Below, piece by piece: positions 1 through 64,000 of a stretch of DNA of 64,000 nucleotides. Made by a program: the position numbers and the translations under genes. The number at the start of each line of letters is the position of its first letter. Position 1 is the first letter of the stretch. A model generated the notes under the pieces. The model saw only the letters and a list, made by a program, of their open reading frames with translations, was not told the DNA's origin and made no database searches. The stretch is from Calycina herbarum (lineage: Eukaryota; Ascomycota; Leotiomycetes; Helotiales; Pezizellaceae), in NCBI GenBank assembly GCA_001414485.1, contig LLEY01000061.1, positions 278,457-342,456 of the forward strand, given 5' to 3'.

Positions 1-772
1 ACCCAACGAACCCAACCTCCTACAAGTGTAACGGGTACATGGACTCGAGACTTTGACTTGACAATCTGATTGTTACTCGACTTGACAACAACTAATAGTT
101 TATTGTATTACTCTTGTGTCGCATCGCACAATAATTCTATAATTTTTTTCACAGAACAACTCACCGCACTATCACGAGAAAGGCCAATCGCGGGAAACGA
201 CACGCACATCGAAACGCTATCGATAAGACGGCGACGGTTCCTTCCCAAGCTCCCCCGCAATCATCAACCTTCCTTTCTAGTTCCCGCTGGGTTCAGACGG
301 AGAATCTAAATCCTTCAGCTTGGGATCTAGACGGTCATTTTACGACGGCCTTGCCACTTGTACTACTACTGGTACACGTATTTGTGTACTTGGGAGAGAG
401 ACAACAACAACAACAAATCGATCTATTTCGGTTCTTCATCGTCCATAGAAATTGTCACATTTTCTGTCCTCGGTCGCACGGCCATATCACGATTGCCTCA
501 GATCATTATCAGCCACATCCGCGTCTCTGTTACACGCGTGCGAGAATAGCAGAAGCAAACCCTGGTACGAAGGGGAAGAGAAAGAGGATTCCACGCATGA
601 ATCTTATATTCTCCCACCCACCAATCCTATAGCAATATTAGAGAATCATCTGTACTCGAAACATCAACGCCGCTCCACGACTCATCCGAAAGAAGAAGCG
701 AACCTCCGAACACTCTTTTATGCAAACCACCAATGCATTGAACACCGCCTCGCGCCCCGGAATCTAGCCATA

Positions 773-2428
773 ATGCAAGACGAAAACTCTCCCGAAGACC
801 TCTACACCTCCCTTTCACCAGACATTACACGCAAGGAAACACATCAAAGGGCTCATTCGACGAAATCGATACCACCGCGAAACTGCTCACTGCAGAAAGC
901 ATGCTCTGATTATTACACCGACAATAATGCTGCTGTACAAGAAACTGCTACCCTCTCCTTCGAACCAGAAACAGAAACATCCCCAAGATCTGCCGTCCCA
1001 ACAACGGATGCACGCACGATCTCTGCTGCAGTCGATCAACCACCACTCTGGGGCCGCCAGCGCTCCAACCCCACACTATCTCCCTCCCGCTCTCCTAGAC
1101 TGAACTCAACCTCACCCGAACGAAGCACGAAAAAGGAGAACATCGTCGAGTTTATGGCCACCCTTACGGGAGACAAGGACGGTGTCATAAAGGTTGCAGA
1201 TAAATCGAAAGGGGGATTTGGATCTTGGTTCTCTGGGACATCTGCACCTGTGCCTTTGGGGATACCAGTTGGAGATACGGAACTATCAGCACCACCATCT
1301 TCGACCTCTCGATCGACATCACCCGAACGAACGACGGGAAAACTGAAGAAGAGACCAACGATGCCTATAGAAGTGTCCAAACCAGCGACGGGGAAACCCC
1401 AAACCACAGGCCTATTCGGATTCTTCTCCCCCAAATCCTCCTCACTAAACACCGATAAAACAAAAGACCTACCAAAAGAAATCATGGACGATGAATTCCT
1501 CTCCCTCGATATAAACACCGCCCTCTTCCCCAGTGGAACCGCAGACCCTTTCTCCCCCGCTGCATTCAACAACCTTCTCATGAACGCCGAAGGCCTCCTG
1601 CTTAAACTACAAACCGCATATAAACTCCGCACCCTCTCGCTCCACGAAATTACCGCTGAGAAATCCGCCATGGCAGAAGAATTTGATGAAGCAGGTACAC
1701 GAGCACAAATGCTCAAGTCACAATTGGAAGACATGGCAAGCAGAGTTTTGGAACAGGATATCGCTATTGCGGAACTGTCGACCGAATTATCCCGCGAGAA
1801 AGCCGCACGGAGTTTGGAAAAGGCTGCGAGGGAGAAGAGTATTGCGTTGGTTCAAGCAAATGCTAGACTTTCGCAGCAGAGTGTTCCGGAGATTACGGAA
1901 GAAGACCTCGGTATTGCGAATGCAGTATCTCCTACGGCTGGGGGTCGTAAATGGAGGGGCAGTGCGGATCTGAGTACGGAGGGGGAGAGCGATGCGGAAT
2001 CTGGGGGTGCGGAATCTGTCTTCTCCCGATCGAGGAGTCCTACGTTTACGATGAACTCTGTTTCTACGCGCGAAAGTACGCCGGAGATACATCAGGCGAC
2101 TTTTGGGAGGATGGTTGCTAATACGAATCCCCCTACCACACGACCTAAACATATTACGCAGCAGAAGAGTACGTTTCAGAAAATCATGTCGAATATATCA
2201 CCGATCGTTGTTGAAGAAGCGGGGGAGAAGAGGGGCAGCTGGGTTGGAAATGAGGGTATCGGAATGGGTGAGCAGGGATGTAGTAATTGTCGGGGGAAGG
2301 ATGCTAGTGTTGCTTGGGATACGGTGGGACTACTACGCGCGGAGAACAAGGAGTTGAAGGAGCAGGTTGGGAGTATGGAGGAGGGAGTTGATGGGGCGCT
2401 TGCGGTGCTTTATGGGTATGGGCTGTGA
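773..2428 (+). CDS. Conserved fungal Ser/Pro-rich coiled-coil protein
   Basis: A single uninterrupted frame that I read as a 551-residue protein from the ATG at 773. The frame is open upstream to an ATG at 452, but the extra 107 residues look like translated leader, and 773 has A at -3. The N-terminal half is rich in Ser, Thr and Pro with repeated SPER/SPSRSP-type motifs, typical of disordered, phosphorylated regions. A conserved-looking patch with GSWFSG follows. The middle (about 1,580-1,880) is a heptad-like helical segment rich in Ala, Glu, Leu and Lys, and a short second coiled coil lies close to the C-terminus after a CSNCRGKD cysteine pair. I do not recognise a catalytic domain; a cytoplasmic scaffold or adaptor is inference from composition. 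No partner gene is adjacent. Confidence 0.75.
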   Translation: MQDENSPEDLYTSLSPDITRKETHQRAHSTKSIPPRNCSLQKACSDYYTDNNAAVQETATLSFEPETETSPRSAVPTTDARTISAAVDQPPLWGRQRSNPTLSPSRSPRLNSTSPERSTKKENIVEFMATLTGDKDGVIKVADKSKGGFGSWFSGTSAPVPLGIPVGDTELSAPPSSTSRSTSPERTTGKLKKRPTMPIEVSKPATGKPQTTGLFGFFSPKSSSLNTDKTKDLPKEIMDDEFLSLDINTALFPSGTADPFSPAAFNNLLMNAEGLLLKLQTAYKLRTLSLHEITAEKSAMAEEFDEAGTRAQMLKSQLEDMASRVLEQDIAIAELSTELSREKAARSLEKAAREKSIALVQANARLSQQSVPEITEEDLGIANAVSPTAGGRKWRGSADLSTEGESDAESGGAESVFSRSRSPTFTMNSVSTRESTPEIHQATFGRMVANTNPPTTRPKHITQQKSTFQKIMSNISPIVVEEAGEKRGSWVGNEGIGMGEQGCSNCRGKDASVAWDTVGLLRAENKELKEQVGSMEEGVDGALAVLYGYGL

Positions 2429-4258
2429 GTGTTATGAGGTGGTGTGAAAGAACTAGTGTTGGAGTGCGAGAGGGTGGTTAAGTGGTGTTTGGTTTTCTAT
2501 TCTCTTATATCATCTTGGGAGTCGGGACGGGATATATTTCGCATTGGCATTACTTGCATTGCATAGGTATAAATTGCATGGGATAGCTTGGGTTTATGAA
2601 TGGGTTATGGCTGGGTATGGGATTTCATTACACTACCGCTCGACGACATATCGAGGGGGGATTTTTTTTGGATTGGGTCTCATTTGTCGCTTTCATATAT
2701 CGCCACGGCTATCATCATCGTCACTGGAAGGAAGAGAGAAGAACTACAGAGAGAAGAAAGAAGAAGAAAATCGTTTAGTCCACCTTTAGCTAGCTATTGA
2801 TACCCAGGTGGTTTCATCTCATTAGAGAAAGATGAAAAATTTAAAAAAAAGCATTAAATTGAACTGAAACTCTTGCTTCTTTTCTTGTGATATTGTCTTG
2901 TCGTCTGTTTGATCAACAGCTGGACTGGACTGGACTGGACTGGTAATTAGGAGACCCGGAGAGCTGGAAGCTGGAAATGCACTAATGAGTCTAGAGATTC
3001 TAGGCCGACCGCTGGGGTGCCCGAAATTTGGGCTTCTAGTACGCTACTCCCAGCGGTCGAATGTATGATGACTACGGGGCCAAAGTGCCCTGGAGGATGC
3101 TTATTCGCAGTCAGTTCAAATTAGAGCAGGCGAGCCTGTAGAATTTTCTCTGAGCCCTGAGTTACAAGGAGGTTGCAAAGAAAAGGGAAAAACAAAACAG
3201 AAAGCTTGAGGAGGTCTATTGCTTCGAAACTTCTGAATTTGTAGCGCGTGGTGGTTGTGGTTTTGTTGAGAGTTTTGCGATGGTGCCTCGTGTTGCTGAA
3301 ATTTGAGGATCCCCCATCGCTGGTTCACGATCGTACGCACGCTGTGGAAGTTGGAAGTTGGAAGTTGGAATATTTCTTGAGATGTGAACTTAGGAATTCT
3401 TTCTAGATCTTGTGTTTGGATGGATTTGAGATTTGGAGATTTGTAGAGGGGGTATTTTACGTTTAGTGGGGGTAACTGGGTGGAGAAGTTTTGGCGTGGG
3501 AAGGGGGGAAAAGTTCATGCGTTGTTAATAGAAGTAGATACAACTGGTATATTGAAATAAGCTCGATTCTATTATAGTATTATTTGGACACGTTCTAGTT
3601 TTTTTTAAATACTTTTCTAAGCTCTTTTGGAATTTTTGTAGGTGTAGTATAGAGAAGAAATATAGATTATCTATAGAGAGTGTAAGAAAGAAAGAGAAGA
3701 TCTACCTTTAGCTAGGTATTAATACTTATAAACTATTCTATTATATCTGAGAGAAATTGAATGATAGAAGAAAAGTAGGCTTCTGTGTCACTTTTTATCA
3801 TTTGTATAGTTATCGATTATAGGGGACTTTATTTCAGTGACCGTGGAATAAGGAGGTTGAGATTGGGATATCTCTCCGAAAATCGGGCATATTAATCCAG
3901 GAGGTTGGTAAAATTGATATTCCCACTCTCATATTGTCTAACTTTTCTTCGTCGAGTAAGTCAATCAAGAGTAAGCACCTAGTAAGCTGCCAAAAAACAG
4001 CCACTCACGTGCCACTACCCCTCCTTTTCCCTCTTATTTCCCCCTAAATGACACCGGTGGAGATTTGTTCGAACGGAGGCAGATTGGTTCTACTGAATTT
4101 AAGTCCCGGACTCATTATCTAATAGTTTTTCGTCAGCAACTCAGCTTTTATAGATAAACAGGTGCAACTCGCTTAGATCGATTAAGACCTTTCTTGTTTC
4201 TCCTGTTACTTCTTACCTCTCAACAAAAACTTCTATTCGTTCTTGATTCATCATTATC
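2429..4258. other. Intergenic region with small repeats, no gene seen
   Basis: No convincing coding sequence. It holds a GGACT microsatellite (2919-2943), a strong stem-loop (3006-3059), a GGAAGTT triplet repeat (about 3348-3369), and what looks like a diverged AT-shifted second copy (about 3550-3780) of the sequence directly downstream of the first gene (about 2640-2860). Confidence 0.6.
3006..3059. repeat. Perfect 11-bp inverted repeat with nested palindrome
   Basis: CGACCGCTGGG at 3006-3016 pairs perfectly with CCCAGCGGTCG at 3049-3059. The 32-base loop contains a second hairpin, GCCCGAAATTTGGGC, at 3019-3033. It may be a small inverted-repeat element or a structured transcript end. There is no U tract and no neighbouring stop codon to make it a terminator. 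Confidence 0.6.
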
Positions 4259-4805
4259 ATGTTTCTCAAAACTATCCTCATCTGCTTTCGCTCTCTTATT
4301 GCTGTAGCAAGCTTCGATACAACACTTCCACCCGCCAAAAGAATGAGTACAGAATGTGGAGGCAAGAAACCATTGTTTTGTTCGTTACATGTGGAAAAGT
4401 AAGTCTTCCCAAGTTCATCCTTCCACTTTTTATTTCCCCCTTAGACAGGTTTGCTCTTGCTCATCCTTAGAAAAAATATGCGTCTAGAAATAGCAATTAA
4501 TACTATTTCTTAACTACAGTAACGTTTACGCGCCTTGTTGTTCGGTGCAAGGGGAGTGTGGCTTTAACAAGGCGCATTGTATGGATCCTTGGGTCTGTCA
4601 GCGGAAATTCGGGAGGTGTGACAGGAACTGGGTTGGTTGTGAGGGGGGGGGAAGTATGAGCAATGTAATTCTTAGAAGGGGATGTAATAGTGATGGTAAA
4701 GGCTGGGAACTCGAGGGCGGGGTGCTGCTATTTGTAGGTTACCTACTAATTGACATTCAAACTTGCTGGATGCTATTCATGGGTTACCGAGAAATATCAC
4801 TGTGA
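4259..4805 (+). CDS. Small secreted chitin-binding (CBM18-like) protein, two exons
   Basis: Exon 1 is 4259-4398 and exon 2 is 4520-4805, joined across a GTAAGT...CTACAG intron, giving 141 residues. The N-terminus MFLKTILICFRSLIAVAS is a plausible signal peptide. Splicing joins a CGG...FC segment to PCCSVQGECGFNKAHC, followed by a CQ...FGRC ending. That cysteine order (C-C-CCS-x-x-G-x-CG-C-CQ-GRC) is the hallmark of type 1 chitin-binding (hevein-like) domains, which in fungi bind chitin in the wall or shield it. The cysteine frame appears only after splicing, which supports the intron. The region after about residue 85 is less convincing: the first of a set of palindromic repeats overlaps the 3' coding end, and a second intron starting at GTAGGT (4734) could change the C-terminus. 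An apoplastic effector is possible but not shown. Confidence 0.5.
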
Positions 4806-4962
4806 AATATTTCTTGCTGTTTACAGGCTACTCATAGATAGAGAGACTTTTCAAACTTGTGCTTTTCTATCGACTGGAAATAATCTGCAACTGCCATTTC
4901 TAGGTAACCTGTAAATAGAAACTCGAAGAATTTCTTGCTATTTAAAGGGTACCCGGAAATAG
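4728..4962. repeat. Five-copy imperfect palindromic repeat
   Basis: Five diverged copies of an imperfect palindrome of the form CTATTT-nnn-GGTTACC-nnn-AAATAG lie at about 4728-4750, 4773-4795, 4817-4841, 4894-4918 and 4938-4962. Spacers are about 44 bp (one is about 77), and phrases such as TTCTTGCT and CAAACTTG recur in them, so the array looks like a decayed minisatellite with a palindromic core. The first copies overlap the 3' end of the chitin-binding-like gene. Confidence 0.6.
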
Positions 4963-5547
4963 ACTAACGGAGAACCGCGATATACAACAAAAGAGGTAGG
5001 GTGACTGAGGGGGGTGTGACTCTTTGAGCTGATCGAATATATTGGAAATTGTCTTTCTCTCAGAGAATTGAAAACTTGCACAGCCACGAATAATTCTGGG
5101 GGGCTTTCCAGTTCCCTTCTCATTATGTTAGAAGAGTTTTAGTGTCCAAGTAGTACAGTAGGTACGTAAATTCTGCCGACGGTTGTTATACTTCGATGTT
5201 TTGAGTCGCTACACTGTGAAGTTGGCTGAAACGGTAGGCTGGGAGCTGAATGAGGTTGGAGCTGGATCCCTCGCTTATTTCTCCAGCTGTTGATCTAGTA
5301 AGACTCAGCTGAAGAGGCTATTTCGCGAAAGATTTTAAACGACTTAGATAGTCTTAAACGATTCCACTGAGTTGGACGATCACATGGTTTCTCCAACACC
5401 TCAGCTTCTGTGATGTAAAGACTTCTCTTAAAACAAATCCCACACCTAAAGAAGAAAAGAACACCACGTCCACATCTTATTCAACACCCCGAACACGATA
5501 GACAACAAAAGCAATAAAACTTCCCAATTTCCAACTAAATCACTATC

Positions 5548-5730
5548 ATGTTTTTCAGGATTCTCCTCCTTCGCACTCTTGTAGCTTCAGGAGTAATTGG
5601 AAGTCGCAACATTACTCCTGCTGTCGGTTCTTATCTATGCGGCGAGAAGGCTATAAATTGTGCGAGATATAGAGATATCCGCACCGAGTACGGAACTTGT
5701 TCTGGGTCTAGTAAGTGGCATTGTGACTAG
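5548..5730 (+). CDS. Possible small secreted cysteine-containing protein
   Basis: A 60-residue frame starting MFFRILLLRTLVASGVIGS, which could be a signal peptide, followed by a short mature part with four cysteines. The start context (a run of short A/C-rich leader ending in ...CACTATCATG) resembles that of the chitin-binding-like gene 1.3 kb upstream (...CATTATCATG), so the two might be diverged relatives. I see no domain. A GTAAGT at about 5711 could be a splice donor, in which case the C-terminus differs. It may equally be a chance frame. Confidence 0.3.
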   Translation: MFFRILLLRTLVASGVIGSRNITPAVGSYLCGEKAINCARYRDIRTEYGTCSGSSKWHCD

Positions 5731-6219
5731 AATTTGGGGTGTCAAAAGGAGTTTGGGAGTTGTGATAAATAGGGTTGTTGTTGGTTTCCTGGTGTATTAC
5801 TCCAGCTACTGTGTCCAAGAAGTTCTCATCAGCTCCACTTAGTTAGAGAATTACATGTGCGGGTAGAGAATTCAACAGTCTCCCTAGAAACTCAGGGGTG
5901 TGGTCTTCCTGCATTGAGGTTCGTTGGGCTGAGAGCCGCATGCTAGGTTCCTCGCTTATTTCTCCAGCTACTATATGTAACACTTGTTGTTTATGTTAGT
6001 ACGGCCCTAGGACCATCTGTTCCAGATCCAGGTAGTACTTCATAACCTACAAACTCGTCCTTTTCGACTCTCCCTCAAGTTGTTAGACGAAGGTGATATT
6101 CATAGAGCAAGTCCAAACCAACACTCATATCTCATAAGAACATTCAATTCATGTATTACCCCCAGTATTTCCTTTTATGTACCACCCCCCCTTGCCCCAA
6201 AAATTAACACACCTCAAAT

Positions 6220-8810
6220 CTAATTAATAGACACCTTCTTCCCATGTCTAACATACCAAAGCGGATCCCTCTGCAACTCCGCCCTCTTCTCCATCGGGCG
6301 TCTATGAATTGGCGTTCCCTTCACAACTCCACTCTTCCTCTTCTCAACCTCCCCATCCACATTTCTCTTCTTAATCCCGCCCGCAACGCACTTTCCCCCC
6401 TTGAAAGCCGCAGTCGCAGCCGATTTCCACATAGCAGTAATATCATTAACCATCGCAGGCGTATAAAACAACCTACAATCCGCTTCCTCATAAACGAATT
6501 GCGCGGGTAAGCCATCATTAACATTATCCCTTAATATAGCATCACGCACATTAATCCCATTACCGACCGATCTTGAGACGGGGGTGCTGGTTATCGTTTT
6601 CAGTGCTGAGACATCGTCGGGTGGGGTGGTGAAATTTGCGTAGTTAATCGCTGTCTGCGCGACGGAGAGAATATTAGGGAATGACAAGATTTGCGCTCCT
6701 TTCACACCACCGATAGCTTGCACCTGTCCTTCTTGCGGACGACCACCCATCATGATGACTTTTACGCCGGCTTGGATACGCATGAATTCCGAGAAGAGGG
6801 TGCATGTTGAGGCACAATATCCGTCAGTTAACATGATGATATCCTCCGCTGCAAATGGTTGGGTGAAGTTTTTTCGTGATCCATAGCCAGTGATGTCCAT
6901 TCCCATTCCATAGGTGTTGTTTATGGTGGTAATAGGATCATCGAAGTTCCAACGCAGTAGATTCGTGAACTTGTCACCGCGGAGTTCGACAGGACCGAAT
7001 TTAGCTTCGAAATTCTCGAAAGGTTGATTGCTGATGTTGTAGTCGTAGCGGTAGTTGAAGTATGTCTCGTAGATATTGATCAATGTGGCATCATCTGAAG
7101 TTTGGGGATTGAAATCTCCTCCCACGATATCGGAGTAGACATGCGCGGCTTCGATGAAGGTATCGCTTTCACGGAGTCGGGAGAAGCCATCTTGAATTAT
7201 ATCTGGGAAGAGTTGACGGAAGAGATCGTAGCCTTGTAAGATATAGCCTCCTCCGTTGACACTCAAATCAATCACAAGCTTGGTTTTACCAGCGGCTTTG
7301 GCTTCGGCGAAGAAGGTTTCGGCAAGCCCTTGGAATTCGTAGGGTTGATCTGGTTCGAAGTTCAGAACGCTGAGGACTGCAACATCTTCGAATCCTGTTT
7401 CATTTATGTAATATCCGCCGATGGAAAGATCGTCGAGGAGAATTTGGGGATCTGGATATCCTGGGACAACTGCGCCGCTGGGTGCTGCTTCTTCTGCGAC
7501 CTCGGCCTCTGCTGTTGAGAAGGCACCAGGTCCAAATTTTTGGAAGAATGATGATCCATCTACTACTCCGCTCCAGTTGCTCAATACGTTGGCGAGGTTT
7601 TGGACAGTCTGGGTGGTTCCGTTTTCGAATGTGTAAGTGGTGTTATCTCCGGGGTAGATGAATCTGGAGAAATTATTAGCTCTCGTCTTTCGTCCACTGC
7701 AATTGGAACTTACCTTGTTCTACCAGCAGTAGACCAGAGTCCTCTCACCGAAGCGCCACTTCCAGAAATTGCCTTGGAATAGAAAAGAGTATTGTAACCT
7801 GCATCAGCATCCTGATTGAAAGTGGCTGAGAAGATGAAATCTTGCAGGACCTTGGTAGCGTCTTCTCCATTGATTTTCGTGATTGCTGATGCTGCGTCTG
7901 GTGAAGAAGAGATATCATCCTTCATGTAGATCTGCGGGAGTGAAGTTCCGTCCTTGCTAATTGAAACCAATGATGTTGGCTTCACCCATCGGAGCCCATT
8001 TGAAAGTACATCAGGATAGAAAACCAAATGTCCATCATGTGCCTTGGCGAAGATATTGTAAAAGTCCAATTCGAAAGCTGCCTCGTTTGCATATGAATCG
8101 GCTTCGAGCTTTACTTTTACTGAAGCTAGGTATCCGAGAACATCGTGCGGTGGGTAGAAGTATGTGGAAGGGGGGTTCTTCAACCAAGCGAGATCTAAAG
8201 AAGTTAGCCAATTGAAATGTTTTGACAGGCCGAGCTATAAATTGCGACATACCACTTTGCCACTCCAGATAAGGTTCAATCTCATTCACTAGTTTTAGTG
8301 CAGCTTCCTTGTTTAGAGGAACTGAATTGAGACATTCTTGAGCGAGTTTGGCGGGAACTGTTGGAGTTGCTAAGACAATTGTTAGCCTTTTTCTAAACCA
8401 AGCTGGTCGTATTTTAACTTACCTGATGGTGCAGTGGCGACTTGAGAAGCGGATAACAGGCTAACACTAGCACAAGCAGCACCTGTAGCACTTGGACCTG
8501 TTGTCGTAGATGAGGTGGATCCGGTCGTAGTAGTTGCAGCAATACAATTACAGGCGCTCGAAATTCGTACTGTCAAATTGGCATTCTGGTTCTGCTGGCA
8601 TGCTTCAACCGCATAGGTAGGAATTGCTGAAGCTGCAACCACAGTTTTGGTGAAAGTTCCACAGAATGCCTGGGCAGACTCGAGACGACCTGGAACTTGT
8701 GTAGCTCTCAATGCTCGTAAGCAATTATCGGCATCACAAGCAGCTGAAGCCAAACTGGCCGCGAACAGAACTGCACCTCCCAAGTAAAGCATTGTATTGC
8801 TGGTTGACAC
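6220..8810 (-). CDS. Secreted S41 family (UstP/CPAF-like) peptidase, four exons
   Basis: Minus-strand gene with exons 8423-8810, 8253-8369, 7714-8194 and 6220-7663; introns are GTAAGT, GTATGT and GTAAGT types, and the sum is 809 residues in one frame. MSTSNTMLYLGG... to about residue 23 is a signal peptide. A cysteine-containing, Thr/Ser-rich N-terminal segment follows, then a PDZ-like region and the S41 core with LVIDLSVNGGG and TDGYCASTCTLFSEF; the serine in YCASTC is the likely nucleophile. Fungal S41 proteins of this type are widespread. One member, UstP, belongs to the ustiloxin RiPP cluster, but most are not in such clusters. The protein is probably a secreted serine peptidase; substrate unknown. 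The next gene on the same strand is another secreted peptidase (10,334-11,367). An alternative start is Met7 (8792). Confidence 0.9.
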
Positions 8811-10333
8811 AGAAAGTGAGCGAGTGGAAGAACCAAGCTCTCCAAAAGTTTTTGGGTGAGCTAGAGATATATAGCTGTGCTGTCCAGGATATCTACCTGG
8901 TTATCACCCCAGGACTTGCATTCACTGCTGCAGTCTTGCTGCACTGCTACAATCAGCTTCTCCATTGGGATAAATTGCTGTGTCCAGCATGGCAGACTCA
9001 TGTTGACAAGTGCTTTGACCCCACGAGGTAATACCGACACGATAAGGACGGACCAACAAGTTCGAGGAAGCCAATTGATAGGATCAATGGCAGTCCCGGG
9101 AGTTTTTTTGTACCTGCGCCGAGGTGTACAGAGGCACACAGCTGGTTGGAGATCCTCCGGAAGCACCGTATAGACATGGGCCACTCTCGCTGCATGCCGC
9201 GATTTTGTGCTCCAATGCCAGCAAGTGCACATAATCGAGGGGTAGAAAAGTGCCTGTGGGGAATTCACCCATGGGAGAAGTGGCATAATTGCGTAAAATT
9301 GTAGTTGAGGATCGACGTAGACTGGGGCAGGAGGCTCAAAAAGGAAGGTTGATATTGATAGCCGCTGTGCCTGAATGAGGAGCTCGACGGAGCTTGCGAA
9401 TTGGACAGCGATTCCTGCAGAGCACGAGTCGCCCTTCAAGACTGGAAACGGCCGTCGAATTCATTAAATTTGCTCTTTTCCACGATGGTTTCCAAGTAAC
9501 GAATCAAAGGCAAAAGAAGGGCTCAATTGCTTCCTATTTTCTTTTCAATTGAAGCTTTCAGAGCCGCCAGCACCCTTGCGATGCTCGGAACCACAAGAGT
9601 GCTTTGGCCGCGGATCATCTCGATAGCGGAGATTTCGCCCATTTATCCAACTTGGGTTCTGGAGATTTGCCACGACCATGGGATTGAGGTGATTGGATCA
9701 GAATAGTGTGGCTATGGTTATGTGAGCCCATGATGAGAAGAAAAATGCAACGACAGGAAGACGTTGAAGTGAAAGGAGGGAGCGGGAGTTGAGAGAAACT
9801 TCTTACTAGTACCAAAAAGGGGTGGCGGGAGATTCAGCCACCAATGGTAGGCTGACAGCGCTGATTGCGGGGTACGTGTACGCCGACGACAACAACATCG
9901 AAACACGAATATATTTCCAATCTTTCTTTTCAAGAGGAAGAGGGGTTATTCGAATACACAAAACCCCTTTATGGGAGAAATGGCTCGAGAAACGCGCTTT
10001 TGGGGGCACCTCGACGGCCTCGACGCGACCAAAGTTGCTTGGCGCCCAGCAACTCAAGTTAGAGATATAAATCCCCCGATGAACCAACCCACCAAATTTA
10101 CGGACATGAAAGTTCCAAGTTGAGTTTGCCAAGGGGCGCATTGAACAGTAAACTGAACGAAACATCTGAGAAACTAAGTTCAGAATGAGCTGACGAGGGA
10201 CTTCAATTGAGACGATTTTGGGAAGATTGGATGGCCTGTTCCATTCAATTCTGAGGCTAAAATATATACTACTGAAATGGAGCAAGTGCCCCTGGTTTGG
10301 TGTACAAATGGTGTTGAGTAAGTCCTAACCTCC
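8811..10333. other. Intergenic region, no convincing gene
   Basis: Long minus-strand frames occur at 8861-9439 and 9806-10285, but they lack recognisable domains, have competing frames of similar quality and no consistent splice model. Fragments around 9090-9270 are cysteine-containing in one frame, so an unresolved multi-exon gene or a decayed one cannot be excluded. The part next to 8810 must include the promoter of the S41 peptidase gene. Confidence 0.4.
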
Positions 10334-11367
10334 TTACAAGCTATATCTCGACTTGAGGTTTCTCCACCAGTCTCGTGCCATCCACTTATCGAATTCGGTC
10401 ACAACCAAAGAAGCACCAGCATTCATGATGAACTCAGTCATACCAGTAGGAGTCCAATCATAGAAATCTGCAACAAGTCAGTATCCCATCCATCCACAAT
10501 CAGAACAAAACCGAAGACTTACCGTCCAAAGCAAAAGTATGCCCCATCTCATGAAGAACAATATGAATAGAATCATCATCAATAACCTCCATAAAATACT
10601 CCTGTCCAACCCGCTGCCCCCAATCACCACCCGCACCACCATCCATCCCATCCGTCAACCAGAGACTCATGTCATAATGTCTATCCGCACCCCCCGGACA
10701 CGAGGAGTAATCCCCATCTTGATGGAAGAAGCGTCCACATCTAGGGTCACACTCTGCAATTCCACCTTCATCAGTGGTAGTGTATACATTTACATCTGAC
10801 GTGTTGCCTGAGAGTAGACTGGCGCTTTTGACGGCCCATCCAACAACGTTCACATCAACCGTGTCGTAGGGCCAGGAATCGAATCCGGCGAGAGCATCGA
10901 TCCATTTTTTGAAAGAACGTTGGATTGCAACCTCGACATTTTGGCGTTGTGCGAGGGTGGCGGTTTTTGTGCTTTCCCAGCGGACACAGTAGTTTATCTT
11001 GCCCTTTCCGGCGATGACTTGGTCGTAACCATAATTCATGAAAGTGAGAGGGGCGGAATACGTTGATACTTCATGGTCCCATACCTATTCCCGTCAGTCT
11101 TTTGCTCTACTTGGAAATTTGAGAACAGCATACTTCTTTCAAGGGGGCAACGAGAGCAGATGGCGGATCCCAAGTCGAGTTATCTCTCTTCTCAACCTCA
11201 ACCTCTACAGCGGGCTTAGCCCAGACCATCTCATCCTGCGGTTTAGAATTAAAATCTCTCGCATTGAACTGACAAACTTCCTGCCCTACACCCCTTGGAA
11301 TAGCGCCAGCCTGGGCGACGCCGAGGGCGGAAATGGCGACTAGGGAAGAGAAAAGGAATGAAGCCAT
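10334..11367 (-). CDS. Secreted HExxH zinc metallopeptidase-like protein, three exons
   Basis: Exons 11134-11367, 10523-11084 and 10334-10467 give 309 residues in frame, with GTATGC and GTAAGT donors. The signal peptide is about residues 1-20 (MASFLFSSLVAISALGVAQA), followed by a short pro-like region with a KR pair near residue 61. The key motif is HEMGHTFALD, an HExxH at about residues 256-260 with an acidic residue five positions after the second histidine, as expected for a zinc peptidase related to the metzincin/aspzincin type. The last intron falls directly after this motif and splicing restores DFYDWTPTGM, which supports the model. The C-terminus is Trp/Arg-rich (KWMARDWWRNL). Role: probably an extracellular protease; substrate unknown. 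It lies 1.5 kb upstream of the S41 peptidase on the same strand. Confidence 0.85.
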
Positions 11368-13303
11368 GATGAAAGAATGGTATGGTACAAAGTATACAAG
11401 CGAAGAAGACTTGCTTGAAGAAGCCTAAAACAGGAAGTCCTGTCACTTCCTTTTATACTTGAACAATTCGTCATTCTCGGAAATTTCAAAGAGATATTCT
11501 GGAACATTTATATAGTGCATCCAAGCTTAAACTCCCCATCTGCACCCCACAAACATCCGTTTGACAAATAAAATCCGAATGCGCCTCCGTCCATGGAGTT
11601 TTGAGTCCGTATACGTGAACTTGGCACTTTACAAGAGATCCAACTTATGTTTCGCCAAGTATAATTCGCGGAGATGAAGCGATGGACGGGGGATTTATTT
11701 TGTTTCAGGATGCGAAGCGGGCCGGTGGGTGGGTTGGGATGAAAAGCGGGGAGATGTGCTTAGTATCTTGCTTTTCGTCATGAGAAAGTTATATATACGC
11801 GATTTACAAAATAAGTTCTCATTTTGAAGGGCATAATTATATAAATGTAATGTTTTATGATTGATCGGGTCCTTGTGAATGATCAGAGGTTGTGTTGTTA
11901 AGAGCAATTCAATGCGATGGTTACGAGCATTGGCCGTGAGGGGTATCGAAGGGGGAGTGACCACCGTCGCTTTCAAATTTTTTCAGGCCATCTTTTCAGC
12001 AATAGGAACCCCAGCTTCTAAGGTGTTAAAATACGTTGGTATAGCATAAGTATGTGGGCATTCGTTGTTCTGCTTACTCGCGAATTCTTTGGCTTACTCA
12101 TGTCCGCTTTTTGGCCCCCAATTGCACCTGGCTTACTCGGTAGTTGTTTGGCTTACTGGCTAACTCATAGATTACTCGATAATGTCCAGCTTACTCGTGA
12201 CCCCAGTTTTTGGCCCCCAAATGCGTCCGGCTTAAGAAAGTGGGTCAGACAAGGAATAGGAAGGGTGTATTATAGTCACTATTAGTACAATTCACGGTGT
12301 CCTTCGGGACACTTTGGCGCATTGGTTCACAATACCTCTGTTTTACCCCCCTTCAACTGCTTACTCGGTATTTCTTGCCTTACCTACTCGATACTCATTT
12401 GGTATACTCGCTGCTCCTAGAGTTACACATAAACTTGTACTTCGGTAAACACTCAAAGCTAACCAATTATCCGGAAGCTGTGGTTTCTTGCTCACCAGGT
12501 TACAAACCAGGTTACAAGGAGCATTATAGTCCTTATAGCCGATATTTGAATACTTGAGTCGGTTGGGGTTGAAATGCGTTGCAGCTGTTACGCCAACGTT
12601 GCGCTAAATTGAAGGTTGTGTCTACCAGGCCAGCAGCAAGTTTCTAATGTTTATCATTTCATGCAAAACTATGATTCTAGTCCTTATCCGCAGGGAGGTG
12701 ACTCGGGAATGAATGTATTATCATGATGCATAAACACTTTTTTTAGTCTTGGACTTTTGACAACTATGGCAGTGCAGTGAATGCAAAATTTCATGAGATT
12801 AGTCAGAATTTTTGAGAGTGAATCCTTTTGTTCTTTCTCCAATGCTCTTTGGGAGCTAAGTTGAAACAGCAATAAAGCACATCTCGTTTGGGATTGAGAT
12901 GACTTGGAGTTCTGAATTGTCCTAATTAACTGAAGGCTTGGAACTGTCCATTACGCAGAGTGAGATTGGTCTCCTAGCATGCATCAGGGGAAATTTCAGT
13001 CTCATAGCTAAGCGAAGCTTTGAGGTTTGAAGTGGTTGTCCAATAGCGTTGAGTTGAGAAAGCCTAGAGATATTGCATATTGTTGGCCATCTTGAATGCA
13101 AGAAAAAATTGGCAATCAATTTACTAGCACAAGATTGCGCTTTTTGTATTGACATCTCAGGGGGTGGTTGAGAAATATGGAGCAGGGGAGCACGAAGGGT
13201 TGGGTTGGATTTTGCTAGGCTAGAAAATTATTTACCAAGGCTTTACATATTCACCAGCTGCCAAAACACATTCACCAGGACTACCCAATCTACCTTGTTC
13301 GCC
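11368..13303. other. Intergenic region with TTACTCG-rich repeats
   Basis: No supported gene. Positions 12072-12235 hold two diverged copies (about 99 bp apart) of a unit that includes TTTTTGGCCCCCAA, plus many TTACTCG/TTACTCA heptamers. Further TTACTCG motifs continue to about 12,415. The part before 13,304 should contain the O-methyltransferase promoter. Confidence 0.5.
12072..12235. repeat. Imperfect tandem repeat with TTACTCG motifs
   Basis: TTTTTGGCCCCCAATTGC at about 12,108 and TTTTTGGCCCCCAAATGC at about 12,207 mark two copies of a roughly 99-bp unit. GGCTTACT or GCTTACTCG recurs several times between and around them. Confidence 0.55.
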
Positions 13304-14995
13304 ATGTCATCTCCCACGCACCACCACCGCCTGCAACCATTGGTTGCAGAAGTAGGAAGAAGAGGATTAATTGATATCGATGGTTTGATGAAAGCTCTGA
13401 AAGAAGCAGAGCTAGAGCAAAGAACAGGATCAATCCTGCATAGAAGAGGCGCCCTCAAATACTCTCAAGGGCTTCAACCGCCACCCCAAGTCCCACCACC
13501 TTCAAACGTAATGGCACACGATGAGATTCCTCACGAGGCGTTGAAGATCCTTGAGAAATTCAACAGATTAGCAACAACATCCGCCAACAACCAACCTGGG
13601 GCAAAGGAGCTGCTTTTTGGAGCTGTGTTACAAGTTGGAGACAGTTTTGGAGAGTCCCGATGACTTCATCCAGAAGATTCGAGCGGAGGTAACCTTTTTC
13701 TCCTCCGTTTCGCTGGGAATTACAATGCTAATAGTTTTACTAGCCAACTAGATATACCTCTATCAAGATTGCACTCGACCTTGGGTTTTTCGAGATGCTT
13801 ACCGAGAAACCCATCGATGCTGGGACTCTGGCATCTAAGTGCGATGCAGATAAACTGCTGGTTTGTACGTAGGTCTAATTGCTTTCATGAAACTCTAACT
13901 GATTCTCCTCCTTTTCACAGCTCGAATTATGAAACACTTGGGAACCTCTAACATCGTGGTGGAAGTTGGAAATGATACATACAAAGCAACACCTCTTTCA
14001 GTTGCTCTTGCAGATCCCGAGAACAAAGCAGTGATCAATTTCTCGTAAGTGGATTCCCTCCATGAGAAAAGATAAACTGACCACCTTTGCACAGCTATGA
14101 AGTTGTAAATCCTATTTTCCAATCCCTCCCGACCTACCTCGCAATGACAGAATACTCGTCTGACCCAAATGCCGCGATTTCCGCCTTCCAATTTGCTCAT
14201 AAGACCCATCTCAAGATGTTCCCTTGGCTCCAGGCTCACCCACAACATATGGCAAGCTTCCAGGCTCTGATGGACTCTCGGTATACAAACCCACGAACCT
14301 GGTTTGATGTTTACCCGGTTAAGGAGCGCATTCTCAAGGATCTCCATCTTTACTTTCAAATTCAACCCAGACCAACAAAGGATAGTGATGTGGTGCTTGT
14401 AGACGTCGGTGGAGGTACCGGGAAAGATCTTCTGCGATTCGCAGAGAAGTTGTTCCCCTTGTGGGCGGAGATTCTTGCTACACGGGAAATGGAGCTTCCC
14501 ATGGAAAGACCGAGATTTGTCCTACAGGATCTTCCAGAGGTACTTGAGAAGGCAGATGCCCAGCTTCTCGCGTACAATAACATCGAGCTCCTGAATCATG
14601 ATTTTTTCTATCCCAATCCAATCAAAGGTGATTTCCCCTGTTCCCTCCTCCAGGGTGATGATTGCTAACACTTTGCAATAGGTGCTCGAGCCTATTACTT
14701 ACACGCCATTCTCCACGATTGGGACGATAAGGAATGTACTAAGATTTTGGAAAACATTGGAAAGGCAATGAAGCGTGGATGGTCTCGCCTCCTTTTGCAA
14801 GAATGGGTTATTCCCAGCTCCGGCGCCAATTTCCGTGCGACGAGAACAGATATTGCCATGATGGCTTTGAATTCGGCTAAGGAGAGAACTGTGGCTCAAT
14901 GGGATATCCTCTTGGCGGGCGCTGGATTGAAGATCGTGAAGATCTACGAGATTGATCGGGGTTTTGAGAGCTTGATTGAGGCGGAATTGGCATGA
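13304..14995 (+). CDS. SAM-dependent O-methyltransferase, five exons, apparent frameshift
   Basis: Exons about 13304-13688, 13744-13864, 13921-14044, 14095-14627 and 14682-14995. This is a COMT-like O-methyltransferase: an N-terminal helical and winged-helix part (LDLGFFEMLTEK...), SAM-binding motif I VDVGGGTG at 14400-14423, and LHAILHDWDD at about 14,700-14,726, whose histidine is the usual catalytic base. Such enzymes methylate phenolic hydroxyls of secondary metabolites. All four introns keep phase. In exon 1, however, the frame from the ATG stops at 13,661, while the family-like sequence LETVLESPDDF starts at 13,635 in the +1 frame. I found no intron that repairs this, so there is one extra base near 13,630-13,636. 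It is either an assembly error or a recent disabling mutation. No polyketide or peptide synthase is adjacent, so the substrate is unknown. Confidence 0.8.
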
Positions 14996-15924
14996 TGGCT
15001 TTGGCATTGATGCGCTTTGGTGATCACCCTGAGCGATAACAATGAAATGATGCGGAATCATGGTCTGGATGGCATCCATCGTTTTCTAATTCTCTGGATT
15101 TCTAGTAAATAAAGACCATAGACTCTAGAGAAATTGATACTTTGAAAGCCTGTAAGTTTTGGTGTTGATGTTATGCGAAATGTGGAGCGAAAACCGGAGG
15201 AGGCTAGAAATACCCCTGTAACATTTTGATGAGGCTAACCTACTGTACATCCCCAACCTCCCTTTTGTTTTGAAATAGCACAAATACCTCCAAGGTGCAG
15301 ATATCACTTCCAGCACGGGTGAAAACACCACAGAAACCAGGAGGCATGTGCCAAAATCGGGCGTTGCTGCCCCTAAAACAACGTGCAATTGAAAACACTG
15401 TTAGTATTGCCTGAATGCCCTGGAATTTGTAGCCTGATGACTGATTTATCTGCAGAACTGCTCCAGCCCACCAGACGATCACCGCAACTCCTCTTCCTGC
15501 CATTCCGAATTGCAAAACAGTGCGAACCATAACCAAAGCCCTATAGCAATTCAAAGATTGTCTCATGGGTAACAAGCACACTGCTAGCACCTACACGCGG
15601 GGCCAATGGCTACAAGCGTACCAAATCTAAGCATTGAATAACTTCAATCAATTGGCAATGAATGAAGGATGTGGTGGGATGGCAATCGATTTCACATACA
15701 TACGCATCTGAATCAATGGCAGGTTTCGAGGCCTCCCATCAGAAATATTTGAAGAGCACCCATGGAGGCGATATTGAGTTGCAGATAGTATGGTTGGTCC
15801 TTTGATGTTCCTCGGTGGCAAGTCCAAGATGAGTTGGGAGAAGGCATCTCTTTGAAGTACTGAGCAGACTGCCATTATTGCCAAACCCCCTTTCCATTTC
15901 ATTCTCAGAATATTTTCGAAACTA
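14996..15924. other. Intergenic region, no convincing gene
   Basis: Minus-strand frames at 15240-15590 (hydrophobic) and 15648-15902 have no recognisable domain and cannot be joined into a consistent model. They may be chance frames or decayed sequence. Confidence 0.4.
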
Positions 15925-17516
15925 TTATTTCAAGGGCCATCCCCCTTTGACTTTTTCTGTCAATCCAGCCCTCCAAACGACATCTCGTCCCCTCTTCTCG
16001 GCATCTTTCCAAACTTCCTCCTCATTCATGGTCATTAACTTCCCTCCTCTTACAACTTCCTTTCCATCTACGACGACCATTTCGACATCTCTGCCAGTAA
16101 CGGAATAAACCACAGCGCTGACTGGGTTGAACCATGGTTGTAGGTGAACCTTCCTAGTATCAATAACCACGAAATCCGCCTTCTTTCCTATGGCCAAACT
16201 TCCTGTATCTTTCTCCAGTCCCAGAGCTTTCGCTCCATTGATTGTCGCCATCTCCAGAACCTGTTCGGCAGATATTATAGTAGGGTTATAAGATATGGCT
16301 TTATGGATAATACCCGCCAATTTCATTTCTTGGAGAAGATCGTTCGTATTATTGCAAGGGGCACCATCGGTTCCGAGTCCAACATTGACTCCCGAGGAAA
16401 GAAGAGAAGGAAGACGGCATATTCCAGAGGCGAGTTTGGCATTTGATGTTGGACAATGGGCAACATGAGTGCCAGTCTCTGCGAGTGCCGCAATGTCGCT
16501 ATCGTCAAGATGAACCATATGAACCAGCACGGTTTTCGGACCCAGTAGACCAACAGATTGGCAGTATGACATTGGCGTGTGGTTTTGGGAATCGAAGAAT
16601 TCTCGATCAGCACGCACTTCGGCGCAATGCATGGTTATCGGGATATTCTTCAGCCTTGAGATGGATGTCATCTCCTTGTACAAAGCGTCGGATACACTTC
16701 GAAATTTAGTGATGAAGTTAAAAGATTTCTCCGGGGCTTGGTAGTACTCACCCACCAGGAGTCCTCGCCCCAAACCAGACCCGGATTCGATCATCTGCTT
16801 TCTTATCCCATTTCTCCCACATCTTCATAGCACCAACAAGCGATATCTCACGATCTTCGACGAGGCCTGGATGCATAGCCCACGCAGAGTCCTTCGCGTA
16901 TGTTGCAATGTCCATGACGATCTTCCCAAGGCAACCACGAATACCACTCTCTTCAACGGCTTTACACAGTCCATCGAATCCATATCGATCAGCAAACTGA
17001 AATCGCCGTCAATTGAAGGTGTTCTAAGTGGAAAGGGAAGTACACCCACCATACTTTCGAGAAAGCATGTTGTTCCACTCAACAGCATCTCTGCAATGCT
17101 GCTTCTTGCAGCGGCGTATCCATCTTCGACTGTGAAGTTACCTTGGAGCACCCAGATTCTTTCACACAACCAAGAGACGAGCTCCAAATCATCCGCGGCA
17201 CCTGTTTTACGGAATTTCCAAGATCAGTAAGTATGTCTCTCCGCCTGTTAAACATTATGTGATGTTCCAAGTGGGACTTACCCCTCAACAATGTTTGGGC
17301 AGTGTGCATATGAGTACTGATAAGCCCGGGAATCATTATTCTCCCAGATAAATCGACCAATTCTTCGGTTGGGTACTTTTCTGAGAGCTGCTTTGCAGTC
17401 CCTATGTCATCAATTTTGTTTTCACGAACAAGGATACCGCCATCGAGGAATACATCTCGGCTGTCGTTAATGGTTATAATAGTTGCGTGGAGATAGAGCA
17501 TTTTGATAGACATCAA
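15925..17516 (-). CDS. TRZ/ATZ-type amidohydrolase (deaminase-like), four exons
   Basis: Exons 17282-17516, 17050-17201, 16752-16996 and 15925-16696 give 467 residues in frame. It is a metal-dependent amidohydrolase of the TRZ/ATZ group, whose members include S-adenosylhomocysteine/methylthioadenosine deaminases, guanine deaminases and triazine hydrolases. Visible metal and active-site motifs in order: PGLISTHMH (H69, H71), ITMHCAEV, LVHMVHL, HCPTSNAKL and GTDGAPCNN, with the C-terminal GSLAIGKKADFVVID closing the composite beta domain. The last intron (GTGAGT...CGAAG) has no in-frame stop in one frame, so an automatic caller could read through it; removing it restores ARTPGGVSDALY. Probable role: cytosolic deamination of a purine- or triazine-like compound; the exact substrate cannot be told. 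It is followed on the same strand by an aldolase-fold gene. Confidence 0.88.
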
Positions 17517-17877
17517 CTAGGTTGAACAGAGCCTTGGGAGGGAAACGCTCAAAGATAGAAAAGTTCAATTAAGAAGCGTTGATTGAAGAATCCAAATATA
17601 TCACCATTTCAATAGATTGAAAAGGCAGGAAAATCTTCCCCTCTCCGGTATCAATTGATGTGAGGGTCGCTAAGAGGAGATACGAGGATCACGGCGTGTT
17701 CCGATATCGTTTCTAATTTGCTACGCTCACTGCAACCCTACGGGTCGTAGCGAATAAAAAGTAAGAAGTCAAGCCTCCAATATGTGGGGGAAAAAGAAAA
17801 CATCATTCCTTGATAAGAGAATACTAAAAGATGGTCTTCTCAGATAAGTTACGATATCCTTATTATGAAACGCGACA

Positions 17878-18971
17878 CTAATTCAAAAATTCTCCCTTGG
17901 TTTTCTTCAGCATATTAGTGTAGTATGGCTGAAAATTGAGCCATCCTCTGTGCCTTGTTCCAATGCGTTGCTCCGTGAAAAATGCAGTCTCATGGTCAAC
18001 CAATTTGGGCTGATTTCCTGTGCCAGCCGCCGCGGCATCAATCATCAATTGTGCTCGACAGCACCTATCAAAGCACAAAAACCAATAGGCAGCCTCATCA
18101 ATGGTCTCACCAACCGACAACAGGCCATGATTTTGGAGAATTGCGACCTTATCCTGCGGTCGCAGAACAGCAGCAATGGCCTTTCCCTCATCGGAAGAAA
18201 GCACAACTCCGCCATAGTCTGGATTGACAACATGCGTTCCGTAAAAACGCAAAGAGTCTTGCATGATAGGTGGAAGAGGCTTGCCGAAGACGCTGTAGGC
18301 TTTTCCAGCAATTGAGTGTGCATGACATACAGCGTTAATCTGGGGATGGGCTTTATGGATTTCGGAATGGATGGAAAAGCCAGCTGCGTTGATAGCATGA
18401 TCCCCCACAATGACTTCCGCATCTTCGTTCACACAGACAACTAGCGGATGATCTCGGAGTCAGTATTGCCATTTTTGGAAGTATGTCTGAAGAGGAAATA
18501 GCGTCTTAATCCTCCTAAAAACAACCTGAAGGAGGAAGAGATAACTCCGAGAATACCCACGATCGGAAACTGTGACGTCCTCGAAATGCATGCAATATCT
18601 ATTTGTTTATTAGAAAACCAAACCACAACATCATTACAACGAATCACTCACGGATTGATCCAAAAGTAATGGGGATTGATGGGGTCTCGTAGGCTCATGT
18701 GCCCAGCCACACCCTCATCGAAACCGTTGGCAGCAAAGACCCGGAAAGCACAAGCGAGGTGCTCTTTGCAGTATTTTTGTTCTTCTTCTTTGCTTTTGAA
18801 TTTTGGGATATCTGGTACTGCACTTTCTCCGTTCTTTTTGACTGCACCAACGGCCATGGATTTCATGTCCGTACCTTTGGTGTTGAAGATGGCGGATTTG
18901 GCATCGAATGTTGCAGTTGCCGGGGCTTCCGCGGTCTTCTCGCCAGCTGTAGGTGTTGCTGATGGGGCCAT
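17878..18971 (-). CDS. Class II aldolase/adducin-fold protein, three exons
   Basis: Exons 18652-18971, 18561-18598 (38 nt) and 17878-18440 give 306 residues in frame. The small middle exon supplies YCMHFEDVTVSD and is needed to link the two halves. The fold is class II aldolase/adducin head: GHMSLRDP near residue 95, the zinc-binding pair CHAHS (H159, H161) and QNHG (H224). The first 70 residues are Ala/Thr/Lys-rich and probably flexible. Fungal members of this group are mostly uncharacterised; bacterial relatives cleave or epimerise sugar phosphates such as fuculose 1-phosphate. All three zinc histidines are kept, so catalysis is plausible. It lies 362 bp from the amidohydrolase on the same strand, but nothing shows a joint pathway. 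Confidence 0.87.
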
Positions 18972-19497
18972 GGTGTTTGGAGACGTTGCTTCTTGGAGTT
19001 TGAGGGATTTTGCTGAAGAAAGTTGGGCTATTTAGGTTTTGAGTGTACGATGTGTAGGACAACCCCACTCTGGTATATCACATCATCCAACTTTGGTGTC
19101 AACACAAAGGTGGGGAACAACCCTGCAATGTCCTTCCTCGTCCATACAAAACATTAGAATTCGTAAACCTGGCTGGGAGTGTCCAGTCAGGGAGTACAAT
19201 ACGCGGGGAAGCTACCAATGAGCACCACCCTAAAAAGAAAAACATGTGGGATAAGTACATTCATTGATAAGGAAGGAGGAGGTTCGGGAGGCTTGAACTT
19301 CTAGAGCGCTTTCACAATTTCATAAAGAATTTGAGGAAGTTCACCTCCTCGCTTCTATGCCGTACTTTTCTCCTCTCGGAGAATGCTATTCAACTATTGA
19401 CATTGCATTTGCGAAAGTATGCGAAGTAAGAGCTACTTGGGAACGGACAATAGAGCAGATACTACGGTGTTGCATAACAATTTCAAAAGGCAAAAAT

Positions 19498-20181
19498 CTA
19501 ATGCATCTTCGAACCAAAAAAAAGCAGATACTCAAAATCCAAAGACAACTCCCGGTCCCACAACGTTGGCATGTACTGGACACCTTGGATACAATACAGT
19601 TTTACAATCTCTGGCAATGGTCGAGCATTGAATACCTCATAGCTCCTGCTACGTTCAGGTGCAACAAGCTCCAAACCTTTCTCCTTGATCTCCTTCCATA
19701 TCTTCTTGTCGGCTTCGTTCAATTCCAGGTCCAAATTCACGCACTTAGCCAGGCCATTTACACGACGCTTTCTGTATGCCGGTCGGCCGGAGAGCTCCAT
19801 GAGTTGAAGGTCTTGAACTCCCCCTAGTTTGATGCCAAAATGAGCATACAATGCGTCGGAGTCACGCCGAATATCGAAGATGACTTTGGGGATTGTTGCA
19901 GCTTCCAAGATTGACTCAAGCGTTTCGCCAGTTGACCCAGCAGTAGAGAAGGATGTTACTTCAAGGGTGTGAGCATCGATGAGGTGAGTGATGTTGGTTG
20001 GATAAACAAGAATCTGAAGTATCGAGCTAGTGCCGAAACGAGAAAGTTTGACTCCTTCAAGGTCGATATATATTGCTGGTGGATTGATGGGAAGTCCAAC
20101 GATGGAATCGATAAGTCTGGCCACGGCAGCAGTTGTGTCGACGAGAACGGGTGCATCTTGAGAAGACTGAATAGCAGCCAT
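19498..20181 (-). CDS. DEDD-type 3'-5' exonuclease-like protein, possibly inactive
   Basis: A 227-residue single exon from the ATG at 20181. An ATG at 20247 is in frame, but the intervening bases contain GCTAACAC and a terminal AG like an intron end, so I prefer the shorter form. Exo I is IYIDLEG (Asp and Glu ligands) and Exo II is VIFDIRRDSDALYAHFG, as in RNase D/WRN-type exonucleases that degrade RNA or DNA from the 3' end. In Exo III the family usually has YCxxDV; here it reads YCIQGVQYMPTLWD, with glycine in place of the expected aspartate. The protein also ends soon afterwards with a short unusual tail (LLFFGSKMH), so the usual C-terminal helix is missing. It may be a decaying or non-catalytic copy. 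Confidence 0.7.
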   Translation of the reverse strand: MAAIQSSQDAPVLVDTTAAVARLIDSIVGLPINPPAIYIDLEGVKLSRFGTSSILQILVYPTNITHLIDAHTLEVTSFSTAGSTGETLESILEAATIPKVIFDIRRDSDALYAHFGIKLGGVQDLQLMELSGRPAYRKRRVNGLAKCVNLDLELNEADKKIWKEIKEKGLELVAPERSRSYEVFNARPLPEIVKLYCIQGVQYMPTLWDRELSLDFEYLLFFGSKMH

Positions 20182-20249
20182 AACTTTGGAAAACGTGTTA
20201 GCTAACTGAACATAGGATGTATCAAGTCCCCATTGGACAAAACTCACTA

Positions 20250-21586
20250 TGGGAAGTTGGAGGGTTGAGTGTCGATTTGACCATACAATTTTGACAAGAT
20301 TCCAGCTTCGTTCTCACATACTTGAGAGGATGTCTTTGGAGATGAAAAATTTAAAATAAAGTAGGAGAGCTCCTAGATATACCGCAAGAGCTGATGGTTC
20401 CAGAGTACTCCCGAACTAGATGGCAAGCCCTGAGCTACATTCCCATTGGGAAAACTACTTGTTTGGCCTCAATGCCAAAAAACTGTGCTGCATAAAGCCG
20501 AAATTTGAACTGGTGAGGAATGCGAGAACGCTAACAGAGACCAATCATTTGAACAAGACATGGAACAACTGGTACTGTTGTTCATCCATTTCGCAATCCG
20601 AGAAACAATGTATCGAATGGTGACGAGTAAGCAGATATTCATCAAATATTCAAGCACCTTGCCGTTATTCTGAATCGCAGCTCGAAACAGAAGCCCCACT
20701 GCAACCTGTCAATTATTAGCATTGTTGTACAGTATCACTGGGAGGATCTGCAAAGAGCCGCAGCGCACGAGGTCATGCATCCTCAACGAGATCGGTGCAT
20801 CGCTTGGTGCGACAACAAACGACGATGAGCACTGGAAGTTAGCAAGTGGTTGGATGTCAGTTTAACTCAACATTTTCAAGGTATGTGGTATTGTGACTGA
20901 GAATTGTTTCTAGATATGTCGCAAGCCCGAGGTTGACTAGAATGTTTTTGATGCCTAGGATGGCTGAGAAGTTGTAGTCGAGGCGGGTCAAGGTCCAGGC
21001 CGACCGACATCGAAGGCCACCCGCAGAGGAAGGAGCGACTATTGAATTTTTGATTCGACTTGTTTTTCAAGCCTCTATCTATCTTATATAGTATACCACT
21101 CTTTGTTATCTAATTTTCCACTGTCAAGTGCTAAAGTTAGCGGCTTTGATACTATTTTAATTTTAAAAATAGTCTTTAAATTATTAGCTATTACTAGTTT
21201 TTATAAAAAGTATTAATATTAGACTATAAGACTTTTACTATTAGATTTTCTACTAAGTTATATAGAAAACTAATATAATACTTTTAATTTAGATTATAGT
21301 TTCTATTAGTATTAGAAGTTTAAATAAGTAACTAGTTTATAAAGAACTACCATGGCGCAGGAAATATTCAAACTGCAGAGCCGAATTACCAACTCATGAT
21401 CCGATGAGAGCTCAAGGCGCAACCCATACGAAACATACTTATACTAGTATATTCCCACTTCCAAATCTATACAAGAAGCAAGCACGCCTTCTCTACAACT
21501 CCTTTCAACAACTTTGTTTCTTTATTCTGAAAAACTTTCAATCAATTTTATTTTTTCTCACTCGAGAACCACTCCTTACCACAAGA
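20250..21586. other. Intergenic region with a RIP-like AT-rich patch
   Basis: No gene seen. About 21,110-21,345 is abruptly AT-rich and depleted in CA and TG, like the mutated transposon blocks further on, and may be a short decayed repeat insertion. The last 200 bases include the promoter and leader of the secreted lectin gene. Confidence 0.5.
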
Positions 21587-22130
21587 ATGCATTTCAACCC
21601 CTCCTTCCTCATTTTCTCCGCATTCTCTGTTACAACTGTTACAGCGGAGTTTCTCAAGACATGCAGTTCCCCGACACTGGAGAATGGAATTGCTTATCAG
21701 GGCGTCCTGACATCAATCTGTGAGAACGGCAACTACCATGGAATAGTCACATCGCTCGATCCCAATACATGCATAAACACTAAAGACGCGAAACTTTATG
21801 TGAGATCTTCTCTTTCCTTGTGGTTACTTGATGTGCTAACAAAACCTTTAGTGCGGCGGGTAAGCTAAAGAAACACGTTTGGAGTCGAAAGCATACTAAT
21901 ATGTTTCTTATAGGAGTGGTTTCCTGAATACCTGTAACCACGCTTGGTCGCAGTGTACTGTCGATACGGCTAATGGCGGTGCAATTCTTCATTGTGATTG
22001 TGGTAATAAGGACGTTACGCTTGATCTTGGTACGTTTTGAAGAAGTATAGGTGTGCTTTACTGCTAATTACTTTTTCCTACAGATAAGTGTTTATCCAAT
22101 CTATCGGGTCGGTTAAGTTGCAATCACTGA
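21587..22130 (+). CDS. Secreted cyanovirin-N (CVNH) domain lectin, four exons with 8-nt micro-exon
   Basis: Exons 21587-21799, 21852-21859, 21914-22029 and 22084-22130 give 127 residues. The signal peptide is about 1-20 (ending TVTA). The mature part shows two related halves, as in cyanovirin-N homologues: TSLDPNTCINTKDAKLYC then GSGFLNTC in the first, and VTLDLDKCLSNLSGRLSC in the second. The LDLNxCI-like and GxLxC patterns with paired cysteines are the family signature. The second exon is only TGCGGCGG. Without it the join at 21799/21914 hits a stop codon within a few residues, whereas with it the frame reads YCGGSGFLNTC. CVNH proteins are small sugar-binding lectins; a secreted form could bind cell-wall or host glycans. 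No linked gene suggests a partner. Confidence 0.85.
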
Positions 22131-22874
22131 ATTGTAGATTGGTCTCGGATTTGTTTGATGGGATTGAGGACTAAAGGAGGAGACATTCCGGGCTTCCGGT
22201 TGTGGAATTGTTGCTATGTGTTTGAAACCAATGTGCTTTTAGAGGAGTATTGATGATCTTGGATCATAGAAATGGTTTCAGTCTACTAGTTCCTAAAAGG
22301 ATGACAGGTTTTGACATATGTTGACGCATTCCCGGTGCAATAAATTATCAATAAAGAAAAAATCATTGAAAGGAGACTTTTTTCTCGCATACCTTCCACT
22401 GCTAGTAAGATGACCAGTGAACACGTATTTTCGGTGACTCGTACTGGTTTAGTCGCGAATTTGCTACGTTCAGGGTTGTCGAAATCTGTGATCTTTTCTT
22501 TTGTATGGACGCATATTATGCCAAGGGTCCAGTTTTTGTCAAGATACGACGCCCTCAAGATATCAAGATACCGCCTAGGCTTATACTGAATCGATAAGAC
22601 TATATAAAGAAATGTAGTAATATATTAAGTTTGGAGTATGAATCAAGATCCCATAAAGTTTGATGCTATTCATTCAATACTATACTATGCTATTTACTGT
22701 TTTGAGCTTTCTTTCATAATATAAGGTATATGTAGAATGATAGCCTCAATTCTGACACTTGCTATTACTGGGAACCTTTATTGGACAAAGATATCGCTGA
22801 GAAGATGTAGTATAGTGAAGATAATGACAATAGTCTGCTAGTGAAAGCTACAAGTTTGTACCAAAGCTAAAGAC
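22131..22874. other. Intergenic region, nothing seen
   Basis: AT-rich spacer between convergent genes with no supported coding sequence or clear repeat. Confidence 0.5.
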
Positions 22875-23735
22875 CTAGTCTAAACTAGCCATAAAGGTTG
22901 CAGCTTTAAATGCCCAAACCCTCGCTTCCTCACTGAGATCACCTCTCCTCGCGAATTCCTCAAGTTTTGCCTGCCAGAAAGCCCATCTCTCGTTGCATAA
23001 ATCCGCCGGCCCTGTGTAACCATCCGATTCACCTGGCCTCAACGCATGATCATCCTTTGTACACCTCAACTCCTTGCCCTGGTTCTTATGATACCATGCC
23101 CCAAAACCCGCTATAGCAAGCCTTTCCGTTGTCCACGGCTCGGCGACTTCTCTTGCGACAAGCAATGAAAGAAATTGGTTCATGCTCAACCATTCCTGTC
23201 GTGACCATGTAGAATTCGAGGTCCGCCCGTATCTGGTTTTATATTGAAAATCATCTCGTTGCTGGGATAGGAATGTCGGGAATTTGTGCCATGTGAACTC
23301 CACGTCGGCGTAGATAATATTGTGGGCTACACATACAGCAGTTGGCGGAGTTGGCTGATTTCTAAAGGCTTCCATGAGCTCTACCAGGCGTTCGATCCAT
23401 GGGTGGTCATATTGCAGTTGTTCTACAAAGCTGTATATTTCGCAGAACATCGTCCAAGGATAGAGTTGTGCTCCCATTGGGTCGTTCCGATCTAAGTCGA
23501 GGATAGTTTCGTGCAGTAAAGGCTTGACGAGGTCTAGGGCTACTTTGTTAGGATCTGACGATGAGTGGAGGTATGCTTTCAATATGGAGAAAGGTGGGGA
23601 GGGAGGCTCTGCAAGCTCTTCAGGAGTCGGGTCGGTCTTAAGCATGTAGAGTTTTGCAGTTCTTAGGACAGGCACGTTGTCTGATTGAAGAGATTGTTGG
23701 GGTGAAAAGTCGATATATGGGGCGGGTTCGTTCAT
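22875..23735 (-). CDS. DUF3632-like fungal protein
   Basis: An intronless frame of 286 residues. The sequence has the look of the fungal DUF3632 family: an N-terminal segment containing TPEELAEPPSPPFSILKAYL, a central helical part (EIYSFVEQLQ...WIERLVELM), and a Trp-rich C-terminal half (SRQEWLSMNQFLSLL, AGFGAWYH, CNERWAFWQAKLEEFARRGDLSEEARVWA). The family is all-helical, abundant in filamentous ascomycetes and of unknown function. No signal peptide or membrane segment is visible, so it is probably cytosolic. It is the last intact gene before the large transposon block starting at about 24.2 kb. Confidence 0.8.
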   Translation of the reverse strand: MNEPAPYIDFSPQQSLQSDNVPVLRTAKLYMLKTDPTPEELAEPPSPPFSILKAYLHSSSDPNKVALDLVKPLLHETILDLDRNDPMGAQLYPWTMFCEIYSFVEQLQYDHPWIERLVELMEAFRNQPTPPTAVCVAHNIIYADVEFTWHKFPTFLSQQRDDFQYKTRYGRTSNSTWSRQEWLSMNQFLSLLVAREVAEPWTTERLAIAGFGAWYHKNQGKELRCTKDDHALRPGESDGYTGPADLCNERWAFWQAKLEEFARRGDLSEEARVWAFKAATFMASLD

Positions 23736-24301
23736 TGCGAATTTATTGAATGAGTGAGCGAACGATGAATTAATTTGAGCGAAGAATATTTAAGACAGTT
23801 TTGTTGTTGAATTTCAGCGAAATATTGGAGAATTAAACTTGAGGACAGTCTTTCTTTTGAAGTGTTAGCGCGCTTACATTTTCACGTAACGGTGTTGGTT
23901 GTTGGTACATGCTGGTTGGTACAGTCGCAAACCCTAGAAATAGTTTTACGAGTTTCTTGGTATGATACAAATTACGGCATCGAACAATTAATGCAATGGA
24001 GACACCGAGTCTCGAAGTAAAATTGCTATTTGCATTTTCTCTGTTGCTCAATGTGGAGGGAAGCACGTTTCCAAATTATTTTCGGGGATGCAACCCATCT
24101 GCTTCCCAACCACCCCTGCAATTTCAAAACATTTTCTCCAACTACCCTAACGTTATTTCCTCAGGGTCTACAGCTGACCGGGCTGTTTTTGTATAGGGCA
24201 CGTGATCAAAATAAGTAACGCGGGCTAGCTGTAGAACCATTTTCTACATCTGACTTAGATTTCTTAAACTTAGGAAAGAACGCGTCCTCAGGCCTGCTAC
24301 A

Positions 24302-25740
24302 ATGCCTGAACTAGACCGCCAGGTACTACTGCCAGTGCTACTTATACTTAAGCCATAGATCGTATTTAATAACGCTTTTAAGGTATTGTTATATGTGCGC
24401 CTAGAGTGTCAACGCGCAGTCTCGCCTAGCGTGCTTAGTCAGCATTTGCAACGAAAACATAAGGCTAATATCTAGCTACGACGAGAGGTTAATAGTTATA
24501 TTAAGCAGTTTCTTCAGAGATATGTTAATTATAACTTCTGGATAGTGCTACTGCTACTAGGAGGAGGGCTGCTATTGCTAATTCTCTCAGTTCTTGATAG
24601 ATTTTAGTATCTTAACTGCTACTTTAAAACATAGAATCGGTTAAATATATAAAAGCATGCTAGCAAAGAATATAACCAGAAGGGTGCTAAGGACGAGGAT
24701 ATATGTAGGAAGGTCTAGCTATAGACGTGGTTTGAAGAGAGGAGGGCGCGGTACTGGGTAGTAGACGCGTTAGGAGAGTTACGTGATGTTAATAGTAGCT
24801 AGAGCGGTGGCAGTGGCAGTGATGATGAGGATAGTGGGGATGTAGAGGCTGTGATTAAGGCTGAAATTGAGGAGTGGATAAAGAAGGAAGAGAAAGAGTA
24901 TAAAGCGAGTACTGTAGCGACTGAAATCGATCCGTGGCTATAGTATACCGGCTAGGAGGAGGTGCTAGCTGGTTTAATATACGACTTGGTTACGACTGCT
25001 GGATTTATAGCCACTGCTACTACTACTAAGCTAGAACTAGAACACGTTTGCTAGAGCTGGGAGCGGATTCTACAGCGGAGTCTAGGCACGCTTGCCGCTG
25101 TTAGCTAGTATAAGGATATTCTTAAGTAGTAGGCGTTGCTTAAGAACGAGGTAGCAAGCTAGTAGCTGTTTAAACTACCCTAGAACCATAGGAAAACCGT
25201 TCCTTAGTATAGCTAAACGTTTACTCGATTGCTCTGCTACGTCATACGAGCTGCCCCTGAACTAGGCGAAGAGAGCGAGATAGAGGCGACGTTTTCGGAA
25301 TTACAGTTATAGTATATTAAGGAGGTAAAAGAGGCGGTGGCTACGGTCGAGACAGTGGCAGTAGTAGACGATATAAGGAGCATAGACGGGGCCGTGGCCG
25401 TAGTAGACGAAGCTAGAAGCATAGACGAAGACATAGATAGCGATGCTAGAGAAGGGTTTACAGTGGTAGTGGCAGAGAACTATCTTGACAATACACTTAT
25501 AGCATTGATTATTAGTCTTCTAGCGTAAGATACTAGCTAGCTGTTTCTATACGAGTCGCCGGTTATATACTACTTAGCTATCTATGGTATTAATCCCTAG
25601 ACTAAGCGATTCTACCTATTATTTTAATATACGACATATCTAGTATATATGATATAGATTATTTAACTAGTTATACTTAAGGTAACAGTATCTAAGCAGG
25701 GCTGGCCAGAGCTAGGCTTACCGAGTCGGAAAGTTATAAG
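24302..25740 (+). pseudogene. RIP-mutated 5' part of a RecQ/TLH-type helicase gene (DUF3505-like N-terminus)
   Basis: Starting at the ATG at 24,302, one frame can be followed to about 25,740 with many TAG/TAA codons and no frameshift. Recognisable words include KDEDICRKV, TWFEERRARYWVVD, VIKAEIEEWIKKEE and VATEIDPWL. The same words in the same order occur in the longer relic at 55,949-60,157, so the two are copies of one gene. This copy stops before the helicase motifs. The N-terminal part resembles the zinc-finger-like DUF3505 region found ahead of RecQ-type helicases in many ascomycete subtelomeres. Stops fall where Gln (CAG/CAA) or Trp would fit, as expected from C-to-T or G-to-A RIP changes. 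Confidence 0.7.
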
Positions 25741-25747
25741 TAGCTGC

Positions 25748-25760
25748 GGGTTAGGGTTAG
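25748..25760 (+). repeat. Telomere-like repeat at truncation point
   Basis: GGGTTAGGGTTAG, two copies of the common fungal telomere unit TTAGGG, lies within a GC-rich stretch directly after the point where the helicase relic loses similarity to its longer copy. Confidence 0.6.
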
Positions 25761-25784
25761 CACAGCGGCAGGCGCGGGACTTAG

Positions 25785-25806
25785 AAAAAAAAAAAAAAAA
25801 AAAAAA
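25785..25806 (+). repeat. A22 tract
   Basis: Twenty-two consecutive A residues at the end of the truncated helicase relic and its GC-rich tail. It could be a LINE-style poly(A) end or a simple repeat. Confidence 0.8.
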
Positions 25807-25888
25807 GAACTAAATCGACGTAGAATCCGCTGTTTACTGTTTATTCTTCTCTTAGAATATCCCTCTCTCTATATTTTACTATTCTCTC

Positions 25889-25940
25889 TTCTTAGTACGC
25901 TGCTAGTCTCTCTCTTCTTAGTACGCTGCTAGTCTCTCTC
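25889..25940. repeat. 26-bp direct tandem repeat, two copies
   Basis: The unit starting TTCTTAGTACGCTGCTAGTC occurs at 25889 and again at 25915 in a pyrimidine-rich stretch between the A-tract and the Gypsy relic. Confidence 0.75.
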
Positions 25941-25999
25941 TTCTTCTCTCTCGCTAACGCATAGACTACGAGACGTACTCGTATACTAATCGGCCCTCT

Positions 26000-28900
26000 T
26001 ATTAGAGGGAGACCTTATCTTTACATCGTAATATATTATACGAATAGCTATATAGAATAGGTTCTAAGTCTTAGGATAGTAGTAATTAAAAGACTATTTA
26101 TATACGCGAAGTTAACTATAGTTAACTTCCTATAGTTAACTTCACTCTATAGTAATAAGTTATACTTCTAACTAGAACCACTTTTTAGATTATAAAGAGA
26201 GGCTTTATAGATTCGTAGTACTAGAGTAGTATCTTAAATATTATTTATTATAAAAAGAATCTTTATTAAACTTTGGTTATATTCTATAGTATTAGAATAT
26301 ATTATACTAGAAAATTAAGAAGTTAAAGATTATTAGCTTTTAACTAACTATAGAAAGGTAGGTCTATTACGTTTTATTCTTGTTTTAATTAGCTAGATCC
26401 GTTCTTTCTACTCTAACTCTTATTCGAGAGAGACCTTATCTTTATATTATAATATAAATATAACTTATAAAGCTCTTATTTAGAGAATAACTACTAGACT
26501 TACTAGAAACTATTTTAAGCCTCGATACTAGTTAAGAGTCTATTTATATTACTTTTCTTAATTATTAAGATATAATTAAACTCTTAAATTTATATTTCTT
26601 AACTAGATATAAAGAGAAGAATATATAGAATACTTTCTAGACTATAAGTATAGATAATAAGAAATACCTTAGAGAAATATTTACTAAATTTAAAAGTTAT
26701 TTTTTAAGTATAGTAATACTTAGAGAAATACTAGATTTAAAATAATTCTACTATATATAGAAGAAGATTATACTATAGTTATAAAATATAGCTACTTTAA
26801 ATAAAAGGCGATAAAACTATAACTTTACTAAAATAGTAGTAGATCTTTTAGCTCTAGATAAGAAATAATACTAAAATACTAAACTATATTTAGCTAGTAT
26901 AATTAAGCTAGTAGTTATTTTAGTAAAAAAGACTACGACTTTCTAACTCTTATCTAGTACTAATCTAAAACCTTATATACTTATATAGAGACCTTTCTCT
27001 ACTATTTAAACTACTTCTTAGATATTTAGACCTACTCTAACTAGCGAACGTTAAAAGACTACTAAATATATAGTCCTAGCTAGTTTAGTATATTATTAAT
27101 ATAGAAAGCTAGGATATTTTAAACTTAACTACTCTTAGCTACTATATATTAAAAAAATTAACTAAGAAGTAGACGAAGATAAACTATAAGCTCTTAATAA
27201 GTACTTCGATTCTAAATTATATTAGAGAGAAAATAAAGTAGCCTAGATAAAGACTTCTTCTTAGGCTTATATAAATATAATCTATTAAATCTTAATCTTT
27301 CTAGACTTATAAGAGGAAACTAATTCCTTATAAATATAACTCTTAGTATATATAGATATAGAATTAAGTTATAAGCTTTAATAGATATAAGAGTAAATAG
27401 ATTCCTATTTTTAAATTAACTTTTAGTCTTATAACTATCTTAATTATTAAGGTTATAGATCTAAAAACTACTTTACTTAGTATCTATCTATAGATATAAT
27501 AGTAGTATTAAGAGTAAAATAACCTAGTTTATATAACTATATCTAAATCTAAATAGACGTTATATTTATAACTATTCTTTTATAGTCTTAGACTTAGAAT
27601 AATAAGATTTAATTATTAATAATAAATAGTTAAAATACTTTAATATTCTTCTTAACTTTACTAAGAATTAACTTATTTAGCTAACTAAAACTCTTCTAAC
27701 TCCTTGTTATAGAAAGAAGATCTTACTTTTTTTAAATTCTAGTTAGATCTAGAAACCTAATTTAAATATATAATTAGATATAAATTAAAAGGATTATATA
27801 CTCTACTAAGATAAAAAATAATATAAAAATAGTAAACTCTTAGCTAAGTTATTACTATCTACGATTTTAACTCTTAACGTTCTCGCTTCTAACCTTAGTA
27901 TAAAGCCTCTCTATACTACTAGTATAGCCTAGATAGACTAGACTCTATACTTATTTATCTACGAAATAAATATAAATACTTTATATTTTAATATAAAGCG
28001 ACCTAATACTAAGTTCTTTATTACTAGTATTTATAAATTAGACTATATACTTAATAAGAAATTAGTACTATCTATAGATAATAAGAAGACTTATAATCTA
28101 ATATAGTCTTACCTCTCTAAACATTATTCCTTATTCTAGAATATATTCTTAAAGATAGCCTTAGATTAACTTCCTTCTTATTAAGAATATAACTATAAAA
28201 TTACTTTAAATAAACTACTTCTAACTTTCTACTCCTTATTATATTAATAGTTAACTATAGAGCTATAGGCTATAAAAGAGTATCTTATAGATAATTTAGT
28301 AAAAGGATTTATTATTAATAGTAATAGTTATTTTATCTCTCTAGTACTCTTTGTTAAAAAGTTAAATAGTAATAACCTATAGTTCTATATTAACTATTAG
28401 AAACTTAATACTCTTACTTAGAATAACTCTTACTTAATTCCTTATATCGACGAACTTCTTTTAAGACTTAGAATAGCTATAATCTTTACTAAGTTAGATA
28501 TATAATAAGCTTTCTACTATATCTAAATAAATTCTAACTTAGAAAAGATAACTATATTTAGAACTAGATATAGTATATATAAGTATAAAGTCCTTCCTTT
28601 TAAACTCTATAATAGACCTACTATCTACTAATATTATATAAATAATATTCTAATTAACTATTTAAATGACTTCTATATTACCTACTTAGATAATATACTA
28701 ATTTATTTAAATAATATTAAAGAATATAAGAAATAAGTTAAGAAGGTTTTAAGTTAGCTCTAGAGAGTTAGACTTTAAGTAGATATTAAGAAGAGTAAAT
28801 TTAGTATTACTAGAGTTAAATATCTAAGATATATATTAACTATATAAAGACTTAAAGTAGACTCTAAGAAAGTAGAACCTCTATAAAACTAGGTTTAACC

Positions 28901-31397
28901 TAGTATTATAATAGGTATAAAATCTTACCTAGGCTTTTATAGATTCTATTAATAATTTATTAAGAACTTTAATAAAATCGTAAAACACTTAACTACTATA
29001 ATACGTCTCTTAGAGCTGTTTTAGTAGATACTTAAATATAAGAAAGTCTTTAAAAAGCTATAAACCTAGCTACTTTTAGTTTAAGCTTTATATTACTTTA
29101 ACCTAGAACTTTCTATAAAGGTAGAAATAGATTCTTCTAATAGAGTAATAGTAGATATACTTTCTTAATAATATAGTAACTAATAATACCTAGTAGTATT
29201 TTATTCCTACGTACTAGTTAGATATAAGATAAACTAGGAAATCTATAATAAAGAATTATTTACTATTATCGAAGTATTTAAGAAATAGTAATCTAAACTT
29301 ATATTATACTAGTACTATATTAATATATTTTTAGACTACTAATCTCTAGAATACTTTATAATAACTAAGCTACTTATATCTAAGTAATTATAATAAATAG
29401 AATTCTTATCTAATTTTAATTTTTAGATATAATTTATCTCTAGAAAGAATAATTAAAAGGTAGATATATTATTCTAATATAAATATAATATTAAAATATA
29501 GAACTAAGTTAAACTAGATAGTTATTTATATATACTTTTAAAACCTATAAAGTTAGATCTTTAGATTAATATAGATCTAGCTTAAACCTTTATTTAAAAA
29601 TAAGCTATATCTATTAGTATAATTTAGCTAGATATTATCTCTAAAACTAACTTAGAATTACTTTAAAAGCTAAGAGAAGATAATTTATAATCTTTTTAAG
29701 AAGAGTGTAGAAAACTAAAGAATAACTATACTTTCTCTTTAGTTAAATTACTCTTATATAGAGGATAGCTTTATATCTAAAGGAATATAACTCTTTATAT
29801 AGACCTAATTTAAGAAGTATATAACTAAGTCTCTAGTGCTTACCTAAGCGTTTATAAAACCTACTAGTTATTAGTACTAGCTTATTATTAGATTAGAATA
29901 GGTTTAGATTATAAGATATATATAGCTAACTACTAAGTATATAAATACTCTTATTCTTAATAGATTAAATAATAAGGATTCCTTCACCTACTACTAGTAC
30001 TTAACTATCTAATATAATACTTATATATAGACTTTAAGTCCTTTTTAAAAGATAAGTATAGATATAATACTATACTAGTATTTATTAATAAACTTAGAAA
30101 GGATTTAGTTTTAATACTCTACTATTCTACGACTAACGCTAAAGGACTAGCTTAGTTCTTTATATAGTAGATCTACTGTTTTAGATACTATTTTAAATCT
30201 ATTATATTTAATAGAGGACTTTAATTCGTCTTAGCTTTTTAGATAGAATTCTATTATATAATTAGTATTAAACTTAAGCTATCTATAGCCTACTATAAGT
30301 AAACTAATAGTTAGATAGAGATTATAGACTAATATATTAATTAGAGACTAAAGCCTTTTATAACCTATTATTAAAATAGATAAGATTAAGAGAAAAGCTT
30401 AGTCTCTGTCGATAGTTACTACTAGAGACGTAGAAATCAGAAGAAAGCTTTAATATTATTATTACTAGAGAAAAGATAGAAAGAGAGTATAATAGAGGTT
30501 TCTTATAAATTAGTTAGTACTAATAATATAAAGCTCTCTACTACTTATTTTATACTTAACTCTAGTACTTTAACTAAAGCTTTTATTAATTCTAATTATA
30601 TATAATAAAATAACTTTACTCTTAAATCTTTAGTAAAGCCTTATCGCTTTTATATAGCTAATAGATCGTCTTTATTAATTAGTAACCTTATCTATTTTAT
30701 TACTCTTAACCTATATATAAGCTAGTATATTAACTACTAGTAATACTTTTATATTACTAAGCTTAGCTCTTATAAGATTATACTTAGAAAGCTCTAGCTT
30801 ATAAAATATAATCTTTTAGTTAACTAGAGAAAGAATACTTTATAGTTTAATTAAAGCTATAAGTATTATATAAAGAAGAACAAAGTGCTTATCTATAGTT
30901 ATACTAAAGCTATTAAAAGCACTTTAAAGATAATTAATATAGCTATATTCTATACTTATACTAAGTAATAAGATATAGAAGTATTCTCTCTATTACTATA
31001 TAAAATCGACTAGAGACTAAGAGAGCTTACTAGTTAGTAATATCTTAACCTACTAGTACTAACTAAGTACTAAATAGATAATAGTTATAAGTGTATAAAA
31101 AAGAAACTCTATTTTAAAAGAGAAGTAGTATACTAGTAGTCTTAATATTACTAGAAAGCAGCTAAGCTATATCTTTAAGAGGCCTTACTTAGCGATATTT
31201 AGAAAAGCTTTAAAAAATATAATAACCTAAGAACTATTAATCTAGCCTTTTTACTATCTTAGTAGTACTATTAGCATCTTCTGCTTTTCTAGTTATAAGT
31301 AGTAGATAAGTTACTCTCTTACTAGAACTATAATCTCTATATTAAATTAAAACTAGAAATAAGAGTATCTTATAGCTTATTATATAATATATCTATC
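26000..31397 (+). mobile_element. RIP-destroyed Ty3/Gypsy retrotransposon, plus strand
   Basis: Extremely AT-rich, nearly free of CA and TG. Despite many stops, plus-strand pol can be read: a zinc-knuckle remnant near 27,100 (GYFKLNYS for GHFKRDCP), reverse transcriptase about 28,200-29,000 (FTKLDI, YITYLDNILIY, IKKSKFSITRVKYLRYI), RNase H about 29,100-29,450 (YNKELFTIIE) and an integrase-like part about 29,700-30,600. The ends are approximate; I could not find intact LTRs belonging to it. About 25,999-26,036 and 26,420-26,455 share a GAGACCTTATCTTTA repeat, and 26,108-26,150 is a GTTAAC-type palindromic repeat, both perhaps from the 5' end. Confidence 0.75.
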
Positions 31398-31781
31398 TGT
31401 AACGAAACTTAAACGAACTAAACAAAGATAACTAAGTCTCGAAGGTTAGTATACAGGTAAGAAGTATAAATACACCGGGTTGTTCACTTAGAAGTAAACT
31501 CGTTACTTATATCAAAGATATTAAATAAGTTAATAAGATTAATAACTAAAGTTAAGCACGAAGCTCCTATCTAATAGCAGACGTGCTAGTCTTATATAGG
31601 ACTGTAGTCCTCCGTTCTAATCGCTCTAGTCGCTTGCTCTAATCGCTTTAGTCGACAGGCGACTTAAGCGACTTAGGCGACTAGGTTACGTAATGTCCCT
31701 TACTAAAAGAAATCCATAGATCGCTTAGCTAGTCTAATAATCCCTCTTCTATAAGAGTTTCCGATAATGCTTAACCTATTA
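31398..31781 (-). mobile_element. LTR (antisense), same family as 54,619-55,008
   Basis: The reverse complement matches the LTR at 54,619-55,008 along its whole length with RIP-type differences. Read on the plus strand it starts TGTAACGAAAC; the sense end that reads TGACAGG in the other copy is mutated here to TAATAGG. The sense strand has a CTATATAAGACTAG promoter-like stretch and a run of CGCCTAAGT repeats. No matching 5-bp target duplication flanks it, and the sequence on its left does not resemble the internal sequence that follows the other copy, so it is a solo or rearranged LTR. Confidence 0.8.
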
Positions 31782-32530
31782 GAGCACTGCCTAGTCTTTA
31801 CTTATTATATACTTATATATAATTCGTAATACTATCCTCTTCTTAGCCTAGCATATCTCTACGCTTAAGTATAACCTAAGAAATACCGTCAGAAGGCTAG
31901 CAGCCTTCTCTTACTATAATGTTTTTAATAACACTATCTATAAAAGATAAACTAAAACAAAATCGTATTAATAACGCCTTCTATATCGATTAAGTAGGAT
32001 CTGAAATATCCTCTTATACTCGCTATCTTACCTCTATATCCAGCTATTGATATATATCTATTACTAGGGGTAAGAAATGTTCTAAGTATACTAGGAAGAG
32101 TAAAACTTATAATATCGAGGAGTAAAATCGAATACCTTTAACTTTTAAGTAGGAATCTCTTAACACGTAGAAACGTCGTCTACGGGTCGAGGAAGAGACG
32201 GCTTATTAGACCTAAGAAAAGGCCTTTCGAGCCTAGTAGAAAGCAATATTAAAGGTTCTCTGTCTTCGAGCATAGCAACGTCTTCTTAACGAGCGAGAAT
32301 AACAGATGCTTCGTCGTAGACTTAGTACCTTTTAGGAGCTAGATAAGGCTAAGAAGAAGGAGGAAAAAGAAAAAGAAGAGAAGGAAAGAAGAGAGGAGGC
32401 CGCTAAGCTAGCCGCCTACTCTACCCCTACTACTTCCAACCCTGCTTTCGACCTAGGTCTCGATCCTAGTTTCCTCGAGGTCTTCTTTATTAATCACCTA
32501 ATATAGACAACCCTAGGTTTTAATAATAGA
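31782..32530 (+). pseudogene. Transposase-like C-terminal fragment
   Basis: A less mutated stretch reads LKVLCLRAQQRLLNEREQQM and a long KKKEEKEKEEKERREE acidic/basic coil, then NPAFDLGLDPSFLEVFF. This arrangement resembles the C-terminal tails of fungal Fot1/pogo-type DDE transposases. The upstream half carries stops. No terminal inverted repeats were found, so the assignment is tentative. Confidence 0.4.
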
Positions 32531-35500
32531 AGTTCTAAAGTTCTTTTAAGTACTAGTTAATGTTTTTTCTAAGTTCTTAAGTGTTTTTTAAATATAGGTA
32601 ATCTAACTATTTAATTAAATACTTAATCTTACCTCTAATAATCTTATAGTTAAGAATCCTTTTAACTTTATATTCAGTATTTAAATTAACTAGTTGAATT
32701 TCTATAAATAGAGCTAGTAGTGCTCCTAGTAGTGCTAGTTTAAGTAGAGATATATAGAATACTAGGTAGATATTTATTATCTTTAATAGTACTAATTTAT
32801 AATTTAAAGGTCTTTTAACTTGTTTAATTTTAAATAGTCTAAGTTTTTTATAATCTAGTTTATTACTTAGTCTTTTTATATTAATATTTTTCTATACTAA
32901 GTAGACTTTATCCCCCTCTTTTAGTATTAGCTTCTAACTACGTCGTTTATTATAGTAGTATACGTTTCTTTCTATAATAAACTATAAATCTTCTATAAGT
33001 TCCTTATATAACCTCTTAATTTTTAAGACCTAAATACAAGTAAGCTAGTTGTCGATAGTCGTAGATAGTAGTTCTTAGTATACTAATAATTTATATCTAA
33101 AGTTAGTATAGAATAGTATAACAAGTGTTATTTCTATTACTAAACTATTATAAGTAAACTATACTAAGGGCAGTAGTTCTACCTAGTTGTTCTACTAGTA
33201 GTTTATATAATAACAAAGGTATATTTTAACTACTTAATTTATCTATTTATTTCCTCTACTTATTTAAGAGTAAAAAGCTATTAAAAGCTTTCTTTTTATA
33301 CTTAATCGTTTTATAAGAGTAATCTAAAATTTCAAGGTAAAGAGCTTGTCTCTATCTAAGAGTATCTCTTTAAATAGCCTATATCTTAAGACTATTTCTC
33401 TAAGAAATGCGAATACTAATTCCTTAGCTATACTTAACTTTATATATACTACTAAAATTATATATTTCGTAAGTTGTTCTATAATAACTAGGATCGAGTT
33501 ATACTTAACTTCTATTATTAGATTTTTAGATTTAGGTAATTTAATAATAAAATCTATAGATATTAATTTCTAAGGTATTTATAGTATTAGAGTAGTGTTT
33601 ATCTGTTTATAAGGAGTATAGTAGGAAGCCTTATTCCTAGTATAGGTATTATATTCTGTTATTACTTCCTTAACTATCGTAGATAACTAATTAATATAAT
33701 AGTATTATCTTATTCTTTAGAGTGTTCTACGAATTCCTTAGTAGCCGTAAGTAGGCGTAGTATAGTATTCTTATATAAATTCCTTTATATATAAGCTAGG
33801 GACCTATAATTTTCCTTTTATATACTAGTTATAACCTTTATATATATTCTGAATTTTATCTATCTAAATATTATTTATTACTATAATTTCGTATATAGTA
33901 GGTACTAAGTCTCTATTCTTAAGAGTTTTTACGATTATAATCTTCTTATACTCTTTATTTCCCTTATATTCGAGTTTCTAGTTAAGAGTATTAGCTTAAG
34001 TATTTAACATTCCCTTTATATATCGAATAATAATATTAAATCCTTCTAATATCTCTAACTATCTAGCTAATTATCTAGTCGTAAGTTCCTTAGTTGTTAT
34101 AAATGTCTTAAGATTCTTATAGTCGGATAGGACTATAACTAGGTGTTTTACTAGCTATAGATAGATTCTCTAGTATTCTAAAGCTAATACTATAATAAGT
34201 AACTCTTTATCGAATATACTATAGTTTTATTATACTAGGTTAAATATTTTAGAATAATATATAATAGATATAAGTTTTCCCTTTTTATTTAGTTATAAGT
34301 AAATCATATTTATTAATATATCTAAGGCGTCTATTTCGATTATACTTAGTTTTTCTATATTAAAGTTATATAGAATAGGTTTTTCTATAAACCTTACTTT
34401 AATCTTTTAAAAAGCGTCTTTAGCTTGTTTATTCTAAATAAATTTAATAGCTTTCTTAACTAGTATTATTATTAGTTTAGTAATCTTTATATAGTCTTAT
34501 ATAAATAGATAGTAAAAATTTATAAATCTAAGAAAGGATTATATATCTTTTATATTCTCTAGTAATTTCTAGTTTAAGATGTCTTAGATCTTTACTAAAT
34601 CTATTTCTATTTTCTCTAAGCTAAATACCTATTCTAAGAAAAGTATCTAAGTTACTCTAAACTTATATTTCGAGAGTTTTAACTAAGAGTTTACTTTTAT
34701 AAGTTATTATAAAACTTCTCTAATATATCCCTTATATTCTTCTTCTTTTTTTAAGAAGATTAAGATATTATCTAAGTAATAAATTACTATTACTCTTAAA
34801 AGATCTCTTAAAATATTATTATTTTATCTCTAATATATAACTAGTATATTATAAAGTCTAAATAGTATAACTATATATTTATAAAAGCTCGATAGTAAAG
34901 TAAATACTATCTTCTATTCGTCTCTGGTTTTTATTTATATAAGTCTATAGACGTTTTATTAATCTAATTTCGTAAATCGTACTACCTTACCTAACTTATC
35001 TTATAAGTATTAGCTAGGTAGTAGTAGATAAGCGTTCTTAACTATAGTATAATTTACTTCTTAATAATTAATATATACTCTTTTATTAAAGTCGTCTTTC
35101 TTCTTAATAATAAGTATATTTAAGGTAATTAGTAACTTAGATCTTCTAATATATCCCTTCTTAATACCTTCTTTTATATAACTCTCTATTCTCTATAGGC
35201 TTTTCTAGTTATATAACCGAAGCTTCTACTTTAAGAGGTAATAACTCTCTTTTAATTTAATCTTATAATCCTATAAGTAATGTTCTAGCAAGGCTCGTAA
35301 GTTTTCCAGGTTTTCGAACAAAGCTCTAAATTCTCTATACTATATAGGTATTTCGTTATCAGCTTTCTTACTAACCTATAAAGGACCCTAGGCAAGGTGT
35401 CCTAGTACTTTAGAAGAGGTAGTACTAACCTTGTTCTAGCTTTAAAGTTATAAATATAAACCCTTATAGTTATACTAACTAAAGGTTATTATTCTAGCTT

Positions 35501-36190
35501 TCTAGTTAATCTCTACATTATATTCTTAAATTTATAGTATACTAAGTATTACTTCCTTACTCTGTATTCTAATAATATTAAATTATATATCTAAATAGTA
35601 TCCTTTAATATTAGTTTTAGTTAGAATAGTTTATTAATTTATAATTCCCTCTTAGTATACTATATCTATATTATTAACTATTCCTAATTAGTATAGTTAT
35701 ATTTAGTTAATTTAGATATTTAGCTTTTTTAGAGCTATTAGAGAAAGGAAGTTACCTATTACTTCTAAATTAATTAAGACTCGAAGTTTCTTTCTCTATA
35801 TTTTAGTAGTTACTATAAACTACTCGTTTCTTATTATAGTACTAATCTTATTTCTTAAGTATTAGACTTTAAAAGACTATGTTTCTTAGTTTTCTCGACG
35901 CCTTTCTTCTTACTTATACTATAGAAAGAATCTAATTCTTTTCTTATTTGCTTTTATAACTCTATATATTATTTAATATTTTATAATACCTACTAGTTTA
36001 GACATTTCTCTTATAAACTACTTAGGCAAGAGTATACTCTCTTAGTATTAGGTCTATATATAGCTGTTTTCTCTAATAGTCTTAGTAGACTATAATTCTT
36101 CTTTATAAAGATATCTCTCTATAGGTTTAGGTATACTAATGTCTTATTCTCTTTTATTAAAAAGAATAGTAAATAGTTTAAGTAGAATGT
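32531..36190 (-). mobile_element. RIP-destroyed Ty3/Gypsy retrotransposon, minus strand
   Basis: Minus-strand reading between about 34,900 and 35,200 gives a reverse transcriptase with KEGYI-like, VPKKDGRLR-like and GKVVRFTKLD words, partly broken by stops. Integrase-like sequence follows at lower coordinates (about 33,000-34,000), as expected for gag-pol order on the minus strand. The AT-rich composition ends abruptly at about 36,190, where normal sequence returns. Short open frames inside it (such as 33,346-33,573) are chance. Confidence 0.7.
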
Positions 36191-36600
36191 TGGATTCTAC
36201 TAACAGGGCTGCTTGTTGTAATAAAGAAGTGGGATTTACTGAGCATGTTTTTTTTTCCTTTCAACGCCTGCGTTCTTGGATTTTTGATTCTTTGAAGTAA
36301 AAGGAGAATAATTTGGTTACAAAGAATTCAATATTGGATATAAATGTTGGCTCCGACTCTAGGTTGGATTGAAACGAGCTCCTAGATGTGAGTATTGTAG
36401 GAAACAAACTTGCGAGTTGAAAATTGAAGAAAGAACACGTTCGTGCTGTTGTTCACTCTTTCTTGATCAGATGGATATAAAAATGCGCGAATCAGGTTGT
36501 ACTCCCCCCCGATGTATTCTCACCATTATCAATAACATACTTCCATATTTCCCTTGAAAAACAATTACCACTTCAAAATATACAATCTCCCCATCTCAAG

Positions 36601-36981
36601 ATGCCACAACTCGGACTTCTTACTGCCACAGACCGCCAAAGATACAAGAACGAACTCGAAAGCCTCGCAAGAAATATCGCTCCCGAAGATGCATGGCCCC
36701 TCAGTGCCACATCTTGGAGGCAAATCACCTGGGTGCAAGTTAGGACCGAATTATGTATCATTATAGAATCGCAGCTCTCCGACGACCAAAATGTACCCGA
36801 AAACCAACAGTGGTTGATTAAGAATAATGTTAGAGAGTACTTGGAGGCCAATGTAGCGCACGAAGACCAGATGCAACCCTTATTGACCAACAAGGCAGGC
36901 GATGATAGACATGCAAAATTTAGAGTTAGGTTAATTTCTGGTCATTTTGACCAAGATCGTGAAGAGCTTGTTCTAACCTAG
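36601..36981 (+). CDS. Small hypothetical protein beside the transposon block
   Basis: A 126-residue intronless frame starting MPQLGLLTATDRQRYKNELE, with a preceding pyrimidine-rich, TATA-like leader and normal base composition. It is mostly helical and charged, with Trp residues in a DAWPLSATSWRQITWVQVRTE segment; no signal peptide or membrane segment. I do not recognise a family. It stands alone between a 12-kb RIP block ending 400 bp upstream and repeat-rich DNA downstream, and carries no RIP-type stop, which suggests that it is functional or recently arrived. Confidence 0.55.
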   Translation: MPQLGLLTATDRQRYKNELESLARNIAPEDAWPLSATSWRQITWVQVRTELCIIIESQLSDDQNVPENQQWLIKNNVREYLEANVAHEDQMQPLLTNKAGDDRHAKFRVRLISGHFDQDREELVLT

Positions 36982-37719
36982 ATCTGACGGAATGTGGGGC
37001 GTGGGGTTTGTTGGATGTTGTTGTTGGTTGGTGTTGAAGGTTGGTGGTGGCGTAATCTACCTACTGTCGTCAATCTTGTGATTGAGTTCTTATTCGTGCT
37101 TCTATTTCATGCTTTGCTAAGAATAAAAACTTACTGTTGGTACAATATTGGGCTGGTTTACACATGACTACACGTGACTAGTCTGTATATATAGATGTTT
37201 GCTTTCGAGCATCCATCTGAAAAACAAGAAGAATATAAGAACAAATACAACCTCCATACGGAAGTCTGATTACACGATAGTTATCACACCTGGTGATACT
37301 GACACTTACAAAAAAACAGACAGAGCGAAGGAAGTTGGGGAATAGTTTGGGGCTAGTTGAAAGGGGAATTGATTCGAATGTCATTCACTTTTTGACCCTA
37401 CTATAGAACACTCATTTACTTAATATTACAAACCAAGGAAAAAGAAATCAAAACTCACAGTTCTCTGTTACGCCAGACGGCCAGTATCGCCTTCTGTTCT
37501 TCTCGCCAATAGGACTGGGCTTTATCAATGCAACGTGGCATACTAGATGATAGAAGAAGCATCGTCCAACTCACCATTATTGTTCGGAAAGCACTCCAAC
37601 AAAAGATTCAATTGCTTAAATGGGTAGAAGAACTGAACCGCCATTTATTTCGCTTTTCAACAATTGTTGTAGCAGACTAAATTCTAAACCAATGCGCTCT
37701 AACTAACAGTTTATTAAAT

Positions 37720-38419
37720 GAGTAGAGTAGAGTAGAGTAGCGACTACTACTTTACTCTACTCACGGCTACTTGAGTAGTACTCAAGTAGTACTCGAGCAG
37801 TGCGGGCCAAATCAGACGGGCAGAGCCGAGTATCCGGAAAAGCGTCAGGGTAGCTAGCAACGATTGTACCTGCCTACTAAGTTCATTGTTCTGACTACCT
37901 AGGGTAATTTAAGATAATTACTCTAAATAATTAGAATGATTTAAATTATTACTTTAGACGTTTAGAATAATCAAGTTTAATTATCCTAAAGTGTTCGTAA
38001 ACTAAGAGACTATATAACTATTAACTTCGCTACTAATCACTGCTTTGCTATATTACTAAAACTACTCAAGTAGTACTCGAGTTGTGATGACACGCACAGC
38101 TGATGGACCGCGCAAGGTGCACGACTATGCTAGGTGTAAGTTAGGCACCGTGGAACTGTCTATTCGAGGATCCTAAGCTGAAGAGAGAAGAGAAGAGAGC
38201 AGAGCTTGAGAGCCAGAGGCTCTTAAATACAGGAGGTGGTTTTGGGCCATGCCATTAGCCGAGTCTCAGCCAGGGGCTGATCTGAGGCGTGGTCGCGGTC
38301 AGAACCGTCACACGAGTAGTCTTGTATAACTACTCAGCTCTACGCATCTAACTTGCTACTCATACTCTATTCTACTCTACTCAAGACCACTCGAGTACTA
38401 CTCGAGTAGTTGAGTAGTT
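37720..38419. repeat. GAGTA-rich inverted repeat pair
   Basis: The left arm at 37,720-37,799 begins GAGTAGAGTAGAGTAGAGTAG and ends with TACTTGAGTAGTACTCAAG-type palindromes. The right arm at about 38,356-38,419 contains CTACTCTACTC and CTCGAGTACTACTCGAG in inverted orientation. A third short block lies at 38,061-38,082. The AT-rich interior includes a RIP-like stretch at about 37,900-38,000. This may be a non-autonomous inverted-repeat element. Confidence 0.5.
38083..38312. mobile_element. Solo LTR with 5-bp target-site duplication
   Basis: A 230-bp segment begins TGTGATGACACG and ends ACCGTCACA, the TG...CA ends of an LTR. It is flanked on both sides by CGAGT (38,078-38,082 and 38,313-38,317). 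Removing it restores a continuous CTCGAGTAGT motif of the surrounding repeat. It shows little RIP, so it is younger than its surroundings or too short to be recognised. Confidence 0.7.
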
Positions 38420-38796
38420 TGTGAATACACTGCTAACTAAGAAGCTTTAAGAATCGCCTGTAATGGGTTGGTACCCAGAATAAAGCTCGGCTACTGAGTA
38501 ACCGTGCACGCGCCTTTCCCCTCTTATCGCCTTATCACCAACGTTTGGAGCAAGAAGCTCTGACCAGGCATCAGAGACTTACTTTATACGAAGAAGCTTC
38601 CCCCTTTCTTCTTTTCTCTCTTTAGCTTATTCTCTTTGGAAATACAATACCTTTTACTTGCACTGTACACTTCACATGTAACCCGTGACATCGCCTTTTG
38701 ATATAAATATGTTACTAATAATCTCCTAAATAATACCCGAAAAATTAAGTCCAGCTCATCTCTTGCCAAAACCCCGACTATTTATGTGTAAAGATA

Positions 38797-40333
38797 TTAT
38801 GTAACTTTAAATCTCGGGCTCATTCTAATCCTTTCTCCGAAACGATGTAAAACAACAAGGACTGGTAAAAAGACAAGAAAAACAAATGCTAGTACCGAGT
38901 TTCCCCAACCCAATCCCAAACTCCTGTACAACGGAGGGCCACAAAGGGGGAATAATGCTCCAAAGAGAGCAGAGAATGTGTTGCTCGCTGCTATAGCTGA
39001 AGCTGCGTATAGATCAAAAACATCAACCAAGTAATTTTGAGCAGGGAGCATAGTTAAAACCATGCTGAAGCCAACAGCGCCAGTTCCAATGATTGGTAAA
39101 ATCCATGCCAAGCTAAAGTATGCTGTCCATCCATACATAAGAATGCCAATGACGATAGAAACGGCGCCTAAAATCAGGTGCGGTAGTCGATCCTCTGGTT
39201 TGGTTTCCCCTCCCCGTTTTTGACGCATATATTTTACGTATCTGTCCGAGGTAAGAGCAAAGAACAGCATACCGATGAAGTTGCCAATACTTCGCCCAAA
39301 AAACAAGAGACCAGTTTGGCCTTCCGAAAAACCATATTTCGATTGCATGATCCCCGCCAAAGTTGTGAGAATCAAATACGACAGGCCATACACCAAAGCG
39401 TTATAGAACGACAGGATGAAAACAATCGGTGAGCTGAAAAGTAGGATTATTGGTCGGGTGACTGATCGAAGAAAGGACTCTTGATCCCAATGAGCTTGGT
39501 ATTTAGATCTGAGTGCTTCGTTTCCGGTTTCCGCTCGAAGCCTAAGCGCCTTTCGCTCCAGGAGAACGGGTTTGTAGGTTTCCTTGAAAAGTAACGCTGA
39601 GAGAAGTGTCATGAGCCCGGCAAATATAACAACGAACCAGATTGACCAGCGCCAGCCAAATTTCTCCGCCAAATAACCTCCAATAACAGGCCCCGCGAAT
39701 GGACCAATTTGTGGAATTGCAACTGCTATTGCCATTGACCTGCCACGCTCTTCTGACGGAAAGCAATCACCTACAATGCTCGGTCCAAGGGTCATCGAGG
39801 TTGTGGTAAGGCCTGTGAGAAATCGAAATGCGACCAGCATCGAAATATTCGAGCTGACGGCAGACGCTACCGAAAAAACCACGAAAAGAACATTTCCGAT
39901 GTGGTAGACTGGAAGCCTTCCATACTTCTCGGATAAAGGCCCTACAACAAATGGTCCAACAACCTCCCCCAGCTCCCAGATGGAAACAAGGATGGTTGCA
40001 TAGCTATCTTCCGACACTTGGAAATCTTGCAGTGTCTGCGATACGGCCGGTATAATTATTACGGTCCCGAAATTGCTGGTGCGAGTGGTCAGTATTCATT
40101 TCTCGTGTCACAGGAATCGAAACTTACCCAAGCATAAACATGGAGGCAACCAGTAACTGAATTGTCAATTTTCGCCAGTAGGGCCAATTGTTGGGGTTTT
40201 CGGGATCGCATCCATCGAAATCCACGATATTTTGGACATCCTCTATGGGTGTTTCCAGCTTTAATGGTTGCGATTTCCCTACTTTCGCTTCCATCGCTTC
40301 TTCCACGGCAGGGTCGGTTTTGAGCTCGGACAT
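38797..40333 (-). CDS. MFS drug/metabolite exporter (DHA1-like), two exons
   Basis: Exons 40128-40333 and 38797-40075, joined across a GTAAGT...ACCAG intron, give 494 residues. An acidic cytosolic N-terminus with DPENPNNWPYWRK, typical of fungal DHA1-type multidrug transporters, is followed by 12 predicted membrane spans. MFS motif A is present as GPLSEKYGRLP, and a charged central loop (ETYKPVLLERKALRLRAE) separates the two halves. The family exports drugs, toxins and secondary metabolites by proton antiport at the plasma membrane. It lies 492 bp downstream of the repeat precursor gene on the same strand, so product export or self-protection for that pathway is the simplest reading. The N-terminal extension open to 40,426 is not needed. 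Confidence 0.9.
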
Positions 40334-40825
40334 AATAAAAGTGTTGTTTTTCGCAGGTTCGCATTCACAACTTCGAGTCTTCTTATGAAGCAGAGTATGG
40401 GCGGAATAATCGAGAATCAAACACAAGCGTTGGTTTGGGGATCAACATATATAGGGAATAGAAATGGTGGCTGCTTTAAGGCTCAAGCCAACAAAAGCTT
40501 CAGGGGTGTCGGCTAAATGCAGTTTCACATGGGTCATCTTTTTTGCAGGTGGATTTGGCATCACAGAGAACTGTAAGACAACATAATCTTATAGATATTG
40601 CAAAGTATCAGAGGCTATCTTTAGAATCACATCAAGGCACCCTCTCGTATCAACTTCATCAAACAACCTCGATCAGACCCCATGTAGCAAAAGTCCCAGT
40701 CTCATTTCCCAGCAAACCTCACAGTAGATTATTCCAAGGGTTCGACTGGATGGAGTACTGAACTTCAGTTAGCATTGTTATCTCATTGCAATGATAACGA
40801 AAGAACCCGACTCACCTTGTCGTAT

Positions 40826-41221
40826 TTATTTGTCCAAGTCCTCGTCTGCAGACAAAGGAGCTCTCTTTCCCAAGTCTTCATCGGCACGTTTTCCCAAGTC
40901 TTCATCAGCTCTCTTTCCCAAATCCTCATCAGCACGTTTGCCTAAATCTTCATCCGCTCGCTTGCCAAGATCCTCATCCGCTCGTTTCCCCAAGTCTTCA
41001 TCAGCGATGAAGCTACCACGTTTCCCTAGATCCTCATCAGCGACAAAGCGCTTGCCGAGGTCTTCGTCGGCTCGTTTTCCTAGGTCTTCATCAAACGGAA
41101 GGTTGTCTCGAATGTCATAGACGGCTAGTTTGGCCAAATCGTTGTCTGATGGAAGTGTACTGGCCAGAGGAGCCGCGGCCACAAGAACAGGGAGGAGAAC
41201 GAGAATTGAACGGAATTGCAT
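40826..41221 (-). CDS. Kex2-processed repeat precursor (dikaritin-like RiPP precursor)
   Basis: A 131-residue protein. I chose the ATG at 41221 rather than an in-frame one at 41275 because MQFRSILVLLPVLVAAAPLA is then a clean signal peptide. A short leader follows, then nine DEDLGKR units between residues 44 and 120, each ending in the Kex2 dibasic site Lys-Arg, and a final APLSADEDLDK without the cleavage site. Six units are exactly ADEDLGKR; others carry short N-terminal extensions (LPF, FVA, GSFIA). Secreted precursors with repeated, KR-separated cores next to a UstYa gene are the mark of dikaritin RiPPs (ustiloxin, phomopsin, asperipin type). After Kex2 and carboxypeptidase trimming the main product would be ADEDLG. 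A repeat-derived signalling peptide is the alternative. The gene is divergent from the UstYa gene (775 bp apart) and precedes the MFS gene. Confidence 0.9.
   Translation of the reverse strand: MQFRSILVLLPVLVAAAPLASTLPSDNDLAKLAVYDIRDNLPFDEDLGKRADEDLGKRFVADEDLGKRGSFIADEDLGKRADEDLGKRADEDLGKRADEDLGKRADEDLGKRADEDLGKRAPLSADEDLDK
40862..41071 (-). repeat. 24-bp coding minisatellite encoding ADEDLGKR
   Basis: Residues 51-120 of the precursor. The DNA units diverge at many third positions, but the encoded octapeptide stays identical in six of them; the two longer units carry in-frame insertions of 2 and 4 codons before ADEDLGKR. Confidence 0.9.
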
Positions 41222-41996
41222 TTTAACTGAAGAATTGCGAGGATATTGTTTGTTCAAATGATATATTTTGTTCAAGGGTAAGAATGGTAAAGTTCCCGAA
41301 GATAGCGAGCTTAGCGGAGATTGGACTGACTTTATATACCTCGTTGCACTCCTCTGTGACTACACTGTACGGAAATATGCAAAGGCTTGAACTACACCAA
41401 AGCAGTTATAACGGCAACGCATTGGCAACTGCGAAGATGGATACGCGATTCTTTTTTCGCGCTACCGATCACTTCGGTGGCGAAGTCGCCTGACTGTAAG
41501 ACAATCTAGGCAGGAAGTGCGTTATCACATCGCATACATGCTTGTCTTGATAAAAAACGGACGTGAGACTTGACAAATATAGATGTAATTGGTGCGAGTA
41601 CCCCAAGAAGTGTGGTTCGTACTACCCCTCAGTTGCTGATCGCTACAAAAGGCACGCAACAAGAACCGAAACCGACCGGGTCTCTTCATGCAAGACAATT
41701 CACAAGGCAGGTAAGAGTCGGTGAGCTGTTTTGATATTTTGACAAATACAAAATATGCAGCTGCAAAGTGACAACAGCTGCAGTACAAGGTGTTGAGTTT
41801 TCCAGACAGGGTGCTTGAAAACCAAAGCATGAATTCGGACCAGGACATCTGATATCTTGTGACGACTGATTGCAAAAGCCGCTACGCGGAGTCTCCCATA
41901 ATTTGTTTAAATATCAAATTCCGCTGAAACCCCTCCCTCATTCATTCATTTCACCCTCCCTCTCAGTTCTAAAATCATCATTCAAGCAATTTCAGC
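41222..41996. promoter_or_regulatory. Divergent intergenic promoter region of the RiPP genes
   Basis: The 775 bp between the precursor (minus) and the UstYa gene (plus) must hold both promoters. The UstYa side has a CT-rich leader (CCCTCCCTCATTCATTC...) directly upstream of the ATG. I could not define a shared operator. Confidence 0.5.
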
Positions 41997-42950
41997 ATGT
42001 TTTGGAAACGGGTTGAATCTTTTACCTCCGGCTCCCGCAATAGTTACGACTCTTTACTTGCTTCCGAAGACCAAAGCATCGACGAAAAGAATTACGAGAT
42101 TTTGAAAAAACAATCCCGATCTTCGTTGCCTTTTTACCTATTCCACCTTCTTCTCTTGGCTCTTTACACTGGGATCTTCCTCGCATCATGGGCAAAGCTA
42201 CCTGTTCAAAAAAATTGCCATGATGACTTCATATTTTCGCCTGTTAGAGAAGTGATCTCCTGGAAGCTGAGACCGATGGACAACAACGATAACGTAAAGA
42301 GTCAATATACCGGCTTTCCAACCTCAGAAATTGACGCTGCTTGGGGAAAACTGCTTAAGAACTCCAATATCAGAATTTCGGAAGAGACCATAAACAAGAT
42401 GAATAGGTCCACAATCAAGCTTCAGGATGGGTCAGGAATGTATGGAGCTGGACTTCAAGTACACCACCATATTCATTGCCTCGTAAGTATTCCACATCAC
42501 AAATGTAGCCAGATGGTACAACCCACTAATTTGCTTCTCATCTAGAAAAGCGTTAGACAGATGATATATCGTGATTACTACGGCATACCAGACGAGCCAG
42601 CTCAGTGGACGCATCTAGATCATTGTATCAACGACATCCGACAAGCACTTATGTGTAATGCCGACATCTCGCTTCTTACCTGGGACTGGTTGCCCAATTA
42701 CCGACGTCCGTGGGCCAACTTCAACATCGACGGCGAGTGTGTTGACTGGGAGAAGCTAGATTCATGGGCTGGAGAGAACGCATTTTCTCTCTTTGATCAA
42801 AAGTCAGTCGTCCACCCCGAGTTGGGCCTCTCTTACCCCTTGGGTCCGGATGGTCAGCCGGATACGAATCCTAGAATTCGTCCTACTGCAGAGGATCTAG
42901 CTGCACTTAAACAAAGCACGAATCCCAAGGGGAACTGGGGGCCAGCGTAG
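41997..42950 (+). CDS. UstYa-family (DUF3328) oxidase-like protein, two exons
   Basis: Exons 41997-42482 and 42546-42950 (GTAAGT...CATCTAG) give 296 residues. A cytosolic N-terminus of about 40 residues precedes one membrane anchor (LPFYLFHLLLLALYTGIFLA). The luminal part carries both family motifs: HHIHC (H157, H160, C161), cut immediately afterwards by the intron, and HLDHC (H185, H188, C189). These HxxHC pairs are the proposed metal-binding active site of UstYa proteins, which oxidatively cyclise or otherwise modify ribosomal peptides of the dikaritin class; related enzymes act in other fungal pathways. The expected YRxYYG-type segment between the motifs is present (YRDYYG). Adjacent to a Kex2-repeat precursor, it is the likely maturation enzyme. 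Known clusters often have two or more UstY genes; only this one is seen here. Confidence 0.93.
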
Positions 42951-43730
42951 AATAACAACCAGGTAGTGATCCTGTAAAAGGCAGGTGGGGGGTTTTTGTG
43001 AATTGAATGAAAGAGAGTCAGGGTAGTTGGAGAAAATCAAATCATTCTCTACTTGCATACGCGTAGTGATCCTTCTCTATTCTTGTTATATGCAAATTGA
43101 ACCTTGTTTGCACTTTTTCGGTGGGCAATGTGATATAATGCATGTCAGACATTTCAGCGAGAGACCAGCCTCTAGGAGTCAAGCACCTTCTGCTCTTGGT
43201 CAAGCTGGTCTATCACTGGAGTACATAGACACCAACTTGCGGCGCAGTCCTCAACTGCCGGTTGTATAGACTTAAGGCAACGATGTGTCCAACATCAAAT
43301 GTACGTGCGAGACGCCCGATATGCGAAGCGAGCTAAGCGAGAGGGAGGGGCCAATTTACCCATAACCAGGATCAAGTTACGCTACCATGTGCCCTAAATG
43401 AATTGCTATATTGTTGCTGGAGTTTTTATTCTGCATAATTTGTAAATCGAAAAATGTCTAACAAATTCTGGTACTTCACGTAGAATATGCGAGTTAGACG
43501 AGTTAGAAAGGCGATACTTCTAAGTGGTCACGAAAAATTGATCCCGATGTCATAAACTGAGGAACGGGCGTCCTAGTATAATCATTTAAGATAATGCTAT
43601 AGTTCGAAGTTGCCACACTTGAAATATTTCAGATGACGAAAAAGGGCTTCCATTGTAAACGCACACTTGTTATTGGATTCATATCCCCCCAGATGACTTT
43701 CGCTCCATTAGATACAAGCCAGTTACTTAT
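42951..43730. other. Intergenic region, nothing seen
   Basis: Spacer between the convergent UstYa and rhodopsin-domain genes; short frames only. Confidence 0.5.
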
Positions 43731-44994
43731 TCATACACTTTCCTTCTGGCTGACACTGCTATTTTCCTTGGAGGTATTCTCCAGCGTAAACTCATACTTA
43801 ACATTAATCCCAGATTCCGGAATCGAAGTAGGCAATGACCCCTTTCGTAACGCAAGAGCAATCGTATTGCTATGCATAGAGTTCTCGTTATCGCCAGTCA
43901 AAGATATGCCACCGTCCTGGACATTTACATAATTGCTCCTTGAGCGTTTTGAAGTCAAAGCCGTGGAGTTGTTGGAGGTATTTCTCGTGGTCCTCAAGCT
44001 GGTCAAATGGCTGCTCGCGGTCGTGACAAGAACTCGCATGGTAGGTAGGCAGATGACAACAACACCGAGGCATGTATGGATGACTGACCACCACATTGCT
44101 GGCGCCCAGCTGTAGGAGGTATCCGGTTGACCCAGCATGTTCGCAGAACCAGACAGTCGAATTAGGGCCAATGCACAATCTCTTTTCACTTCGTTAGTTT
44201 TCAATCAGGTGTGAAGACTTAATAACTTACGTTAGTCCGATGAGGAAAATAATTGTGAGAGTAACCTTCTGGTCCCGTGGAAGATTCAAGATCCAAATCC
44301 GGGGAATAGGCATAGCCCAGACGATTACATCGAAAACGATGTTTGGAATTCCGTATGCTAAAACCCATGCGTGTTCGTCAAGACATTTTCCCTTGTGAGT
44401 CCAAAATGCTGCGACTGGCCAGCAGCCAAAAATTGATATGAGAACAGACGAGATTCCCCAACATGTAACAATGACTAGCATAGCCGTGACGAGTTTATTG
44501 AAGCCATCAGCTCTGAATATACGCCTGTACATTAAAAGAGCGGAGACCTTGATGGTTGGAGGTATGGCGGTATAAAATATCGAGAACCAAAATGACCAGT
44601 AACTGATCATGGTCTTGTCATGAGGGTTAAGGAATGCAAGATGTTTTCCTTTTCCATGGGCAATTGCTGAGATACTGTAAGCTTACTGTCCAAAATCTTT
44701 GTAAATAAACGCCACCTACATCGCATCACCGCGGCAAAATCTATCCATATCCATACCTAGGTTCTTTTGTCAGAAAAATGCAACGGTCAGACAGATCAAG
44801 AGGAAACATACAAGGCAGAGGAGAGATGTCCAATCATCCCACCAAAATTCTATTCTTTTGAGCCGTCGGGAAAGGAACCGCAGAGCAACAGCAACGGTTG
44901 CAAGTATGGGAAAGAGAGTGCAAAGTATGTAAAGCTGCTTGACATAACTTTCGTTGGGGTCTGGTAAAGGGGCGGCTGACAGACTGCTAGACAT
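43731..44994 (-). CDS. Rhodopsin-domain integral membrane protein (SAT5/PTH11-like), four exons
   Basis: Exons 44812-44994, 44716-44756, 44231-44674 and 43731-44181 give 372 residues; an in-frame ATG at 45042 would add 16. This is the fungal seven-helix rhodopsin-domain family: LYILCTLFPILATVAVALRF then RRLKRIEFWWDDW at the first loop, an HLAFLNPHDKTMISYW loop, LLMYRRIF, a CWPVAAFW...CLDE cysteine pair, and the helix with NIVFDVIVWAMPIPRIW. The C-terminal 90 residues form a hydrophilic Ser/Asn-rich cytosolic tail. Members are receptor-like or transport-like plasma membrane proteins, often near secondary-metabolite clusters; ligands are unknown. The second intron as modelled is only 41 nt with a weak GTGGCG donor, so the sequence around residues 62-76 is uncertain. 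Confidence 0.8.
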
Positions 44995-46561
44995 GACGAC
45001 AGTTTTGAGTAGTGGGAGTGAGCGGTTTGTGGACACAGCCAACTTTCCTGTCTATATAAATCACAGCAAAGCAACACTGAAACAAAGAGTACTCAAGATT
45101 TGAGGGGAACGCTCGCCTTTGGACGATGGTTCCGTCGCACAAAAACTTCTAACCTAGTCGTAATTAAGAGACAGTATTCGAAGCACAAAAACTGAAAGGA
45201 TTGTACACTGTCATTCAAACCAACATAGCTTGGAGAATTGCGAAGGAAGGCTGGGGGATTGGATATTCCGGGTTGCCAGTCCTCCGTGTATGCAACCGCT
45301 ATGAAATCTTTTGTCTCCAACAGTATGCTTTACGGAGGAGCTTCGCATGTAGAACGTGAAATGTCTAGGGGGGCTCAACCAAAAGATTTTTCAAGTGGTA
45401 TCGCCCATATTCAAGGTACACAAGAAAACCAAAACAAGAGAAATTGTGCCTCCGGAAGACCCGGATACATGGGAAAATGCTTCTGTGGCGCCATTTGGAG
45501 CTTTTCCGGCACATATTTTGACAAGGAATTGGCTTGGAAGTACCTTCGGCTGACAGTCCTGGCTTTCAACCAATCGCCTGTCGTTTCTTCAACCTAGTAG
45601 GATACTGCAGAGCCCTGCCGAGATGTAATACTCGCACAAACACAAGACAGTGTTGTAGCTGCAACTGTAATTGGTCTCTCCTGGATACTACGTACAATAG
45701 CGAGAGTGGGGCACGAGGGGCTGGGGGGAGGGGAGGGGGTGGCAGCGCTAATCCTTGCACTCGGGGAAGCGGGAAGGAGTTTTCACCCTTGTAAAGAATG
45801 ATATGCATGGTGGGCTAAGAACATCAAGCACCTGGGGAAACATCCGGGGTGAATGCATGTTGCCCGTCATCTACGGGGACTTAACTTATCTTGTTACCAG
45901 GCTGCATTATTGCCTTATGCACCTTATTGGTAATTGTCTTTGTAATTGACGAGAGAACGAATCGGAAGAGAGTGGCTATAAGATATCTTGAGGCTTGCAT
46001 TGCGGGATAGCACAAACATCGACAACTTACAAATAGAGAAACTTTCTCAGGTCTTTCAATAGAGCTCAATGCCTAGTGGTAGCGCGACAGTACACGTGAC
46101 CACCCCCCTTTATGCTCTCAGGGCAAGCTCAGATAGCAAATGAAAACCCAAGGTTGATTCATGGAGTGAATGAAAGTTATATTCAATACTGTGTATGTCG
46201 CTGCATTTGAAAACTGACAAAGTCCATTCTTTCTTTCCCCTCACTGGCCTACTCGTTCATGACGCCTGCTTGTCATGCAATACACCTGAAACTTGAAATG
46301 TTGGTTTTACGTAGTATGCTTTCGCTCACCGAGTACTCTTCGAGACCCGCTTCGAGAATATAAGTATGCGTGACCACGGATGCTACTCTGTATGGTTAAT
46401 TGGTTTAAGGCAAGTTCCCGCATCGGCATGTGGCCTCGCGCAGGGCTTCCACTATCGGCCCGTTCGTAGTCAAGATGTGCGAACGGTATTGTTACATGCA
46501 AAGTGGTTAAAGATGAGTCCGTTTTACCCGCAGAAGGGAGGCAACACCATTTGAAGTAACC
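44995..46561. other. Intergenic region with G-rich tract
   Basis: No supported gene. A G-run cluster at 45,707-45,742 (runs of 4 to 6 G separated by 1-6 bases) could form a G-quadruplex. The right end contains the amidase promoter. Confidence 0.5.
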
Positions 46562-48586
46562 ATGTCAAACTGGGAACAACTCGTAAAGACGGCACAGCAA
46601 CATCGAGATGAGGGCATTGCCAGCCTCGATCCTCCCCTCCCTCAGCTGCCATTACGGGATGCCCTACCTAAGAACTTAACGGGCGTACCAAGATCTCTCT
46701 TATCAGAAGAAGAAATCGGTATCACCGAAACGCCAATCGGTGAACTGCTGACTGCGTTGTCAACAGGCAGGTTAAGCTCAGTGGCTGTCACCAACGCCTT
46801 TCTGAGAAGAGCTGGACTGGCTCAGCAACTCGTAGGTGGACTAGATATCGCCTCCAAATTCTACTTTGTTACTAACCCGTGAATAGGTCAATTGTGTATT
46901 TGAATTGACTCCCCGAGAAGCTCTTGCAAGAGCGAACGAGCTTGATGATTTCTTCAAAGAGAACAACAAGACTGTTGGTCCATTTCATGGTTTACCGATA
47001 AGTGTGAAGGCTTTGATCCCCTGGGAAGGATTGAGGACAACCGAAGGACTTGCTGCTGCTCTGGCCAACAAGTCCGCGAAGGATGCGTCAATTTTAGCGT
47101 TGATACGATCGCTTGGTGCGGTTCCGTTTGTGAGAACAACAGAGCCCCAGGGCGTGGTATGTCCAGTGCTTTCACTTGGTTCCTTGCATTTTCCTAACCA
47201 TCGTATTCGCGATTGTGATCCCAGTGGGTTTCAAGTTCGTGTACAAGTCTCTCAAGCAAAATCAAAACGGGGACCAACTCGATACTTTATGATTGTTGCT
47301 GATGAAATTGATTTAGATGATGCTCGAGACTATTAGCCCGATTCACGGATCAACATTGAATCCACATAATTCCGATTTGACCCCAGGAGGCTCATCTGGT
47401 GGCGAAAGTGCACTCCTTGCCATGCTCGCTAGCCCATTAGGCTTAGGTACTGATATAGGTAAGAATACTCGGTAATTCGAAGCACCTGGATTCCCTCTGA
47501 CACGGAGTCCTAGGAGGAAGCGTACGTTCACCAGCGGCGAATTGTGGCATCTATACACTGAAGCCTAGCGCTTTTCGCCTACCCCTTGCCGGTATCCATG
47601 TGTTCTTCAGTGGATGTGAAATGGTTCCAGCTACAGTTGGCCCAATGACTCCATTCAGAGAAGGTATTTCGATCTTCATGAAAAGTGTATTAGGTACAAG
47701 ACCATGGGAGAGAGATCCGAGCTTGCTTCCAATCCCTTGGCGGAAGTTGGAGGATCCATTTGGATCCACGCTCAATATTGGTGTTATGTGGGATGATGAA
47801 GTCGTGAAACCATCGAAAGCGATGACCAGAGCTCTAACGGAAGTCGTGGCAAAGCTGAAAGGAAATCCGAGATTCAAGATTTCTCGTTGGGAGCCGTTCA
47901 AGCATAAGGAAGCTGTGGAGATTCTGGTAGGTCCACTTACCCTTCCTCATTCTACTATTAGTTGTGCAGTGATCTGAAATTGATACTTTTGTAGGAGAAA
48001 CTCTACTCCCCTGATGGAGGAGCAGCTTTTATCAAAGCACTAGGGCAATCCGGTGAACCGATACACGAACTCACCGATTACCGCTTAGTTTCCGGGCCCG
48101 GAGTCGAAACGTTGTCGATACAGAGTTACTGGGATTGGACCATGGCCAGAAACATCTTCCGCGCAAACTATTTGCAAGGTACTTTCGTCTCGATCGCTAA
48201 TTGATCTCAGCTGATGCTTTTTAGAATGGTTGAAAAAGGCGCCAGAGATGGATGTGATACTTTGTCCCCCTCATCCAGGAGCAGCACCTCCAATTGGTAC
48301 GACTAAGTACTGGGGATACACTTCAGTGTGGAATCTCTTAGACTACCCAGCTGCTATATTCCCTGTAACAAGAGTCGATGAGGACCTTGATAGCGAAGAA
48401 ATGAATTATGATGCGAGAAGTGAGATTGATGAGTGGACTCACAGGCATTTTGGTGCACCAAGACAAGCTGGGGCACCAGTATGTTTGCAACTAGTTGGCA
48501 AAAGACTAGAAGACGAGAGGGTGGTTCTGGCAATGGAGGGAATTTGCAAAGCTGCTGGGTTGCCTTTCATTGACTGCGTAAGGTAG
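46562..48586 (+). CDS. Amidase-signature (AS) family amidase, six exons
   Basis: Exons 46562-46831, 46887-47156, 47317-47458, 47514-47926, 47995-48178 and 48225-48586 give 546 residues in frame. The Ser-cisSer-Lys triad is complete: K131 in GLPISVKA, S206 in TPGGSSGGES and S230 in GTDIGGSVRSPA. The spacings of 75 and 24 residues equal those of fatty-acid amide hydrolase as I recall them (K142, S217, S241). The family hydrolyses amides and transfers acyl groups in the cytosol. Fungal members of this size serve acetamide use, detoxification or secondary-metabolite tailoring. It sits between the rhodopsin-domain gene and an MFS transporter and could belong to either a catabolic pair with that transporter or the neighbouring peptide pathway; neither is shown. 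Confidence 0.92.
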
Positions 48587-49111
48587 GAAGAGTGGGCGAG
48601 AATAAACTTTGGAAGTAGAGGTTACAATTTTGATGTAGATCTGTCGCTTTCCCAATTGTGTTCCATCTCATTCGCTCATATCCAATATTTCGTCAGAGAG
48701 ATACGTGACTGAACTGGCAACTAGTGGAAGCCCTGACATAGTGATACCTTGTAGGAAGTCCTGCCAAGGGGGCCAAGATTAACAAGCAACGTGATGGAAA
48801 TCCATAAAACGCCACTAAACGTGGAATGTGCCCCTAAAGATGTGGCGTGCGAGGGATTCTGGAATGATGGAAGATACCCTGCTGGTGGCTTACAGGGGGA
48901 TGACCCTTGGCCGTCTTCACTTCGTGGCTTGCATTGGCTTTCCCGTGCCGTGTCAGACATGGCTCATGGTTGGGGATATTTTAGCGAGGTGTGTTGTAAA
49001 TAGATCCGCCATTCCTACTCCAATTGTTCTTATATCCTTCTCTCCTTCGGTTGGTTTTCCGGGATAATTCTCCCCATCTTGCTTCTGTGTTCGTTGCAAT
49101 CCTACCGAACT
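48587..49111. other. Intergenic region, nothing seen
   Basis: Spacer between the amidase and the second MFS gene, presumably containing the promoter of the latter; overlapping short frames are not convincing. Confidence 0.5.
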
Positions 49112-50997
49112 ATGGAGTCTCCGCCGTCTGAACGTGGGGTTGCCGGTCTCGATGAGAACAAGCTTCCGGTTCCGGGTACAGGTAAGTTTCTACATTTACC
49201 CGGTGCAACAGCAACGCGAAGGTGACCTAACTGTCCTCACAGTCTACCTCATAGACGAGCAACATCGATTTCTAGCAAAACATTCCAGGATCCATCCCGA
49301 TATCGTTCTAGTCCCAGCGCCCTCCGATGATCCTGATGATCCATTAAATTGGTCTCACCGACGAAAGATACTCTCAACCGTCTGCACCAGTTTATATGTC
49401 CTCTTGTTGGGCATTTCCACAGCGGCAATATACTCGGTGCTCGTTCCAATCAGCAAAGCGACCGGACTCAGTGTTCACGAACTTAATGCTGGTACAGGGT
49501 ATATGGTATGTCCAAAAAAGAAAGAGAGCCACATTTCGAATTTGTTGCTGATTGGGGCCAGTTCCTCCTTTTTGGCTGGGGATGTCTTTTCTGGCAACCG
49601 ATTGCTCTGCAGTATGGAAAGCGACCAGTGTTTCTGATATCGTTAATTGGTACTATAGTAAGCATCATTAGTTGTTCCTCTTGTACATGCCCCCACTAAG
49701 ACAATTCAGGCGGTCATGATCTGGCAGCCTTATACCAAAACCAGTGGTCACTATCTTGCAAGCAAGATTCTACAAGGTTTCTTTGGAGCACCAATTGAGT
49801 CACTGTGTGAGATATCTATTACCGACATTTGGTTTCAGCATGAGCGTGGGAAATATTTGGCCCTCTTCGGTTTCTTGCTGGCAGGAAGCAACTACCTTGC
49901 CCCTTTCTTGATGGGTTTTATCCTACAGGGACAAGGATGGCAGTGGGTTTTTTACTGGTGCGCCATTTTCTGTGGGATTGCATTGATATTCAACTTCTTC
50001 TTCATGGAAGAAACCAATTGGAGTAAGTCCAAGTTTATGTGGGAGCCAAAACACAAAACTATGCTAAAAGTTGGTTCCAGATCGCGCGACCGAAGCTCCA
50101 GTAATTTTAGCAAACGAACCGCTCAATGAGATCGAATCCTCGAGTGAAAAGGGGGCAGACCCGGAGTCAAAAGGAGTTAATTCGGCAGGAACAACAACAA
50201 CAGTCATTTCACAGCCCAGAAAGTCCCGGAAAACCTTTCTCCAAAAGATGTCGCTTATGCCACAACGGAACCCATTTCGCCTTTTTCAAATATTCCTACG
50301 CCCCTTTTTGTACTTCTCGCTTCCAGCCGTAGTATGGTCGGGATTTGCCTTTGGGCTATCACTGGTGTGGACAAACGTCATGAACGCGACAGCATCTAGC
50401 ATTCTCAGCGCGAAACCGTACAAATTCACGCCCTCCCAGGTTGGACTTACATATCTCGCGCCACTACTTGGTTCCTTCATCTCAGCTCTCTACACTGGTG
50501 TTCTCGGCGACTGGTGGGCACTGAGAATGGCGCGCCGCAATGGAGGCATCATGGAGGCCGAGCATCGACTCTGGCTGTTTGGGATATCCTGCATTGCTAT
50601 GCCATTTGCACTTGTATTGTGGGGAGTCGGTGCTGCTCATCATGTGCATTGGTTCGGTATTGTCGTTGCCATTTTCGTCAAAGGGCTCCAATCTTCCATG
50701 ACTATCGCTGTCAGTGTCACCTACACGCTCGACAGCTACCGTGATATAGCTGGTGAAGCTATCGTGACAGTCATCTTGATCCGAAACACCATGAGTTTTG
50801 CTGTGAACTATGGGAGCACGCCTTGGGTCACTGGGATGGGTCTCCAGAATACATTCATTCTCGCTGCTGTTCTAAGCTTCCTTGGATTTCTGACTTTTCT
50901 GCCAATGACAATCTATGGCAAAAGACTTCGCGAGAAGAGTGTCGATCGTTATAGGAGATACGTGGAACAGGAGAAACGGTTAGGTCTTGTTCACTGA
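49112..50997 (+). CDS. MFS transporter (HOL1/allantoate-like group), five exons
   Basis: Exons 49112-49181, 49243-49505, 49562-49657, 49710-50022 and 50081-50997 give 552 residues in frame. The N-terminus has [13 protein letters not shown], a common fungal DHA1/HOL-type sequence before the first span. [21 protein letters not shown] corresponds to the motif A region, and a large hydrophilic loop (from about 50,081 to 50,280, rich in Glu, Ser and Thr) splits the two halves, as is usual for HOL1-like transporters. Twelve spans are expected. It starts 525 bp after the amidase on the same strand, so uptake or export of the amidase substrate or product is a reasonable guess. Two of the introns are 52-56 nt and were required to keep the frame. 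Confidence 0.9.
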
Positions 50998-51252
50998 TGA
51001 GGATACGTTGCCCCAGGCAGCTGCAGGGTTGAAACCGTTGGCTGAGAAGATAGTAAAAGAGATCATGAAACTATTCCTGCCTTTTCTATAAGCCTGACAC
51101 ATAACCGAAGAAAATACCGCTTAAGGGACCCATGCCGGGAGGGATACAAGCATGACGACATTTCCACCACGTTCTCCATGATTCCATGCCTTATAAGATG
51201 GGACTGCCAACTTTCCATCATATACCAGAACCCATACTATAAATCCACAAAC

Positions 51253-52150
51253 TCAAGGTCCCTTTAGTGAAAGTTTAGCATGTATTTGTCTCTCTTCCAT
51301 CTCTCGAAGTAAGTTCAACAGACGAATTTCCCTTGTAATTCCACCTCTTCGCATACGCCCTCCCCGATCATTTGCAATATGACTGCATGAGTGACTGCCA
51401 ATAACCACTCTCAACTCTGTGTCCGCTCGTTCCTCTGCCTTGACGTTCAAATTTCGCTCCTTCAGCTGCGCCAACCTAGCTGAGACGACCTCTTCTGGAA
51501 AGCCACTGGCAGAACTGACCGCTAAGTTGACTAAATTGTAGAGGGACTTCAGATCCGTACAGCTCCAGCTATACCACAGTACTAAGACTATTTGAATCAA
51601 TGTGATGACGGCATAGGCGAGGAAGAACCCAATTGCAAGACGTCCGGCGGTTCCTCGTGCCGAAAACCCGTAGCCGAATTTTGAACCAGTCACCGATATC
51701 TCTGTGGTCGTTTTAAGGTCAATATCCGAAGTGTTCATCTCAGAGATCCCCAAAGTATTAAAATAACGTTCTGGAAATTCATTATATACTTGCTCTAGCC
51801 CCAGTGTCATGTTAGCATTCATGCCTATACAAGCCAGCGCATCAGTAATCAGCAGCGAAATTGAAGGCACGAAGGTAAAAAGCGGGTCCGTATTTCGATT
51901 CTTGTGTAACTTTTGCGGCGAATTGAAGACCATTGAGGCGGATATTTTGTTTCGGGGCTCCAACGCTCTCCCAGTAGCTCTCGGAGAAGTTGTAAAACAA
52001 CACACAGGCCGCGAGGGAAAGGGCTGGAATATGAATGAGGCAGGCTCGGGCAGCCTTCCATCTTTGATGTTTGCAAGCTCGCTTGCGAGTTGTCGTACCA
52101 GATTTGAGGCAAGAACATTAGCGATAGTCAGCGTTGAAGAGATGGAGGAA
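51253..52150 (-). pseudogene. Probable 3' remnant of a fungal membrane protein
   Basis: Minus-strand frame open from about 52,150 to 51,253 with no good start codon. It contains one clear membrane helix (LAIGFFLAYAVITLIQIVLVLWY) followed by SLYNLVNLAVSSASG and an arginine-rich tail, an arrangement seen at the C-terminus of large multi-pass hypothetical membrane proteins of ascomycetes. In a second frame the same stretch (about 51,840-52,025) reads ALSLAACVLFYNF and GLQFAAKV, typical of the N-terminal part of such proteins, so the order looks scrambled or spliced in a way I cannot resolve. Probably a truncated copy at the edge of the repeat-rich end. Confidence 0.4.
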
Positions 52151-52724
52151 TTGGAGAAATAGTTTCTTGCTCGCTGAAGGCAATTGTCTTAGGTAGTGGA
52201 AAGCTTTCCAAAAGATGCTGGATATGGAGAATTTTACTTTGATCATAGTGTGCTGCCGTGCCGAGTTTTTGTCAACGCGATCACATCGATCGCTGGCTGC
52301 ACCCACGCTATTATATTAGTAAATCATAGATTAAAAAAATCCCGGCAGTGCATTCGTGCGATAGATGCCCGGTATCATGCCGTACCTTTGATTCCATTTG
52401 CAATTGATATAGAGGTCCATCCTTCGATTGTGCCTACCTAGACAGACTAGCTAGGTATGATTTTCTGTTGTGCGAGTCTTGCAACAGGCCCTGAAGCGGT
52501 AGTCCTCAAAGAAATCAATAAAGGTACACTGTGCCTAATTACACCAAGGCAAGATATAGCAAGATGATAGGATAGTATAGAGTTTCAAGTACGACGACAT
52601 CGAGATATGAAGAATATAGCGGCCTGAGGCCCACATAGTGAACCTGACGAAGGGGAAAGCTGTACCTCCAAAGACCTCTGTGCAACTCAAGTCGTCCTGT
52701 GGCAGACAAAAATGAAAGTCTCAG

Positions 52725-53345
52725 ATGTCTTCGGCGACCGGTGATCAGCAGCCGGTGAAGCTGTCTCTTCCCCTCGTATGGTTCCCCAAATCCATTGCGG
52801 CGAAAACTACTAACAGCACTAGAAATACCAACAAGAGCTATTCTAAGAACTCCGCTAGAAAGATGAACTTGTAGTAATCGCGCGCGGCCTCGGCCTTCTT
52901 CGACTTGTAACGAACCTCCTCCATTCCTACGATGTTGCTGGGAACAACCTGATACTGCTCGTTGGAGCAGACGACAGAGAAAATGGCTGGATTGGTGAGG
53001 CTCTGGCGGAACATGCTGCGATCAGCATGGCACCCAAGTGTCGTGGACTCAGCCTGGTCAATACCGATATGATGAGTGTTGGAACGAGGGAAAAAATGTA
53101 TGCGCATGGTGGAATATTCAGCATAACATCGAGAATCCTGGTGGTGGATCTTTTGACCAGCTTATTGAATCCGGAAACCATAACTGGACTGGTAGTTCTA
53201 CATGTAGACAAGATTGTGGCAACCTCTCTGGAAGCTTTCATTCTTCGGATATACCAGCAGAAGAATAAGGTTAGATTTTTAAAAGCCTTTTCTAATAACC
53301 TAGAACCTTTTACTCCGGGATTTGCCCCCTTATCTATAATAATGT
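52725..53345 (+). pseudogene. RIP-damaged duplicate of the 5' end of RAD1/XPF
   Basis: Translation with one intron (52,776-52,822, GTATGG...CACTAG) gives the start of the XPF/Rad1 structure-specific endonuclease of nucleotide-excision repair: MSSATGDQQPVKLSLPL, then YQQELF, a stop, ELR, a second stop, KDELVVIARGLGLLRLVTNLL, LILLVGADDRENGWIGEALA, NTDMMSVGTREKMY, GGIFSITSRILVVDLLT and KIVATSLEAFILRIYQQKNKV. Two stops (TAA at 52,844 and TAG at 52,856) stand where Gln codons fit, and Lys stands where Glu fits, all RIP-type changes. Similarity ends at about 53,345 (GFAPLS), so only the N-terminal quarter or less of the gene was copied. The kept intron shows a DNA-level duplication, not a retrocopy. 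A functional RAD1 is expected elsewhere. Confidence 0.8.
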
Positions 53346-54618
53346 GTTGTGCTGGATATATAATATCCCTGTTTTTTCTCGTCTTCTACTCTAATACTGC
53401 TTACTTATCATCATGCCACTTTCCTTACTCTACTTATTTCATGATCAGACCACTTAGTTATCAACACTCACTCCTTATATATAGCACTAGCTAGACTACC
53501 TACACAAATCAATCAATTCTCCATGGCCTTCAGTACTCAATACTCTCTCAACTCAATAACTATGTAGTTGTTTTTCGGCGGATCTGAGAAGACTTCCTAA
53601 TAAAGTAATCATGCTTAAGGCGATTACTGTAAGGGGAACCTTTTATAGTGAAAACAACGAGAAATCTTCTAGCTTGTAGGAAAGCGTATTGTTTTAAGAC
53701 GCCCACCCCATGCTAGCTTAACCAGTACTCCTCCAATCACTCTAGCCATCTCCTATGTTATCTACATCCTAGCTAGGCACCAACAGGTATAACCTGTATT
53801 GTAAGTCCTGCCAATCTCAAACTAAGGGTCCATTTACCAAATACGGTGATTGAGATTATTCCAGACCTTCTCTAAGCCTGCTTACTCTACCTTTTCCTTG
53901 TGTTGCCGCGTAATGAGCTAAACTGGCTCTCTCCTGCCCTAAGCAGTTGCTTCCCAAAAAGGCCCCCCCCCGCCGTATACTAACCTAGGGGTCGCGTCAC
54001 ACCTCTCCCTGGCAAGGAATCTTGTAAGATGTCTAAAGGATGCCAGACACATAGAGAATTTTGAATTTCAGCGAAGACATTGGAGAAGGATAGCGATACT
54101 AAGCCCAGCAATAGCGTCTTGACTTAATCGTAGGCGGACCTGGAGAAGGGGGGAAGCTTCGTTGTGGCTGTGGACGTGTCTTAGAGTGTCGGTGTGATTG
54201 AGATAAGCTAGATTAAGATATTTGTCAGTCAGTGTAAAGCAGATACCTGACAAGAACGCCAGCGATGGAGAACTAAGGGGCACTTACGGAGGGGCACCAC
54301 GTAATCGGAGGGCTGGCCCAGTAAGGGAAATTCGAGGATCAGGACGCGAATACGACTGTCTTGTGGAATGACAGTAAGGCCGAGATGGTCTCATGGCGAA
54401 GGTGGCATATAGCAGGCGCATTTGAAAGTTAGGAAGAGGAACAGATGTTGAGATAGGAAGCAGCACTGGATTTATACATGAGGTAGGGACTTGATTGGAG
54501 CTAGCAGGGGTGAGCAGGGGCCCTGGTAGCCATCGCAAAGCAGCAAGCGCGCTAGAGCAGCAGGGCCGTGTCACGAATCACGTGTGAACATGTGATGAGT
54601 GAAGACCAGGCGGCGCCC
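53346..54618. other. Intergenic region, no supported gene
   Basis: Minus-strand frames at 54,068-54,283 and 54,284-54,574 adjoin one another but have no recognisable domain. They may be a captured, decayed gene fragment next to the LTR or chance. Confidence 0.4.
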
Positions 54619-55008
54619 TGACAGGTCAAGCACTATCGGAAACTCTTATAAGAAAAAAGAGGGATCCTTAGACTAGCTAAGCGATCTATGGATTTCCTTT
54701 GGTAAGAAGCATTACGTAACCTAGTCGCCTAAGTCGCCTAAGTCGCCTATTAACTAAAGCGATTAGGGCGAGCGACTAGAGCGACTAGAACAGAAGACTA
54801 TAGTTCTATATAAAGACTAGTACGTCTGCTATTAGATAGGAGCTTCGTACTTAACTTTAGTTATTAATCTTATTATCTTATTTAATATCTTTAATATAAG
54901 TAACAAGTTTACTTCTAAGTAAATAACCTAGTATATCTATACTTCTTACTTATATACTAACCTTTAAGACTTAGTTATCTTTATTTAGTTTATTTAAGTT
55001 TCGTTATA
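54619..55008 (+). mobile_element. LTR of a Ty3/Gypsy-type element
   Basis: A 390-bp LTR starts TGACAGGTCAAGC and ends TTTCGTTATA (originally ...TTACA). It is the sense-orientation relative of 31,398-31,781 and contains the CGCCTAAGT repeats and a CTATATAAAGACTAG promoter-like stretch. The boundary with normal DNA at 54,618/54,619 is sharp. Confidence 0.8.
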
Positions 55009-55850
55009 CTTTAAGTACCTACTTAGAAGTTCAGTCGCTATAGCTCTAGTAACCCCCGCCGTAGTAGCTAGCTTAAATACTAGCTAAGTTAACGTTGTAG
55101 ATATATCTAGAAGTGTAACTAGAAGGATACCTACTAGTATATAGTTAACTAAGAACGACGACAATGTTAGTATACTAGACGTCTCTAAGCCTTATAAGGT
55201 TAAAGTACTTAAGTCTATTAAAGTTAAGATACTAGATACGTATTATAGAAAGCGAAAGGAACTCGACTTATTCCTTCTTTAAATAAACATCTACTTTAAC
55301 TTTAACTCTAATAAGTTTAAAAGTAATTATAACTTATAAACTATCTTTACTATCTCCTACCTTAGGAGATTAGTATTAGAATAGGCTTAGCTATACTTAA
55401 AGGACTTCTTTAAGAATAAAGATAAAAATAGAAAGATAGAATTAACTAAGATTATATTTAAATCTTAGAAAGGATTTAAAGCAACTATTAAGAAAGTTTT
55501 TAAAGACTTTAATATAATCTAAACAGCTATATATAAGCTTTTAGAATTATACTAGACTAGATTAGTAATAGATTATACTAATGAATTTTAATACTATAGA
55601 ACAAAGTCGAGATAAGATACTATTGCTTTTATAGAACTCTTTTATAGAGGATTAAAGATATATATTTATAAGGAAATAGCTAAATAAGATATATAATTCT
55701 TAACTATTATAGGAATAATTAAGGAAGTTATCTAGCTAGATAACCGCTTATATAAATTTAGAAAGAGTAACTCTAACGGTATTTCCTTCTATTTTATCGA
55801 CTAACTAGGCTTTTTTAGTAAGGCTCGCTTAGAGCAGTAGGCAGTGGCTA
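55009..55850 (+). pseudogene. RIP-mutated retrotransposon gag fragment
   Basis: Directly after the LTR, plus-strand sequence reads as a decayed gag: YLKDFFKNKDKNRKIELTKI, KGFKATIKKVFKDFNII, YTNEF and YRGLKIYIYKEIAK words broken by stops. No reverse transcriptase follows; similarity gives way to the helicase relic, so the element is truncated by it. Confidence 0.6.
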
Positions 55851-55948
55851 GCCCGTGTATACTAGCCTATTTACTAGACATGTTTAGAAACTAGGCTCTA
55901 AAGTTATAGGTTTTTATACTTAAATCTTATAAACTAATTGATTTTAAG

Positions 55949-58900
55949 ATGTCTACTAACTCGATATAACTACTACTACTACTGCTGGAAGTATTAAAGC
56001 CGTAGCTGATATTAAATTCGGAGTTCTACGTAATTATCTACTACTTAACTAGCTACTAGCAAGCTCTACGTCTAAATAGGATAAGTAACCACTTGTCTAG
56101 GAAATACTAGGTTAAACTTGAATTTCGATAGCAGCTCGTAGAGTATCTTAAGCAGTAGCAGTAGTAGTATACTTTCCGTAGCGTACTACTCCTACCAGAC
56201 AGGTCTCTGTCACAGCTAGTCCTCCCCGTTGTTAGTAGCTTCTAGTGCCAAGACTGCGTATATAAGACAACTAACCGAAGCGTAATACAGCAGTATTATA
56301 ATACAGAGTACGATAAGAAGCGCTTTAAAGACGAGGAGCTGTTTAGAGCTGTCCAGCTATAGACGTGGTTCTAGGAGAAGAGGGCGCGATACTAGGTAGT
56401 AGACGAGACGCGTCAGTCACGTGATATCAACGACAGCAGTAGTAGTGACGATGCCGGCGCTGTAATCAAGGCTGAGATCGCTGAATAGATAGCTAAAGAA
56501 GAGAGCTAGTATCAGGCTAGTATAGTAGCTACCGAGATCGACCCGTGGCTATAGTATACTAGCTAGGAGGAGGTGTTAGCTAGTTTAAAATACGACTTAG
56601 TTAAGACTGCTGAGTTTACAGCTACTACTACTACTACCGAGCTAGAACTGAAATACGTGTTATAGAGCTGGGAGCGGATTCTCTAGCGGAGTCTGGCTAT
56701 ACTAGCGGTTATAAGCTAGTATAAGGATATTCTTAAGTAGTAGGCGTCTTCTAAGAACGAGGTAGTAAGCTAGAAGCTATTCGAGCTGTTATAGAACTAC
56801 TATAAAACCATTCCCTGGTACGGCTAGACGTTTAGTCGACTACTCTACTATATAATACGAGCTGCCTCTAAGCTAGGCGAAGAGAGCGAGACAGAGGCAA
56901 CGTTTTTAGATATGTAGTTATAGTATATCTAGGAGGCGAAAGAGGCAGTAGTAGTAGTAGACAACTATCTTAATAATATACTTATAGTATTGATTATTAG
57001 TCTTTTAGTATAAGACACTAGCTAGCTGCTTTTATATAAATCGCTAGTTATATACTACTTAGCTATCTGTAGCGTTAATCTCTAGACTAAGCGTTTCTAC
57101 TTATTATTTTAATATATAATATATCTAGTATATATAATATAGATTATTTAACTAATAATACTTAAGGTAACGGTTTCTGAGGAGAGCTGGCTAGAGCTAG
57201 GGTTACTAAGTTAGAAAGAGGTCGAGGTAGTAGCAGGAGTAGTAGTAGAGCGTATTTAGAAGTATCGGCGGAACTACTTATATAAGGGGTTATTCTCGCT
57301 AGTATCGAGTATCTTATTACAGCTTGTATTTAGATAAGCATAGAACCGGAACCAGTTATTAGAAGCTAATATCTACTAGTTAGATAACTGCTAGACTGTC
57401 TTCTATAATAGTAAGGGAGTAGTAATAGCTAAGGTATAGAGGATATATTAGGAGCTTATAGTCGAGCTAGAAGAGCTGCTCTATAAGCTGCTTTTTAGCT
57501 AGAGTATGAAGCTAGTGCTACTGCCATAGCTGGTTGATAGTATAGGGACAGCGTAGCAGTTCTAGTAGAAGAGGTATAGCTTTCTCAACTACCTCGATAA
57601 CGAGCGCTAGAAGGTTAGCTAGGAGTTTCTATAGAAGTAGATACTAAAGGCGAATAAGAAGCTAGTTAAGAGTAGTAGTAGTAGTAGTAGTAGTAGCTAG
57701 GAGAAATGGGTAGAACAACTATATAAGGTGTACTTAGCCTAGGAGAAGTAGTTTCTACTTTAGCTTATAGTAGCTATATATATTTAAGGAGGATAACCAG
57801 CGAGGAGTCCCGAGATCGGCTTAATTAAGGTCTATAATAGCGTTATCTTAAGTCGGAATATCTTTGTTATTAATAGGCGAGTAGTAGTAGTTACTATATA
57901 TAATAAGAGCTATAAGCGTCGAGGTAAGACAGAGTATATCTTCCGCTGCTTCCCGGACTAGCTTAGCTAGATTATTATCTAGTATCTCGTCTATATGCTG
58001 CTATTTACGCGAGTAGTCTCAAAGACTAAGAGCGACTTCTTATTTACAGTCGAGAAGGAGAAACCATAGCTCTAAGACTAGCTGTCGGCAGCAGTAGCAG
58101 TAGCAACAGCTAAGCATCTCAGGGTCCGGCTAACCGTCTTAAGCTAGCGGTATATTGCTATTGCTATTAGTAATAAGCATCTATATAAGGCAAGTCGGAT
58201 CTAGAGACAGAGGCTCGAGGATAAGGACGAGGATAATAAGGCAGTGGTAGAGGAGAGCGATAATAAGGTTAAGCAGAGCTTATTTAAGTATATTCTAGTT
58301 CGGCAGTTAGTATATAGCCGACAGACAGTAGCAGAGTATTACGCTATCGACGGGGCGTTTCTAAATCAACTTAGGCCGGATCTGGTTAGCGCGTACAGCT
58401 AGGCATTACGAGTATAGCACAAATTTCTCTATCTCGAGTCAAAGGGAGCGGAAGTGGCAGTAGCAGTAGTAGTTAAGCGTTCTAGGAGTCCGCTACCACG
58501 ACCAGTTAAGCAAGAGAGGCTCGAGCTAAGCAGAGTAATCTAAGGACTATAGAAGGTCTTAGGACCAGATACTTAACCGCGATCTTAAGGCTAGGCAGAG
58601 GCGCTTAAGCTGGTGTATATAGCTACGCTATAACAGCTACAGATTATCGTACTTAGCACTGGCAGTGGCAAGAGTCTGCTATTCTTCTCAGTTACGGCTA
58701 TAGCGTCCTAGTAGACGGTGATTGTAGTAGTGCTATTTACAGCTTTAGTAGACGATCTGATCAGTCGAGTAAGAGTATACTAGATTACGTACGAGGAGTA
58801 GCAGTGGCAGCGGGAATAGGTACTACTACTACAGCTACTGATTATTAGTACCGACCGAGCAGTTAAGAGCGACTTTCTCTACTATGTTAAAGGACTTAAG

Positions 58901-60157
58901 CTAAGTAAGCAGCTCGCTTACGTCTTTTTCGACGAGTGCTATGTCGCTGTTATAGACATATTATACTAAGCAAAGCTCCGCTAGCTATGGCAATTACAGT
59001 ACTTATAGTACTGGTTTATATGTCTTATAGCAACGCTTCTTACTACGCTTAAGCTAGTACTCCGGGCTAATCTACTGCTTACGTATGTATAGATCTACCA
59101 GCAGTCGACGACGCGGCTAACAATCCGGTACTAGGTGATCGAGTGCCAGCGGGACATCTAGGAGACGGCTGAGCCGCTGATCTAGCGACTGCCACTGCTA
59201 CCAGGGTCCCGAGGGGTTATCTACGTACGCAGCTACGCTTAGGGAGAGAGTGTGGCTGAGGAGATAGATTGTCTATTTTATAAGGCCACGGTAACTAGCA
59301 AGCAGGAGCTGCTCGAGCAGTGGGCTAGTAGCAGTGGCGGGTGGATCGTGGTAACCGGGGCGCTTAGGACGGGTATTAATATTCTAGGCGTGGTTTATAT
59401 CATCTATCTAGGCCAGCTATATAGGTTGACCAGCTTTATATAGTAGGTAGGACGAGGCGGGCGGGCTGGTGAGATCAGCGACTTAATTATCATTCTCTTA
59501 AGCAGTAGCAGTAGCAGCAGTAGTGGCCAGTTCCCTGCTCCCCGGCAAGAGCTGGTTAACGCGTACTTAGTTAAGGCAGAGGACAAGGCAGCGCTGATAG
59601 AGTATCTGAAGAGTAGCAGCTGTCGACGAGCGGTGCTAGCTAAGTATTTAGACGGCTATCTAGACGCGACCAGCTGTATTACAACGGACAGTATTTCGTA
59701 TAACCGATGTAATATATCACTAGAGCCACGGGAGGTGTAGAGCGAGACTGTCGAAGGTAGTAGCAGTGGCAGTAGTATTAAGAACAGGGCTGAAGCTATC
59801 CACCAAGCACTACGAGCTAAGGTATAGTAAGACGAGCAGCTAGAGCGATTCCACCAGGTGCTTCACAGCTACTGTATCTACTGCTAGCTAATGTAGGAAG
59901 AGGAGCAGAACCACTGCCACCAGGACTGTCCGTACACAGCAGAGAAGAGCTGTGATATAGCGGTATACCGGCAGTAGCGGTCGCGGCTTAAGCTGGCTAG
60001 ACGAGACCAGTGCTTCCGGTGTAGGCTGTCCTAGAGTATCTATACTTCTATTAAAGATCAGCAGCTATATGTATATCCGTATCTTATGCTCCTAGGGCTA
60101 TTCTTTCTACACTAGGTTAGGCAGCTGCTTCGGATCTGTTAAGAGGTTGGGTTTTAA
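55949..60157 (+). pseudogene. RIP-mutated RecQ/telomere-linked-type helicase gene
   Basis: From the ATG at 55,949 to the TAA at 60,155-60,157 is 1,403 codons in a single frame, interrupted only by RIP-type TAG/TAA codons. Domain order: zinc-finger-like N-terminus (FxCQDCVYKTTNRS near 56,240), RARY-x-VVD, a long Ser/Gln-rich middle, then helicase motifs: Walker A STGSGKSLLFF (about 58,656), DECY at 58,931-58,942 (DExH box), LIATLLTTL (motif III-like), GVIYVRSYA, TGALRTGINILGVVY and GRGGRAGEISDLII (motif VI). After these comes a Cys-rich C-terminal part. This is the RecQ-type helicase found in many fungal subtelomeres (telomere-linked helicases). It is dead here but was complete when inactivated. 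The first third is duplicated at 24,302-25,740. Confidence 0.8.
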
Positions 60158-60184
60158 GGAGGAGAGGAGTAGCAGTAGCAGTAG

Positions 60185-60958
60185 CTAACCGAGCTAGGGG
60201 AGGGGGTATTTAGACGTTGGGAGAGTAACTAGATACGGGTATAGCAGCGAGTAGGGGAGATCTACTATAAGATTAGGAGTTAGAGTAATTAAGTTATATT
60301 TAAGTTAGCTAGTATAATATATAAGTATTTATAACTACTACTACTACTATTATTATAGTCTAGACTAAGCTAACTATAATTCCCGATACTAGTATTAACT
60401 AAGAGTTAATAGGCTAGTATAGATCTAGCTAGCGATATTAAGAATAATATTTAAAGCTTTAAAGGTATCTTAAACTAGAGCTAGTAGGTTAATAGAAGTT
60501 TATAAAGTATAACGTAAGATAGCTAGATTAGGTATTTTATAAGTTATAAAGAGAGACGGCAGTGGCAGTAGCAGTGGCAGTAGCTAACCGAGCTAGGGGA
60601 GGGGGTATTTAGACGATAGAAGAGTAACTAGATACAGATATAGCAGCGAGTAGAGGAGATCTACTATAAGATTAGAAGTTAGAGTAATTAGGTTATATTT
60701 AAGTTAGCTAGTATAATATATAAGTATTTATAACTACTACTACTACTATTATTATAGTCTAGACTAAGGTAACTATAATTTCTAATACTAGTATTAACTA
60801 AGAGTTAATAAGCTAGTATAGATCTAGCTAGTAATATTAAGAATAATATTTAAAGCTTTAAAGGTATCTTAAACTAGAGCTAGTAGGTTAATAGAAGTTT
60901 ATAAAGTATAACGTAAGATAGCTAGGTTAGGTATTTTATAAGTTATAAAGAGAGGCGG
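60185..60958. repeat. 399-bp tandem duplication
   Basis: The sequence starting CTAACCGAGCTAGGGGAGGG at 60,185 starts again at 60,584. The two copies remain very similar throughout and differ mostly by C/T and G/A changes. AGCAGTAGCAG-type trinucleotide runs flank each copy. Confidence 0.85.
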
Positions 60959-61354
60959 CAGTAGTAGTAGCAGTAGCAGTAGCAGTAGCAGTTGTAGAAG
61001 TTATAGAAAGCTTAGTAAGAAGAAGATATAAATATAAAAAAGTATTTATTTCTAAGTTAAGCTAAGTAGGCAGATAAGCTAGCGCTTAGTTAGCTATATA
61101 ATTATATATATAAAGCTAGGTTTAGTAAGAGTAAAGATAACTAGTAATAGTAGAAGTCGTAGTAGTAGTAACTATATAGAGTATAATAGTAGTAGTAGTA
61201 ATAGTAGTAATAGAAATATAATATATTTATTTCTATAAAAAATAAAAATAAAATAAAAGTAGAAAGAGATTTAAAAGTAGAAGAGTTTATTTAACTATAA
61301 TATAATAATATAATAAAAGTAAGAGTTAAAAGTTATATAAAAATTAAAAGTAAC

Positions 61355-61490
61355 TTCTAACTAAATAAAGTATAAGAGTAACTACTAAAGTATAAGAATA
61401 ACTACTAACTAAATAAAGTATAAAAGTAATTACTAACTAAATAAAGTATAAGAATAACTATTAACTAAGTATAGTATAAAAGTAACTACT
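61355..61490. repeat. Short AT-rich tandem repeat
   Basis: About five diverged copies of a unit like ACTAACTAAATAAAGTATAA-GAGTAACT, 20-32 bp long. Confidence 0.65.
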
Positions 61491-64000
61491 AAGTCTTATT
61501 CTCGACAAGATTTTGCCTTACACTACCTCTCTATAATCGAAAAACAGGGGGGGTAGTATAGGTCTACTTTTATACTACTCTATAAGTACTATAAGATTAA
61601 GAGTTAGAAAATACTTTATATAAGGTTCTATACTATGATTTATACGCTCTTTTAGATAGTCTTTACTAAAAATTTATATCTATTTTATTGAATTAGTTTA
61701 GAATTACGTGTTCCTGCTTAGTAATCCTTCCCGGTTTCTTTCTAAGACTATCTACTTTCTTAACTTTATATAACGTAGTATATTAGTACTCTATATACTT
61801 AAAATCTTATATAAAAAACGTCTGTACATAACCGTATACTTTACGTATTTATTTATAAAAAAATCTAAAATTAAAATTTTACTAAGGAAATAAGAGTTTA
61901 ATATTATAATAATATTAATTTTAATTCTTTACTAGTTTTAATTAATAATTCGCTTAAAAATACCTCTGTAATTATTATCTATTTTTCCTTTTCTAAATAA
62001 CACTTTAATATAAGATAAGTAATATTTAAAACCTAAAAATTAAGAATACTCTTATATTAATAAAACTAAAATTTTAATTTTAGATTTTTTTTATTTATAA
62101 ATATATAAAGTATATAGTTATATATAGATGTTTTTTATATAAGATTTCAAGTACGTAGAGTACTAATATATATAGAGTACTAATATACTACGTTACGTAT
62201 ATTAGATATAATATTTAATAAAAATAAGTTTTAACTTTAGATTACTATATTTAACTACTTAGAGTACTATAATATATAATAATATTATAACTTTTAGTAA
62301 AGTAAAGTCTTATATATAATATTTTAGTTTCGAGTTTAAGTATAATATAGGTCTACTTTTATACTACTCTATAAGTACTATAAGATAAAGAGTTAGAAAA
62401 TACTTTATATAAGATTTTATACTATAATTTATATACTACTCTCTATAAGTCAGCCTTCTTTCGCTGAAAAAAGTCACGCGCCTATCGCGGGCGCGGCCGT
62501 ACGCGGGCGCGCCCGGCTCTTATAGAGTAGGGCTACGGTAAAAAAAGTTTTCACTGAAAAGAGTTATATACTCTCTTCTCTCTTCTCCTACGCTCCGACT
62601 CCCCTCCCTCCTTCCCCTATTATATATATATTTATATATCTATATATCTAGCTATAGTTTTAACTATAGTAACCGAGCTTACCTACGACCCTATATACCG
62701 GCTAGTCCTGTATAAGCGCTATAAGACAGGCGTTGCCCTAGGCTACGCCAGCGTAGAGCGACACCTACGTGCGAAGCCGCACCGCCTGCTGAGCCCGACG
62801 CTGAAGGCCTGCCTAGCCTACACCGACGCGCTAGCTCCTCTAAGGTCTCTAGAGGAGCTGCGGAGCCACCGGCCTCTGAACGAGGGTACGCAGATCGCGT
62901 ACCTAGAGGCCTATGCTAGCTACAGCTGCCTGCTCTGCGAGGAGGAGGAGGAGGGCGAGGGCGGCGGCGAGGGAGACGTCTTTCTAACCACCTACCTTCT
63001 ATGTATATAGTACTATATGTTTAGTTATCGGCGGAAGGCTTAGGAGCACGAAGCGGCGCCGCTGTAGAAGGAGTGCCGGCTTTAGACCTACTTTACTACT
63101 TAACCCTAAGTCTTATTCTCGATAAGATTTTACCTTACACCACCCCTCTGTAATCGAAAAACAGGGGGGGTAGTGTAGGTCGGTTTTTACACTACCCTAT
63201 AAGTACTATAAGATTAAGAGTAAGAAAATACTTTATATAAGCTTTTATACTATAGATTAGACGAACTTTTAAATAGACTTTACTAAAAATTTATATCTAT
63301 TTTATTTAATTAGTTTAGAGTTACGCTTTCCTACTTATTAATCGTTTCTAATGTTTTCCCGAGTCTACCTACTTTCTTAACTTTAACTATATATATTAGA
63401 TATAATACTTAATAAAAACTAATTTTAACTTAAGATTACTATATTTAACTACTAAAAGTACTATAGTATATAATAATATTATAACTTAAGTCTTAGGGTT
63501 AATAAGGTTTTACTCTATACTACCTTTTTATAAACTAAAAACAGAGAAAGTAGTATAGATTAGTTTTTACACTACTTTATAAGTACTATAAGATTAAGAG
63601 TAAGAAAGTACTTTATATAAGCTTTTATACTATAAATTAGACGAACCTTTAAATAGACTTTACTAAAGATATATAGCTATTTTATTTAATTAGCTAAGTC
63701 TTATTCTCTCGAAAAACATAGAAGTAGTATAGGTCGGTTTTTACACTACCCTATAAGTACTATAAGATTAAGAGTAAGAAAATGCTTTATATAAGCTTTT
63801 ATACTATATATTAGGCGATCCTTTAAATAGACTTTACTAAAAATTTATATCTATTTTATTTAATTAGTTTAGGGTTACGCTTTCCTGCTTATTAATCGTT
63901 CCCGATATTTTCCCGAGTCTACCTACTTTCTTAACTTTAACTATATATATTAGACGTAATACTTAATAAAAACTAATTTTAACTTAAGATTACTATATTT
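61491..64000. repeat. Dispersed hairpin-bearing repeat family, running off the window end
   Basis: Units beginning TAAGTCTTATTCTC at about 61,493, 63,107, 63,487 (diverged) and 63,695, plus a partial unit at about 62,340, share AAGTACTATAAGATTAAGAGT and a terminal block ending ACTTAAGATTACTATATTT. Each full unit carries a hairpin: CCTTACACTACC... paired with ...GGGTAGTGTAGG across a short loop (61,516-61,562; 63,133-63,179; about 63,509-63,560). Copies differ by RIP-type changes. The unit at the window end is incomplete. Confidence 0.7.
62660..63110 (+). pseudogene. GC-rich fragment of a DUF3505-like zinc-finger region
   Basis: A stretch of normal to high GC inside the AT-rich repeats reads on the plus strand LTYDPIYRLVLYKRYKTGVA, SVERHLRAKPHRLL, LNEGTQIAYLEAYASYSCLL and FLTTYL, then a part with stops ending RKA-x-EHEAAPL-x-KECRL-x-TYF. 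A CxxC/HxxxH-like arrangement followed by a QTYF-like end is the pattern of the N-terminal region of fungal RecQ/TLH and related orphan proteins. It is not a close copy of the other two relics. Two or more stops after about 63,005 mark it as dead. Confidence 0.4.

Follow-up and report, generated by a model that had tools for sequence, protein, structure and literature searches.

Gene structure of the locus

The window, by which we mean the whole 64 kb stretch of DNA analysed, contains three adjacent genes encoding an MFS transporter, a repeat precursor and a UstYa-family oxidase, and the frames of all three are intact. The transporter gene, a candidate exporter, lies on the minus strand (38797..40333) and was modelled as an open reading frame with one GT-AG intron: from an ATG at 40333, exons 40333-40128 and 40075-38797 flank the intron at 40127-40076, and the stop codon ends at 38797. 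The encoded protein of 494 aa matches Pfam MFS_1 (PF07690) with an E-value of 1.4e-46. The precursor gene, also on the minus strand (40826..41221), consists of a single exon for 131 aa, with its ATG at 41221 and its stop codon ending at 40826. An intergenic region of 775 bp (41222..41996) separates it from the divergently oriented UstYa (DUF3328) gene on the plus strand (41997..42950; exons 41997-42482 and 42546-42950, 296 aa), the only UstYa gene in the window. The window ends where its contig, C338, ends.

The UstYa protein matched PF11807 with an E-value of 5.4e-48 and 164.2 bits, against a cut-off of 25, and was the top match among 71 exon-level matches to the UstYa profile genome-wide, which we merged by eye into 51 places. 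Its motifs HHIHC at 157 and HLDHC at 185 fit the pattern HxxHC(x)nHxxHC, and one hydrophobic N-terminal segment was placed by eye at about residues 45-67. The earlier note had described these three genes, with nine KR-ending units in the precursor and two HxxHC motifs in the oxidase, and all of this held up. The relatives P0003-P0007 are 49-59% identical to the window UstYa and P0008 is 38% identical. In a tree of 12 rows, the UstYa of a second locus of the same genome, C206, was joined firmly with P0004; the window protein grouped weakly with its relatives and its place did not resolve. PDB chains gave no match to it at E <= 1.

Repeats of the precursor

The precursor begins with MQFRSILVLLPVLVAAAPL, a hydrophobic, signal-like N-terminus as judged by eye, similar to those of the relatives C206, C6 and P0012. 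Nine KR-ending stretches follow, in the order PFDEDLGKR (at the end of the first stretch), ADEDLGKR, FVADEDLGKR, GSFIADEDLGKR and five times ADEDLGKR, and a last unit, ADEDLDK, runs into the stop codon without KR. The array spans residues 43-120 (40862..41095, minus strand, calculated from residue numbers and the ATG at 41221) and is composed of FDEDLGKR and ADEDLGKR units, two of the latter with the preludes FV and GSFI. With several repeats parted by KR, the protein has the repeat arrangement of a Kex2-processed repeat protein (KEP). It has no Pfam match. A fungal alpha-type pheromone precursor would be expected to have repeats resembling known pheromones and no DUF3328 gene beside it; here such a neighbour is present. 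Plain ADEDLG, which lacks Tyr, Phe and Trp, makes up six of the nine units. The other three, PFDEDLG, FVADEDLG and GSFIADEDLG, contain a Phe that the earlier note did not mention.

The eight ADEDLGKR units share a mean DNA identity of 76%, and every one of the 162 pairwise base differences among them is synonymous. Among 20000 random simulations, each placing as many changes in every unit as were observed, none retained all eight peptides. The repeat array is thus not a product of chance, and since the differences are synonymous only, the aromatic-free peptide is under selection. A scan for open frames with at least three repeats of a 4-mer and at least three [KR]R sites found the precursor as the sole passing frame in the 64 kb window. 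No frame passed in 4,000,000 bases of triplet-shuffled loci, a weak control since the shuffle destroys tandem repeats. Among other scan matches, the one at L034 4224-4358 proved to be a Gly/Arg-rich frame and not a KEP and was removed from the counts, and a minus-strand match in L022 reflects the same array read from the other strand and was left uncounted. A text search for six unit sequences returned no match among the papers searched, in line with the earlier note, which had found the core unlike the known ones it listed; the victorin and epichloecyclin cores we likewise take to differ from ADEDLG.

Related loci and neighbouring genes

At three loci of the genome, namely the window, C206 (ATDEDLAKYGKR) and C6 (a degenerate copy), a member of the precursor family was found in head-to-head orientation with a gene of one and the same UstYa subfamily. 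From the coordinates, the two genes are about 0.6 kb apart at C206 and about 0.7 kb apart at C6. The C206 locus, at which two introns were inferred by eye, shares the precursor family and the gene order with the window, and its UstYa is 58% identical over 210 residues; its repeat unit, however, is ATDEDLAKYG, with a Tyr that the window unit lacks. Outside this genome, the relatives P0012, P0013 and P0014 all carry DEDLAK(Y/F)G. D(E/Q)DL is present in every unit seen in the family, the leading partial stretch of P0013 excepted, while the aromatic position is Tyr in C206, P0013 and P0014, Phe in P0012 and absent from the window, whose unit keeps DEDL and lacks the AKY. Two further candidates were rejected: P0001, the sole match of the first precursor search, showed dispersed acidic words without any KR units and was discarded as fortuitous, and a match at C212 (E 0.54) was not accepted as kin of the window precursor.

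The degenerate C6 copy, the absence from the window unit of the AKY found in relatives, and the position at the end of the contig, together with a window open frame of 211 aa that is the short form of a gene with a 928 aa open frame at C6, could be taken to mean that the pathway in the window formerly contained Tyr and is now a copy in decay, perhaps in a subtelomeric position. We regard this as very improbable, given that the frames of all three genes are intact and that decay would not yield repeat differences that are synonymous only.

Alternatively, the Phe-containing units may be the real cores, closed through Phe as in victorin (PMC9233826), with plain ADEDLG serving as spacer or arising as by-product. 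Phe is present in three of nine units and AKFG follows the DEDL units of P0012; the Phe, however, precedes DEDL in the window and follows it in P0012, so that the positions are not equivalent, and the plain units are held exact at the peptide level. This makes such an arrangement quite improbable.

A stronger contender, still unlikely in our estimation, is that the repeats are released as plain linear acidic peptides with a signal, pheromone-like or surface role, the UstYa being a leftover partner or acting on another substrate. Six of the nine units lack an aromatic residue, the survey of PMC7329392 counts 6120 of 7878 KEPs with no DUF3328 neighbour, and mushrooms have yielded linear and minimally modified KEP peptides (PMC9769878). 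Yet the UstYa frame is undisturbed and retains both motifs, its subfamily lies head-to-head with the precursor family wherever the pair was found (three loci), and the KEPs annotated as pheromones in PMC7329392 almost all lack a DUF3328 neighbour, with three exceptions.

The transporter shows a second recurrent neighbourhood. Four of its eight nearest relatives in the genome, at C44, C201, C27 and C133, have a UstYa match no more than 3.3 kb away, measured from match start to match start. These are four among at least 59 places (P 0.0024), a lower bound obtained by merging 96 MFS rows by eye with 87 of 190 candidates scored; the cut at the first eight was set after the list had been seen. Repeat precursors accompany the MFS and UstYa genes at C27 and C133; the sequence retrieved around C44 and C201 showed none. 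Conversely, the fetched stretches at C206 and C6 contained no relative of the window MFS, so that this precursor family is not invariably accompanied by the exporter. The recurrence of both pairings, precursor with UstYa at three loci and MFS with UstYa for four of eight nearest relatives, supports the grouping of the three genes. As a side observation, Tyr-free repeats occurred at all three loci with this MFS subfamily (window, C27, C133) and at one of seven without it (C212), a small, post hoc comparison limited to loci with recognised repeats; the C133 repeats fail the fixed test of the repeat scan.

Proposed pathway and comparison with known systems

Judged from the sequence, we consider it somewhat probable (about 0.55) that the locus encodes a compact KEP/UstYa pathway for an exported acidic peptide that would be oxidised by the UstYa enzyme at a non-aromatic position. 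The precursor would enter the secretory pathway; a Kex2-type protease would then cut after KR and a carboxypeptidase remove the KR, which would release ADEDLG for the most part, along with a small number of N-extended variants. The UstYa-family enzyme, anchored in the membrane, is predicted to face the lumen of the secretory pathway and to be an oxidase with a binuclear copper site. It may oxidise a non-aromatic C-H in the conserved D-E-D-L, by hydroxylation or by forming a side-chain link, and the MFS protein may aid export of the product or protect the cell from it. This reading draws on the exclusively synonymous differences among the eight ADEDLGKR units, on the head-to-head pairs at the window, C206 and degenerate C6, on the D(E/Q)DL shared across the precursor family while the aromatic position varies, on the UstYa relatives (P0003-P0007 and P0008), on the MFS subfamily near UstYa at four further loci, two of them with repeat precursors, and on the aliphatic hydroxylation carried out by the DUF3328 protein CctR (see below). 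Against it stand the missing MFS relative at C206 and C6, the missing repeat precursor at C44 and C201, the weak UstYa tree, the Phe in three of nine units and the use of aromatic residues by the UstYa-type RiPPs treated in PMC9233826. More tentatively, and as something we hold possible rather than probable, the copper enzyme may act on a Leu, Asp or Glu C-H of the aromatic-free ADEDLG; D-E-D-L would then be the true site in the whole precursor family, and ring closure through Tyr or Phe would not be needed by UstYa partners.

Known peptides of this sort close their rings through an aromatic residue that is absent from the main repeat, and for that reason the reaction of the partner enzyme is of interest. 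The genome offers a natural pair, Tyr-bearing repeats at C206 and Tyr-free repeats in the window with related UstYa enzymes, and comparing the two would directly show whether UstYa needs an aromatic residue. A KEP precursor beside a UstYa oxidase is an already known kind of locus; what is new here is the synonymous-only divergence of the units. The locus would also add a precursor family whose repeat, absent from the papers searched, is kept unchanged by selection.

In PMC7329392 (Umemura 2020), 1758 KEPs have a DUF3328 neighbour, so the set of parts in the window, with a signal-like N-terminus, KR-ending repeats and an adjoining UstYa/DUF3328 gene, is not unusual in itself. Tyr occurs in 65.6% of the repeats of these KEPs, which places ADEDLG with the roughly one third that lack it; the passages of that survey considered here name no KEP type with the ADEDLG sequence. 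The dikaritins ustiloxin, phomopsin and asperipin-2a likewise combine a repeat precursor with a UstYa-family enzyme bearing two HxxHC motifs. They are cross-linked via the Tyr side chain (PMC9233826, PMC7329392), in contrast to the aromatic-free ADEDLG. A tyrosinase is required by ustiloxins and phomopsins (PMC7329392), whereas none of the 45 exon-level matches to PF00264 in the genome lies on contig C338. Dikaritin-type clusters may lack this enzyme: asperipin-type clusters do so too, and that of asperipin-2a resembles the window in having a transporter and only one gene of the ustY type (PMC12048977). The earlier proposal of a dikaritin pathway thus stands as far as the KEP precursor, UstYa and MFS genes occur together in recurring pairings; "exactly the parts" of one goes too far, with six of nine units free of Tyr, Phe and Trp, just one UstYa gene across the window and a contig on which no match to tyrosinase was found.

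Victorin and the epichloecyclins also derive from multi-core precursors, likely processed by Kex2, and are cross-linked through Phe and Tyr, respectively (PMC9233826), residues that ADEDLG does not offer. Among the UstYa-type RiPPs covered by the available text of that source, all using aromatic residues, we found no precedent for oxidising an aromatic-free core. A further parallel is the cyclochlorotine hydroxylase CctR, from the 2025 study that defines DUF3328 proteins as copper enzymes (PMC12435403), and the window locus bears on what decides the substrate site of such enzymes. CctR shares family and motif with the window UstYa and hydroxylates, in a copper-dependent manner, the beta-carbon of a 2-aminobutyrate residue, that is, an aliphatic C-H bond, as the oxidase of the window may do.

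Gene organisation and the repeat array

The positions that the earlier note had given for the MFS, Kex2-repeat precursor (KEP) and UstYa genes were confirmed on the reading frames. The MFS gene (40333-38797, minus strand; one intron, 40127-40076) encodes 494 aa and matched Pfam MFS_1 with E 1.4e-46. The precursor gene (41221-40826, minus strand) is intronless and encodes 131 aa, with a hydrophobic N-terminus, a short pro-region, nine KR-ending stretches and then ADEDLDK-stop. At a spacing of 775 bp the UstYa gene (41997-42950, plus strand; one intron, 42483-42545) diverges from it and encodes 296 aa, matching PF11807 (DUF3328) with E 5.4e-48 and carrying two HxxHC motifs, HHIHC at 157 and HLDHC at 185. 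Beside the trio, frames at 43.7-44.7 kb belong to a gene with a fungal rhodopsin domain, and an amidase gene is placed by a Pfam match at 46.9-47.3 kb and, by eye, by frames at 46.5-48.6 kb. Farther out lie frames at 49-51 kb that are MFS-like by eye; the two of these scanned gave no Pfam match. Tyrosinase had no match on the contig of the window, C338, and 45 matches genome-wide.

Plain ADEDLG, which is devoid of Tyr, Phe and Trp, makes up six of the nine KR units, and Phe stands ahead of DEDL in the other three. The eight ADEDLGKR units have a mean DNA identity of 76%, and all 162 base differences over their 28 pairs are synonymous; variable codon positions are two of eight at first, none of eight at second and all eight at third positions. 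When the units were simulated with as many changes apiece as in the real array, none of 20000 sets retained all eight peptides. With the FDEDLGKR unit included, 196 synonymous differences were found vs 20 non-synonymous. The synonymous-only differences, together with the simulations, indicate that ADEDLG is what selection keeps, and that the aromatic-free form has been retained since the array arose.

Elsewhere in the window, GC content is 21-32% at 26000-36000 and 60000-64000, and no ORF of at least 110 aa was found between 23.8 and 36.5 kb. S41-type peptidases are found in ustiloxin-type clusters; an S41-type peptidase frame at 6223-7719, about 31 kb from the trio and past the low-GC block, is probably unrelated to it. 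The window ends where the contig ends, so the trio locus may be subtelomeric; near this end (62558-63007) OrsD gave a weak match, whose 20.7 bits fall short of the 26.6 cut-off.

Relatives of the precursor and of the UstYa protein

In the surrounding genome (68.8 Mb, 379 contigs) the PF11807 profile gave 71 exon-level matches (51 places by eye), the window UstYa being the best. A search with the precursor returned related stretches on contigs C6 and C206, with C212 giving a weak match (E 0.54). The C206 precursor has the unit ATDEDLAKYGKR, and its UstYa gene, also divergent from it, encodes a protein 58% identical to that of the window over 210 residues. On C6 the precursor start is 60% identical over 57 residues and is followed by a single ADEDLG, the array being absent; the UstYa match covers residues 1-132 only, in two pieces of 71% and 73%. 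Judged from these sequences, C6 appears to hold a degenerate copy. Thus all three loci found for the window UstYa subfamily pair head-to-head with the window precursor family, and the next-best UstYa pieces were at most 41% identical among the loci taken for comparison, a set from which 14 UstYa stretches were left out.

The frames flanking the trio at 36.5 and 52.9 kb recur beside the C6 copy (69.8% over 126 residues and 95.9% over 73 residues), so that window and C6 carry a duplicated block, marked by frames 36481-36978 and 52704-53491. The latter, which resembles the RAD1/XPF nuclease gene, is short (211 aa), its C6 counterpart being a 928-aa open frame; copying probably went from C6 to the window. 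Precursor and UstYa are common to both, and the first MFS, rhodopsin, amidase and 50-51 kb frames were unmatched within the 6 kb examined at C6.

At the C206 precursor (L020, a 10-kb locus, 6893-7516) two introns are apparent by eye at Lys-Tyr codons of the repeat; the repeat codons AAGTAT(GG) are similar to a 5' splice site, and repeats may turn into introns. A GNAT acetyltransferase frame (L020 8450-8998) lies about 1 kb downstream; the accessible text of one study reports GNAT genes in lichen UstY clusters (PMC12048977).

Outside the genome, a UstYa protein search returned ten proteins: the window protein itself, five at 49-59% identity (P0003-P0007) and four at 27-38%. Precursor relatives, searched with the window and C206 precursors together (sources labelled ena and lgn), have the units GTDEDLAKFGRR (P0012), AVDQDLAKYGKR and ETDEDLAKYGKR (P0013), and SVDQDLAKYGKR and ATDEDLAKYGKR (P0014). 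The common family unit is x(T/V/A)D(E/Q)DLAK(Y/F)G-KR/RR, of which the window unit, ADEDL-G-KR, is a form without AKY; D-(E/Q)-D-L is common to every unit seen, the one exception being the partial stretch at the front of P0013. Since the window retained an aromatic-free form, we infer that either the pathway needs D-E-D-L rather than an aromatic residue or the window product needs no aromatic-side-chain ring. A text search of 5.39 million papers returned none of the unit sequences; supplementary tables, a possible place for them, were outside the search.

Repeat precursors and MFS genes near other UstYa genes

A fixed repeat test (an open frame with at least three repeats of a 4-mer and at least three [KR]R sites) was applied to 10-kb stretches surrounding 20 UstYa places, most of them high in the match list. 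Eight loci passed (L015, L019, L020, L021, L022, L025, L029 and L031), and in the 64 kb window the given precursor alone did, making nine precursors in all; triplet-shuffled loci gave no passes in 4,000,000 bases, a weak control. Units contain Tyr at six of the eight passing loci (contigs C250, C326, C206, C146, C329 and C180). The C212 unit, DIESIR, is aromatic-free, as are some units on C27 (ETADGELDTVGIA, EVADGELDTVGIA), where others have Phe; aromatic-free repeats near UstYa are therefore not unique to the window. Tyr is contained in 65.6% of the repeats in 1758 DUF3328-linked KEPs, according to Umemura's survey (PMC7329392), so about a third lack it. This genome is rich in the KEP/UstYa pathway type.

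Three further loci were observed. The C212 precursor, DIESIR(K)R (L022 3430-3837), which has a UstYa match about 2.3 kb away, is a second aromatic-free candidate. On C146, EKAAYAYAPxEKR repeats (L021 7083-7562; C146:456082-456561) lie near a UstYa match and near tyrosinase matches at C146:451784-452463, the tyrosinase about 1.5 kb from the UstYa match; in contrast to C338, this Tyr-bearing locus appears closer to a classical ustiloxin-type cluster. A C335 repeat protein, GPTVDGTSTRGQWVTSYTNKGEA (L018 7019-7393), adjoins two UstYa matches, has no KR sites and may be a precursor that a different protease cleaves.

The MFS family is large, with at least 96 exon-level matches (87 of 190 candidates scored), merged by eye to at least 59 places. 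Among the eight nearest MFS relatives, as best matches of those scored, four have a UstYa match within 3.3 kb (C44, at 58% identity to the window MFS, C201, C27 and C133); no UstYa match lies within 8 kb of any of the remaining 55 of the 59 places. Sequence at a distance of up to 8 kb from a UstYa place amounts to about 0.94% of the genome; on that basis four of eight has P 5e-7, with the cut at eight set after the list was seen, and the value over all 59 places is P 0.0024. Repeats also occur on C27 and on C133 (there with ER/KR spacing, failing the fixed test), so that MFS-UstYa-repeat trios stand at three loci. In the stretches examined, no repeat precursor was seen on C44 and C201, and no MFS relative on C206 and C6.

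Proposed chemistry and class

With KEP-UstYa pair features present (the signal peptide by eye only), the trio would work like a KEP/UstYa RiPP pathway. The accessible text on CctR, the cyclochlorotine hydroxylase, describes a membrane-bound DUF3328 protein whose catalytic part is proposed to face the organelle lumen and whose HxxHC(x)nHxxHC motif, a binuclear copper centre, serves hydroxylation of an aliphatic residue (PMC12435403). The precursor would pass the secretory compartment holding the UstYa oxidase and be cut by Kex2. A lumenal oxidase fits a precursor crossing that same compartment, so we favour a pathway in which a non-aromatic C-H bond of ADEDLG is oxidised and the product then exported. 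The rival readings are that the product is a plain linear peptide, that the Phe-bearing minority units are the true cores, and that the locus is decaying. Of the earlier claim that the locus has exactly the parts of a dikaritin pathway, the KEP-UstYa pair stands and the class does not: dikaritins have an aromatic cross-linking residue in the core, whereas the trio's main unit is without one.
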